DNA of 48,295 nucleotides, from the NCBI GenBank assembly GCA_003151825.1, contig PLYO01000048.1:1-48295 (forward strand), given 5' to 3'. This document shows positions 1-48,295 of the stretch, in pieces. A program made the translations under genes and the position numbers. This DNA comes from Ignavibacteriota bacterium. Its GTDB lineage: Bacteria; Bacteroidota; Ignavibacteria; Palsa-1295. Within the stretch, counting starts at the first letter, position 1; every line of letters starts with the position of its first letter. The notes below the pieces were generated by a model that saw only the letters and a list, made by a program, of their open reading frames with translations, had not been told where the DNA came from and did no database searches.

Positions 1-138
1 ATCGAGGCGGGACTTCGGAATATGCGGAACATAAAATTATTTCTGGACGACGAGGACGACGGCATCGGCACGCTCAAAGGCACGCCGGAGTGGGAGGCGG
101 TAAGGGAGATGGTGGAGGGTTTGTCTGAACCGGGATGA
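1..138 (+). CDS. 3' end of an unidentified gene (partial)
   Basis: Frame 1 is open from the first base to a TGA at 136-138, giving 45 residues that are acidic in the middle (LFLDDEDDG) and end in GLSEPG. The upstream part lies outside the window. I do not recognise the family. The open frame from the edge and the composition support a real C-terminus, but it is short. Confidence 0.45.
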   Translation: MEAGLRNMRNIKLFLDDEDDGIGTLKGTPEWEAVREMVEGLSEPG

Positions 139-170
139 CGCGGATTGGGCCGGATTACGCGGATGGATTT

Positions 171-256
171 CGTAGGGACGTGCTGCGCACGTCCTTCTTG
201 CTGATAACGAAAACGTTCGTTGCATGACAACAGGACGTGCGCAGCACGTCCCTGCG
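171..256. repeat. Palindromic repeat pair (25-bp inverted arms)
   Basis: Arms 171-195 and 232-256 are reverse complements at 24 of 25 positions, separated by 36 bp. The core GGACGTGC...GCACGTCC makes each arm nearly self-palindromic as well, so each can fold alone or the two can pair with each other. It sits between the end of the upstream gene and the GH30 gene. It looks like a REP/MITE-type dispersed element; it could also act as a transcript-end structure, but no T-run follows. Confidence 0.7.
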
Positions 257-347
257 ATATTCCTATCTTGCTCATCTCTAAAATCTCTTAAAATCTTGGT
301 TTAGACAATTTCGAATGATTTTTCTCGCTCGACCGTGTTATGACATT

Positions 348-3176
348 ATGATAAAATCTATCGTTTTTTGCCTCGCGCTTTTCTTCGTCGTTAATGAGTC
401 GGTTCATGCGCAGGTCAGCATCACGCTCGACAGCACCACGAAATTTCAGACCATTGAGGGCTGGGGATGCGGCGGCGATCTTTTCAGCATGATGAATTAT
501 GGCCTCGATCCCTCGATCCAGGACTCATTTAATTTCCAAACGCTGAATTATCTCATCGACGATCTCGGTCTTACCGGCTCGCGGATATGGGAAGTTGGGC
601 CGCGCATCGACGGAACACCCACCGACGATGGCAATTGCGATTCCGTAGATTGGTCAAAATTTCAGGTTGGCGTGGAAGATCCGACAATTGCAAAATACAT
701 GGTCTATTTCAAAAACCGCGTGAATGCGGAGGGATACCAGACTAACTTCTATTCCAGTCCCGGCTACCCGACCCATGCCTCCGATGCAAAACCGTGGGTC
801 ATGTACGATCCCGGTGAACGCGCCGAGCAAATTTGGGCGAACTCGCTTTGGTGGAAAAAAAATTACGGCATCGACATTAATTACGATGTGATCTATAACG
901 AACCGTCGGGCTCCGTAACTTCTTCTGTCCTCGCTGACGATATTAAGGCACTCGCGCCTCGGGCGCTGGCCCACGGCTTAGTGACGAAGACGCAATACGC
1001 CGAGGCCGTTGCGCCGGAAACCGATTGGGGATTTATTACACCGGAGCAAAGCGATGCCGCGCTATGGCCGCTTGTTGGTCGCATTTCGTACCACACTTAT
1101 GGCACTGCCGACCCATACCGTTCTTACCTCCACTATTTTGCGGATTCGCTTGGCATTACAACCGCTCAAACGGAAATGTATAATCCTACCATCGACGATA
1201 TTTTTAATGATCTTCTTTTAGGCGGTACATCCTATTGGGAGGTTGCGTATAGCGGTTCCTTGACGCTGACGAACACGGCTGGCAACACGGGGTTTACACC
1301 CTCCGGTACGTATTTCCGCATGAGGCAAGTGATTCATTATGTCAGGCCGGGAATGGTGCGTATCGCTGCTACATCAAGTGATTCCAACATGCACGTTATG
1401 TCCTTCGTGAAAAATGGAAAAGTAACCACTGTATTCGAAAACCTGGGCGCGGATACCACGCTTACATTGACAGGATTGCCGCCGGGCCAGTATGGTATAT
1501 CTCAATGTCCATCAGGTGCAAGTGCATACGCAGAGCTTGGAATTAAAACGGTTGGCGCGAATGGCACATTAAGTTTTAATTCCGGAGTTGCCGGATACGC
1601 TTCGTCCGTCTATCCATATTCCGGTCCGAATCATGCGCCCGATATTACGAGCTGGGTTGCAACGCCGGGATATGTCGTTGCCGATACAACTACGACCACG
1701 CTTTCCGTTGTTGCCAACGATGCAGAACTCGTCCCATTGACGTATAATTGGTCTATCGCCTCGCAGCCTGCTGGAGGAACTGCCGTCATTGTAAATCCAA
1801 CCAAAACCACGACACTCGTAACCGGACTTTCCGATGCTGGCACGTACATTTTTCAGATCAATGTATCCGATGGAATTAATGTTTCTTCAAAGAAAGTCTA
1901 TTTGATCGTGTATGCTTCTAATCCTCCGCCGGTGTTGTGGCAGGCCGGATTTCGAATTGCACAACCATATGGACTTGTGTTCACAAACTTCCCGGATACG
2001 ACGCATGCAAATATCGAGCTGCCAATTTCGTCGGTCACCACACAAGTCGGCATTGGCGATCTTGCCAACGATGCCTTTGACGGACGAGGGAAATGGACAA
2101 TTGTAAGTCAACCGCCCGGTGGTGTTGCGATCGTGGATACAACATACTATATCTATATCAGTATTCGTGGCACCGTGACTGGGATGACCGTTCCCGGCGA
2201 TTACGTTTTTCAGTGTAACGTAACCAATCCCGGCCATCCCGATCTTACATGTCGAGTGATCTGCACGGTGCATCCTGCAAGTTCGGGCCCGATTATCAAT
2301 TCTATTTCCGCAACGCCTCCAAGTCCTACGCTCCCGGCAGATTCGACGATGCTTTCAGCAAACACGACCGACACCAGCGGCCAGGAAATGCGCTATTGGT
2401 GGGAAGTAAAGTCTGTTCCGGCGGGCGCGAATCCTATCTTTGCTCATCAGGGACTTGCGGCATCGAACGTGAGTGGATTAACCGTTCCTGGAGTTTATAG
2501 TTTCACATTGCGTACATTTGATGACATTCACGAGACGACGAAAGATTTTTCTCTGCAAGTCAGTAAAGGTTCCGGCATTTCCGATACTATGCTGACCGTG
2601 ACTCCACCAACGTGGGATGCTGGTTTGCTAACCGCTGGACTTGCCGATACTGCTTTGTTCACCATTACAAACAAATCCTCGGCTGGAGTAACAATTTCAG
2701 GGAATGTAGGAAATCCTTCAGACACAGCTTTTTCTGTCATATCAGGATTGGGGCCGTACTCACTTGGCGAAGGTGGGACATCTCTATTCCGAATCCGCTA
2801 TATATCGGATGGCAAGTCGCACAAGTCGGAGCTGACCGTTACAGGCCCTCGCCCACAGGATAAGGTTGTATTTGCGTTATCGTCGGACTCTGCAAGCGGC
2901 AATGCAGGTGTTCCGAGCACAAATTATTCAGAAGATGTTTTGCTGTATCCGAATCCTGTTTCCGATGAAGTGAATGTTCAATGTCTGGGACAAGGGAGTA
3001 ATCTATTGCGTTTGAGTTTAGTAAACACTTTGGGCCAGGTAGTTCGAATGATGAATGCTCCAGAGGAAAATGCCGGTGAAATGACTCTTTCGCTTCAATC
3101 GTTACCTTCTGGAATTTATTTTCTGACGATACAAATCGACGATCAAATCATTACGAAAAAAATAGTTAAGCAATAG
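348..3176 (+). CDS. Secreted GH30-like glycoside hydrolase with Ig/PKD-like repeats and T9SS sorting domain
   Basis: Likely an exported endo-acting glycosidase. The start at 348 gives a clean signal peptide (MIKSIVFCLALFFVV...AQ); an in-frame ATG at 315 only adds 11 residues ahead of it. The catalytic (beta/alpha)8 region spans roughly residues 25-310, beginning with FQTIEGWGCGG, which resembles the opening strand of GH30. YNEPSG places the likely acid/base Glu at 185, and AQTEMYN places the likely nucleophile at Glu276, the clan GH-A arrangement. A beta-sandwich follows, then two or three Ig/PKD-like modules (about 430-780), a second beta region, and a C-terminal type-A sorting domain (YPNPVSDE...LPSGIYFL...KKIVKQ). 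It should be secreted through the Sec system and T9SS, and be surface-bound or released. Substrate cannot be told; GH30 versus a neighbouring clan-A family is not certain. Confidence 0.8.
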   Translation: MIKSIVFCLALFFVVNESVHAQVSITLDSTTKFQTIEGWGCGGDLFSMMNYGLDPSIQDSFNFQTLNYLIDDLGLTGSRIWEVGPRIDGTPTDDGNCDSVDWSKFQVGVEDPTIAKYMVYFKNRVNAEGYQTNFYSSPGYPTHASDAKPWVMYDPGERAEQIWANSLWWKKNYGIDINYDVIYNEPSGSVTSSVLADDIKALAPRALAHGLVTKTQYAEAVAPETDWGFITPEQSDAALWPLVGRISYHTYGTADPYRSYLHYFADSLGITTAQTEMYNPTIDDIFNDLLLGGTSYWEVAYSGSLTLTNTAGNTGFTPSGTYFRMRQVIHYVRPGMVRIAATSSDSNMHVMSFVKNGKVTTVFENLGADTTLTLTGLPPGQYGISQCPSGASAYAELGIKTVGANGTLSFNSGVAGYASSVYPYSGPNHAPDITSWVATPGYVVADTTTTTLSVVANDAELVPLTYNWSIASQPAGGTAVIVNPTKTTTLVTGLSDAGTYIFQINVSDGINVSSKKVYLIVYASNPPPVLWQAGFRIAQPYGLVFTNFPDTTHANIELPISSVTTQVGIGDLANDAFDGRGKWTIVSQPPGGVAIVDTTYYIYISIRGTVTGMTVPGDYVFQCNVTNPGHPDLTCRVICTVHPASSGPIINSISATPPSPTLPADSTMLSANTTDTSGQEMRYWWEVKSVPAGANPIFAHQGLAASNVSGLTVPGVYSFTLRTFDDIHETTKDFSLQVSKGSGISDTMLTVTPPTWDAGLLTAGLADTALFTITNKSSAGVTISGNVGNPSDTAFSVISGLGPYSLGEGGTSLFRIRYISDGKSHKSELTVTGPRPQDKVVFALSSDSASGNAGVPSTNYSEDVLLYPNPVSDEVNVQCLGQGSNLLRLSLVNTLGQVVRMMNAPEENAGEMTLSLQSLPSGIYFLTIQIDDQIITKKIVKQ

Positions 3177-3192
3177 AATCAGATACCGGAGA

Positions 3193-6168
3193 ATGTCTAA
3201 AGCAAATCTTGCCACCTTACCCTCGTTAGACATCTCCGCGCTCGAATCCACGCTGAAACACCGCGTCTCGGGCGAAGTCCGTTTCGATGCGGGTTCGCGC
3301 GCGCTATATGCCACGGACGCATCGAATTACCGACAGGTACCGATTGGTGTTGTAATTCCACGCACGATTGACGATGTCGTTGCCACGGTAGCAACAGCGA
3401 CAGAGTTTGCCGCGCCCATTCTAAGTCGCGGAGCGGGAACGAGCATAGCTGGCCAGTGCTGTAACATCGCTATTGTGATGGATTTCTCGAAATATCTGAA
3501 TAAGATCATTGAGATCGATCCAGAAAAAAGAATTGCGCGTGTTCAGCCCGGTGCTGTGCTCGATGATCTTCGAAGTGCTGCGGAGAAACACGGCCTTACG
3601 TTCGGTCCCGATCCTGCCACACATAAATGGTGTACGATGGGCGGCATGATAGGGAATAATTCCTGCGGTATGCATTCCATTATGGCTGGGCGAACGGTGG
3701 ATAATCTTCACTCACTTGAGGTATTGCTTTATGATGGTACACGCATGAATGCTGGGCGTTCCAATCCGTCCGATGTGTCCCATGGGTCCAACCGCGAAAT
3801 GGAAATATATCGGCGTTTGCAAGAAATTTCTACTGTATATGCCGATGAGATTCGAAAGACGTTCCCCCAAATCCCCCGCCGCGTTTCGGGATATAGTATA
3901 GATCAACTTTTGCCGGAGAATGGATTTAACGTAGCGCGATCGCTCGTTGGCTCGGAGGGAACCCTCGTTACGATATTGGAAGCAACCGTCCAGCTTATTC
4001 CGTCACCGCAAGCGCGTGTTTTGCTCGTCGCGGGATTCGACGATCTTTTTATTGCCGGCGATAACGTTCCACTCGTTCTCGAATATAAGCCAATTGGGCT
4101 CGAAGGGTTTGATGAACGATTTCTTCTTGCGGTGAAAGCGAAAGGCATACAGTCCAGGAAATTTCCAGATTTCCCGAATGGCAAAGGGTGGCTCATTGCC
4201 GAGTTTGGTGCGAATACGAAAGAGGATGCTCGCAGTATTGCGGAGGAATGTTCACGTGCGTTGAAGGGCGCTGCGGTCGATTCACATATTTATGAAGGCA
4301 ACGATCAGCGAGCTATTTGGGCAGTGCGTGATTCGGCTTTGGGCGCGATTTCCCGCGTGCCGGGACAACCCGACAATTGGGAGGGATGGGAGGATTCTGC
4401 TGTGCCGCCGAATAAGATCGGCGCGTATCTGAGAGACTTTCAGAAGCTGCTTACCGCGCATGGATATAGCGCGGCCATGTATGGCCACATTGGCGATGGC
4501 TGTATGCACAACCGTATTAATTGGGATCCAAAAAGCAAAGAGGGGATTGCACAGTGGATGAAATTTGTCGATGATGCCGCCGATCTCGTTTTGACTTATG
4601 GCGGCTCGCTTTCCGGCGAGCATGGCGATGGTCAGGCGCGCGGCGAGCTGCTGCCAAAAATGTTCGGGCCGAAGATCATGCAGGCGTTTGAAGAATTTAA
4701 AACGATTTGGGACCCGGATTGGAAAATGAATCCCGGCAAGCTCATTCGGCCCTATCGCATCGATGAGAATTTGCGCTATGGGGCGGACTACACCACTCTC
4801 CTTACCAAGGAGAGGGGCAGGGGAGAGGTCACATTCAATACCTACTTTGCATTTCCAGATGATGAGGGAAGTTTTTCTCGTGCGACCGAACGCTGTGTTG
4901 GCGCGGGAGTTTGCCGAAAAGAGGATGGCATAATGTGCCCGAGTTACATCGCAACGCATGATGAGAAGGATGTCACTCGCGGCAGAGCTCACGCGCTGTT
5001 CGAGATGATGCGGGGAGATCATCTCAAGGGTGGTTGGAAGAGCGAGGAAGTCCGCGAATCGCTCGATTTATGTCTGGCATGTAAAGCGTGCAAAGCGGAG
5101 TGCCCCGTGCGCGTGGATATGGCAACGTACAAATCGGAATTTCTCGCGCATTATTACGAAGGCCGCCTGCGCCCGCGCGCGGCTTATACGATGGGAATGA
5201 TTTACCGTGTGGCACGGATGGCCTCGCTTGCGCCATCGCTTGTAAATTGGTTTACTCATTCATCAATTACGAGCGCAATCGCAAAAACAATTGCCGGCAT
5301 CCATCCCAAACGTGAGATTCCCAAATTTGCAAAGACAACATTTAAGAAATGGTTTTTCCGTCGCACTACGACACCACCCCCCAGCCCCCTCCTCTTGTCA
5401 GAGGAGGGGGAGTTTAAACAAGTTATACTCTGGGCTGATACATTCAACGATTATTTCCGGCCCGAAACAGCGAAAGCCGCCCTGCGCGTGCTTGAAGATG
5501 CCGGGTACTCTGTAAAAGTTTATAAGCAGCCGATGTGCTGCGGTCGCCCGCTCTACGATTGGGGGATGCTAAAACAAGCGCGGAAGCACTTGGAGGACAT
5601 ACTGAGCGTGGTCAGCGACGATGTTGCTGCCGGGATTCCTATTGTCGTGCTCGAACCAAGCTGCGCCTCCGTTTTCCGGGACGAACTGCGAAATCTCATG
5701 CCTGAGCGACAAGATGCGAAACGACTCACGGATAATACATACCTTCTATCGGAATTTCTTGAAAAGTTTGCAAACTCCCTCTCCTCTGATAAGAGGAGGG
5801 GGCAAGCATCGCCTACGATGCGCGGGGGTGGTGTCCCCGAGCGTAGCGCTCTCGTCCAATTCCATTGCCATCATAGCTCGATTCTGGGTAAAGATGCCGA
5901 AGAATCAATCCTGAAAAAGAATGGTGTTAATGCGGAGATTCTCGATGCCGGTTGCTGTGGCATGGCCGGAGCATTTGGCTTCGAAAAAGAACATTATGAT
6001 GTCTCCATGAAAATCGGAAAAAGGAAGCTTTTCCCAAAAATACGAGAGATGCCTAAAGATCGTCTCATCATCGCAGATGGCTTTAGCTGCCGCGAGCAAA
6101 TCGAGCAAACATTGGGGGTTAAGACCTTTCACCTTGCGGAAATTCTATCAAATTCCGAATGTTTATAA
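3193..6168 (+). CDS. FAD-binding and [4Fe-4S] oxidoreductase (YdiJ/GlcD-GlpC fusion type)
   Basis: A 991-residue flavin/iron-sulfur dehydrogenase for a 2-hydroxyacid. Order: FAD_binding_4 domain (ILSRGAGTSIAGQCCN, residues about 77-92), FAD-oxidase C-terminal domain (HIGDGCMHNRINW, LSGEHGDGQARGELL), a 4Fe-4S pair (CVGAGVCRKEDGIMCP and CLACKACKAECP), then two CCG domains (PMCCGRPLYDWG and DAGCCGMAGAFG). This matches the E. coli YdiJ class, which acts on D-2-hydroxyglutarate; D-lactate is an alternative. Start ATG 3193 follows GGAGA closely, 16 nt after the GH30 stop. Three stretches (about residues 534-546, 726-742 and 860-888) are low-complexity and are encoded by palindromic repeats inserted in frame, in linkers between conserved blocks. 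Because all metal and FAD motifs remain intact, the enzyme is probably functional. Confidence 0.88.
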   Translation: MSKANLATLPSLDISALESTLKHRVSGEVRFDAGSRALYATDASNYRQVPIGVVIPRTIDDVVATVATATEFAAPILSRGAGTSIAGQCCNIAIVMDFSKYLNKIIEIDPEKRIARVQPGAVLDDLRSAAEKHGLTFGPDPATHKWCTMGGMIGNNSCGMHSIMAGRTVDNLHSLEVLLYDGTRMNAGRSNPSDVSHGSNREMEIYRRLQEISTVYADEIRKTFPQIPRRVSGYSIDQLLPENGFNVARSLVGSEGTLVTILEATVQLIPSPQARVLLVAGFDDLFIAGDNVPLVLEYKPIGLEGFDERFLLAVKAKGIQSRKFPDFPNGKGWLIAEFGANTKEDARSIAEECSRALKGAAVDSHIYEGNDQRAIWAVRDSALGAISRVPGQPDNWEGWEDSAVPPNKIGAYLRDFQKLLTAHGYSAAMYGHIGDGCMHNRINWDPKSKEGIAQWMKFVDDAADLVLTYGGSLSGEHGDGQARGELLPKMFGPKIMQAFEEFKTIWDPDWKMNPGKLIRPYRIDENLRYGADYTTLLTKERGRGEVTFNTYFAFPDDEGSFSRATERCVGAGVCRKEDGIMCPSYIATHDEKDVTRGRAHALFEMMRGDHLKGGWKSEEVRESLDLCLACKACKAECPVRVDMATYKSEFLAHYYEGRLRPRAAYTMGMIYRVARMASLAPSLVNWFTHSSITSAIAKTIAGIHPKREIPKFAKTTFKKWFFRRTTTPPPSPLLLSEEGEFKQVILWADTFNDYFRPETAKAALRVLEDAGYSVKVYKQPMCCGRPLYDWGMLKQARKHLEDILSVVSDDVAAGIPIVVLEPSCASVFRDELRNLMPERQDAKRLTDNTYLLSEFLEKFANSLSSDKRRGQASPTMRGGGVPERSALVQFHCHHSSILGKDAEESILKKNGVNAEILDAGCCGMAGAFGFEKEHYDVSMKIGKRKLFPKIREMPKDRLIIADGFSCREQIEQTLGVKTFHLAEILSNSECL
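4791..4829. repeat. In-frame palindromic insert 1 in the oxidoreductase gene
   Basis: An 8-bp perfect stem (CTCTCCTT at 4796-4803 and AAGGAGAG at 4807-4814) with a 3-nt loop, followed by GGGCAGGGGAGAGG. It encodes TTLLTKERGRGEV between the FAD-oxidase domain and the first Fe-S motif. The purine/pyrimidine-strand asymmetry is typical of dispersed intergenic repeats, not of coding sequence. Confidence 0.6.
5368..5415. repeat. In-frame palindromic insert 2 in the oxidoreductase gene
   Basis: An 11-bp perfect stem (5385-5395 with 5400-5410) around a 4-nt loop, preceded by ACACCACCCCCCAG. It is translated as TTPPPSPLLLSEEGEF just before the first CCG domain. Its reverse complement matches insert 3 (5772-5834), so the two belong to one family in opposite orientations. 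Confidence 0.75.
5772..5855. repeat. In-frame palindromic insert 3, composite
   Basis: Same family as insert 2, opposite strand: an 11-bp stem with one G-T wobble (5777-5787 with 5792-5802). It is interrupted after the stem by a second small hairpin (GCATCG 5806-5811, CGATGC 5816-5821) and followed by a third (GAGCG 5839-5843, CGCTC 5847-5851). Encodes roughly ANSLSSDKRRGQASPTMR and GGGVPERSALV between the two CCG domains. Confidence 0.72.
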
Positions 6169-6200
6169 TAGTTTTTTTCAAAAAATCATAAATTTTTTTT

Positions 6201-6417
6201 GTAACCCGAGCGACCTTGTGCGTTCTTGTCTATGGACGAGGATTCGTCGATGGCTCGCGATCGAGGAATCGGCCAAAGTTGGTACTCCCATAAGAACGGC
6301 GCGGTTACTCTCGTTCAATACGGATGAGATCGCGCTGGCGGACGAGCATCGTTTGTGTAGATGAGCGAACATCCACGCGGAGCGAAGACTCTTCCGCTTT
6401 GAATGCAGGATAAGGGG
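6201..6417 (+). ncRNA. Candidate structured RNA in a gene-free stretch
   Basis: No credible reading frame lies between the oxidoreductase stop and the tRNA-Ala gene (about 350 nt). Nested complementary segments are present: GTAACC (6201-6206) with GGTTAC (6303-6308), inside it CGTTCTT (6221-6227) with AAGAACG (6292-6298) plus ATGG/CCAT (6232-6235, 6288-6291), and inside that GACGA/TCGTC (6235-6239, 6244-6248). A hairpin followed by five T residues ends the region. It lacks the hallmark sequences of RNase P RNA, SRP RNA and tmRNA. It could be a 6S-like or lineage-specific RNA, or a decayed gene. Strand is inferred from the terminator. Confidence 0.3.
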
Positions 6418-6457
6418 TTGCCCCGTTCGGTGTGATAGCCGGGCGGGGCAACTTTTT
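6418..6457 (+). terminator. Rho-independent terminator-like hairpin
   Basis: 8-bp perfect stem TTGCCCCG (6418-6425) / CGGGGCAA (6444-6451), 18-nt loop, then CTTTTT. It would end a plus-strand transcript coming from the oxidoreductase gene or from the candidate RNA at 6201-6417. Confidence 0.6.
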
Positions 6458-6460
6458 CAA

Positions 6461-6510
6461 TGACGAATGACAAATGGTAGAAAAATTTGTCATTCGTCAT
6501 TTGTCATTGA
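6461..6510. repeat. Inverted arrays of a 7-bp repeat
   Basis: TGACGAA TGACAAA (6461-6474) face ATTTGTC ATTCGTC ATTTGTC (6485-6505). The 15-bp segments 6461-6475 and 6485-6499 are perfect reverse complements with a 9-bp loop. The unit length of 7 recurs in the other arrays around the neighbouring tRNAs. Confidence 0.7.
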
Positions 6511-6517
6511 TAATTAG

Positions 6518-6590
6518 TGGACTCGAGGGGACTCGAACCCCTTACCTGTAGAATGCAAATCTACCGCTCTACCAGATGAGCTACGAGCCC
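6518..6590 (-). tRNA. tRNA-Ala (anticodon UGC)
   Basis: Read on the minus strand: acceptor GGGCTCG pairs with CGAGTCC, including the G3-U70 pair that marks alanine tRNA. The D arm carries AGCTC..GAGC, the anticodon stem-loop is GTAGA-TTTGCAT-TCTAC (anticodon TGC), and the T loop is TTCGAGT. 73 nt, no encoded CCA. It lies 3' of tRNA-Ile on the same strand, the same Ile-Ala order seen in many 16S-23S spacers, but no rRNA is in the window. Confidence 0.96.
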
Positions 6591-6598
6591 GATGTGAA

Positions 6599-7026
6599 TT
6601 TAGAATTAAGAATTGAGAATTAAGAATGGGGATCATTTTCACGAGTAGATTTTATGATAGAGCTTAGGATTTTACATAGCTCTTCACAATCCTTAAGGAA
6701 AGAGTTCGCAAGGCGCGTCTCAATTTTCTTCGATTCACGAAGAAGAGCGAGCCAGTAGAGCGTCTCACGAGCTTCTTTATAAGCAATTGCCATTTTTGCA
6801 ATGAACTCTTTTCGTGAAACGGCTGGATCGGCTTCGGCTACATTCGCTCCAATTCCGGTTCCAGAACGCAGAATTTGGTCTGAAAGAACAAAAGACCGTT
6901 TTTCATGAAGTTGATCCGCAAGCTTGATGATCCTAAGCCCGAAGGCAAAGCTTTTCTCGCGGATTACGCTATCCTTCATTGCAGCTATTTTCCTCGAATT
7001 CTTAATTCTCAATTCATCATTCTAAA
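6599..7026. mobile_element. Four-helix-bundle gene module bounded by 29-bp inverted repeats
   Basis: Segments 6599-6627 and 6998-7026 are reverse complements at 27 of 29 positions. Both are built from 7-bp units (AGAATTA, AGAATTG / ATTCTTA, ATTCTCA). They enclose the small gene 6620-6979 almost exactly, with its stop codon lying inside one arm. This looks like a small unit that inserted between tRNA-Ile and tRNA-Ala. No transposase is present. Confidence 0.5.
6620..6979 (-). CDS. Four-helix bundle protein (S23 / 23S rRNA intervening-sequence protein family)
   Basis: 119 residues, nearly all predicted helix, with the family core ILRSGTGIGANVAEA (about 35-49) and the KEARETLYWLALL helix (about 68-80). 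The family was first seen encoded inside 23S rRNA intervening sequences, and stand-alone copies are common; the molecular role is not settled. Start chosen at ATG 6979, preceded by GAGGAAA; a longer frame reaches a TTG at 7012 inside the inverted repeat and is less likely. It lies between tRNA-Ile and tRNA-Ala on the same strand, so it may be co-transcribed with them. Confidence 0.88.
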   Translation of the reverse strand: MKDSVIREKSFAFGLRIIKLADQLHEKRSFVLSDQILRSGTGIGANVAEADPAVSRKEFIAKMAIAYKEARETLYWLALLRESKKIETRLANSFLKDCEELCKILSSIIKSTRENDPHS

Positions 7027-7035
7027 TTGAGAAAG

Positions 7036-7109
7036 TGGGCCTAAGTGGAGTTGAACCACTGACCTCCCGCTTATCAGGCGGACGCTCTAACCAACTGAGC
7101 TATAGGCCC
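7036..7109 (-). tRNA. tRNA-Ile (anticodon GAU)
   Basis: Minus strand: acceptor GGGCCTA pairs with TAGGCCC, D arm AGCTCAGTTGGTTAGAGC, anticodon loop CTGATAA (anticodon GAT), T arm GTGGTTCAACTCCAC. 74 nt without CCA. Upstream partner of tRNA-Ala at 6518-6590. Confidence 0.96.
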
Positions 7110-7118
7110 GGTTGGGAA

Positions 7119-7197
7119 GGATGAACGATGAAGGATGAAGGATGAAAAAGGACGATTTAAGATTCCGATTTCATACTTCATACTTCATACTTCATAC
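7119..7197. repeat. Facing 7-bp tandem arrays: (GGATGAA)4 and (TTCATAC)4
   Basis: Four near-identical units GGATGAA occupy 7119-7146 (the second starts with C). Four exact TTCATAC units occupy 7170-7197, after a 23-bp spacer. The units are complementary at 6 of 7 positions, so the arrays could form a 28-bp imperfect stem. Located directly upstream of tRNA-Ile (minus strand) and of the ferredoxin leader. Confidence 0.75.
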
Positions 7198-7383
7198 TTT
7201 CCCATATAGGCGCGGTTTAACGGGATGGATAGTTTTCGCGTTCCCTGCTCATGTTGCCTATAAAACGCGCTTGTGTGCGTAAACTCTTATTTCAAGTACG
7301 CTGTTATTCGAACCGTGCGGAGACTAACGAGCGTTAGTTACATCGGATTTTTCTTGTCGATCTAACAAAGGAGATACACGTCA
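7198..7383 (+). promoter_or_regulatory. Leader of the ferredoxin gene with dyad and a motif shared with the infB leader
   Basis: Gene-free. CGCTTGTGTGCGTAAA at 7268-7283 recurs exactly at 21113-21128 just upstream of infB. A dyad CTAACG-AG-CGTTAG lies at 7324-7337. The ribosome-binding site AAAGGAGA (7367-7374) is ideally placed before the ATG at 7384. I cannot assign a promoter with confidence. Confidence 0.3.
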
Positions 7384-7728
7384 ATGGCCATCATGATTAC
7401 GACCGAATGCATCAACTGCGGTGCATGCGAGCCGGAATGCCCAAACAATGCAATCTACGAAGGCGGAGCGAACTGGACGCTCGGCGGACAAAATTTTGGA
7501 GCTACCGATCCCGCGCCAAGCGGCGGAGTCGGGTTTTTCTCGTCGGACTATTTTTATATCGTGCCCGATAAGTGCACCGAATGCGTGACGTTCCATGATG
7601 AGCCGCAGTGCGCCGCCGTATGCCCCGTCGATTGCTGCATTCCCGATCCGAATTGGGTCGAGCCACGCGAGCAGCTCGAAGCCAAGGTCAAATGGCTCGA
7701 TGAGGTCGATCCGGGGAGGAAAAGATAG
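7384..7728 (+). CDS. 2[4Fe-4S] ferredoxin, Chlorobium-like
   Basis: A 114-residue soluble electron carrier with two clusters. The first motif is C9-x2-C12-x2-C15-x3-C19-P. The second has the longer spacing C64-x2-C67-x8-C76-x3-C80-P, the arrangement of green sulfur bacterial and Allochromatium-type ferredoxins. Between them is an insertion of about 30 residues rich in Gly (residues 27-54), and a C-terminal helix follows (EPREQLEAKVKWLDEVD). Low-potential ferredoxins of this kind serve pyruvate/2-oxoglutarate:ferredoxin oxidoreductases, none of which is in the window. A strong Shine-Dalgarno and a long leader suggest high, monocistronic expression. Confidence 0.92.
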   Translation: MAIMITTECINCGACEPECPNNAIYEGGANWTLGGQNFGATDPAPSGGVGFFSSDYFYIVPDKCTECVTFHDEPQCAAVCPVDCCIPDPNWVEPREQLEAKVKWLDEVDPGRKR

Positions 7729-7753
7729 GAAGAGCGTTCGCCCTTTTATTATC

Positions 7754-8202
7754 GTCATTGCGAGGAGAATTCGGCGACCAGGGGGAGCCGAATTCGACGA
7801 AGCAATCCGTTGTTAATACAACGAAACTTCAATGACGTTCAAGACCTTCGCCGTGTGCATTCTGACTAACAAGAATAACACGGTTTTATACACCGGAGTA
7901 ACGAGCGATCTCAAGCGGCGCGTATCTGACCATAAGATGAAACTAATTCCTGGCTTCACGAAACAGTACAACGTCGATAGGCTCGTTTATTTTGAATGGT
8001 TCGAGGATGCACCAAACGCCATTGAGCGAGAGAAGCAAATCAAAGCCGGCTCACGGTCGAAGAAGATCGCTTTGATTAATTCCTTCAATCCTGAGTGGAA
8101 TGATTTGTTCGAATCTCTTCTTGAATAAGAGCCGTTGAATCGCGAACGGATTGCTTCGTCGGGATTGACTCCCTTCGGTCGCCAATCCCTCCTCGCAATG
8201 AC
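7754..8202. mobile_element. GIY-YIG gene cassette enclosed by two nested pairs of inverted repeats
   Basis: Outer ends GTCATTGCGAGGAG (7754-7767) and its exact complement (8189-8202). Inner pair GACGAAGCAATCCGTT (7796-7811) and its exact complement (8145-8160). The GIY-YIG gene 7832-8128 is the only content. The same outer and similar inner sequences, without a gene, form the 132-bp element at 10856-10987, so the cassette looks like the gene-bearing version of a MITE-like family. Confidence 0.65.
7832..8128 (+). CDS. Small GIY-YIG nuclease domain protein
   Basis: A 98-residue single-domain member of the GIY-YIG superfamily (UvrC-N-terminal-like, short YhbQ-type). It has the family's paired tyrosine strands (VCILTN...VLYTGVT), the Arg after the second strand (TSDLKRRVSDHK, residues 24-35) and the terminal part with the metal-binding Glu (ERE in NAIEREKQIKAGSR). 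A first motif written C-V-L/I rather than G-I-Y is usual for this branch. No DNA-binding domain is visible. Given the surrounding inverted repeats, the nuclease may promote spread of the element, but that is inference. Confidence 0.85.
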   Translation: MTFKTFAVCILTNKNNTVLYTGVTSDLKRRVSDHKMKLIPGFTKQYNVDRLVYFEWFEDAPNAIEREKQIKAGSRSKKIALINSFNPEWNDLFESLLE

Positions 8203-8223
8203 AACTTAAAATTCCAAGTGATT

Positions 8224-9060
8224 ATGACCATCGGCCCCTATACTCTCACTCCCATCGAAACCGGCCGATTCGCCTTAGATGGCGGCGCGATGTTCGGCGT
8301 GGTTCCCAAAAATTTGTGGAACCGCACGAATCCTGCTGACGACCAAAATCGGATCGATATGGCGCTCCGCGCATTGCTGATTCAAGGCAGTGGAATGAAC
8401 ATCCTTGTCGATACGGGAATGGGGGATAAGTATGACGAGAAGGCTCGCGCGATTTACAAACTCGATCATTCTAAGTTTACGCTGCTTGCATCGCTTGCGG
8501 AAAAAGGATTGAAACCGGAAGACATCACGCATGTCATTCAGACTCATTTGCATTTCGATCACTGCGGAGGGATGGTATCTCAAACCGCGAGTGGGGAATT
8601 CGTTCCAACGTTCCCGAATGCGAAGGTTTTCGTCCAAAAGGAGAATCTAAAGTGGGCGAGAAATCCGACGGATAAAGACCGCGCGAGTTATCTAAAGCAG
8701 GATTGGGAAGCAATCGTGACGAACAGGATGCTCGAAGAATTAGACGGCCCTGGTGAGCTTTTTCCTGGTATTCATTTGCGGATATTCAACGGCCACACAC
8801 GTGCGCAACAACTGCCGCTTATTTCCGACGGCTCGAATCATCTTTTCTTTTGCGCCGATCTTTTTCCGACGAAAGCCCATATTAATTTACCCTGGATTAT
8901 GGGCTACGATAATTTCCCGCTCACGACACTCGAAGAAAAGCGGGCATTGCTATCGGAGGCTTTCGAAAATAGCTGGAAGATTTTCTTTGAGCATGATCCG
9001 AATAGCGCGATTGCCGGTCTCGAATCGACTTCAAGGGGTTTTCGGGCGTTTGAAAGTTAA
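8224..9060 (+). CDS. MBL-fold metallo-hydrolase
   Basis: 278 residues with the metallo-beta-lactamase metal site THLHFDHCGG (H108, H110, D112, H113), a second histidine motif in NGHTRAQQLPL, and an Asp ligand in FCADLFPT. The fold hydrolyses varied substrates (lactones, thioesters, phosphodiesters). The HLHFDHCGG signature is common in lactonase/quorum-quencher-like and uncharacterised members, and no substrate can be assigned. ATG 8224 preferred over GTG 8218; the Shine-Dalgarno is weak. It begins 22 nt after the GIY-YIG cassette and ends before a clear terminator at 9130-9157. Confidence 0.85.
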   Translation: MTIGPYTLTPIETGRFALDGGAMFGVVPKNLWNRTNPADDQNRIDMALRALLIQGSGMNILVDTGMGDKYDEKARAIYKLDHSKFTLLASLAEKGLKPEDITHVIQTHLHFDHCGGMVSQTASGEFVPTFPNAKVFVQKENLKWARNPTDKDRASYLKQDWEAIVTNRMLEELDGPGELFPGIHLRIFNGHTRAQQLPLISDGSNHLFFCADLFPTKAHINLPWIMGYDNFPLTTLEEKRALLSEAFENSWKIFFEHDPNSAIAGLESTSRGFRAFES

Positions 9061-9129
9061 AAATCCTGCTATATTTCAATGCAAACGCGAACGTAGTAGT
9101 TTATTTCTAATATAAACTATCCTTGATTT

Positions 9130-9157
9130 AAAAAGCCCTTCTTCGGAAAGGCTTTTT
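9130..9157 (+). terminator. Rho-independent terminator after the MBL gene
   Basis: AAAAAGCC (9130-9137) pairs with GGCTTTTT (9150-9157). The inner CTT/AAA side extends the stem with one mismatch around a CTTCGG loop. It is symmetric and could act in both directions. Confidence 0.8.
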
Positions 9158-9216
9158 CATTTCCCGGTGTTCTTATCACTTAATCATTTATCATCTCGCA
9201 TACGGAAACAGACGTT

Positions 9217-10830
9217 TTGGTTCTCGGCTCCGGCTCCGCCGGCCTATTTTTCGCCCTAACGGTCGCGGAGCATACCGGCTTGCGCGTGCTCATCGTTACC
9301 AAAAAAGAACGCTCGGAATCGAATACAAATTACGCACAAGGCGGCATTGCGAGCGTGGAGAGCGATAAAGATTCGCTCGAAGCGCATTTTCACGATACGA
9401 TCATTGCCGGCGCGGGGTTATGCCACGAGGATGCCGTCCGCGTTCTTGTAAAGGAAGGGCAGGAGCGTGTGAAGGACCTGATCGACCTCGGCGCGCGCTT
9501 CACAAAAAGCCGTTCGGGGAAGCTGCATCTCGGGCGTGAGGGTGGCCATTCGGCGAACCGCATCGTCCACGCCAGGGATTTTACCGGGCGGGAACTTGAA
9601 CGGGCATTGCTCCACGCCGTGCAGACGCACCCAAAGATAACGATTCTCGAAAATCATTTTGCCGTGGAACTTTTGACGGATCATCAACGAAAGCATGGGA
9701 GCGTTCCCCAAAAGGACAGAAAGGACGTAAGCGACCAAAGGCTTTCTTGTTATGGTGCGTATATTTTACATGAGGCGACTGGGCGAGTGGCAATTTGCAG
9801 CGCGGCTGCCGCAGTGATGATTGCCACGGGCGGCGCGGGGCAGGTTTATCTTCATACTACGAATCCGCTCATCGCTACGGGCGATGGCGTTGCCATGGCG
9901 TTTCGCGCGGGCGCGAAGATCGGCAATATGGAATTTATCCAATTCCACCCTACGACGCTTTATGTGCCCGAGGCGAATTCCTTTCTCATCAGCGAGGCAG
10001 TTCGCGGAGCGGGTGGAATTTTAATCAATCGCGCCGGCGAGCGATTTATGAAACAATACGACGCGGCACGAATGGAGCTTGCCCCACGCGACATAGTGGC
10101 GCGCGCAATTGACGCGGAGCTTAAGCGGCGCGGCGACAGCCACGTTTTTCTCGACGTTTCACATCTTCCGGCGCGCTCCATTCGGCATGAATTTCCGAGT
10201 ATTTACAAACGCTGCAACGAATTGGGCATCGACATTACGAAAGAGCCAATACCGGTCGTGCCGGCGGCGCATTATAGCTGCGGAGGGGTTGTCGCTTCGC
10301 TCGATGGCACGACCAATATTGATCGCCTCTACGTTGCCGGCGAAGCTTCGATGACGGGCGTGCATGGCGCGAACCGGTTGGCGAGCAATTCGCTCCTTGA
10401 ATCGCTCGTTTGGTCGCGCCGCGCGGCGATGCACTTGATACATCGCTTGCATGGGAAAAAGCCGTCAACGAACAAGGTATCACTTATGGAATGGGATGAG
10501 TCCGGCACGGAGAATGCCGAGGAATGGATTTATATTTCCCACGACCGGCGTGAAGTGCAGGAACTTATGTGGGATTACGCCGGTATCGTGCGCAGCAATT
10601 ATCGCCTCGAACGAGCCACGCGGCGACTCAAGCTTATTCGAAAGGAAATCGAAGACTATTATCGCCGCACGAAAGTAACGGTGCCGCTGCTCGAACTTCG
10701 AAATATCGCGGAAGTTGCATTGCTCATCGTTCGATCGGCCCTGCGCAGAAAAGAGAGCCGAGGACTGCATTATACGACCGATTATCCGAAGAGGGATGAT
10801 CTGCATTGGTTGCGAGATACAATCCTATGA
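9217..10830 (+). CDS. nadB: L-aspartate oxidase (NAD biosynthesis)
   Basis: FAD enzyme oxidising L-aspartate to iminoaspartate, the first step to quinolinate. Shows GSGSAG for the FAD nucleotide, TNYAQGGIASV, HLGREGGHSANRIVHA, FIQFHPTTLY, a substrate-binding HYSCGGV and GEASMTGVHGANRLASNSL, then the helical C-terminal domain of the succinate dehydrogenase/fumarate reductase flavoprotein fold. Length (537) fits. The start is unusual: the frame has a stop at 9181-9183 and between it and the Rossmann strand there is no ATG or GTG. TTG 9217 would cut the first strand (TDVL) short, so an ATC at 9190 or 9193 is possible. nadA and nadC are not in the window. A loop around residues 155-180 is longer than usual. 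Confidence 0.92.
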   Translation: MVLGSGSAGLFFALTVAEHTGLRVLIVTKKERSESNTNYAQGGIASVESDKDSLEAHFHDTIIAGAGLCHEDAVRVLVKEGQERVKDLIDLGARFTKSRSGKLHLGREGGHSANRIVHARDFTGRELERALLHAVQTHPKITILENHFAVELLTDHQRKHGSVPQKDRKDVSDQRLSCYGAYILHEATGRVAICSAAAAVMIATGGAGQVYLHTTNPLIATGDGVAMAFRAGAKIGNMEFIQFHPTTLYVPEANSFLISEAVRGAGGILINRAGERFMKQYDAARMELAPRDIVARAIDAELKRRGDSHVFLDVSHLPARSIRHEFPSIYKRCNELGIDITKEPIPVVPAAHYSCGGVVASLDGTTNIDRLYVAGEASMTGVHGANRLASNSLLESLVWSRRAAMHLIHRLHGKKPSTNKVSLMEWDESGTENAEEWIYISHDRREVQELMWDYAGIVRSNYRLERATRRLKLIRKEIEDYYRRTKVTVPLLELRNIAEVALLIVRSALRRKESRGLHYTTDYPKRDDLHWLRDTIL

Positions 10831-10855
10831 TTGATTTTCCGCAAGTATACAATAC

Positions 10856-10987
10856 GTCATTGCGAGGAGCGTTCAGCACCGGAGGGAGCTGAACGCGACG
10901 AAGCAATCTCAGGCATTACCACCACTGCGGCAAGATTGCTTTGCTTCGTGCCTCGCAACCGTCCCTCCGGGACTTCCTCGCAATGAC
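10856..10987. repeat. 132-bp MITE-like element without a gene
   Basis: Ends GTCATTGCGAGGA (10856-10868) and its exact complement (10975-10987), identical to the tips of the GIY-YIG cassette. Internally GACGAAGCAATCT (10897-10909) faces AGATTGCTTTGCTTCG (10933-10948), and smaller dyads are present. It fills the nadB-agmatinase gap. No coding potential. Confidence 0.75.
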
Positions 10988-10999
10988 ATTTGTTATACT

Positions 11000-11902
11000 A
11001 TGATGAAGGTTCTTCCAACATCTCAAAACTTTTTAGGATTACCAAGGAAATCGAGCGAGCACACATCGAGCAAAATCGTCGTGCTCTCCGTGCCGTATGA
11101 GAAGACCGTAAGCTACGGCGGAGGCACGGCCAAAGGCCCGGAAGCCATTCTCAAAGCCTCGCATTACGTTGAATTTCTTGACGATGAGTTCTTTCGTGAA
11201 CTTTGTTTCGAGCAAGGGATTGTTACGCTTCCGCCGATAAATTTTGGAAAACGGACGGGCAAAAACATGCTCGATTATTTGCAGGGAGCGATCTCGAAAG
11301 AAATCGAGAATGGCAAATTTGTCGTGACCTTAGGAGGTGAGCATACCATTTCCACCGCGCCCATCATGGCGCACTTTGCTCATTATCCGAAAATGTCTGT
11401 CTTGCACTTCGATGCACATTCCGATTTACGAATGAAATATTCCGGCACACCGTATAGTCATGCCTGCTTTATGGCGCGCGTTGCGGACACCGGATTTCCG
11501 ATGAAGCGTGTTGTTCAAGTCGGGATTCGCGCGCAGGAGAAAGCCGAATTCGAACACGCGAAAAAGCTTGGCATTCAAACGTTCTACGCTACTAGAATTC
11601 GAAAAGGCGAGCATGGGCAGAACTGGCAGAATGCAGTCGTTAAAGCTTTGCCGACGAACGAAGTTTATATCACATTCGATGTCGATTATTTCGATCCCGC
11701 CATCATGCCCTCGACCGGAACGCCAGAACCCGATGGATTCTTCTGGAACGAAACAATGGAAATCTTTCGCGAGCTAAATCGGCAAAAGAAAAAGATTATA
11801 GGATTCGATGTGGTGGAGTTGAGTCCCGATCCGAAAGCTCGTCATGCCACGTATCTTGCGGCAAAGTTAGTATATCGGATGCTGAATTTTGCATTTGCAT
11901 AA
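11000..11902 (+). CDS. speB: Agmatinase (ureohydrolase family)
   Basis: Mn-dependent hydrolysis of agmatine to putrescine and urea. All metal motifs of the arginase/agmatinase fold are visible: GGEHTIS (about 113-119), DAHSD (about 139-143) and FDVDYFDP (about 225-232). N-terminal VPYEKTVSYGGGTAKGPEAI is typical of agmatinase, not arginase. 300 residues, normal length. Two ATGs (11000, 11003) are usable. The arginine decarboxylase that would supply agmatine is not in the window. Closely related guanidinobutyrase or formiminoglutamase activity cannot be excluded. Confidence 0.88.
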   Translation: MMKVLPTSQNFLGLPRKSSEHTSSKIVVLSVPYEKTVSYGGGTAKGPEAILKASHYVEFLDDEFFRELCFEQGIVTLPPINFGKRTGKNMLDYLQGAISKEIENGKFVVTLGGEHTISTAPIMAHFAHYPKMSVLHFDAHSDLRMKYSGTPYSHACFMARVADTGFPMKRVVQVGIRAQEKAEFEHAKKLGIQTFYATRIRKGEHGQNWQNAVVKALPTNEVYITFDVDYFDPAIMPSTGTPEPDGFFWNETMEIFRELNRQKKKIIGFDVVELSPDPKARHATYLAAKLVYRMLNFAFA

Positions 11903-11926
11903 AGTTTGGAAATCTATCTCATTATT

Positions 11927-12006
11927 GTCATTCCCGCGAAAGCGGGAATCCATATTTGGCCCACACAGAATCTTGAGATCTGGATTCCCGCATTCGCGGG
12001 AATGAC
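11927..12006. repeat. Inverted repeat of the GTCATTCCCGCG type
   Basis: 26-bp arms 11927-11952 and 11981-12006 are complementary at 25 of 26 positions. Each arm is itself a hairpin (TTCCCGC..GCGGGAA). It occupies the convergent gap between speB and the pentapeptide gene, where it may double as a bidirectional transcript end. Confidence 0.75.
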
Positions 12007-12022
12007 AAGTAAAATAAACCAC

Positions 12023-12568
12023 TTATTCGATTATTATATCGAATCCCGCCAATAAACTCAAAACATCAGGCGAAGAGAATCGCGCGCCTTTCACTTTGTT
12101 CAGTATAGGATCGATGTAATAGCCTGTGGCAAAACGGAAATCAGCTTTCGTGAGGTTTGTATTGCGGAAGACGCAATGCTCGAATGTCGCGTTCGTGAAA
12201 TCCGCAGACGAGAGATCGGCATCCGAGAAATCCACGTTTTGAAGTGTGCATCGAGTGAATGTAACTTTCAGCATTTTCAACTCGGCAAAAGACGAATGCC
12301 TAATGAGGCACTCTGAAAAATTCACAGACAGCATCGCACGTTTGGCGGTAAAAAAATTGATTCCCTCGATTTTCGATTCAATGAATTTCGCCTGAATAAC
12401 AGCGCCTTGAAACTTTACCGAGCTTAATTGGCACCGCTCGAAGATGCAGTCTATGAACTTCTTCCCGGAAAGATCGAGAGCAATTGCCGTCTCATCTTGA
12501 AAAGCAACGCCCTCGAATTCCGTATCGGAGAGGAAAATGGAAAGCGGTTCGGCTTCCTCTCGAATCAT
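12023..12568 (-). CDS. Pentapeptide-repeat protein
   Basis: 181 residues made mostly of A(D/N)LxX-type five-residue repeats, clearest in FSDADLSSADFTNATFEHC (about 117-135) and FRNTNLTKADFRFAT. This predicts a right-handed quadrilateral beta-helix. Relatives include the gyrase-protecting Qnr/MfpA proteins and many of unknown role; length near Qnr is suggestive only. It starts 4 nt after the ABC ATPase stop, so the two form an operon, but no functional link is obvious. No signal peptide: cytoplasmic. Confidence 0.85.
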   Translation of the reverse strand: MIREEAEPLSIFLSDTEFEGVAFQDETAIALDLSGKKFIDCIFERCQLSSVKFQGAVIQAKFIESKIEGINFFTAKRAMLSVNFSECLIRHSSFAELKMLKVTFTRCTLQNVDFSDADLSSADFTNATFEHCVFRNTNLTKADFRFATGYYIDPILNKVKGARFSSPDVLSLLAGFDIIIE

Positions 12569-12572
12569 ATCG

Positions 12573-13574
12573 CTACGCCTCCACTAAATTCGCCGGCCGC
12601 TCGGCCTTCACTTTTTCCCAATGATGGCACGCAGCAAAATGCCCCGGCTCATGTTCAATAAGCGCAGGTTCGTCTTTGTAGCATACTTCCGTCGCCCAGG
12701 CGCAGCGTGTGTTAAAATTGCAGCCGATAGGGAAGTTGACGGGTGATGGAACGGTTCCCTCGATCGTCATGAGCCGATCGGTTTCGACATTGAGTTTCGG
12801 AATCGAGCCGAGCAGTCCTACGGTGTAGGGATGGATCGGATTATGAAAAATCTCATCGACTTTCGAATATTCTACGATATGCGAAGCATACATCACAGCG
12901 ACTTTATCCGCTGTTTCCGCGATCACGCCGAGATCGTGCGTGATAAGGATGACGCCCATGCCGAGTTCATGCTGCAACCGATTGATGAGTTCCAGGATTT
13001 GCGCTTGCACGGTCACATCGAGCGCGGTTGTCGGCTCGTCGGCGATGAGAATATCGGGATTGCACGAAAGCGCGATGGCGATCATCACGCGCTGGCGCAT
13101 TCCGCCGGAAAGTTGGTGCGGATATTCGCCGTATCGCTGCTCCGGCGCGGGAATACCAACGAGCCGTAGCATCTCAATGGCCTTTTCGCGCGCTTCTGCT
13201 TTCGTCACCTTTTGGTGCAGCAAAATCGATTCCTCGATCTGATTGCCGACGGTAAAGACGGGATTGAGCGAAGTCATCGGCTCCTGAAAAATCATTCCTA
13301 TCTTATTGCCGCGAATTTTTCGCATTTCTTCTTCCGGGAGCTTGAGCAAGTCCTTCCCATCGAAGAATACTTCGCCGCCGACCGTCTTGCCGGGCGGATC
13401 GGGAATGAGCCGCATGATCGAAAGCGCCGTCACGGACTTGCCGCAACCGGATTCGCCGACGACGCCTAAGGTCTCGCGCCGATCGACCGTGTAGCTCACG
13501 TCATCGACCGATTTGGCGACGCCGTCGTCGGTAAAAAAATAGGTTTTGAGATGTTTAACTTCGAGAAGGGGCAT
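12573..13574 (-). CDS. Oligopeptide/dipeptide ABC transporter ATP-binding protein (DppD/OppD family)
   Basis: 333-residue ATPase: Walker A GESGCGKS (40-47), Q-loop [11 protein letters not shown], signature LSGGMRQR, Walker [11 protein letters not shown], then the family's C-terminal oligo_HPY region with cysteines ([16 protein letters not shown]) that may bind an iron-sulfur cluster. It would energise uptake of peptides or nickel. No permease, solute-binding protein or second ATPase lies next to it, so it either joins components encoded elsewhere or is an orphan. ATG 13574 is divergent from the sigma factor gene with a 152-nt gap. Confidence 0.9.
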
Positions 13575-13726
13575 AGAAAATGGTTGAATTCAAGCTTCAT
13601 TAGAAGTTCAGACAAACGGATAGAGCATGTATTTCGTCCCCATCTTATTTTCAAAATTAATGAGCAAGCGCGCCAACCCCTTGTAACTTACCCCACCGTT
13701 CGTGTGTCCTAACACTTAGGAGAAGA

Positions 13727-14482
13727 ATGCTCCAGCCCGGCATCATGCCACAGGGACAGCGCAAAACATTAGACGATAACGAATTAGGGCTTATTGAGGC
13801 TTTCACGAAGGGTGAAATGGCCGGGTTTAAGCACGTCTATACGCTGTACCGGCAGCAGGTCTTCAGCTATTGCCTTTATTACATGGGCGACCGCGTGCTG
13901 GCCGAGGACGCATTTCAGGAGGTGTTTATCCGGGTTTATACCCATTGCGAGCAACTGCGCGAAGCAAAGGCGCTCAAAAGCTGGGTGTTGCTTATCACGC
14001 GCTCGGTTTGCCTGAATTTGCTCCGAAGCTCGAAGTTCACCCCGGAATTTATTTCGATCGGGAGCGGCGAGGAAATGGAGAGCCTCGGCGGAACGCTGGA
14101 CACGCCCCCAGAACCGCTCGACTATGCCATCGCCGATGACATGCTGCGTGTTGCGCTCGCCAAGATATCCCCGATCTACCGCGAAGCGTTTTTACTCTGC
14201 GAGTTCGAGGGCTACAACTACGACGAGATTGCACGGATTACAGATACGACCGAGATGAATGTGAAAGTCCGCATTACACGGGCTAAAAAGCAATTGCGCG
14301 CGCTGCTTGCTCCGCAATATCAATATGAAGCGAGCCGGACTCGCGGAAGAAGCGCCTCAAAAGCAAAAGAGAAGAAGAAAAATTACCATGCCGCCAACCG
14401 GCCTATGATACCAGATATAGATGATGTATCTTTCGGCCCGGTGGACAATAACTTATCGCTCGGGGAGGCATTCGCACAATGA
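13727..14482 (+). CDS. ECF-type RNA polymerase sigma factor
   Basis: 251 residues. Sigma-70 region 2 is seen in VYTLYRQQVFSYCLYYMGDRVLAEDAFQEVFIRVY (about 38-72), region 4 in ISPIYREAFLLCEFEGYNYDEIARIT...VKVRITRAKKQL (about 145-195). A lysine/arginine-rich tail of about 50 residues (RTRGRSASKAKEKKKN) is longer than usual. Shine-Dalgarno AGGAGAAG sits just before ATG 13727. The stop overlaps the start of the next gene (ATGA, 14479-14482), so the two are translationally coupled, the classic sigma/anti-sigma layout. Target promoters unknown. Confidence 0.92.
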   Translation: MLQPGIMPQGQRKTLDDNELGLIEAFTKGEMAGFKHVYTLYRQQVFSYCLYYMGDRVLAEDAFQEVFIRVYTHCEQLREAKALKSWVLLITRSVCLNLLRSSKFTPEFISIGSGEEMESLGGTLDTPPEPLDYAIADDMLRVALAKISPIYREAFLLCEFEGYNYDEIARITDTTEMNVKVRITRAKKQLRALLAPQYQYEASRTRGRSASKAKEKKKNYHAANRPMIPDIDDVSFGPVDNNLSLGEAFAQ

Positions 14483-15687
14483 AAAATTACGACATGACGA
14501 CTCCAATAGAAGATAGCGTTATTGCCTATTTCGATGGGCGATTGAATGACGCGGAGGGGGCGGAGCTATTGCACCGCGTTTCCGTCAGTCCTGAGATTCG
14601 CCAGGTTTTTCAGGAGCATGAGGCTATGCGGCAACTGGCGAATCGCGCTGTCCGGAATGTCGCCGTGCCACCCGCGCTCGAAGAGGCGCTATTCCAGCGA
14701 ATAGCCGGGATGGATCGGGAACGAATACTTCCACCGGTGTTCTGGAGCGTCCGACGAATTTCCGCGCTTGCGGGAGTTACGGCTATTTTGCTAGCCGGGA
14801 TTGTCGGATCGCTCGAATTCCGAAATGGGGGAGCGCGGAGTTTAGCTGGGAATCCATCCACCGCCATGATGGCGAATCCGCCATTGGGTTACACGGCCAA
14901 TGTTGCTCCTGAGATGCCACCCTTTCAAGCGGCTGCGGTAACCAAAGCTCGTCAAATATCCAATGCGACCCATACGACTCATGTGACCAATGTGTCCCAT
15001 GGGTCATTTAGCGATGCCCCGCCAGCAAATTTGTTGTCGCCCGACGACCAATCTATTGAATTGCTTCCCGCTTCGCGGAGCGCGGCGGTTGCCGAAATTA
15101 CTGTGCCAACAGCCGGACATGTGACCTTAGAATCGCTCAGGGAACTTGCAGTGCTCGATCAGCCCTATCAATTCGAAGTTGGTATTTCCGCGCAATGGAG
15201 CAGCTTCAGCGTGCCAGCGGTTGTGCCTACCGAGCCGCTCTTTTCGGATTTTTCGCTTCGAGTGGGCTATAACCTCGATGTGAATGACCAGCTCGGCGTC
15301 ACGCTTACAAGGGGGACGATGTCGGGGCTTGCGCTCATCTCCACTTCCGGCGCTGGCTTTACAGATGTCAACGGCCAGTTTAAAATGCAGCAGCGCTATG
15401 CCGGTGAACTATTTTATCAGCGCCGCGAGGCGGTCGATCATGGGTTATTCTTCGTTAGCGGCGGCATAGGCGGTGGCTTTTATTCGCTGGGTACGCTCGT
15501 GAGCGCGGAGGCCGGCGTCGAGGTGCCATTTGGCGATCGGCTCATGGGCGGAGTATCGCTGGTGATAAGCCGGATGCACCAGAATCAGCCTCAGCAAAAT
15601 TCGAACGAACCCGTGATTTTTGATGGATACAATATTTATAATTCTATTGCGGGCCGTATCGAATATTCGATGGCTTATAGATTTTGA
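14479..15687 (+). CDS. Anti-sigma-like protein fused to an outer-membrane-barrel-like C-terminal domain
   Basis: 402 residues. N-terminal 1-85 resembles the cytoplasmic anti-sigma region of FCB proteins (IEDSVIAYFDGRLNDAEGAEL, SPEIRQVFQEHEAMRQLA). One transmembrane helix is near 93-112 (SALAGVTAILLAGIVGSL). Residues 113-228 form a low-complexity linker that contains a repeat-encoded segment (NATHTTHVTNVSHGS). Residues 229-402 show alternating amphipathic strands and end in YSMAYRF, with terminal Phe as in outer-membrane barrels. Predicted topology: cytoplasmic sigma-binding domain, inner-membrane helix, periplasmic linker, outer-membrane or periplasmic beta domain. No zinc HxxxCxxC motif is seen. 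ATGA overlap with the sigma gene supports the anti-sigma role. The function of the C-terminal domain is inferred. Confidence 0.7.
   Translation: MKNYDMTTPIEDSVIAYFDGRLNDAEGAELLHRVSVSPEIRQVFQEHEAMRQLANRAVRNVAVPPALEEALFQRIAGMDRERILPPVFWSVRRISALAGVTAILLAGIVGSLEFRNGGARSLAGNPSTAMMANPPLGYTANVAPEMPPFQAAAVTKARQISNATHTTHVTNVSHGSFSDAPPANLLSPDDQSIELLPASRSAAVAEITVPTAGHVTLESLRELAVLDQPYQFEVGISAQWSSFSVPAVVPTEPLFSDFSLRVGYNLDVNDQLGVTLTRGTMSGLALISTSGAGFTDVNGQFKMQQRYAGELFYQRREAVDHGLFFVSGGIGGGFYSLGTLVSAEAGVEVPFGDRLMGGVSLVISRMHQNQPQQNSNEPVIFDGYNIYNSIAGRIEYSMAYRF
14966..15008. repeat. 9-bp periodic repeat inside the anti-sigma linker
   Basis: Successive units ACGACTCAT, GTGACCAAT, GTGTCCCAT with flanking partial units keep a 9-bp period and give the three-residue pattern (T/V)(T/S)(H/N) in the protein. 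It looks like a dispersed CCCAT-type tandem repeat accommodated in frame within the flexible periplasmic linker. Confidence 0.5.
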
Positions 15688-15722
15688 ACATTCGGTCTGT
15701 TTCTAAACAAAGAAGGTGGGAG

Positions 15723-16403
15723 ATGATGATGATGATGCTTACAATGAAGAATAAAAACGCGGGGTGGTTGCGGAATGGGCTATTATGTTTACCCATGTTC
15801 GTTTCGGTTTCGATGTTCGGGTGCTCGATGACGGACGCGCCCCAAACGCCGCTCGCGCCCGAACGAGATGTGAGGAACTATTACACCCTCGTTGCCTCGC
15901 CGGGAGCGTACTATGATTACGCGGTCACTTCGACCGCTCCGTACCATCCTCCTTCAGGAGCGCTCGGAATGAACATGCAAGGCCTTGCCGATACCATTGG
16001 CACCATGCCACTTTATTCCTGCCTGTGGACTTACCAAAATTATGGCACTCCCACCACTTGGTATTACGGACTGACGGATAAACAGGCCATTAATTTCGGC
16101 ACTGAATCTTGGGCGGGTAATTATACGGATAGCTGGGTCGATCTTCAATCGCCACTTCAGGATTCCGCAACGTGGAGCTTTACTTCGCAGGGCGAGCAGA
16201 TTACCGCGAAGATCACACAATATGGTGCTTCTGCGCAAGTGGGTGTGAAGACCTATGATGATGTCTTGATGGTTCAATTCACTGGAGCCGGCGGTACAAC
16301 GGGCACGGAGTGGTTCGCGCGCGGGGTCGGACTTATTTTTTCAAACGTGACGCGGCCCAATTTGGGGATGGTTGAAAATCAGTTGCAGAGCTTTCAAAAA
16401 TAA
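15723..16403 (+). CDS. Predicted lipoprotein of unknown function
   Basis: 226 residues with a signal peptide and lipobox (VSVSMFGCSM), so lipidated at the Cys. The mature part is rich in Tyr, Trp, Thr and beta strands and ends with a WFARGVGLIFSNV segment that I have seen in FCB lipoproteins without assigned function. ATG 15723 follows AAGGTGGGAG, a strong ribosome-binding site; the five ATGs in a row (15723-15737) leave the exact start open. It is the third gene after the sigma/anti-sigma pair, with a 35-nt gap, and ends at a strong terminator, so the three probably form one transcript. It may be regulated by, or sense for, the sigma system. Confidence 0.75.
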   Translation: MMMMMLTMKNKNAGWLRNGLLCLPMFVSVSMFGCSMTDAPQTPLAPERDVRNYYTLVASPGAYYDYAVTSTAPYHPPSGALGMNMQGLADTIGTMPLYSCLWTYQNYGTPTTWYYGLTDKQAINFGTESWAGNYTDSWVDLQSPLQDSATWSFTSQGEQITAKITQYGASAQVGVKTYDDVLMVQFTGAGGTTGTEWFARGVGLIFSNVTRPNLGMVENQLQSFQK

Positions 16404-16446
16404 CATTCGTCCTGTTTCACAGAGTGGCGATGTATTTTGGTTTGAG

Positions 16447-16473
16447 GGGTATTCAATTGAATACCCTTTTTTT
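16447..16473 (+). terminator. Rho-independent terminator after the sigma operon
   Basis: A perfect 20-bp palindrome GGGTATTCAATTGAATACCC (16447-16466) followed by seven T residues. Located between the lipoprotein gene and gcdH. Confidence 0.92.
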
Positions 16474-16499
16474 GTGTTGTATGATTTTCGCAATTTACT

Positions 16500-17672
16500 A
16501 TGCTTGTTGATTATTACGACATCGAATCGCTCTTGACCGAAGACCAGCGGATGGTTCGGGACACTGTTCGCTCTTTCGTGGAAACGGAAGTGCTGCCCAT
16601 CATCGAGTCGCACAATCAGGCGATGACGTTCCCGATGGAGCTAATTCCTAAAATCGGTGCGCTCGGTTTGCTCGGCTCGACCTTGCCGGAAAAATACGGC
16701 TGTGCCGGACTCGACAGTATCGCCTACGGCCTTATTATGCAGGAGTTAGAGCGCGGCGATTCGGCTATCAGGTCGTTCGCCAGCGTTCAAGGTGCGCTCG
16801 CAATGTACCCGATATTTGCGTTCGGCTCCGAGGAGCAGCGGATGAAATGGCTGCCGAAACTCGCAACGGGCGAGGCCATCGGATGCTTCGGATTGACGGA
16901 ACCGGATTTCGGTTCGAATCCCGGTGGGATGGTTACGAAAGCCAAATCGGTAAGCGGCGGATTTGTGCTGAATGGCGCGAAAATGTGGATCACGAATGGG
17001 ACGATTGCAGATGTCGCAGTAGTATGGGCCAAGCTCGATGGCGACGAGTCGAAAAGCGTCAGAGGCTTTCTCGTTGAGCGAGGGATGAAAGGCTTTACCG
17101 CGCCGGAAATGAAAGGAAAATATTCGTTACGTGCCAGCGTGACGAGTGAGCTTGTTTTTCAGGATGTCGAACTTCCAAAAGAGAATTTACTTCCCGACGT
17201 TAAAGGACTGAAAGGGCCACTTAGCTGCCTGACGCAAGCGCGATATGGAATTTCCTGGGGCGCGATCGGCGCGGCGATGGCCTGTTATGAAAGCTCGGTG
17301 AATTACGCAAAGAGCCGCATGCAATTTGGCAAACCTATTGGTGGATTCCAACTCGTGCAGGCAAAACTCGTCGAGATGTTGACTGAAATAACGAAGGCGC
17401 AGTTGTTGGCATATCGTCTTGGTACGCTCAAGAATGAAGGCAAGATGAGACCGGAGCAAGTCTCTCTTGCTAAACGTAATAATGTTCAAATGGCGCTTGA
17501 AATAGCGCGGTCGGCCCGCGATCTTCACGGCGCGAACGGCATCCTTGGAGAGTATCCGATCATGCGCCACAGCATGAACTTGGAATCGGTCAATACTTAC
17601 GAAGGGACGCATGATATTCATACGCTGGTGCTTGGGCAGGATATTACGGGGATAGCGGCTTATGGAGGATAG
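16500..17672 (+). CDS. gcdH: Glutaryl-CoA dehydrogenase
   Basis: 390-residue flavoprotein of the acyl-CoA dehydrogenase family. Features that single out glutaryl-CoA dehydrogenase are IRSFASVQGALAM with the substrate-carboxylate Arg (R91), CFGLTEPDFGSNPGGM, QARYGISWGAIGAAMAC, and the catalytic base in NTYEGTHDIH (E368). It oxidises and decarboxylates glutaryl-CoA to crotonyl-CoA in lysine, hydroxylysine and tryptophan breakdown, passing electrons to ETF. Residues around GSNPG replace the more common GSDPS but keep the motif. The rest of the pathway is not adjacent. The start ATG lies 27 nt after the terminator with no clear Shine-Dalgarno. Confidence 0.93.
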   Translation: MLVDYYDIESLLTEDQRMVRDTVRSFVETEVLPIIESHNQAMTFPMELIPKIGALGLLGSTLPEKYGCAGLDSIAYGLIMQELERGDSAIRSFASVQGALAMYPIFAFGSEEQRMKWLPKLATGEAIGCFGLTEPDFGSNPGGMVTKAKSVSGGFVLNGAKMWITNGTIADVAVVWAKLDGDESKSVRGFLVERGMKGFTAPEMKGKYSLRASVTSELVFQDVELPKENLLPDVKGLKGPLSCLTQARYGISWGAIGAAMACYESSVNYAKSRMQFGKPIGGFQLVQAKLVEMLTEITKAQLLAYRLGTLKNEGKMRPEQVSLAKRNNVQMALEIARSARDLHGANGILGEYPIMRHSMNLESVNTYEGTHDIHTLVLGQDITGIAAYGG

Positions 17673-17675
17673 ATA

Positions 17676-17936
17676 ATGCCGGAGATTAGCAGGTTTTATG
17701 GGATAATAATTCGAATGTTTTTCGACGATCATTCGCCGCCGCACTTTCATGCTTACTACGGTAAAAACGAAGCAAAATTCAGCATAGAAACTCTTCAATT
17801 ACTTGAGGGACATTTGCCAAAGAATGCAATTAGACTCGTAAAAAGCTGGGCGACAAAACATAAGGTTGAACTAATGAAGAATTGGGAACGAAGCCGCAAG
17901 CCGAGTCCGTTAGATAAAATTGAACCGTTGCAATAA
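17676..17936 (+). CDS. DUF4160 domain protein
   Basis: 86 residues with the family pattern IRMFFDDHSPPHFHAYYG (about 12-29) and a basic C-terminal helix (LVKSWATKHKVELMKNWE). It starts 3 nt after the gcdH stop and is followed at once by a DUF2442 gene. DUF4160-DUF2442 pairs are common, travel between genomes and are suspected toxin-antitoxin-like modules, but no activity is established. Its position directly behind gcdH suggests read-through expression. Confidence 0.88.
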   Translation: MPEISRFYGIIIRMFFDDHSPPHFHAYYGKNEAKFSIETLQLLEGHLPKNAIRLVKSWATKHKVELMKNWERSRKPSPLDKIEPLQ

Positions 17937-17937
17937 A

Positions 17938-18210
17938 ATGATTAAAATTACGAAAGCCGAGCCACTTCCAAAGATGCACGTCCGATTGACGTTCGACGAT
18001 GGCGTCGTCAAGATCATCGACGTGGGTGCCCTCGTCAAGGGTTCAGTATTCGAGCCGTCGTTTCGCGATCCAAGATTCTTCAAAGCAGTAAAACGCTATC
18101 GCGATGGCCGCGGCATCTATTGGCCGAATGAATTCGATCTCTGCCCTGATTCGCTACGGTATCACATGGAGGGTAAGATTGTGAAGCAAGGTCACCTTCA
18201 GCCTTCGTAA
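17938..18210 (+). CDS. DUF2442 domain protein
   Basis: 90 residues starting at ATG 17938, one base after the DUF4160 stop; an upstream in-frame alternative start at 17920 lies inside that gene and is unlikely. Family features: an N-terminal strand pair (ITKAEPLPKMHVRLTFDDGVV), FEPSFRDPRFFKAVK and the tail WPNEFDLCPDSLRYHM (DUF2442 consensus ends in ..dl.pe.L). Probable partner of the DUF4160 protein; which one is the regulator is unknown. Confidence 0.88.
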   Translation: MIKITKAEPLPKMHVRLTFDDGVVKIIDVGALVKGSVFEPSFRDPRFFKAVKRYRDGRGIYWPNEFDLCPDSLRYHMEGKIVKQGHLQPS

Positions 18211-18211
18211 G

Positions 18212-18403
18212 TCAGCTTATGGTAATTCCAAGCAGCGCCTTTTGATTCGCCTCCACCGTCCGCTCCAGATCATCCTCGCTATGCGCCGTTGAAACAAACA
18301 TCGCTTCGAATTGTGACGGCGCGAGATAAATACCTTCATCGAGCATTGCGCGGAAGTATTTGGCGAATGCAATGCGGCGTTCAGCGCCCAACGTGGATTT
18401 CAT
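18212..18403 (-). pseudogene. C-terminal remnant of glutamate-1-semialdehyde aminomutase
   Basis: The minus strand encodes [40 protein letters not shown], which matches the last 60 or so residues of HemL (motif [16 protein letters not shown]). The 370 upstream residues with the PLP lysine are absent. Homology fades near 18400 where the sequence runs into the VOC gene region. Its stop lies next to the DUF2442 stop. It is therefore a leftover after a deletion or rearrangement that brought the VOC genes here. An intact hemL is presumably elsewhere. Confidence 0.75.
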
Positions 18404-18467
18404 CAGCAATAATTGAACTTCTACCCATTCAACTTCCGTTTCCTCACACCTCAACTAACCCCATCCT

Positions 18468-18839
18468 ATGATCACCGGCATCCACACCCTAATTTATTCC
18501 AACGATGCGAAGAAAGACCGCGCATTCTTCCGCGATGTACTCGGCTTCAAAGGCGTCGATGCTGGGGAAGGTTGGCTTATCTTTGCGCTGCCGCCGGCGG
18601 AGCTTGGCGTTCATCCTGCCGATGCCGAAGAATCGCACGAGATGTATCTGATGTGCGATGATGTCGAAAAGACCATTGAAGAATTGAAGGCAAAAGGCAT
18701 ACAATGCAGCGATGTTCACAATGCCGGCTGGGGATTGCTTACCTCAATTACTTTGCCAAGCGGAGGCAAGCTTGGAATGTATCAGCCTCGGCATAAGATG
18801 GCAATAGATGCTCATAGAACAAGATATAGTATACATTAA
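18468..18839 (+). CDS. VOC (glyoxalase/bleomycin resistance) family protein
   Basis: 123 residues with two beta-alpha-beta-beta-beta half-modules: LIYSNDAKKDRAFFRDVLGFKG at the N-terminus and MCDDVEKTIEELKAKGIQ in the second half, ending in LPSGGKLGMYQPRH. Such proteins bind a divalent metal and act as lyases, isomerases, dioxygenases or resistance proteins. The substrate is not predictable. It lies 19 nt ahead of a second VOC gene. ATG 18468 has no clear Shine-Dalgarno and sits where the hemL remnant ends. Confidence 0.85.
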   Translation: MITGIHTLIYSNDAKKDRAFFRDVLGFKGVDAGEGWLIFALPPAELGVHPADAEESHEMYLMCDDVEKTIEELKAKGIQCSDVHNAGWGLLTSITLPSGGKLGMYQPRHKMAIDAHRTRYSIH

Positions 18840-18858
18840 CATTTAGAAGAAAATCATT

Positions 18859-19281
18859 GTGGAACAGAGACTTAGCGTAATTACCTTCGGCGTAAAAAGC
18901 CTTGAAGAATCCCTTAAGTTTTATCGGGATGGGTTAGGATGGGAAGCTCAGACTGAAAATGAAGGCATCGTCTTCTTTCAGCTTAATGGGTTGATATTTG
19001 CGATATTCCCAAAAGAGGAACTGGCGAAAGATGCAATGGTTGATTCCGATGGAAATGGCTTTCCTGGATTTACGGTTGCGTATTGCACTCGAAGCGAGGA
19101 GGATGTGGATGAGATCATGGCAAAAGCCCAAAGCATTGGCGCAAGAATCATGAAGCGAGCTGAAAAAGTGTTTTGGGGTGGTTACTCGAGTTATTTTGCC
19201 GATCCGGACGGGTATCTATGGGAAGTGGCTTTCAATCCATTCTGGAAATTGGATGTAAGTGGGAATGTAAGTTTGCGTTAA
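18859..19281 (+). CDS. VOC family protein
   Basis: 140 residues from a GTG start preceded by AGAAGA. Pattern ITFGVKSLEESLKFYRDGLGW (first module) and a second half with YFADPDGYLWEVAFNP, whose Asp-Pro-x-Gly-x-x-x-Glu ending gives a likely metal ligand Glu, as in the CPSA/FosX-like VOC group. Only distantly similar to the preceding VOC protein, so not a recent tandem duplicate. Followed by a terminator-like hairpin at 19341-19373. Confidence 0.86.
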   Translation: MEQRLSVITFGVKSLEESLKFYRDGLGWEAQTENEGIVFFQLNGLIFAIFPKEELAKDAMVDSDGNGFPGFTVAYCTRSEEDVDEIMAKAQSIGARIMKRAEKVFWGGYSSYFADPDGYLWEVAFNPFWKLDVSGNVSLR

Positions 19282-19340
19282 AATTTGAGCCGCCTGAATC
19301 TTCTTACCATCCTCGTTGTTCCGACAAATGACGTATTTCG

Positions 19341-19373
19341 GCCCGCTTCTGGAACACCGGAGACGGGCTTTTT
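19341..19373 (+). terminator. Terminator-like hairpin upstream of nusA
   Basis: GCCCG (19341-19345) / CGGGC (19364-19368) with an additional imperfect inner stem around AACA, then TTTTT. It separates the VOC genes from the nusA operon. The 203-nt gap before nusA holds no rimP-like gene. Confidence 0.6.
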
Positions 19374-19484
19374 AATTAGGAATTTACGCTGAAAACGCCA
19401 ATTTGGAATTTGTATGGCATTCCGGTGTTAGAGGCGCGGGAAATTACATTCTCCAAAAATTGATCATTAACGGTTAACTGACTT

Positions 19485-20912
19485 TTGAATCCACTCATTG
19501 TAGAATCCTTCGCGGACATGGTCCGCGAAAAAGGTATCGATCGGGACATTCTTATGTCCGTGATCGAGGAGACCTTCGCCATGATGATCCGTAAGAAATA
19601 CGGCATGGACGCGAAGTTCGACCTCGTCATGAACATGGACAAGGGTGACATCGAAATCTATCTTGAAAAAACGGTGGTGGAAAAAGTGGAAAACACCGCG
19701 ATCGAGATTACGCCTGCCGAAGCGCTCCAAAAATCTGGCGAAGCACTCGATCCGGGCGACGAATACGTCGAGATTATCAACATGGGGAAAGATTTTGGCC
19801 GGCGGCTGATCGTTACGGCCAAACAAAACCTGAATCAGCGCATTCGCGACATCGAAAAGGATAATCTATTCAATGAGTATTCCCAGCTTATTGGCGAAAT
19901 TATCGTAGGAGAAGTGTATCAGATTCGTCAGGGCGATCTTTTCGTGATTCATAATCGGCGCGAGTTGCTGCTCCCGAAAATGGAGCAGATTCAGCGCGAA
20001 CGCTGGCGCAAAGGCGATAACATTCGCGCGATTGTGAAGGACGTTCGGCGCGGCGGCCCGACGGCGACGCCCGTAGTCATTCTTTCTCGTACCGATCCAA
20101 GATTCCTCGAGCGATTGATGGAAATTGAAATTCCGGAAATTTACGATGGAATCATCCTTATCAAAGGAGTGGCACGTGAGCCGGGTGAGCGGGCGAAAGT
20201 GGCTGTCGAAACGACGGACGACCGCGTCGATCCTGTTGGCGCGTGCGTAGGGATGAAAGGCGTGCGCATTCATTCGATTGTGCGCGAACTGGCCAACGAG
20301 AATATCGATATTATTCCGTGGTCGCCGGACCCAGTTCAATTTTTAGGTCGTGCGCTTTCGCCGGCGAAGCTGATCGAAGTAGAATTAAACGAAGAGGCAA
20401 AGACCGCGACGGTGCTCGTGAGCGACGATCAGGTATCGCTTGCCATTGGCAAGCAAGGGCAGAACGTTCGGCTTGCGTCGAAGCTTACTGGCTATCAGAT
20501 CAATCTTGTCAAGGAGGCGCGTGATGAGGAAGATATTGAACTCATCGACTTCCGCGATGAGATCGGAGCTGAACTATACAGCGAGCTTATCCGCGCGCGC
20601 ATCGATACCGCGAAGGAGTTTCTCGCCGCGCCGCGCGAGACGCTCTTGCGTATTCCCGGCATGACGCCACAGCGTTTAGAGGATATACGCCGAATTCTGG
20701 AACGGGAATTCGCGCAGGCGGATGAACTGCTTGAAAGTTCAGCCGAGAAAGCCGGCGTTTCGCTGACGACCCTGCGTTCCGGCCAAACGGCCGATCGTAG
20801 TGAGGGCACGGAAGGCGATGATATAGTGCAAGAAATGGAATCAACCACGGACGGTCAGGCCGCCACTGAGGCGGCGGACGCAACCGTAGAAGAAAGTGTG
20901 AACAATGGATAA
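19485..20912 (+). CDS. nusA: Transcription termination/antitermination factor NusA
   Basis: 475 residues. N-terminal RNA-polymerase-binding domain (LIVESFADMVREKGIDRDIL...), S1 domain near 135-200 (GEIIVGEVYQIRQGDLFVI), KH1/KH2 (DPVGACVGMKGVRIHSIVRE; VSLAIGKQGQNVRLASKLTG), and a helix-hairpin-helix region (LLRIPGMTPQRLEDIRRIL, about 385-405). A short acidic Ser/Thr/Glu tail replaces the proteobacterial repeats. The start must be TTG 19485: an in-frame stop lies at 19479-19481 and the next codons match the conserved N-terminus. A weak start may limit its expression. rimP, normally upstream in many genomes, is missing here; infB follows after 242 nt. Confidence 0.96.
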   Translation: MNPLIVESFADMVREKGIDRDILMSVIEETFAMMIRKKYGMDAKFDLVMNMDKGDIEIYLEKTVVEKVENTAIEITPAEALQKSGEALDPGDEYVEIINMGKDFGRRLIVTAKQNLNQRIRDIEKDNLFNEYSQLIGEIIVGEVYQIRQGDLFVIHNRRELLLPKMEQIQRERWRKGDNIRAIVKDVRRGGPTATPVVILSRTDPRFLERLMEIEIPEIYDGIILIKGVAREPGERAKVAVETTDDRVDPVGACVGMKGVRIHSIVRELANENIDIIPWSPDPVQFLGRALSPAKLIEVELNEEAKTATVLVSDDQVSLAIGKQGQNVRLASKLTGYQINLVKEARDEEDIELIDFRDEIGAELYSELIRARIDTAKEFLAAPRETLLRIPGMTPQRLEDIRRILEREFAQADELLESSAEKAGVSLTTLRSGQTADRSEGTEGDDIVQEMESTTDGQAATEAADATVEESVNNG

Positions 20913-20969
20913 GACAGTACGCAGATGATCCGGCATCGAAATCGCCGGTCAGTCGCGGGGCTATTAGCG

Positions 20970-21130
20970 GGTGGTATGCCATTAAAGGATGGCACTCCGA
21001 GACCGCGTGGCTTATTCGCATCGGTCGAGATGAGTTAGCTCATTCCTGAGGGCAAAAACTGCCCGCGATGAATGGCTAACGTCCTCGGCCATTCATCGCA
21101 GAGCGCGATATACGCTTGTGTGCGTAAATT
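20970..21130 (+). promoter_or_regulatory. Hairpin-rich nusA-infB spacer, candidate structured leader of infB
   Basis: Consecutive complementary pairs: TGCCA/TGGCA (20977-20981, 20990-20994), GACCG/CGGTC (21001-21005, 21022-21026), ATGAG/CTCAT (21030-21034, 21039-21043), GGGCA/TGCCC (21050-21054, 21060-21064), and a perfect 12-bp stem GCGATGAATGGC / GCCATTCATCGC (21065-21076, 21088-21099). No reading frame explains the stretch. CGCTTGTGTGCGTAAA (21113-21128) is shared with the ferredoxin leader. It could be a cis-regulatory RNA, a processing site or a decayed repeat. Confidence 0.4.
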
Positions 21131-21154
21131 CGTGCTTTGCTCGACAGGAGAGTA

Positions 21155-23917
21155 ATGACAGAAACTGGAACACCGACTACCCCGACAGGGGCTTCCCTTG
21201 AAGGGCCGAAAAAAGTAACGGTTCGAACGCTTGCGACCGAGATTAACGTCTCGCACGATACGCTGATCGAATTCCTCCAAAAAAAGGGATTCACTTCGGT
21301 GAAGTCGATCATGTCGAAGATCGAGCCGGAAGCGCTCGATGCCGTCATGAAGCAATTCGGCAAAGAGAAGGACGTTGCCCAAAAGCGCCAGAAAAAAGTT
21401 GCCGCCTTCAAAGAAAAGCGCGCGAAAACTCAGGAGGAATTCGATCATGTGGAACATCGCGCTCCCGAGCACCCAGCGAAAGAAGAGCATCCGGTCGAAG
21501 TCGCAGCTCCTGTTGCGCCCGTCGTTCAGCCTGTTGCTTCTAAGCCGGATACCGTGGTTTCGGAGCCTGACCATAGTGGCGTTTCCGTTACCCCAAGTGA
21601 ATTCGAGTCTCCAGCCGCTGCAGCGGAGGAGGTTGCAACGCCAGCTTCGGAAGCTTCCGAGCGTGTGCCTCATCCGGAACTAATCGCGGAAACTCCTGCC
21701 TCCGAAAGTGAACGGGAGCCGAAACATGGCCTGCGGCGAAAAGTCAAGCGGAAAACCGTTATTGCGACGGGTGAACCGGTCGATTTCCGTGTTGCGCTGC
21801 CGGGGCTGAAGATCAAAGGCAAGATTGATCTTGCCCCACTGTCCGCGCCGACCGACGCTGGCCCGCGAGGCGGAGGCAAACTTCGCACCCGAATTCAGGG
21901 TCTCGTAGCAAAGCACGAGCGCGGCGCAAAGCCCAAGGAAGGCGAGCTGGAACTTAAGCCACGTCGCGGAAAAGACAAGAATGTCGATGTGCGCGATGTA
22001 AAAGACGCTGTTCGCCGCACACTGGCCGGGATCGAGGAGACGAGTACCACGTCACGGCGTGCGAAAGCACGGCGGCTCAGGCGTAGCGAGCGAGCGGAAG
22101 AAACCGAGCGCCGCTCAGCGGAGGCCACGGAGCGCGAACGTGTCATCATTCGCGCCACGGAATTTCTCACCGCGAACGAACTCGCCAATTTGATGAATGT
22201 CTCGGTTGGTGAAGTTATATCAAAGTGTATCGCGCTTGGGCTCATGGTCTCGATCAATCAGAGGCTTGAAAAAGATACTATCACGCTTGTTGCGGACGAA
22301 TTTGGATTTGCTGTCGAATTCTTGGAAGAATTCACGACGGAAATACTCCAGGATGTGCCCGATGACGAAGCGACGCTGAAACCTCGCGCGCCTGTTGTGA
22401 CTATCATGGGACACGTCGATCATGGCAAAACTTCACTGCTCGACTATATTCGGAAAACCAATGTCGTGGCGGGAGAATCGGGCGGCATCACGCAGCATAT
22501 TGGCGCTTATGAAGTGACGGCACCGGGCCGACGGCCCATCACATTTCTGGATACACCGGGCCACGAGGCATTCACGGCCATGCGCGCGCGCGGCGCGCAG
22601 GTAACAGATATTGCCGTTGTTGTCATCGCGGCGGATGACAGCGTCATGCCGCAGACCTGGGAAGCCATCGCGCACGCGCAGGCCGCGAGTGTGCCGATTA
22701 TCTTTGCACTGAACAAAATTGACCGTCCCGAAGCGAATGCCGACCGCTTACGCCAGCAACTTGCCGATAGAAATATCCTGGTAGAAGACTGGGGTGGGAA
22801 ATATGGCGCCGTGGAAGTTTCCGCGAAGACCGGCAAGAATATAGATGGCTTGCTCGATCGCATCGCGCTCGAAGCAGAGATTCTCGACTTAAAAGCCAAT
22901 CCCGATCGCGGCGCGCGTGGCGTGATTATCGAAGCGGAAGTCGATCGTGGGCGCGGCATTCAGGCGACGGTGCTCGTGCAAAAAGGCACGCTGCGCCTTG
23001 GAGATCCATTTCTCGCGGGCGTTTATTCGGGCCGCGTGCGAGCTATGTTCGATGAGCGTGGAAACAAAGTGGAAGTCGCCGGGCCAGCCGCGCCCGTGCA
23101 AATTTTGGGATTCGATGGCATACCCGCCGCCGGCGATCAGTTTATCGTGCTCGCATCGGACTCCGAAGCAAAGGGCATTTCGTCTCGCCGTCAGCAATTA
23201 AAACGTGAGCAGGACTTCAAACAGATACGCTTCATCACGCTCGATGAAATCAGCGCGCAGATCAAACAGGGCGGCGTACAGCATCTCCGGCTTATTTTGA
23301 AGGGCGATGTCGATGGCTCGGTCGAGGCCTTGGCCGATTCGCTGCTCCGGCTTTCGACAGAGGAAGTCAAAGTCGAAATGGTTCACCGTGCCGTCGGAGC
23401 GATTACGGAAAACGACGTCCAGCTTGCAGCGGCTTCGGGTGCTATCGTGCTTGGTTTTCATGTGCATCCAAATTTAGCGGCGCGGAAATTAGCCGCGAGC
23501 GAGCATGTCGAAGTTCGGCTCTACAGCGTCATCTACGATTGCATTAACGAAGTCCGCGACGCGCTCGAAGGCTTGCTTGCGCCGGAAGAAAAAGAAGAAG
23601 TTACGGCCACCGTCGAAGTGCGCGACATCTTCAAGGTTCCCAAAGCGGGCACCATTGCAGGAAGTTATGTCGTCGATGGAAAAATTGCGCGAAATAACAA
23701 AGTGCGGCTTCTGCGCAATGGCATCGAGGTGTATTCCGGCGGCATTTCGTCGCTAAGGCGGTTTAAGGACGATGTCCGCGATGTGGATTCCGGCTACGAA
23801 TGCGGCATCGGACTCGAAAACTTCAACGACGTGAAGGCCGGCGATGTCATCGAGGCCTTCAAGATTGTGGAAATTAAGCGGAAGCTTGGGGCTGCGGCAG
23901 CAGCAGCTGTTCGGTAG
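21155..23917 (+). CDS. infB: Translation initiation factor IF-2
   Basis: 920 residues; ATG 21155 is preceded by AGGAGAG, so a TTG at 21137 is rejected. N-terminal IF2-N domain ([20 protein letters not shown]), a charged low-complexity segment (about 90-320), a second IF2-N-like block ([19 protein letters not shown]), then the GTPase: G1 GHVDHGKTS (about 418-426), switch [10 protein letters not shown]3 DTPGHEAF, G4 NKID, G5 SAKTG. Domains II-IV follow to the C-terminus, which binds initiator fMet-tRNA ([21 protein letters not shown]). Complete and typical in length. Co-oriented with nusA. Confidence 0.97.
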
Positions 23918-23937
23918 TGAATTCCACAAATACATAA

Positions 23938-24189
23938 ATGGAGAAGCACGATTACCGCGATTCGTTGCAAGCCCTCTTCAATGAGCTGCGCCGCGAGCAG
24001 GGTACCACACTTTTCCAAATCGCATCGAAAACAGAAATGAGCGAGCAAATCCTCACGGGTGTGCTCCGCAAGGAGCGCAATTTATCGGCGCAGTCCCTCC
24101 AGCGGCTGCTCGTCCGCTTAGGTTATGAGATGCAATTCGAGAAGATTACTTCTCCAGCATCTTCGCCATCGGCTCCCAATAAAAGTTAA
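23938..24189 (+). CDS. Small helix-turn-helix-like protein
   Basis: 83 residues, 20 nt after infB. Central part TTLFQIASKTEMSEQILTGVLRKERNLSAQSLQRLLVRLG reads like an XRE-type HTH (helix, turn, recognition helix ending in LxxLLxxLG), followed by a Ser/Pro-rich tail. It may be a short DNA-binding regulator. No partner gene is adjacent. The ribosome-binding site is weak (ACATAA). Similarity judged by eye only. Confidence 0.6.
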   Translation: MEKHDYRDSLQALFNELRREQGTTLFQIASKTEMSEQILTGVLRKERNLSAQSLQRLLVRLGYEMQFEKITSPASSPSAPNKS

Positions 24190-24259
24190 TCTAAGATAGA
24201 AATTATGCGAAATCTTCTTCTTGTGAACATTGCGAAGGTTTGCGTGGTTGAGGATGCGA

Positions 24260-24312
24260 TTCTTCGCTGCGCAACATTTCGCTTCGCTCCATGTTGCTAT
24301 GCTCAGAATGAC
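24260..24312. repeat. Interrupted palindromic repeat (GATTCTTCGCT...CTCAGAATGAC)
   Basis: The outer halves GATTCTTCGCT and CTATGCTCAGAATGAC look like one dispersed repeat split by a GC-containing insert whose ends GCAACAT (24271-24277) and ATGTTGC (24291-24297) pair. Part of the 146-nt gap between the HTH gene and the ABC ATPase gene; nothing else is seen in it. Confidence 0.5.
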
Positions 24313-24335
24313 TTACATTTTTAGCAGCACTTCTC

Positions 24336-25436
24336 ATGGCCCATGTCGAACTTCGCAATCTCGAAAAACGCTACGATAACGACGCCCATGCCGTCAAGGG
24401 TGTGACGCTATCGGCGCGGGATGGCGAGTTCGTTGTGCTCGTCGGGCCATCGGGCTGCGGAAAGACGACGACGCTCCGCATGGTCGCGGGCTTGGAAGAG
24501 ATTACCTCCGGCGATCTCTTCATCGATGGCGAGCGCATGAACGACCGCGAGCCGAAAGACCGCGATGTGGCGATGGTCTTTCAAAATTACGCGCTCTATC
24601 CGCACATGACCGTCTTCGAGAACATGGCCTTCCCGCTCAAGATGCGAAAGGTTCCGAAGGCGCAAATCAAAATACAAGTGGAAGATGCGGCAAAGCTGCT
24701 CGGAATGGACAAGCATTTAAAAAAGAAGCCAAAGGAACTATCCGGCGGCGAACGCCAGCGTGTAGCCGTGGGGCGCGCCATTGTGCGAAAACCGAAAGTA
24801 TTTCTGTTCGACGAACCTCTCTCGAATCTCGATGCCGCGCTCCGCACGCAAATGCGCGCGGAACTTAAACGCTTGCAGCGCAGTCTCGGAGCGACGATGC
24901 TCTACGTTACCCACGATCAGGTCGAGGCCATGACCATGGGCGATAAGATCGCCGTGATGAATAAAGGCGAGCTTGAACAATTCGGAACGCCGTCGGAAAT
25001 TTACGAGCGTCCGGCAACCGTATTTGTCGCGCGCTTTCTCGGCTCGCCGGCAATGAACGTGCTCCCGGGAGGAATTATCCATGAGCCCGGCGAGTCTTAT
25101 TTCGTCTCGGATATGTTGAAGATAAAACTCAACGGCCATTTCGAGGCTGGAAATGTTCACTTAGGTATTCGCCCAGAAGCCATTGTTTTGGAATGGGAAT
25201 CTAAGGGCACGGACTCTATATCAGGTAAGTTAATTCTAATCGAACCGATTGGAAGCGTGACGCATTATTATATCGAGTGCGAGGATGCTTTTGGCGGGAC
25301 GTTCGTAGCGAGCGTTCCGCACGGTCCGGTGACTTTGGCCGGTGCAACGCTTTCACTCGGAGACTCCGTTACGTTTCGAATCCCGAGTGAATCGATCCAT
25401 CTGTTCGATCGCCAATCTGGAAAAAGAATGGATTAA
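24336..25436 (+). CDS. Sugar-type ABC transporter ATP-binding protein (MalK/UgpC family)
   Basis: 366 residues. Walker [10 protein letters not shown] (about 38-46), Q-loop [13 protein letters not shown], signature [14 protein letters not shown], Walker [16 protein letters not shown]-loop [16 protein letters not shown]-terminal TOBE/OB-fold regulatory domain follows ([12 protein letters not shown]...[13 protein letters not shown]). Members power uptake of maltose, glycerol-3-phosphate or other carbohydrates and one such ATPase often serves several permeases. No permease or binding protein lies next to it, so sharing with transporters elsewhere is likely. Confidence 0.92.
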
Positions 25437-25555
25437 TTCTTGACATGAAATGTTGTCTATCTGTTCAAGGATTGTTTACTCTCCTCGACAATTATAGAGA
25501 CTAACAATAATCATACTAATCATTCAAATCACAAAAATCATAGTTCGAACAATTT

Positions 25556-26149
25556 ATGCAAATTCAAAATCCACTTATTACCAACGGTCATGAAAAAAAT
25601 CGCATCTCTCTCTTTGTCGATGGCGAGAATGCATATTATGCACAGCGTTCGCTCGGGTGGTTTTTCGATCCTCGCAAGCTGCTCGATTTTTTTACACAAG
25701 GCTCTGCCATTGGCGACGCGTTTTGGTATGCCTCGCAAAAAATGCCGCCCGATCCGCGCGAAACGAGTTTTTATGGTTATCTGAATCACTCGGGTTACAC
25801 GGTTCGCGTAAAGACGATCAAAGCGTTCCGCGATGAGACCTCCGGCGAGCTTACGCGCAAGGCCAATCTCGATCTTGAACTCGCGATCGACCTCTTCACC
25901 ACCATCGCCCAATACGATACCGCCGTGCTCGTAACGGGCGACGGCGATTTCGAACGAGCGGTGGAACTCTTGCGCAGCTATGGAAAGCGTGTCATCGTTG
26001 CCTCGACGCAGGACACCGTTGCGCGGGAACTCCGCAATGCGGTTGGGAAGCATTTTTTCGATCTCGCCACTATCCGCTCGCACATCGAGCGATTCACCTC
26101 CCAGCCGGTTGAAACCGCCATTATCGATGAAGCATTGCTGGTAGGATAA
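25556..26149 (+). CDS. NYN domain (LabA/DUF88-type) predicted RNase
   Basis: 197 residues of the PIN-like NYN fold. Acidic active-site residues: D22 in LFVDGENAYYA, the Asp/Asp pair in KANLDLELAIDL (about 103-114), and the VLVTGDGDFE strand (about 124-133). C-terminal IVASTQDTVARELRNAVGKHFFDL completes the Rossmann-like core. The family members tested are metal-dependent ribonucleases; no target can be given. Gaps on both sides (119 nt and 266 nt) suggest a single-gene transcript, ending at the hairpin 26189-26219. Confidence 0.86.
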   Translation: MQIQNPLITNGHEKNRISLFVDGENAYYAQRSLGWFFDPRKLLDFFTQGSAIGDAFWYASQKMPPDPRETSFYGYLNHSGYTVRVKTIKAFRDETSGELTRKANLDLELAIDLFTTIAQYDTAVLVTGDGDFERAVELLRSYGKRVIVASTQDTVARELRNAVGKHFFDLATIRSHIERFTSQPVETAIIDEALLVG

Positions 26150-26188
26150 TCAAGCCTGATGCAAATAAAATACGATTGTAATAAAAAA

Positions 26189-26223
26189 TGGCGCCCTGCT
26201 TATTGTAAGCTGGGCGCCACTTT
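26189..26223. terminator. Terminator-like hairpin after the NYN gene
   Basis: TGGCGCCC (26189-26196) / GGGCGCCA (26212-26219), 8-bp perfect stem with GCT/AGC extending it inward, A-run on the left and CTTT on the right. It lies between convergent genes and can serve both. The rest of 26220-26415 shows nothing recognisable. Confidence 0.6.
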
Positions 26224-26415
26224 GTATGGGTCTCTCACCAAAAGGACCTCAACCACGAATCTTGGATGAGCACATTCACGCTGTGGCTTATCACAAGGAC
26301 GGAACATCAGCATTGACATCCCGACGGACCTGGGACCAACCCAGGCAGACCTCGTAGTAAAAAAATTATTCTATTCAATACAAATTAGCGATGAGAAAGA
26401 GTTCATCAAATTAGT

Positions 26416-27555
26416 CTACAAATTCCCCCTCAGTTCCTGCTCTCGCTCGATGGATTCGAAGAGCGCTTTGAAATTACCTTTGCCAAACGAGCGCGCGCCT
26501 CGGCGCTGAATGATTTCGAAGAAAAGGGTAGGGCGGTCCTCGGCGGGCTTGGAGAAGATTTGGAGCATGTAGCCATCGTCATCGCGATCGACAAGAATTC
26601 CCAGCCGTTCCAACTCCTCGATAGGCTCATTGATTTTGCCAACGCGGTCTTGTAATTCACTATAATAGGAACTCGGAACTCGAAGAAATTCAACACCTTG
26701 CGCGGCAAGCTTCGTGACGGATTCGATGATATTTCCAGTTGCCATCGCGATATGCTGAACGCCCGGGCCGTTATACCACTCGATATATTCTTCGATCTGC
26801 GATTTCTTTTTTCCGGTTGCAGGCTCGTTGATTGGAAATTTTATTTTTTCCGAGCCGGATGCCACAACCTTTGACATCAGCGCAGAGTATTCGGTTGAAA
26901 TATCCTTGTCGTCGAAGGAGACGAAAAGATGGAACCCCATCACTTCTTCGTACCATCGTACCCACTCGTTCATCTGATTCCATCCCACATTACCGACGAC
27001 ATGATCGATAGCCGCCAAGCCAACCGGACGAGCAACGGCGTCTTCTTTAGTGACACTTTTAAATCCTGGCGCAAATCCACGGTAGTTCTTCCGCTCGATA
27101 AAGCTATGGAGTGTGTCGCCATACGTTCGGATTGCGGCGGTACGGTAAATTCCATTTTCATCGGATATTTCGCGCGGCTCGCGCACGCCCGTGGCGCCGC
27201 GTTTGGTGGTCTCCGCGTAGGCGCGCTCTACGTCATCGACTTCGAGCGAAATGTCGAGTACGCCATCGCCATGCTGACGAAGATGATCTTGCGCGGGATG
27301 ATCTGGAATGAGCGGGGTGGTCAACACAAAACGAATTTTGCCTTGTTCGAGCAAGTAGCTGGCGCGATCGCGGACGCCGGTTTCGAGTCCGGCATAGGCC
27401 GTAATCTTAAATCCCATCGCCGAACGATAATAATACGCCGATTGCTTGGCGTTGCCGACGATAAACTCGAGATGATCGATCGCGCGAATGGGAAAAAAGT
27501 CTTTCTCAGGGGGCTTTGCCGATTTTTCGGGGGCCGTTAGAATGTCCTGTGCCAT
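26416..27555 (-). CDS. hpd: 4-hydroxyphenylpyruvate dioxygenase
   Basis: 379 residues. Converts 4-hydroxyphenylpyruvate plus O2 to homogentisate in tyrosine breakdown; the family also includes hydroxymandelate synthase. Two VOC-fold halves; the iron ligands are visible as H185 (AIDHVVGNV), H268 (GVQHIAMAT) and E347 (TLFFEIIQRRG). C-terminal GKGNFKALFESIE is typical of HPPD. ATG 27555 is preferred to a 21-residue longer frame from 27618 because that extension would reach into the divergent gene start at 27588. Only 32 bp separate the two divergent start codons, so any promoter must overlap coding sequence. Homogentisate dioxygenase is not in the window. Confidence 0.95.
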   Translation of the reverse strand: MAQDILTAPEKSAKPPEKDFFPIRAIDHLEFIVGNAKQSAYYYRSAMGFKITAYAGLETGVRDRASYLLEQGKIRFVLTTPLIPDHPAQDHLRQHGDGVLDISLEVDDVERAYAETTKRGATGVREPREISDENGIYRTAAIRTYGDTLHSFIERKNYRGFAPGFKSVTKEDAVARPVGLAAIDHVVGNVGWNQMNEWVRWYEEVMGFHLFVSFDDKDISTEYSALMSKVVASGSEKIKFPINEPATGKKKSQIEEYIEWYNGPGVQHIAMATGNIIESVTKLAAQGVEFLRVPSSYYSELQDRVGKINEPIEELERLGILVDRDDDGYMLQIFSKPAEDRPTLFFEIIQRRGARSFGKGNFKALFESIEREQELRGNL

Positions 27556-27587
27556 AAGTGTTGTTCTACTTGTTTGTACGGTGAACA

Positions 27588-29174
27588 ATGGCGCGCGTGA
27601 TTCCATTTCAGAGAGCATTTTTTATCGCTATCGTGTATTTCCTCTTCACCGGAGGATCGCTGTACGCGCAAAGCCTTTCGCTTCCCGCGACACCGGCGCT
27701 CGCCCGCGATCAAAGCCCCGAAGCCGAACTCGAACGCGATCTGGCCGGCATTTTTAACGATCCGCGTTTCTCGAATGCGACCTGGGGCGTGGCTGTGCAG
27801 TCGCTTGCAACGGGAGAATATCTTTTCCGCATGAACGATGCGAAGAGCCTATTGCCGGCTTCGAATTTCAAACTCTTCACTGCCGCCGAAGCGCTTTCGC
27901 TGCTCGGAACCGATTTTAGATATACGACCGATCTCCTCACCACTGGACGGATTCTTTCCGATGGCACGCTGCGGGGCGATCTCATCATTCGTGGATCGGG
28001 GGATCCAACTTTTGGTTCCGCGCTCTTCTCACCTGATTCAATGGGGCCTTCCATTCTCGATCAGTGGGCCGATTCGCTGAAGCGGCACGGTGTGCGACGC
28101 ATCGAGGGAACGGTTGTTGGAGATGATTCGTACTTCACGCCCGACTATTATCCCGTGGGATGGACCGTCGAGGACTTGCCATATTATTTTGCCATGCCGA
28201 CCTCGGCGCTTATTTATAATGAGGATCAGGTTTCCGTCACCGTTACTCCCGGCGTGGGCACAGGGTCTGCAATCGAATACGAAATTAATCCCAATACCGA
28301 TTACGTCTCCATCGATAATTTGGGAGCAACCAAAGCCGATTCTATTAGGAAGAAGCGCCGCCACCAACCGGATTCTGTTATTGCCACAGGTACTTCCACC
28401 ATCGACATTACGCGAGAAATGGATGGGAATGAAATCACGATAAAAGGAGAGATTCCGCATCATGGCACGGCAATCACACAGCAGCTTTCTATTCAAGACC
28501 CAACCCTTTTTGCGGCGGCCCTCCTCACCGAGACCCTCGGAGAACATGGCATTGAAGTTTCAGGCGAGGCACGGACCTCGCGTGAATCTACAAAGCCTTA
28601 TCCATTTCTGAAAGCGCGCGTGCTTGCCAGTTACACCAGTCCACCGCTTTCGGAAATCGTTCGCGCGATGGATAAGGAATCGGATAATCTATTTGCCGAA
28701 GAATTGTTCCGAACGGTTGCAAAAGAGATTGGCGGAAAAGGGGATTGGATAACCGGTGCTGTGATGATGAAACGATATCTTGCATCCATTGAAATAGATA
28801 CTTCGCGCATTGCCATTGCAGATGGTTCCGGGCTTTCTCGCATGGATCTTGTCAGCGCGGATGATATTGTGAAGCTTCTGCGCGCAATGCACGACAAGCC
28901 GAAGTTATTCGACACATTTTTCGCATCGCTTCCGATCATGGGTGTGGATGGAACGGTGGCCTCGCGTCTGAAGGGGACAGCGGCAGATGGAAATGTTCAC
29001 GCCAAGACAGGATTTCTAACGGGCGACCGCTCCATTTCCGGCTACCTTACGACCCGAGACGGAGAGCTGCTCGCATTTTCGATTATTGGAAATAATTTCA
29101 CCGTTCCCGTGCGAGAGGCGAATAATATTCAGGACCTCGCGCTGCTCCGGCTTGTCAATTTTTCTCGAAAATAG
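27588..29174 (+). CDS. dacB: D-alanyl-D-alanine carboxypeptidase/endopeptidase, PBP4 type
   Basis: 528-residue periplasmic serine peptidase of family S13 acting on peptidoglycan. Signal peptide MARVIPFQRAFFIAIVYFLF...YAQ. Active site SxxK is S92-N-F-K95 (LLPASNFKLFT), the second motif is in ADGSGLSRMD, and the third is HAKTGFLTG (KTG). The large insert of S13 enzymes (about residues 110-290) is present. Length is as expected. It shares a 32-bp intergenic region with hpd, and is followed after 83 nt by an M16 peptidase gene. Confidence 0.92.
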   Translation: MARVIPFQRAFFIAIVYFLFTGGSLYAQSLSLPATPALARDQSPEAELERDLAGIFNDPRFSNATWGVAVQSLATGEYLFRMNDAKSLLPASNFKLFTAAEALSLLGTDFRYTTDLLTTGRILSDGTLRGDLIIRGSGDPTFGSALFSPDSMGPSILDQWADSLKRHGVRRIEGTVVGDDSYFTPDYYPVGWTVEDLPYYFAMPTSALIYNEDQVSVTVTPGVGTGSAIEYEINPNTDYVSIDNLGATKADSIRKKRRHQPDSVIATGTSTIDITREMDGNEITIKGEIPHHGTAITQQLSIQDPTLFAAALLTETLGEHGIEVSGEARTSRESTKPYPFLKARVLASYTSPPLSEIVRAMDKESDNLFAEELFRTVAKEIGGKGDWITGAVMMKRYLASIEIDTSRIAIADGSGLSRMDLVSADDIVKLLRAMHDKPKLFDTFFASLPIMGVDGTVASRLKGTAADGNVHAKTGFLTGDRSISGYLTTRDGELLAFSIIGNNFTVPVREANNIQDLALLRLVNFSRK

Positions 29175-29257
29175 ACCGTGATGAATGAGATTATTGGGAT
29201 GTATGGGATTTTCCCCATGTTACATAAGCTCAACCTCATCGTAACGGACACTTAACT

Positions 29258-30646
29258 ATGAATCGAATACTCCGCGCTATCCTGCCACTTGTGCTATTGC
29301 TCGTATTATTTGCGCCCATTTCGGGCTTCGCGCAGCTTCCGCCGTGGACGCGCTTTACGCTCGATAACGGGCTGGATGTCTTGGTCGTCGAGAACCATTT
29401 GACGCCGATCGTTACCATCGAGATCGCCGTGAAAAACGGCTCCTTTACCGAGCCGCCGGAGTATAATGGCCTCTCGCATCTTTACGAGCACATGTTCTTC
29501 ACCTCGAACGCGCGCGATACGACCGAAGACGATTTCCTGGACCGTGTCGATAATCTTGGCATTGTCTATAATGGACGTACCGAAGAAGAGGTGGTCGAAT
29601 ACTATTTCACACTGCCGAAAGAGAATCTCGATTCCGGTCTTGACTTCATGGCTTGGGCCATTACTTCGCCGCTCTTCAAACCGGACGAACTGCATAAACA
29701 AAAGGAGGTTGTGCTCGGAGAATTCGACCGAAACGAGGCCAGTCCGTTTTTTAAGTTTAACCGTAAAGAGGATAGCGCGCTGTGGGGTGGATGGGAGTCG
29801 CGCAAAGAGCCGCTCGGCGAGCGGCCTGCAATTCTTTCCGCGACACACGAAAAAATGCTTTTCATCAAAGGTAAATATTACCTTCCGAACAATTCCATCC
29901 TGATTATCACAGGCGATGTTAAGGCAGAGGACGTCAAAAAGCTCGCACCGAAGTATTTTCTTCGATGGCAGCGAGGAGATGATCCGTTTGCAACCAATCC
30001 TCCGCAGCGCGTACCGCCGCTCGACCATCCCCTTTTTGTGCAAGACACGATTGACGATCCCCACGCCTACGCGAAAGTCTATTGGCATGGCCCATCGATC
30101 GGATTAGACGATAAAGGAACGTATGTCGCCGATGTCTTTAGCAGCATTATCTCTCAGCCGGAGCATGAGTTTAGTAAATCCTTAGAAGAAAGCGGCCTTG
30201 CGCAGAGCATATCGTTCTGGTATTACACGCAGCGTTATGTCGGCCCGATCAGAACCGATATCACGACCACGCCGGAAAATCTCGATCGGACGATGAAAGT
30301 ATTTTGGCAGCAAGTTGCAAAATTCGCCGATACCAATTACTTCAGCGACGAGGAACTTGCAACGGCGAAGAATGTGCTTCGCTCTCAGACGCTGTACAGA
30401 AGCGAAAAGCTGAGCGATTTTACGCACGATCTTGCCTTTTGGTGGGCCTCCGCCGGTCTGGACTACTACGGAACCTATCTCGATGACTTGAGCAAAGTCA
30501 CGAAGCAGGACGTTGCAAATTACGTGCGCCGCTACATTCAGAACAAGCCTTACGTGCTCGGCATGGCAATGAGCAAATCCGCTTTTATGGCAAACCCTCC
30601 GATTCCGGAGATGCTTGGAAATCCGAGTTTACAATCGCGGCCTTAA
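29258..30646 (+). CDS. M16 (insulinase/pitrilysin) family zinc peptidase, secreted
   Basis: 462 residues with signal peptide (MNRILRAILPLVLLLVLFAP...AQ). Inverted zinc motif HxxEH at H74-LYE-H78 (GLSHLYEHMFF), with a likely third ligand Glu in a downstream acidic helix (KQKEVVLGEFDRNEAS). A C-terminal M16_C domain runs from about residue 200 (LPNNSILIITGDVK). Only one catalytic half is present; such half-size proteins often pair with a second, inactive M16 subunit, which is not adjacent. Periplasmic or surface location. Confidence 0.9.
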   Translation: MNRILRAILPLVLLLVLFAPISGFAQLPPWTRFTLDNGLDVLVVENHLTPIVTIEIAVKNGSFTEPPEYNGLSHLYEHMFFTSNARDTTEDDFLDRVDNLGIVYNGRTEEEVVEYYFTLPKENLDSGLDFMAWAITSPLFKPDELHKQKEVVLGEFDRNEASPFFKFNRKEDSALWGGWESRKEPLGERPAILSATHEKMLFIKGKYYLPNNSILIITGDVKAEDVKKLAPKYFLRWQRGDDPFATNPPQRVPPLDHPLFVQDTIDDPHAYAKVYWHGPSIGLDDKGTYVADVFSSIISQPEHEFSKSLEESGLAQSISFWYYTQRYVGPIRTDITTTPENLDRTMKVFWQQVAKFADTNYFSDEELATAKNVLRSQTLYRSEKLSDFTHDLAFWWASAGLDYYGTYLDDLSKVTKQDVANYVRRYIQNKPYVLGMAMSKSAFMANPPIPEMLGNPSLQSRP

Positions 30647-30661
30647 GAAGCAATACTACCA

Positions 30662-31132
30662 TTGTTCTCGCATGAATATTGGATGCGGCAGGCGCTCGTC
30701 GAAGCCGAAAAAGCCTTTGGATTAGACGAAGTTCCCATTGGCTGCGTGATCGTCCGCGACGAGCGAATCATCGCCAAAGGGCACAATCTCACCGAGCAGC
30801 TAAAGGACGCCACGGCCCACGCTGAGATGATGGCGATCACTGCCGCAAGCGCAGCGCTCGAATCCCGTTATCTCACCGACACAACACTCTACGTTACCAT
30901 CGAGCCGTGCCCGATGTGCGCGGGCGCCATTGTCCTGGCCCGCATTCCGCAACTCGTCTTTGGAGCATACGATCCAAAGGCCGGCGCATGTGGAACGCTC
31001 TATAACATACCCGAAGATGCTCGGCTCAATCACCGGGTGCAAATCATTCCCGGCGTGCTCGACGCCGAATGTGCGTCGCTCGTGAGTGAATATTTTCGAA
31101 AAAGAAGAATTAAAACGGTCGCTGCATCCTAA
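30662..31132 (+). CDS. tadA: tRNA-specific adenosine deaminase
   Basis: 156 residues. Converts A34 to inosine in tRNA-Arg(ACG). Zinc site H53-A-E55 (ATAHAEMMAIT) and P82-C83-x2-C86 (TIEPCPMCAGAIV). N-terminal FSHEYWMRQAL matches the E. coli protein, so the TTG at 30662, the only plausible codon after an in-frame stop at 30644-30646, is chosen as start. Its 3' end overlaps the end of the convergent barrel gene by 23 bp. It lies 15 nt after the M16 gene and may be read with it. Confidence 0.93.
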   Translation: MFSHEYWMRQALVEAEKAFGLDEVPIGCVIVRDERIIAKGHNLTEQLKDATAHAEMMAITAASAALESRYLTDTTLYVTIEPCPMCAGAIVLARIPQLVFGAYDPKAGACGTLYNIPEDARLNHRVQIIPGVLDAECASLVSEYFRKRRIKTVAAS

Positions 31133-32516
31133 AGATTACCCGCGGATCGGCCTTGATGTCCGTGCGCCAGGTAGCGCCCACCTGAATGCCATTTGTCCAG
31201 CCGAGACCGATACCAACATTATAGAGAATGGATGAAACGCCGCTAAACCCGAAGCCCTGAAGGATCGACTCGCCATCGGCGGCCATACCTATTTTCGCAA
31301 AATCATTGTAAATCACAAGATTGAAATCGGGCGAGTGAAAAAACGAAGATAGGATATTGAGATTAAGTCGAAGTTCCGTGTTAAGCAGCAGCATCCGGTT
31401 CCCAACAATGCTTTTGTTGTAAAATGCGGGCAGGGAGCCTGAGCCGCCAAGAAATTCCATTTTCTGGGCAATCATATCGCTGGTTGTGGCTTCGAAACGA
31501 AAGCGTGTATCGAAATTCAGGCCAGGAAAAAGGGGATGGAATTCGCGGGCATCGAGCAGATACCTATTAAAACCGAAATCGGAGCCGGGCATGTGGCCGA
31601 GTTCCACCTGAACGAGATTGCTGCGGCCTTTCAGCTGCTCGATTTCCACGCTATCGCCAAAGATATTCGTTACGGTGACGACCCGTGTATGCACATGCTC
31701 ATATTGCCCGGTGATGGCCAGCGAGTGTATTTCGCCTTCCGTGATCGGAAGGTTCGGCCGCAGCGCTTTATTCCCCCCAAACCGGCCATAAAAAACATTT
31801 TGCGAAAGCGAGTCGTAATGGTCGCTGCGCCAATCGAAGCGCAGTTCCGAATTCCGGATCGGACGGAACGCAAGATATGCGTCCCATCCCGCGAGCTTGT
31901 AGTAATCGCGAAAATCCTCGCGTGCAAAAAAAGCATCGAGCGCATTTTCAAGACGTCCCTCGCGCCAGGCGTCATCGGTCGAGGTGATATTGTGGAACGC
32001 TCCGCCAATTGCGATTGTGGGAGGCGAATAAAAATGGCGCGTGAGTGTAGTATCCTGCTCGGCTCGCTTTACATTGCCGAGCGGTAGCCGAAACTCGCCG
32101 CTAAGCCGGTATTCCCACCGCTTCGATGCGAAGCCATATCCAAAACCGCCATCCACGCCAAGTTCATCATGCTGACCGAGATCAACTTGTCCCGGAGTTC
32201 CTAAACCGAGAAAATATCCCGTGACGCGATTGAAATCCATCATCGAAAAATTTTCGAGATAGGGGGTTTGCCGTCCGCCGGAAATTTCCGGGATGCTAAA
32301 GACATGCGGCTTGCGATGTTTCGTGACGAGACCGTGATTCAGATCGAATTCGAGCGTATCGTTGAAAGCCGCGCTGTCGGTTTTCGGCGTATCGACCGTA
32401 GGCGCGGGGAACGCGCTCGCTCTGGGCGATAATCGAGTTAAGAGCGTATCGTCAGGACGCGCGAAAATAATGGTGGAATGAAAGACAAGCAGTAGCGCGC
32501 TAATGGTTGAAATCAT
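31110..32516 (-). CDS. Predicted outer-membrane beta-barrel protein
   Basis: 468 residues from ATG 32516, with signal peptide (MISTISALLLVFHSTIIFA). The body has many amphipathic strands ended by short turns (for example YRLSGEFRLPLG, LRFDWRSDHYDS, VGIGLGWTNGIQVGATWRTD) and a terminal Phe (VIFRMQRPF), as for BAM-inserted barrels. It resembles the C-terminal barrel of surface-antigen/patatin or DUF5686-type proteins, without their N-terminal domains. It is the last gene of the polysaccharide/polyketide set (51 nt after the methyltransferase gene), so it may be the export pore for the product. That is inference. Confidence 0.75.
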   Translation of the reverse strand: MISTISALLLVFHSTIIFARPDDTLLTRLSPRASAFPAPTVDTPKTDSAAFNDTLEFDLNHGLVTKHRKPHVFSIPEISGGRQTPYLENFSMMDFNRVTGYFLGLGTPGQVDLGQHDELGVDGGFGYGFASKRWEYRLSGEFRLPLGNVKRAEQDTTLTRHFYSPPTIAIGGAFHNITSTDDAWREGRLENALDAFFAREDFRDYYKLAGWDAYLAFRPIRNSELRFDWRSDHYDSLSQNVFYGRFGGNKALRPNLPITEGEIHSLAITGQYEHVHTRVVTVTNIFGDSVEIEQLKGRSNLVQVELGHMPGSDFGFNRYLLDAREFHPLFPGLNFDTRFRFEATTSDMIAQKMEFLGGSGSLPAFYNKSIVGNRMLLLNTELRLNLNILSSFFHSPDFNLVIYNDFAKIGMAADGESILQGFGFSGVSSILYNVGIGLGWTNGIQVGATWRTDIKADPRVIFRMQRPF

Positions 32517-32567
32517 AAAGAGCACCAAAAATTAAAGTTCTCGCCGGTTCAACGAGTGCCGGCAACG

Positions 32568-33125
32568 TTATGTTTCCATCGATACACTGCTTTCGTGCAT
32601 CGCTTGAGACCACGCGAGCGCCTTGCGCTCGCAGGGAATGCGAATAAACAAAAGCATCATTGCATTCAGGATTGAGAAGATAAAGCACGTCCAATATAAT
32701 CCGAAAATGAGCGGCAGAGAAAATAGTTCGAGCGCAACGGCGACGTAAATCGGATGCGCAAAAAAACGAAACGGCCCCTTCGTTACAAGCTGCTCACCAG
32801 GTATAACGACGATGCGCGCAGTCCAGCGCGTTCCCATCGTGTGCCGTGCCCAAAGTCTCAGCAATTGCGCAGCGGTAAGCAACAATAATGGAACTAAAAG
32901 GATTGGTGCAAGCGGAGCGCCGCGCGAAAGAAATTCAATCAAAAGACTTGCAAAAAAAGCCACATGCATTGCAACGATAGCCGGATAATGCGCCGCGCCG
33001 AACTCGCGCCCGTCGCGCTCGATCAATTTTCGGAAATTGCGTTTTGCGGAACGAAGTTCGGCTAATCGCTCCATCACGAAAAAAAGGAGAAGAATCCAGA
33101 AGAACAGAGTATGACTCATTCCCAT
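32568..33125 (-). CDS. Isoprenylcysteine carboxyl methyltransferase (ICMT)-like membrane methyltransferase
   Basis: 185 residues, four to five membrane helices, with the ICMT C-terminal signature GPFRFFAHPIYVAVALELFSL and a basic pocket near RIPCERKALAW for S-adenosylmethionine. Next to type III polyketide synthases this family O-methylates alkylpyrones or alkylresorcinols (BpsB in Bacillus, SrsB in Streptomyces), and that role is likely here. Two starts are possible: ATG 33125 or ATG 33119. The second gives a 4-nt ATGA overlap with the synthase stop, the first a 10-nt overlap. Either means translational coupling. Confidence 0.87.
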   Translation of the reverse strand: MGMSHTLFFWILLLFFVMERLAELRSAKRNFRKLIERDGREFGAAHYPAIVAMHVAFFASLLIEFLSRGAPLAPILLVPLLLLTAAQLLRLWARHTMGTRWTARIVVIPGEQLVTKGPFRFFAHPIYVAVALELFSLPLIFGLYWTCFIFSILNAMMLLFIRIPCERKALAWSQAMHESSVSMET

Positions 33126-34177
33126 TTTAGCAACACTAATTCCGAACTAAATCCCGGACCGAGCGCGGAGACAAGCCCGTAAGCTCCGGATTCTCCATGT
33201 GTTTCGCGGAGCAGACGATCTAAAATAAAGAAGACCGTGGCGCTCGACATGTTTCCATATCCGCGCAGCACGGCAAGTGAATGATCCAGCTCACCATGCG
33301 AGAGCGAAAGCGCTTCCGCGTAAGCATCCATCACCTTTGCGCCGCCGGGATGGGCGGCGTAGTGGCGAATGTCTTCGATTGCAATTCCGTGCGACGCGAG
33401 AAGCTCTTCGATGTTTTCCCTGACGAGGGACGTGACGATGGATGGAATGTTTTTTGAAAGCACAATTTTAAGTCCTTCGCTGCTAATGCGCCAGCCCATG
33501 ACATCGAGTGTGTTGGGATACGTCGTCGAAAGACTGCCTGCAATCGATGGTTGTGAAAGATCGCATTGTATGCGCGGCACTTCATCGCCGGCAACAAGGC
33601 ACGCTGCCGCGCCATCGCCAAAAAGCGCGGCGGCGATGATGTTGCTTTTCGAGCGATCATTCCGTTGAAACGCAAGGCTGCAAAGCTCGACGCTTACAAC
33701 AAGCGCACGGTGTTTTGGAAACGCGCGCACATATTCGCTCGCGCGCGCAATACCCGCCACGCCCGCCGCGCAGCCAAGTCCCCATATTGGAATACGTTTA
33801 ATGTGTTTATTCAGGGAAATGCGATTAAAGAGACGAGCGTCGATCGATGGGGTGGAAATTCCCGTTGTGGAAACAAAGAAAATCGCATCGAAATCTTCGG
33901 TGTCAATACCGCACTGTTCGGCCAATTTCGTGACCACTTCTTCCGCGAGCGTAATAGATGTTTCGATATAGCGGTCGTTTGTTTCCGTAAAATCGTGTGG
34001 TTGGAGAAACCACTCGATCTCCGTTGCAAAATGCCGACGGTCGATTAAGGCATTATCGAAGACAGGCAGCAAACGCTCCGCGTTACTTCCGAACAGCTGG
34101 GTCGCAACGCGCTTCGCGTCCTTTTGTTCGAGGATGTTCGGCGGTGTGGCAGTGGTGATTCCGGCTATATAAGGCAT
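33116..34177 (-). CDS. Type III polyketide synthase
   Basis: 353 residues with the thiolase fold and the full catalytic triad: C136 (WGLGCAAGVAG), H276 (YAAHPGGAKVM), N309 (YGNMSSATV). GFGSELVLL-like C-terminus. Homologues in bacteria (BpsA, SrsA, ArsB/C) condense fatty acyl-CoA with malonyl-CoA units into alkylpyrones or alkylresorcinols. The downstream ICMT-like gene fits that class rather than chalcone-like chemistry. It lies 98 nt after the flippase gene of the polysaccharide set on the same strand. Confidence 0.94.
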   Translation of the reverse strand: MPYIAGITTATPPNILEQKDAKRVATQLFGSNAERLLPVFDNALIDRRHFATEIEWFLQPHDFTETNDRYIETSITLAEEVVTKLAEQCGIDTEDFDAIFFVSTTGISTPSIDARLFNRISLNKHIKRIPIWGLGCAAGVAGIARASEYVRAFPKHRALVVSVELCSLAFQRNDRSKSNIIAAALFGDGAAACLVAGDEVPRIQCDLSQPSIAGSLSTTYPNTLDVMGWRISSEGLKIVLSKNIPSIVTSLVRENIEELLASHGIAIEDIRHYAAHPGGAKVMDAYAEALSLSHGELDHSLAVLRGYGNMSSATVFFILDRLLRETHGESGAYGLVSALGPGFSSELVLLKWE

Positions 34178-34275
34178 AAAGTCTTGGATGGTTTCGAGCG
34201 AGTTAGTATTAAAGACACGAAAAGAAGTCCAAATTCATTCCAACGGCCAACTTCTCCGGCGTGTGCGGCAAAATT

Positions 34276-35946
34276 TTATATGGATAAAGAGGCCGGGTCC
34301 GATGCTCCGAAGAGCGAGCGAAGTTTTCCGAACACTTTGCGCGCCTCGGGAATTCGGAATAGGGCATATCCGCCGGCAGTCAGGAATGCCATCGATGCGG
34401 CCGCGATCAGCAGCCGAAGAAGGGGAGCGAGTGATGGCGGTATTTGGCTAACTATGAAATACGTAATTAGTATGCTCATCGTAACAATAGCGAGTATCGC
34501 CATCGAGCGCCATGGACGCAGGCTCTGGCCGATCCATCGAGTCGTCAGAATGCTCTCCGTCGCGCAGGCACCGGCATTGGCGCATTGTGTCCCAATCATG
34601 GCTCCAAGTCCGCCAAAGCTCAGGATGAGAAAATAATTTACAATGAGATTGAGCAATCCCCAGCTTAATCTATTCACGAAGACAACGCGCTCTTTTCCGA
34701 TAGCGACGAGAGACGTTATATGCATCCCGCCTCCAAAAATAATGACTGTAATCGTTTGGATGACAAGACTGGCAAAAAGAATCGGCTGCGCGCCCGCGAA
34801 TCTATGTCCATAGACGACCTCGATTACGAGCGGAGAAAATGTAATCATAAACGCAAAGATCGGTCCGGTGCTTACCGTTTGATAGCCGGAAATCTCACGC
34901 CGGGCATTGAGCAGGCGCGGATAATGGAATCGCGCGGGTTTCCCGACTTGCTGCGGCAAAGGATGTTGTTCGTCTTCATGGGCCAGTTCGCTGAATACAC
35001 TGACGAGCGTTCCCCCAAGTCCAAATAAGAAGACATATTCCGTCATAAGCGCCAGCTGCGATGCAGCAGCATACAGGCCAATATCCCGCGCGTTCTCGCC
35101 GAGCAGGGCGCGCATCATCAGAATGTCAGGCTGCCGTCCCAATACGGTGCTGAGCACGTCCGATCCCCACGTCGTGACGCCATAAAGCATGAACGGCAAT
35201 AGAACAAACATGCGGACGCGGCTCGGCTTGCTTACAAAACCTGCGAGACTCGTGCGAAGATGCGCGAATTCTATTCGCAGTCCTCGGCTCGATGCTCGTT
35301 CGACATGACGGTTCACCCAATAAAGGAGCAGCGCTCCGTTCACAACCGCAGCGATGGTAAAAAGTGCGACGGCCCATTCGAGCGAGAGATTCCCGGAAAC
35401 GAGGAAGATCAATCCCGCAGAAAGCAGCGCGAAACGTGTAATGAGACTTGCGTAAAACACCCACTTGACTTGCAAAAGACCGATCAGCGTAAACGTCGAA
35501 AAGGCAACGACGGCCTGAGCAAAAAGATAGACAACGAAGTACGGCCATAATTCCCGGATGCCGCCGAGCGCAGCCGCAAGGCCAGAAAAGTAATTCGGAA
35601 GAACAACCAACACGAGGAGAAGGAGACCCACCAGCATAAGATTGACGAACACTCGGAAGGCGAGCAGTTCAATCAAAAAGTGCCGAATGCCTTCGATCTT
35701 CGTATTACCGAACGATTGTTCACCGCGCAAAATCCGAGGAAGATAACGAAGCAGGACACCATCGACCGCAAATGCCCCGACGATTGCAAGCGTGGTGCCG
35801 ATGGAGATATAGACCGCGTAGCTGCCGCCTAACTCGGGACCAAATTTCCGAACGACGAGGATAGCATAGAGATAGATACCCCCATATTCGACGATTTTAT
35901 AAAGATGGTTCCATGCGAAGCCTCGCGTTATACGATGCGTGGTCAT
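34276..35946 (-). CDS. Polysaccharide flippase (Wzx/MATE-like)
   Basis: 556 residues with about 12-14 membrane helices (for example IYLYAILVVRKFGPELGGSYAVYI near the start) and the usual basic loops. It would move lipid-linked oligosaccharide units across the inner membrane for assembly. The ATG overlaps the glycosyltransferase stop by 4 nt (35943-35946). A mid-protein loop of about 35 residues (ELAHEDEQHPLPQQVGKPAR) is unusually long. No polymerase (Wzy) is in the set. Confidence 0.88.
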   Translation of the reverse strand: MTTHRITRGFAWNHLYKIVEYGGIYLYAILVVRKFGPELGGSYAVYISIGTTLAIVGAFAVDGVLLRYLPRILRGEQSFGNTKIEGIRHFLIELLAFRVFVNLMLVGLLLLVLVVLPNYFSGLAAALGGIRELWPYFVVYLFAQAVVAFSTFTLIGLLQVKWVFYASLITRFALLSAGLIFLVSGNLSLEWAVALFTIAAVVNGALLLYWVNRHVERASSRGLRIEFAHLRTSLAGFVSKPSRVRMFVLLPFMLYGVTTWGSDVLSTVLGRQPDILMMRALLGENARDIGLYAAASQLALMTEYVFLFGLGGTLVSVFSELAHEDEQHPLPQQVGKPARFHYPRLLNARREISGYQTVSTGPIFAFMITFSPLVIEVVYGHRFAGAQPILFASLVIQTITVIIFGGGMHITSLVAIGKERVVFVNRLSWGLLNLIVNYFLILSFGGLGAMIGTQCANAGACATESILTTRWIGQSLRPWRSMAILAIVTMSILITYFIVSQIPPSLAPLLRLLIAAASMAFLTAGGYALFRIPEARKVFGKLRSLFGASDPASLSI

Positions 35947-37154
35947 GCGTTTACCTTTCCGCGTGAGGCCGTTGTCCGTGTTCTATGCTCGTGACAAAAA
36001 GAGATGGCGTCGAATGCATCTCGTGCAAATCGCTGCCAGCTAAAATGCTCGGCGCGGGTCTGTGCTTGCGTCAGCAGGTGGGCGTGTTTCTCCGGGCTAA
36101 GCGTTATGGCGCGAACAAGCTCTGTAGATAACGCCATGGAATCGTTCTCGGGAAATACAAAACCTCCATCGCCAATCACTTCCGGGATTGCACCTGACGA
36201 GGAGCCAATGACGATCTTGCCGGCGGCCATTGCTTCGACCAACACGCGGCCAAATTGCTCGGCCCACATGGCTTTGCGGCGGCTTGGAAGCACGAGAATA
36301 TCGAGCGTGTGCATATAATCAGGTACTTCACGATGTGGAACAGATGGAATGTGACGCAAGTCCAAAGCGATCCCTCGATCGCGCGCCAGTTGCAGCATCG
36401 GTTGTTCCCATTCGCCACTTCCAACCAAAAGAAGTTTTGTTTTCAGCCGAGGATGATCTGATTTCAATTTTGTATACGCCTCGATCAGCAAATCGACGCC
36501 CTTCATTTCGAGCATCCGTCCGACATATCCGACGACAATGTCGTCACGAGAAATACCGAGCGAATCACGAATTTTTTTCACGCGGTCTGGTCGAGGAGTC
36601 TGATACGCGGAAGTATCGACTCCGTAGCCGACCGTTCGAATAGGATTTTCAAATCCGGCTCTGCGCAGCACCTCGATGCCATCCGTATTCGCAGTTAGCG
36701 CATAATGCATGTGCGAAAGCGTTCGCCGCGCGACGTTACGATAAAAAAAGGAAGGACGATAATCGAATTGCGTAAGGGAAAGATTATTCCATGTAAAAAA
36801 TACGACAGGAATGCGCGGCGCGAAAAGGGATTTGGCCAAAAGAATCTCCGCCGCGAAAACGGAGAACGGCTCCTCCATCAAAAAAAGCACATCAGGGCGC
36901 GAGAGTTGAAAGGCTCGGCGAAGACCGGAAATATAAAACCCACGATTTTCATAACCCCGCCAGGCGGTTTTGCCAATGACCGTCGCATAAGGAGACTTTG
37001 CGCTAACGCCATCGCATGGCATTGGGCGCCCATTCATTCGCCACGCATCGACGGTGAGAAGCGTGAGTTCCATGCCGTTAAGGGAACCCAATTCATCCGC
37101 GCACCGGCGATAGACGGAGCTTGCAAACATCGAATTGACGATCAGCGTCCGCAT
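35943..37154 (-). CDS. Glycosyltransferase family 4
   Basis: 403 residues in the GT-B fold. Donor-binding E-x7-E motif in EQFGRVLVEAMAAG (E and E eight apart), VGYVGRMLEMKGVDLL at the start of the second Rossmann domain, YGVDTSAYQ linker. It transfers a sugar from a nucleotide donor to a growing lipid-linked chain on the cytoplasmic face; the sugar cannot be predicted. The 4-nt overlap with the flippase gene and 18-nt gap to wzz place it within the operon. Confidence 0.9.
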   Translation of the reverse strand: MRTLIVNSMFASSVYRRCADELGSLNGMELTLLTVDAWRMNGRPMPCDGVSAKSPYATVIGKTAWRGYENRGFYISGLRRAFQLSRPDVLFLMEEPFSVFAAEILLAKSLFAPRIPVVFFTWNNLSLTQFDYRPSFFYRNVARRTLSHMHYALTANTDGIEVLRRAGFENPIRTVGYGVDTSAYQTPRPDRVKKIRDSLGISRDDIVVGYVGRMLEMKGVDLLIEAYTKLKSDHPRLKTKLLLVGSGEWEQPMLQLARDRGIALDLRHIPSVPHREVPDYMHTLDILVLPSRRKAMWAEQFGRVLVEAMAAGKIVIGSSSGAIPEVIGDGGFVFPENDSMALSTELVRAITLSPEKHAHLLTQAQTRAEHFSWQRFARDAFDAISFCHEHRTRTTASRGKVNA

Positions 37155-37172
37155 GGGCTTCGAGCGTTGGAA

Positions 37173-38540
37173 TTAGAGCTTGATTTTTTGCTTCTCGACA
37201 GACGGGAATGCAGAAGAGCCGGTCGTATGGGGCTGGATGGGTACTAACCATTCGGCACGGTTGTCACGCCGCATCGCACGGAGCACATTGACAAGGCGAT
37301 AATGGGCTTGCGGGCGCGAACGTACATCGGAAGCGAACCTTTGGAATGCTATGTAACTAAAACCAGCGCCAAGACCGAGGAGAAGTCCCAGAACCGTATA
37401 AAGCGATCGGTTTGGCGACGACGGGCCAGCTGGGAGTTGAGCGGCATCGAGCACCTGAAGAGAAGGAAGATCGCGTTGCTCCGAGATTCTCTCTTGTTCG
37501 AGTTCCTCCCGCAAATAGCCTGTGACTTGCTCGAGTACCTTGACTTCACGCAGACATCCGGCGAGTTCTCGCGAGAGCGCCGGCGCATTTTTTAGAGCAA
37601 GGATATATTCTCCCGCCCCACCGCTATCGTATTTATTCAGTTCCTGCTGTGCTGCTTCGAGTTCCGCGCCAAGGGCCTGAATACGGGGAGCATTCGGGCC
37701 TAACTCATGTGCCTCGACGTTCCGCTCCATTTCAAGTTGTTCCTTTTGGCTGGTAAGCTTCGCGGCCGCCGAGACGGTCGCCGCAAGCTGTTCCGGAAGC
37801 GCTATGGCTTCATGCGACTCCTGAAACTGTTCGAGACGCGCATACGCGCTGTCGAGTTCGACCCTTTTGTTATTGTATTCTTGCTCGACAAAGATTCGCG
37901 TATTCTTCGCGCTCGTCATCAAGCGATCTCGGTTAAAGCGGTCGAGCGCCTCGACAAATTTATTCGCAACATAAGCCGACATTCGTTTTGCCGAGTCCCG
38001 CACCGTACCGGACGCAAAGCTTGATGCATTGAGCGTAACCGTGACGGTCAGCACGCCCGTGCGCAACGCCTCGCTCAGGACGCTGCCACGGAGAGCATCG
38101 GTGATCGACTTGAAGCTTGTATCCCTGCGGTGAAAATATGTGTGGATCTCGGGGTCCGCCGCAACATCCTCCGCGATCGATCGGGACTCGACAATCGTCT
38201 TGAAGATATCCAGCGTGGGGTTGCCACCCACTTCTCCTTTCAGTAAATCCAATGCCGACGCTGAATTTGCGAGAAAGGCAAGCATCCCGCCCGCGCCCTC
38301 GTGTTCTGGCGGCATCACGGTTGCCGTAGCAACGAAAGTCTGAGGACGAGTAAAGGAAAAAAGGAGCAGCGCAATGGCGCCGCACATCCCGAACAGCGCT
38401 ATTCGACGCCAATGCTGCGCTACATTCGTAAGAAAGTCCATTCGCGCGGGAGCCTCGGCAATGGCCGCATCATCGTGAGGGCCATATTCCTTAGCTCCAG
38501 TTTGGGGATGATTCATGGGAGTGCTTTCTTTCTCGCTCAT
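37173..38540 (-). CDS. Chain-length determinant/polysaccharide co-polymerase (Wzz family)
   Basis: 455 residues. Cytoplasmic N-terminal stretch, first membrane helix near 48-66 (IALFGMCGAIALLLFSF), periplasmic Wzz domain with long coiled coil (about 190-345; LDSAYARLEQFQESHEAI, AELEAAQQELNKYD), and second membrane helix near 385-405 (LYTVLGLLLGLGAGFSYI). A short cytoplasmic tail follows and the tyrosine-kinase half seen in Wzc is absent. Sets sugar chain length or opens the export channel. 6 nt before it ends the wza gene. Confidence 0.88.
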   Translation of the reverse strand: MSEKESTPMNHPQTGAKEYGPHDDAAIAEAPARMDFLTNVAQHWRRIALFGMCGAIALLLFSFTRPQTFVATATVMPPEHEGAGGMLAFLANSASALDLLKGEVGGNPTLDIFKTIVESRSIAEDVAADPEIHTYFHRRDTSFKSITDALRGSVLSEALRTGVLTVTVTLNASSFASGTVRDSAKRMSAYVANKFVEALDRFNRDRLMTSAKNTRIFVEQEYNNKRVELDSAYARLEQFQESHEAIALPEQLAATVSAAAKLTSQKEQLEMERNVEAHELGPNAPRIQALGAELEAAQQELNKYDSGGAGEYILALKNAPALSRELAGCLREVKVLEQVTGYLREELEQERISEQRDLPSLQVLDAAQLPAGPSSPNRSLYTVLGLLLGLGAGFSYIAFQRFASDVRSRPQAHYRLVNVLRAMRRDNRAEWLVPIQPHTTGSSAFPSVEKQKIKL

Positions 38541-38546
38541 TGAAAG

Positions 38547-40211
38547 TTATAATCCGCTCTTTAGCACGACGATTATTCCGACGAAAATAGTAATGAACTG
38601 AGCGGTCAGCGCGGTGATTGCGCCGACATCCTTCCAAAAATGGGGTTCCTCTTGCGGAACAATAATCATATCGCCCGGCGCGATGATGTACGTTGTTTCA
38701 GAGGCGGGATCGATGAAGGAACCGGTCTTCGAATCGACGACCCGGACGGCGCCGCGATCAGCCGTGCTCGAAAAGCCACCTGCTTTTGCAATATAGTCCC
38801 GCCAGGAGCCTCTTTCTATATACTCCACGTTTCCCTGCATATTCACGGCGCCGGATACGGTGACATAGCCCATCGCGCGAGGAATCGAGATAGAATCCTC
38901 TTCCCGTAGGATTAGATTTTGCGATTCATCGCCCGCCATCAGAGCTTTGAAGTTCACTACCATAACCGAGGGATAAATGCGGGCGGAATAATAATCGTAT
39001 TGTTCGTCCGTCAGTCCATCCTTCCGGAGCTGCGCCATGGATTGAAGACGCCTGAATTCCGCATCGCTAAGGATCGAGCCGATCCCTGTGCGCCGAATGA
39101 GCAGCGCCTCGTCTAAGGAAGCCGTTGGGAGCACGCCGCCGGCGCGATCGATAATATCCTTGAGCCGAGTGGTTCCCGGAGCAATAGGATATTGGCCGGG
39201 AAACGGCACTTCGCCGCCAATGCCGACGAGACGGGGAACGTGATATTGTGAAAAAGCGCGAACAAAAATTTGATCGCCCTCATGAAGAGCGGGATTATCG
39301 CCGCGAGCATAATCTTCCCAGAGCCACTCGGCATGGACAGGATCGGAATCCGGGAAACGAGCGATTTCTATGGAGTCGCGGTCCGCCGCAGGTAAGAAGC
39401 CGCGGCAAAGGGTCAGTGCGGTCGAAAGCGAATCACCCTCGACAAATTCTAATCGCTGTGGCGAAGAAACGCTCCCGGTCACAAGAACATAACGCTTTGT
39501 GGGCAGCACCACAATCACATCCCCAGCCTCGATGGGTGGGTTTGCAGAAAGATCGCCCACGGCGTAGTACCGAACGAGATCGGCGCGAACTCGAAGCTGC
39601 CCGCTAAGGGTTCGAATTTGAATGTTTCTGAGTGAAGAACTCGTCTTGAATCCGCCGGAGCGGTCAATCACTTCGCTCACCCGTTCGAGGGCCGTCGCGG
39701 TTTGAATTCCCGGAGAAAGCACTTCGCCGAGTACGCTCACCTTTACGGTACGAAGCCTACGAAGCGATAGCGACACGTCCGGCGATTTATAGTCCCGCGC
39801 CAAGGCGAGGCGAACTTTCTTTTCGGCCGCAGTGATCGAAAGTCCTGCTACTTCAACGTTTCCGACGCCCGCGATGATAAGCCCACCCTCAGGCGTCACC
39901 ATAAGGTCCTGGTCGAGGCCGTGAATGGCATAGACATCGAGATGGATGCCATCGCCGGGACCGAGCAGATACGTAGCCGGATCGACCGGCTGCTCCAGCG
40001 CCTGCGCGTCCATTCCGGCGAGGCTGGCCTTACGACCGGCCATGAGCCGTTCCGTCATGGTATCCGCGACGCCAAGCTGGTTTTGGAACGAGGTGTAAAG
40101 CTCATTCGAGGTAAGTTGCGCGCGCGCGGAGGGCTGAAATGCGCCCAATTCCAATATAATCGTGGCGAGAGCAAAAGCGAGCTTTATTCTTTTTAGTAAA
40201 ATGGCAGTCAA
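38547..40211 (-). CDS. wza: Polysaccharide export outer-membrane protein (Wza-like, SLBB domains)
   Basis: 554 residues if started at TTG 40211, which gives a signal peptide (TAILLKRIKLAFALATIILEL...ARAQ). A longer frame from TTG 40349 adds 46 residues ahead of it and is less likely; no ATG exists in the N-terminal region. The poly-export domain starts at LLGPGDGIHLDVYAI (about 85-99), then several SLBB beta-grasp domains (VLVTGSVSSPQRLEFVEG; VGIGGEVPFPGQYPIAPG; VTVSGAVNMQGNVEYIERG). A C-terminal membrane helix (AQFITIFVGIIVVLKS) may span the inner or outer membrane. First gene of the operon. Confidence 0.92.
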   Translation of the reverse strand: MTAILLKRIKLAFALATIILELGAFQPSARAQLTSNELYTSFQNQLGVADTMTERLMAGRKASLAGMDAQALEQPVDPATYLLGPGDGIHLDVYAIHGLDQDLMVTPEGGLIIAGVGNVEVAGLSITAAEKKVRLALARDYKSPDVSLSLRRLRTVKVSVLGEVLSPGIQTATALERVSEVIDRSGGFKTSSSLRNIQIRTLSGQLRVRADLVRYYAVGDLSANPPIEAGDVIVVLPTKRYVLVTGSVSSPQRLEFVEGDSLSTALTLCRGFLPAADRDSIEIARFPDSDPVHAEWLWEDYARGDNPALHEGDQIFVRAFSQYHVPRLVGIGGEVPFPGQYPIAPGTTRLKDIIDRAGGVLPTASLDEALLIRRTGIGSILSDAEFRRLQSMAQLRKDGLTDEQYDYYSARIYPSVMVVNFKALMAGDESQNLILREEDSISIPRAMGYVTVSGAVNMQGNVEYIERGSWRDYIAKAGGFSSTADRGAVRVVDSKTGSFIDPASETTYIIAPGDMIIVPQEEPHFWKDVGAITALTAQFITIFVGIIVVLKSGL

Positions 40212-40765
40212 ATTTCGTTCGTAAAATGCAGAGATAACGATAGAGAACCGTAGGAGTGTCAAAAATAGAACCTCAGGCGTCTGGAGGTGGTCACTTAAAG
40301 GGTTGAGCCTCTCATTCGGTTCCGAAAAGCCTATTCCGAAACAGGGCAATTTTGAATGACTAATTTAGCGCAACAGCATTTGTGCTTCATGAACTGTGGC
40401 GTTTCTGAGCAAATTTCGCCATTTGTTGCCACCAAAGCGGCTAATGACCTGCCATATAGTACACTACAACAGGCCACAATAGATTTTCAAGGAACTCCGG
40501 TGATCGATGTCCCCCAAGCTAAGGGTATACCCGCCCAGGACTTTTCGATCGCCCCCAGTGCGCCATTTGATTTCATTGTGCAGGGATCAGTCATGCCTGT
40601 ACTGGCAGCGGACTGCGTACACTCTCAACGCTCGCAGCCAGTCTCTACGCATAAAAGGCAAAAATGTTTCACAGTATTATAAGATTTTTGTATTTATCAT
40701 CTAAATTGCTCAAATCAGTCCAAAGTCGCCAATTTTGACGTTGTGGTCGGTGCTTCCAGCACGAC
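40212..40765. other. Gene-free stretch between two minus-strand operons
   Basis: Holds the likely promoter region of the polysaccharide operon. One plus-strand frame (40356-40682, 108 codons, rich in Gln, Ser and Pro) has no recognisable domain and a poor ribosome-binding site, and I do not accept it as a gene. A 6-bp dyad ACTGGC/GCCAGT around 40605-40648 is the clearest structure. I do not see a known riboswitch such as GEMM. Confidence 0.35.
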
Positions 40766-43126
40766 TTAATGCGAAACCGATAGCTTCACCGCCCTCCCCA
40801 TGATCGCATTCGAGACGTGCGCATAATATATCCCGCTCGGAAGGTTTGAGCAATCTAAGCTGAGGCACAGGCCAAGCTCCGCATCCGGCGTGGCGTTGTA
40901 TAGCGTGGCCACGACTTCGCCCTCCTGGTTCACCACCTCGACTATTGCCGGTACGCCGCCCGGCAAATCGGCCACGCATATTCTCGTAGTGGAATTTGCA
41001 GGATTCGGATGCACTGTTACATCGAGACCGGTGGTATCCGACACTAAGCCCGGATGGCCATCGGCCATTTTCATATTACCACATTCCGCATAGACTGTAT
41101 CAGTCGGAGCCCCATAGGCATCGCCTGAAGTATTGTAAGTGGAAACTTTGAAGATGGGATAACAATCAAAAAAACAGATGTCCGTACTCGTTGCGTCCGC
41201 CGCAAGGCCCTGAATCAAGGTATAAGTGGATCCGTCGTCGTCGGACTGATAAACATGTATCCCTTCCGGAGCATTGAGGTATTCAACATCCCCGTATTCT
41301 TGAGGAGTCCAGCTAAGTGTGACATGAAAGGAATTGCCAATTAATGAGCCGTCGTCAGGTCCTGCGCAATCCTCCCCGATTTGCCCATTGCTTAGGTTCT
41401 TCACCTGCGCTGGTCGCATGAGAATGGAACGATCCCCCAGGGTATACTGATAAATATCTTCGATGGAACTATCCTCAACAGTGTAGAAGAGGCTCTTGAT
41501 GTTATTCTTAAAATCAGAGACGCCGCTGTATGAATAAGAGGGAGACGTTACTTGAAAAATTGACAAAGGCTCGCCGATATCGTCGTTATTCTTATTATCG
41601 AAGTCTGGATCTCTAAAACCTGGATCATCATACTTGTCATAGACATTGCAGAGAAAGCAAGCAACCTGTTGTTGAGCCCCTATGGTAGCATAATCGGACC
41701 TGAATGTCCAAGCTTCAAAATCCTGGACATCACCTACATCAATAATATCTCCATAATTCGCTCGCGTGTACCATCTTACAACTTGTGAATGAAATTGCGC
41801 CCAGCCCTCGTCAATGTTGTACGCATCCGTCGTAAACTCACTTAAGAGTGAGCTATCCATTAGCAGCCAATTGCAATAATGACCGAATTCATGATCTGGA
41901 TAAGCCGCCGAATAAGCAATTGGATTAAACTGAATGTACGGCGGTATAGATGGAGAGAAATCAGCATCTGCTCCTGCCAACGCGGAAATTATAGTTGTAA
42001 TTTGAGGCGGGGTTACGCCCGGTCGCAAAATATCATATTCACGCGCCATTTCCATATTCCTTAGAATCGGGCCATCGACTGAGTTCAATTTAATTGTATC
42101 TCCTGTTTCGTAGATAAGATTAGTATTATTGCATGGAATACAGATTCCATACGTTTCACGAAACGTGTGCCAGGGTGGGCATGTCGTTCCCGAGCCATTA
42201 ATTGTGTACGTGCTGACTTCATCTCCTGGATCACTTGCGAGCCGTGCTGCATCGTTCGAGGCTGTTACGAGAAGTTCCGCGTTCGCATAATTGGCCCATG
42301 TCGTATCCGTGATGCGAAAATCGAAACTAAAGTTACCATCGGCATCGCATTTACATGAATGTATGCCCGGATCAGTAAGCCCGTAGCCAGAAGGAGTACA
42401 TCCAGCTACCGGATGCGTAAAAGTAGTTATATTTAATGAATCCGACGAACACCCCTGAATAGCACCCGCAAAGGGCAAAGGATGAAAAAGTAAAACAACC
42501 GTTACGCCGTAAACTCCTCTCATAATGGTTGTATCGTGTCCGATTATTGCGGAGTCCGCTTGTGATTGGGCAATATCATGGTAATCAACTACGCCTTTAA
42601 TAATGATATGAGCTCCCGCTCCCAAAATTCCCAGAGCGGTCATCGTTCCAGTATCGTTTGCATTATTTCCAAGATTGAGAACCCTAAATCTTGTCGGTGA
42701 ACTTTCTACTTCGAGATGTGTGTAGGCATAATTTATCATTCCCTCTGGAGCAGAAATCGCTTTAAACATTGCCTCGACGAGCGAACCGCCATATCCAATA
42801 AGCTTAAGCGGAATGGAATACGTATATTCAGAACCGGAATCGACGGCAATGGTCGAATCCGAACCGCTGCCGCCAGTGGGCGGCGCAATGTTTCCGGTGC
42901 ATCCCATACTAAAAACACCCGCTCCGGTCACGTTCGCGTGAAACCGTATTAACATGTGGATGGTATCGCCTACATGCGGTATCGGGCTTGACACCACGGC
43001 AGTTGAATCAACGCTGAATGTTGAAGGCGGGAGAGTATCATAAAACTGAGCTTTGCTTAAACCGGGATTTATTAAGCAAGCGAAAACACAAAAAAGTGCG
43101 AACTTGATTTTGAAATGATGATTCAT
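40766..43126 (-). CDS. Secreted HEFGH-type zinc metallopeptidase with T9SS sorting domain
   Basis: 786 residues. Signal peptide (MNHHFKIKFALFCVFACLIN...AQ), then beta-rich regions (about 25-330). A zincin motif is seen at H412-E-F-G-H416 (YPDHEFGHYCNWL), with E440 in NIDEGWAQFHS as the likely third ligand, 24 residues on, a gluzincin-like layout. A fibronectin-like stretch (about 605-690) leads to a C-terminal type-A sorting domain (VHPNPANSTTRICV...LPSGIYYAHVS). A CKCDADGNFSF segment may bind calcium (D-x-D-G-N). I cannot name a peptidase family. It closes the seven-gene exported-protein run. Confidence 0.72.
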   Translation of the reverse strand: MNHHFKIKFALFCVFACLINPGLSKAQFYDTLPPSTFSVDSTAVVSSPIPHVGDTIHMLIRFHANVTGAGVFSMGCTGNIAPPTGGSGSDSTIAVDSGSEYTYSIPLKLIGYGGSLVEAMFKAISAPEGMINYAYTHLEVESSPTRFRVLNLGNNANDTGTMTALGILGAGAHIIIKGVVDYHDIAQSQADSAIIGHDTTIMRGVYGVTVVLLFHPLPFAGAIQGCSSDSLNITTFTHPVAGCTPSGYGLTDPGIHSCKCDADGNFSFDFRITDTTWANYANAELLVTASNDAARLASDPGDEVSTYTINGSGTTCPPWHTFRETYGICIPCNNTNLIYETGDTIKLNSVDGPILRNMEMAREYDILRPGVTPPQITTIISALAGADADFSPSIPPYIQFNPIAYSAAYPDHEFGHYCNWLLMDSSLLSEFTTDAYNIDEGWAQFHSQVVRWYTRANYGDIIDVGDVQDFEAWTFRSDYATIGAQQQVACFLCNVYDKYDDPGFRDPDFDNKNNDDIGEPLSIFQVTSPSYSYSGVSDFKNNIKSLFYTVEDSSIEDIYQYTLGDRSILMRPAQVKNLSNGQIGEDCAGPDDGSLIGNSFHVTLSWTPQEYGDVEYLNAPEGIHVYQSDDDGSTYTLIQGLAADATSTDICFFDCYPIFKVSTYNTSGDAYGAPTDTVYAECGNMKMADGHPGLVSDTTGLDVTVHPNPANSTTRICVADLPGGVPAIVEVVNQEGEVVATLYNATPDAELGLCLSLDCSNLPSGIYYAHVSNAIMGRAVKLSVSH

Positions 43127-43159
43127 GGTGGTAATGGTTTTTAATTGAAAAATAATACG

Positions 43160-44470
43160 CTATTGCAGCGTTTTAAGAATGCAAATTTGATATAAGTCCA
43201 CATATCCCGGAGGCTCAGTAGCCAGTTCGCCGCAGCTATAAACGATACTGGCATCATCCGGCGACCATTCAGGAAAAATACCTACCCATTTCCCCTGGTT
43301 GGTTGGATTTGTTTCTAATACTCTCCTGGAACCTGTGCCTCGGTCAACAATTCCTATTTCACTCGGAAAATTCACAGGATCGTTGGGATCGAAAGCATAA
43401 AAAGGATAATTGCTGTATAGAATTTTAGTTCCACTATGGCTGTACCGCACCCACAGTGCGGGATTTACGGTTGCAGTATCGAACGTGACAGGAAGTGTAT
43501 CAAGTGTGTGATCTGCGAGATCGTATTCGATGAAGAGCGGCGGACGAAAATCCGAGGTCGATCCAAGAAGCAGCATTTTCCCATCCGGGCTGACATCGAA
43601 ACCGTTAACCATTTCAGATATTCCTAAGTCCGAGATATACTTGAGTAGTAGAATATTCGTGTCCGCCTTGCGGTCGAAAAGATAATAGCCCGCAGCGATA
43701 TTCATGCCCCCATAAGTATAAAAAATTATCGTATCATCTTCACCACGATAATAGACAGCATTCGAGATAGAATAGGCAGAGTCGAGAACTTTATAAGAAC
43801 CTGTCTGAATTTCATACTCCTGAAGTTGACCACCCCCGTATGTTCCTCCTACTGATATTAAGTGAGAACTGCTTGAATCTACGGCCAAACAATACGGGAC
43901 ATATTTCTGGGAATCAAATATAACATCTTCTATTGTATCCAGATTAGAATCGAGTTCGAAAAATCTGTCTGGCCCAAAAGTTGCACCACAATAAATACGG
44001 TTCCCAATCCACGCCGCACATGGGTAACTCCCATCATAGGTATACTGAGCAACCGAATCCCAGAATGTAAAAGGTAATTGTACTACATTAGTATCCGTCT
44101 CGAATTCAGGGAATGTGAGGCTATCGAATCCATTATTCTTAGTCTTATAAATTGGATAAAACCCTTGTGGATAATATGGAGGATACCCCCCCGAATAAAC
44201 AGAGAAGAATTGATTCCCAAGTGTGTCTGCAAATAGAATACTGTCAATTCCTGAAACCAAGAATGGAAAAGGATACGGGATTACATCGCCAAAATAGTAC
44301 ATCTCATAATAGTATGGAAGAGCGCCATTCGTAAACGTCATCTTCGATACGCTGTCCACATCATACGAAAGTTCCGTACCGTTAGTGTCGCGAACATGCA
44401 TCTTCCACTGCTGCGCCATTATGGGCGTTGCACAAAAGAGAAAAAGCAATAATATAGCGAGTTTTTTCAT
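43160..44470 (-). CDS. Exported beta-propeller-like protein, copy B
   Basis: 436 residues, signal peptide MKKLAILLLFLFCATPIMAQ. The N-terminal 110 residues hold three units ending in a strand of type (I/V)DS(I/L/V)xF (YDVDSVSKMTF, VSGIDSILFAD, NNGFDSLTF). The rest reads as PD40/TolB-like propeller blades (VNGFDVSPDGKMLLLGS, RYSHSGTKILYSNYP, PEWSPDDASIVYSCG). It overlaps the preceding T9SS protein by 4 nt (ATGA). Strong paralogue of 45573-46907. No sorting domain, so it probably stays in the periplasm or outer membrane or is exported with a partner. Confidence 0.7.
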   Translation of the reverse strand: MKKLAILLLFLFCATPIMAQQWKMHVRDTNGTELSYDVDSVSKMTFTNGALPYYYEMYYFGDVIPYPFPFLVSGIDSILFADTLGNQFFSVYSGGYPPYYPQGFYPIYKTKNNGFDSLTFPEFETDTNVVQLPFTFWDSVAQYTYDGSYPCAAWIGNRIYCGATFGPDRFFELDSNLDTIEDVIFDSQKYVPYCLAVDSSSSHLISVGGTYGGGQLQEYEIQTGSYKVLDSAYSISNAVYYRGEDDTIIFYTYGGMNIAAGYYLFDRKADTNILLLKYISDLGISEMVNGFDVSPDGKMLLLGSTSDFRPPLFIEYDLADHTLDTLPVTFDTATVNPALWVRYSHSGTKILYSNYPFYAFDPNDPVNFPSEIGIVDRGTGSRRVLETNPTNQGKWVGIFPEWSPDDASIVYSCGELATEPPGYVDLYQICILKTLQ

Positions 44471-44940
44471 TTAATCACCACCATTTGCTTCGTTTGGGTT
44501 TCACCGTTAAAGCGTACTTCGTAAAAATACGCTCCGCTCGTCACGGGTGCGCCGCGATCATTGAGGCCGTCCCAAGAAATCTGGTTTTGCCCCGCTGGGC
44601 AACTCGGCAATCCGATTTGCCGGATTACATACCCCTTGCTATCGTAAATCGAAATGCTTACGGTTCCCCCCGTTGCGATGGAGAACTCGATATTCGTTCC
44701 CGCCCGCGATGGATTCGGAAAATTTGGCGATACTTGTAAGCCGGGTGCAACCGGAGCAGCCTGCATTACGCCCGAAGTGACCGAGTCGAAGGTAATTTTT
44801 TGAATCGAAGCGAGAGGAATCGCCACGCGCTGGCCATTTTTGAGATTTACAACAAGGCTATCGTCCACACCCTGCCCGTGGGCGCGGCCCGTGGCGGCTA
44901 AGAGCAGCATGGCTGCAAAAAAAGCGGTTCGTTTCAGCAT
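44467..44940 (-). CDS. Small exported protein with FlgD-like/T9SS sorting domain
   Basis: 157 residues. Signal peptide MLKRTAFFAAMLLLAATGRAHGQ. Residues 25-52 carry a VVNLKNGQRVAIPLASIQKITF unit related to those in the propeller proteins. Then the sorting domain (NFPNPSRAGTNIEFSI, SGAYFYEVRFNGETQTKQM). There is nothing else, so it is a sorting domain plus a small tag-like unit. The ATGA overlap with the propeller gene suggests the pair acts together. Its 3' end is nearly identical to that of 46904-47521 (over 50 bp identical), pointing to recent duplication or gene conversion. Confidence 0.75.
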   Translation of the reverse strand: MLKRTAFFAAMLLLAATGRAHGQGVDDSLVVNLKNGQRVAIPLASIQKITFDSVTSGVMQAAPVAPGLQVSPNFPNPSRAGTNIEFSIATGGTVSISIYDSKGYVIRQIGLPSCPAGQNQISWDGLNDRGAPVTSGAYFYEVRFNGETQTKQMVVIK

Positions 44941-44961
44941 AATTTCCTCACATTAGAAAAA

Positions 44962-45540
44962 TTAAACCCAAAACTTAATCAGTGAACATCGGAACGCCGC
45001 ATAAGTTGCAGGGAAATATTTATGCGCGCTACCGAGCACAGGCTTTCCCATCGTGATTTCCCATGCCATCGGGCAGTGCAATTTATAATTCACCGATTGC
45101 CAGCTTAGAGGATCGAAATATCTGTCGAAGGGACCATGCGATCCATCCAGCTCAAAGCTGCTCCATTCTACACCTGGTTTCATAGCAGCATCGGAGGGAA
45201 TATAGGCCTTCACCATGGTATCTCCCATAAAGATGGGGTATGAATAAGGAATTGCTCTTATTCGAGCCATGACAGTATCGATAGGAACATAATTTGAAAA
45301 TGAGAGAAGAAAATAGTGGTTACCAAAATAGCCCGTGTCCGTTTGCCACGGCGCTTCCTTCTTCATGGTGAAGCTCCCGAATTCGCTATCGAGCGATGCA
45401 AAACCCGTGCGTATTGCCGGGTAATCCGTATCGATTGCTTCCCATGTCTCGAAAATCGAATCGCTCTGCGTTCGACCGATTCGAGTAATGCTAAGAAGAA
45501 AAGCTGCGGAAAGAAGGAGTGTTTTGATCGAGTTTGACAT
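44962..45540 (-). CDS. Exported protein with the shared WxxxDTxxxxxR domain
   Basis: 192 residues with signal peptide (MSNSIKTLLLSAAFLLSITRIG). Core TWEAIDTDYPAIRTGFASLDSEFGSFTMKKEAP aligns with two neighbours, SWEVIDTSYDSIRSIFGNVEDQFGSFMLHK (46904-47521) and RWTQLDTSFHSLRAMFDSIQQQWGNFVLAK (47524-48295), at W, DT, R, F, G and K. No sorting domain. Ends in FRCSLIKFWV. I do not recognise the domain. Confidence 0.65.
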   Translation of the reverse strand: MSNSIKTLLLSAAFLLSITRIGRTQSDSIFETWEAIDTDYPAIRTGFASLDSEFGSFTMKKEAPWQTDTGYFGNHYFLLSFSNYVPIDTVMARIRAIPYSYPIFMGDTMVKAYIPSDAAMKPGVEWSSFELDGSHGPFDRYFDPLSWQSVNYKLHCPMAWEITMGKPVLGSAHKYFPATYAAFRCSLIKFWV

Positions 45541-45572
45541 GTTCGTAATGAGTTTTGATTAAAAATTTGCCG

Positions 45573-46907
45573 CTATCGCAGCGTTCTTAAAAAGCACAAA
45601 GAACCTATTCCTACATATCCCGCCGGTTCATAGTCGAGGATTCCCGCCGTATAGACGATTTGCGTATCGTCGGGCGACCATTCGGGATAGACGCAGACCC
45701 AAGGAAACGTGGTCACAGGGTTCACGTATAGAACTTGTTTCTGAAGCGTAACGCGATCGATGATCCCGACCTCGCTACTGTCGTTAGAGGGTCCGTAAGG
45801 GTAGTTACTATAAAGTATTTTCGTGCCGTCGTGGCTATACCGGAGCCAGAGCAGCCAGCGGCAATATGACGTATTGAATGGAACGCGCAACGTGTCGGAC
45901 GCGTGAGTCGTGAGATCGTATTCAACAATGCGCGGCATCCGGTAATAGTCAACGGATGGAATGAGAAGCTTTTTCCCGTCCGGACTGATGTCGAAGCCGT
46001 TGACTACCTCTCCGGGGCCGAGATCCGAAAAGTGATGTAGAAGAAATGTTTTTTGCCCGGTGGCTCGGTCAAACAAATAATACCCTGCATCCGCCGGGTT
46101 CGTGTTTGTGTCCGAATAGCTTCCGTAAGTATAATAAATAATATTCTCTGTTCCCGGGACATAAACCCCACAGGAATTATTTCCTCCAGAATCGAGCACT
46201 TCGAGATTACCGGTAGAAAGTTGGTACTCAAAAAGCCGTCCTATAGGAAAACCGGAAGAGGAACTAGGTCCGAATAGCAACCGCTTCCCTGAGCTGTCTA
46301 TACTCATCGTTAATGGCTCAAAGACCGAGATCTCCGAATCTTTGATTATTTCCAGAGAATCATTGATATCAATGGATAACAGGGGCCATGCAGAGCAGTA
46401 AATACGGTTCCCTGTCCACACGGCGCACGTCGGGGCAGCGAGTTCGCTATCCCTGAAAGTGTTATTAAAATACTCAACATTGGGCGAGACCACGTTACCA
46501 TTAATGGAATCATTGACAATCGGGGGTGGCTGTGGCGCGGGCGCGAATGTGAGGCTATCGATGTGATTCAGAGAATAAATATCCGAACCAGTCGTGCCAA
46601 ATAAAAACCAATAATTCTTATTTGGGTAATAGTGATAAAAGACGAAGAGCGATTCGCCATACGTGGAGTCGTATGCAACCTTCAAGCTATCGATATTTTC
46701 TATCGAGTATTCCTGCATGGATGAATCATAAAACACGCGGAGGAAACTCGTCGCCCATCCCGTCGTGTCATGCGTGAAGTGCATCGTGGCAATTTGGCTC
46801 ACGTCATACGTAAACACCGTGCTATCCGTTTTGTAGATGAGCATTCGTTGCGCGTGTGAGGCGTGCGCGCAAAAAATGAAAAGCAATATGACAGAAACTT
46901 TTTTCAT
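45573..46907 (-). CDS. Exported beta-propeller-like protein, copy A
   Basis: 444 residues, signal peptide MKKVSVILLFIFCAHASHAQ. Same plan as copy B: three N-terminal IDSLxF units (YDVSQIATMHF, YSIENIDSLKVA, YSLNHIDSLTF), then propeller blades (VNGFDISPDGKKLLIPS, RYSHDGTKILYSNYP, PEWSPDDTQIVYTAG) and an ending with a conserved Cys (SLCFLRTLR versus QICILKTLQ). It overlaps the upstream T9SS gene by 4 nt (46904-46907) like copy B. Role unknown; propellers of this type often bind peptides or carbohydrate. Confidence 0.7.
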   Translation of the reverse strand: MKKVSVILLFIFCAHASHAQRMLIYKTDSTVFTYDVSQIATMHFTHDTTGWATSFLRVFYDSSMQEYSIENIDSLKVAYDSTYGESLFVFYHYYPNKNYWFLFGTTGSDIYSLNHIDSLTFAPAPQPPPIVNDSINGNVVSPNVEYFNNTFRDSELAAPTCAVWTGNRIYCSAWPLLSIDINDSLEIIKDSEISVFEPLTMSIDSSGKRLLFGPSSSSGFPIGRLFEYQLSTGNLEVLDSGGNNSCGVYVPGTENIIYYTYGSYSDTNTNPADAGYYLFDRATGQKTFLLHHFSDLGPGEVVNGFDISPDGKKLLIPSVDYYRMPRIVEYDLTTHASDTLRVPFNTSYCRWLLWLRYSHDGTKILYSNYPYGPSNDSSEVGIIDRVTLQKQVLYVNPVTTFPWVCVYPEWSPDDTQIVYTAGILDYEPAGYVGIGSLCFLRTLR

Positions 46908-47521
46908 TTAATCACCACCATTTGCTTCGTTTGGGTTTCACCGTTAAAGCGCACTTCGTAAAAATATGCGCCGCTCGGCACGGGCGCGTTGCGATTGTCA
47001 AGGCCATCCCATGTTATTTGGTTTTGTCCCGCTGTGCAATTCAGCAAATCAATGAGCCGGATTAAATTCCCCTTGCTATCGTAAATCGAAATGCTTACGC
47101 TTCCTGTCGTATGGATAGAGAAAACGCGGCTCAATTCTACGTTTGTATCGCTTCGATCAGGAAAGTCTTTATGGAGCATGAAGCTCCCAAATTGATCTTC
47201 AACATTACCAAAAATGGAGCGAATACTATCGTAGGACGTATCGATTACCTCCCACGAAACAGTAAGATCGGAATCGACGCTCACGGAATCAAGCGGGAGA
47301 ATGCTTCCATAAGCGAATTTAACCCTGAAAGGTCCGTTCAAAAAAAGCTTACCGTACGTCGGTGAAGTCGAACACGTATCGACCAGCACCGAGTCCGGAT
47401 TATGCCATGAATTTCCCCAGACCGTCTCAACGTGGGAAAACATCGGGCTTTGGGCACGGCAAACATCATTGAGGACGAAAACAGCAAAGATGGGAACAGC
47501 GAAACAACGTATTGCGATCAT
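46904..47521 (-). CDS. Exported protein: shared domain joined to a T9SS sorting domain
   Basis: 205 residues. Signal peptide to about residue 24 (MIAIRCFAVPIFAVFVLNDVCRAQ), a segment with VDTCS, then the shared SWEVIDTSYDSIRSIF domain, then directly a sorting domain (SISIYDSKGNLIRLIDLL...QTKQMVVIK) lacking the usual YPNPF-type entry: DFPDRSDTNVELSRVFSI stands where copy 44467 has NFPNPSRAGTNIEFSI. It appears to be a chimera of the two families. It is 2 nt downstream of gene 47524-48295. Confidence 0.68.
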   Translation of the reverse strand: MIAIRCFAVPIFAVFVLNDVCRAQSPMFSHVETVWGNSWHNPDSVLVDTCSTSPTYGKLFLNGPFRVKFAYGSILPLDSVSVDSDLTVSWEVIDTSYDSIRSIFGNVEDQFGSFMLHKDFPDRSDTNVELSRVFSIHTTGSVSISIYDSKGNLIRLIDLLNCTAGQNQITWDGLDNRNAPVPSGAYFYEVRFNGETQTKQMVVIK

Positions 47522-47523
47522 AT

Positions 47524-48295
47524 TTATGGTTCGAAAACAATTCTAAAAATCTGGTTAGCACACTTAATCGAGTACACCCCTGCGGGTAGCCCTGTTAAAT
47601 CGATCATAAAAGAGCCCGTTAAGCCGGGCAGGTCGTAATGCCGTGCGAGCTCCCCTAAAACGTTGAATACGTCCACGGCAGATGCCATCATATCCTTCAT
47701 GGTTATGCTGATCGTCGAGTGTACCGGGTTCGGTAGAAACCTAATAGCCTGCGACCCATTCGTGCTTGGAACGTTAACACCACCGCTGCCCGTAACACCA
47801 TAAGGTCCACCACTGTAGAAATTGCTTATGCTGTCGTTAGTGAGCGTTGAAGTAACGGAGAAGACATTGGCATACGAATCAAAATACATCAAATACTCTC
47901 CGGCGAGCGGGCTCGGATTCGTTCGGTTTGGGTCAGACTTGGCCAGAACAAAATTACCCCACTGTTGCTGGATGCTATCGAACATAGCCCTAAGGGAATG
48001 AAAGCTCGTATCTAGTTGGGTCCATCGCATCAGTATATTCGAATCCACCGGGTAAGCGGGTAACATGAAAACATCACTGTCGAATTGTATTACGAAGTCC
48101 CTCTTTGCGTAAAGGCTGTCCCATATATCGCAGGGTGCGCCTAATAGCGAGCATGTGTCAATGAAGCAAGAATCGGATTTCTGCCAGTAATTTCCAGCTC
48201 CCATCGGGCACACCCGGTTGAGATATTCTTCCGAAAGGGCAAGGCATGATGAATCCGCCTCCTGCGCCCCGGCGCGGCCCGTGGCGGCTAAGAGC
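47524..48295 (-). CDS. Exported protein with shared domain and T9SS sorting domain (5' end outside window)
   Basis: The frame stays open to the right edge. The first residues visible, LLAATGRAGAQ, are the end of a signal peptide almost identical to that of 44467-44940, so only about 10 residues are missing. It has an SDSCFIDTCS segment and the RWTQLDTSFHSLRAMF core. The sorting domain is FLPNPVHSTISITM...LPAGVYSIKCANQ. Third paralogue of the small-protein family. A GTG at 48211-48213 is internal, not the start. Confidence 0.7.
   Translation of the reverse strand, partial: LLAATGRAGAQEADSSCLALSEEYLNRVCPMGAGNYWQKSDSCFIDTCSLLGAPCDIWDSLYAKRDFVIQFDSDVFMLPAYPVDSNILMRWTQLDTSFHSLRAMFDSIQQQWGNFVLAKSDPNRTNPSPLAGEYLMYFDSYANVFSVTSTLTNDSISNFYSGGPYGVTGSGGVNVPSTNGSQAIRFLPNPVHSTISITMKDMMASAVDVFNVLGELARHYDLPGLTGSFMIDLTGLPAGVYSIKCANQIFRIVFEP

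Follow-up and report, generated by a model that had tools for sequence, protein, structure and literature searches.

The seven-gene run described here centers on a single copy of a two-gene module that is itself widespread; in it, a small secreted protein carrying a type IX secretion system (T9SS) sorting domain is encoded directly before an untagged partner, both proteins bearing the same short β unit, the IDSLxF unit. We infer, with moderate confidence, that the two form a T9SS carrier/cargo pair: the units would dock, and the carrier would export its untagged partner or hold it at the cell surface. A more specific version, held more tentatively and at a little under even probability, is that the carrier is a tag acting in trans, a mini-substrate that binds unit-bearing proteins in the periplasm and moves the complex through the translocon. 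The window (the whole stretch of DNA analyzed, 48,295 bases) is the entire contig C44 of a 3.59-Mb host genome in 51 contigs with an estimated contamination of 6.57%.

The run consists of seven real open reading frames (ORFs), all on the minus strand and packed at positions 40766 to 48294 of the window. The intergenic gaps, from 40766 upwards, are 33, −4, 21, 32, −4, and 2 nt, and both −4-nt overlaps are ATGA. The ORF coordinates agree with the initial annotation, which had described a one-strand run with gaps of at most about 33 nt and two ATGA overlaps. T9SS tags are meaningful in the host genome because it encodes SprA (contig C27) and the PorU sortase (contig C49), both scoring over the cut-off in a profile search.

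The carrier (44467 to 44940, minus strand) has a signal peptide, one IDSLxF unit (residues ∼27 to 52), a linker, and a FlgD-like type A sorting domain (residues ∼73 to 157). Its tail scores 36.4 bits against TIGR04183 (cut-off, 23), 26.3 bits against the Pfam sorting domain, just under the cut-off of 27, and 45.2 bits against FlgD_ig in Pfam. The score above the curated sorting-domain cut-off and the presence of SprA and PorU identify it, from sequence, as a predicted T9SS type A substrate. The structure model (mean pLDDT, 64) has strands at residues 28 to 32 and 38 to 42 and an Ig-like tail. Carriers of this kind (∼155 amino acids) comprise a signal peptide, one IDSLxF β unit of ∼25 amino acids, and a FlgD-like T9SS sorting domain; without signal peptide and tail, ∼45 to 50 residues are left, which are essentially the unit.

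The gene that follows (43160 to 44470, minus strand) encodes the cargo, which lacks a sorting domain. Its signal peptide is followed by three IDSLxF-type units (window positions 44096 to 44410, the first alone scoring by itself) and a PD40/TolB-like β-propeller. Cargos in general have a signal peptide and between one and three such units. A second cargo propeller of the same family (45573 to 46907, minus strand; 43% identical in alignment) has its units at 46533 to 46847 and an ATGA overlap with the preceding tagged protein. Neither propeller has a sorting-family match in Pfam or NCBIfam at an E value of up to 1. The IDSLxF unit scores 31 bits in the carrier and 19.0 and 17.4 bits in the two propellers, and in a six-frame translation of the window every other segment of ≥40 amino acids scores 4.4 bits or less; the profile scores confirm the earlier observation that the unit occurs both in the propeller N termini and in the small protein.

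The model of 45573 to 46907 has a predicted TolB/oligogalacturonate-lyase-like propeller fold (best Foldseek E value, 9e-11; TM, 0.35 to 0.53 among the matches listed), with E values of ∼1e-10 and TM scores of 0.40 to 0.47 against TolB and oligogalacturonate lyase. Confidence in this model is modest (mean pLDDT, 57); 10-residue blocks between residue 161 and residue ∼420 reach 53 to 88 and residues 1 to 137 and the last ∼25 are mostly below 50. The fold of 43160 to 44470 is taken from this paralogue. Membership in the known PD40 or TolB families was rejected: 45573 to 46907 scores 13.5 bits against PD40 (cut-off, 20.9) and 17.6 bits against TolB (cut-off, 343), and 43160 to 44470 has no PD40 or TolB match in Pfam or NCBIfam. 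No Pfam family is above its cut-off. Compared with TolB/oligogalacturonate-lyase-like propellers, the window propellers share the predicted fold, add N-terminal units, and have no sequence relative in the PDB at an E value of up to 1.

The propeller profile matches 9 of 61 related genomes and 21 of 391 genomes of the class, several of the latter through the N-terminal units or short stretches only. A small tagged protein stands directly before the unit-bearing propeller in the window, in the same genus as the host (G003, locus L007), in the same family (G012, L008), and in G006 (L026 and L028), G009 (L029), and G010 (L034). Only the second window propeller was seen to depart from this order: the gene upstream of it encodes a chimera (46904 to 47521) in which no unit is detected. 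Two pairs with other partners, a FISUMP-type (L044) and a LamG-type (L017) protein behind small tagged proteins, came from unexpected matches in the propeller scans; each partner, with its family assigned by domain match and by eye, has the unit and lacks the tag.

A carrier profile built from nine small proteins was run over the 391 genomes of the class, tail matches forming a background in every genome. It recovered at least 52 stand-alone carriers, in 42 genomes, 31 genera, and 9 families; the count is a lower bound because about nine candidates, picked by similarity, were scored per genome. Carriers were defined as profile rows with a query start of ≤13 and an open frame of ≤240 amino acids, and short-frame rows with a query start of 23 to 26 (G347, G241, and G278) were left out. 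Nine of the 52 are seeds of the profile, seven of which had first been found as propeller neighbors. ORF calling recovered 49 and missed three (L096, L102, and L109), which enter the frame-based test only. All 25 carriers sampled match Por_Secre_tail and FlgD_ig at an E value of 0.01; the length is 149 to 173 amino acids in 44 of 48, and the C-terminal residue is K or R in 45 of 48. Over 395 genomes of the phylum, other classes gave only matches with a query start of ≥19 among the matches listed for the sampled genomes.

The gene after the carrier bears the unit in most cases. Up to ∼5 kb was fetched on either side of each carrier, and the unit was scored with models trained without the tested genus, on a column alignment made on all carriers. 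A unit of ≥5 bits lies within ∼0.4 kb after 45 of the 52 carriers (42 at 8 bits), compared with 18 of 302 control stops (17 at 8 bits), and 17 of the 18 positive control stops directly precede, or are themselves, a carrier or cargo. Without the seven carriers first met as propeller neighbors, a unit still follows in 39 of 45. By ORFs, the unit is present in 42 of 48 next genes and in 9 of 355 other ORFs, seven of which bear the unit by eye (two had been fetched for that). Carrier and next gene are separated by −4 to 33 nt in 39 of 48 cases, with a 4-nt overlap in eight. Four further loci, outside these counts, have a diverged or out-of-frame unit by eye (L026, L108, L121, and L125). There are three true exceptions: L084 shows no cargo, two genes intervene at L086, and at L113 the cargo lies upstream of the carrier. 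None of the pair counts includes the second window propeller.

The partners are diverse. The cargo set of 46 includes the nonadjacent cargos of L086 and L113 and omits L084 (where no cargo is visible), L121 (where it is out of frame), L088, L096, L102, and L109; one member (L107) is cut at its C terminus. The families matched are Fib_succ_major (12 cargos), TIG (8), Laminin_G_3 (8), Cthe_2159 (6), and FGE-sulfatase (6), with single cargos matching GSDH, NlpC/P60, and others. A match of one cargo to a neurotoxin receptor-binding family (E value, 6e-5) would be a cross-match to a lectin-like fold rather than a sign of a toxin. None of the 46, 45 with a visible C terminus, has a sorting-family match in Pfam or NCBIfam at an E value of 0.001. 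Unit and carrier-type tail were also mutually exclusive outside the carriers at the fetched loci: the N-terminal unit is absent from all 19 ORFs of ≥240 amino acids with a carrier-type tail (≥15 bits), and none of 44 noncarrier ORFs with a unit (≥8 bits; the carrier of L088 excluded) has a carrier-type tail, as scored with a tail model that was built on carriers and misses diverged tails. The comparison of gene order in related genomes that had been suggested with the initial annotation bears out the arrangement: a carrier followed by an untagged partner recurs, with unrelated partner domains. This recurrence across the class supports the original proposal that a tagged partner would carry or anchor an untagged propeller; the carrying or anchoring itself is what we infer.

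The unit has three strands, the first two joined by a turn and the last two by a short turn; its signature resembles (I/V)(D/N/Q)(S/N/K)IxF, and structure models of it are of low confidence. Three consecutive units (∼95 residues) occur in the propellers and in a number of FISUMP and other cargos, and LamG-type cargos apparently have one (by eye). The three-unit N-terminal block of the propellers matches the N termini of unrelated cargos with E values down to 4e-14. Against Pfam, the block matches no consistent family (ten families, each matched by a single member of the block alignment; best E value, 0.0047), and against solved structures, it has only a weak match to 6d2w (E value, 0.014), at the N terminus of a solved glycosidase, and a chance-like match to 2gmq (E value, 0.86). 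The former suggests that the unit may occur outside these pairs; the papers listed for 6D2W were unrelated. Among the best candidates of 395 sampled genomes of the phylum, the block was matched in three, all within the class of the host. The mean net charge of the unit is +1.2 in carriers and −0.9 in cargos (P = 5e-6; 38 pairs, uncorrected for relatedness), and this opposite average charge suits pairing between unlike units. Unit similarity within pairs was not above that of shuffled pairs (428 of 2,000 shuffles reach the observed value), and this comparison gave no signal of pair-specific coevolution.

Propellers without units appear to be anchored differently. A lipoprotein-type cysteine after the hydrophobic core was found in all nine unit-less propellers (L031, L032, L033, two pieces in L035, and L048 to L051) versus none of eight unit-bearing ones, none of 48 genes after carriers, and 2 of 48 carriers, under a rule that was fixed after inspection of the data. 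A first, strict lipobox pattern gave no separation, with three of nine unit-less propellers (in the right place) and three of eight unit-bearing ones (early in the signal peptide). None of the 49 ORF-recovered carriers lies in a locus of a unit-less propeller. The unit-less relatives look like users of another anchor, a putative lipoprotein-type signal.

We propose the following for the carrier/cargo pair. Carrier and cargo would both reach the periplasm by Sec, where the unit of the carrier, which tends to be basic, would pair with a unit of the cargo, which tends to be acidic. Either the whole complex would then leave through SprA on the sorting domain of the carrier, or the carrier would be exported, fixed at the surface, and hold the cargo there. 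Propeller relatives without units would use the lipoprotein-type signal as an alternative anchor, and the DT proteins and the peptidase of the run, described below, would be separate T9SS substrates mixed into the window copy.

The strongest alternative, which we nevertheless regard as unlikely, is that the carrier is a surface anchor only: the cargo would leave by another, unrecognized route and be captured through the IDSLxF units by a carrier already fixed at the surface. Such an arrangement would fit the pairing, the common units, and the exchange of anchors in the lipoprotein-like propellers and would spare the T9SS the movement of a two-chain complex. However, the families of the 46 cargos in Pfam and NCBIfam include no recognized signal for another export route, and a single route for so many cargo folds would need its own explanation.

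Somewhat less probable still is a common module without any escort, in which the unit is a general N-terminal module of secretory proteins, adjacency reflects coexpression only, and the cargo is periplasmic or loosely bound to the surface. The lack of pair-specific unit similarity, two unit-bearing proteins with no carrier next to them (L126 and L127), and the 6d2w match, which hints at the unit elsewhere, speak for it. Against it are the complementary distribution of units and sorting domains across the fetched loci, the charge difference between carrier and cargo units, and adjacency conserved over many cargo types.

The remaining genes of the run belong with this pair less closely. Three encode proteins related by a W-x3-DT-x5-R (DT) domain: 47524 to 48294, which has a T9SS tail and whose open frame runs off the end of the contig within the signal peptide; the chimera at 46904 to 47521; and a shortened protein at 44962 to 45540 (all minus strand). 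The initial annotation had counted three DT paralogues, and W-x3-DT is indeed shared without exception by the three copies in the window and by two on contig C51 (one of these two having no R), but in the copy at 44962 to 45540, probably a remnant of a DT protein, the first half of the DT domain is missing and there is no sorting domain. The tag of 47524 to 48294 just passes in Pfam (27.3 bits) and fails in TIGR04183 (17.6 bits). That of 46904 to 47521 passes in TIGR04183 (25.3 bits; cut-off, 23) and fails in Pfam (19.3 bits; cut-off, 27). The latter protein was rejected as a second standard carrier: its N terminus is a DT domain, and the IDSLxF unit was not detected. It differs in kind from the carrier because it joins a DT protein to part of a carrier-type tail; over 264 bp, the DNA of this tail and that of the carrier tail are 82.6% identical. 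In the order of small tagged protein and then propeller, said to occur twice in the window, the tagged protein is a carrier at 44467 to 44940, before the propeller at 43160 to 44470, whereas the one at 46904 to 47521 is this chimera.

Other repeats link the array to C51, which ends in two further DT paralogues. Signal-peptide DNA of 47524 to 48294 recurs in the carrier (an identical stretch of 25 bp) and on C51 (45 bp at 91%), the 3′ end of 44962 to 45540 lies inside a 136-bp stretch that is 92% identical to the region 5′ of the first DT gene of C51, and the end of C51 is identical over 132 bp to window positions 45458 to 45327. Such a mosaic would have arisen by recombination between copies. 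The earlier statement that the operon continues beyond the window rests on C51, since the window is already a full contig; polysaccharide genes near the array on both contigs agree with adjacency of C44 and C51, which is unproven. DT relatives elsewhere number four matches on contig C10 of G005, three on C98 of G011, and one or two in other places, many of the matches extending into the tail region. The W-x3-DT proteins are a separate tandem family, apart from the carrier/cargo pair.

The last gene (40766 to 43126, minus strand) encodes a gluzincin-like metallopeptidase (HEFGH...EGWAQF). H412, E413, H416, and E440 are invariant in five aligned proteins, and HE(F/Y)GH is present in six of six; HExxH with a conserved downstream Glu suggests a gluzincin. 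No peptidase family matched in Pfam or NCBIfam at an E value of up to 1, the matches being to the tail only. The initial description as a T9SS-tagged HEFGH peptidase is upheld for the conserved motif, while the tag is subthreshold in both databases (Pfam, 23.2 bits; TIGR04183, 15 bits). The peptidase gene comes after the pair in the window and at L026, L028, and L007 (split there into two ORFs) and is next to unit-less propellers at L031 and L033. It had no match at L029, L034, or L008, whose contig stops within the following gene; it is a frequent yet optional neighbor of the pair. A single seven-gene surface machine including the DT proteins and the peptidase, as first proposed from the close packing and common modules of the window, is highly improbable: three genomes in which the class scan detected no propeller (G001, G004, and G005) do have DT genes, no peptidase is in view beside the pairs of L008, L029, and L034, and one of the DT genes is a remnant.

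Prediction of T9SS substrates relies on a sorting domain in the substrate itself. Should paired carriers export untagged proteins, the secretomes of this lineage would be undercounted, and the pairs would locate FISUMP, LamG, and carbohydrate-binding-type proteins that have no sorting domain. A new docking unit could then be defined and searched for, and T9SS transport of folded multiprotein complexes could be tested with a natural two-part substrate. If the carrier is a tag acting in trans, any fold could become T9SS cargo by means of a short N-terminal unit and an upstream carrier gene. For the human pathogens of the phylum, one abstract states that T9SS cargo “invariably” has a sorting domain (PMC8545088). 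No description of such carrier/cargo pairs was found in the literature searched (listings, mostly without subscription papers).

A study of the T9SS translocon describes the sorting domain as retained in the SprA pore (PMC10994853); carrier/cargo pairs would test whether a two-chain substrate can pass SprA. The carrier resembles T9SS type A substrates in its signal peptide and in its type A sorting domain, which scores above the TIGR04183 cut-off; it differs from them in that the functional domain belongs to another, untagged protein. Substrates with type B sorting domains are reported to have their own sorting domain and a PorP-like partner for surface anchorage (PMC9143113). Common to those pairs and the ones described here is a secreted protein with a partner for surface anchorage, but here the partner bears the tag and the functional protein has none. 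In cohesin-dockerin systems, an anchored protein gathers many unrelated catalytic or binding domains by way of a small module. The recruitment of diverse proteins through a module would be similar, but the carrier/cargo module consists of one-to-one gene pairs, with a homologous unit on both partners.

The terminal 132 bp of contig C51 from the same Ignavibacteriota genome (G000) are identical to window 45327-45458, and two further paralogues of the DT family, defined by the W-x3-DT motif, lie at that end (10604-11757 of the fetched locus L006). The C51 end likely marks an assembly break, caused by a repeat, beside the array in the window. Polysaccharide genes occur in the neighborhood of the array on both contigs (window 35943-40349 and L006 1165-7829), including genes for Poly_export/SLBB and GNVR proteins, glycosyltransferases, and a DegT aminotransferase. 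The DT copy at window 44962-45540 lacks both the first half of the DT domain and the tail; it is probably a recombination remnant, because its 3' end runs into a duplicated 5' region. Elsewhere in the window, a separate T9SS-tagged protein of 953 amino acids with a PKD-like domain is encoded at 315-3176.

Some genomes of the class contain three or four carriers, each with a separate cargo; carriers were located in G301 (loci L085-L087 and L093), G322 (L101 and L116), and G213 (L104, L110, L117, and L123). At L121 1153-1903, the start of a unit-bearing cargo is out of frame with a downstream region resembling the FISUMP cargo family; either the gene is disrupted or the sequence contains an error. 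Two partial lipoprotein-like propellers lie in tandem close to a contig end (L035 9139-11041).

The distribution of the IDSLxF-type unit may be wider, and its structure may already be known: the three-unit block gave a weak match (E 0.014) to residues 28-85 of PDB 6d2w, the N terminus of a solved glycosidase.
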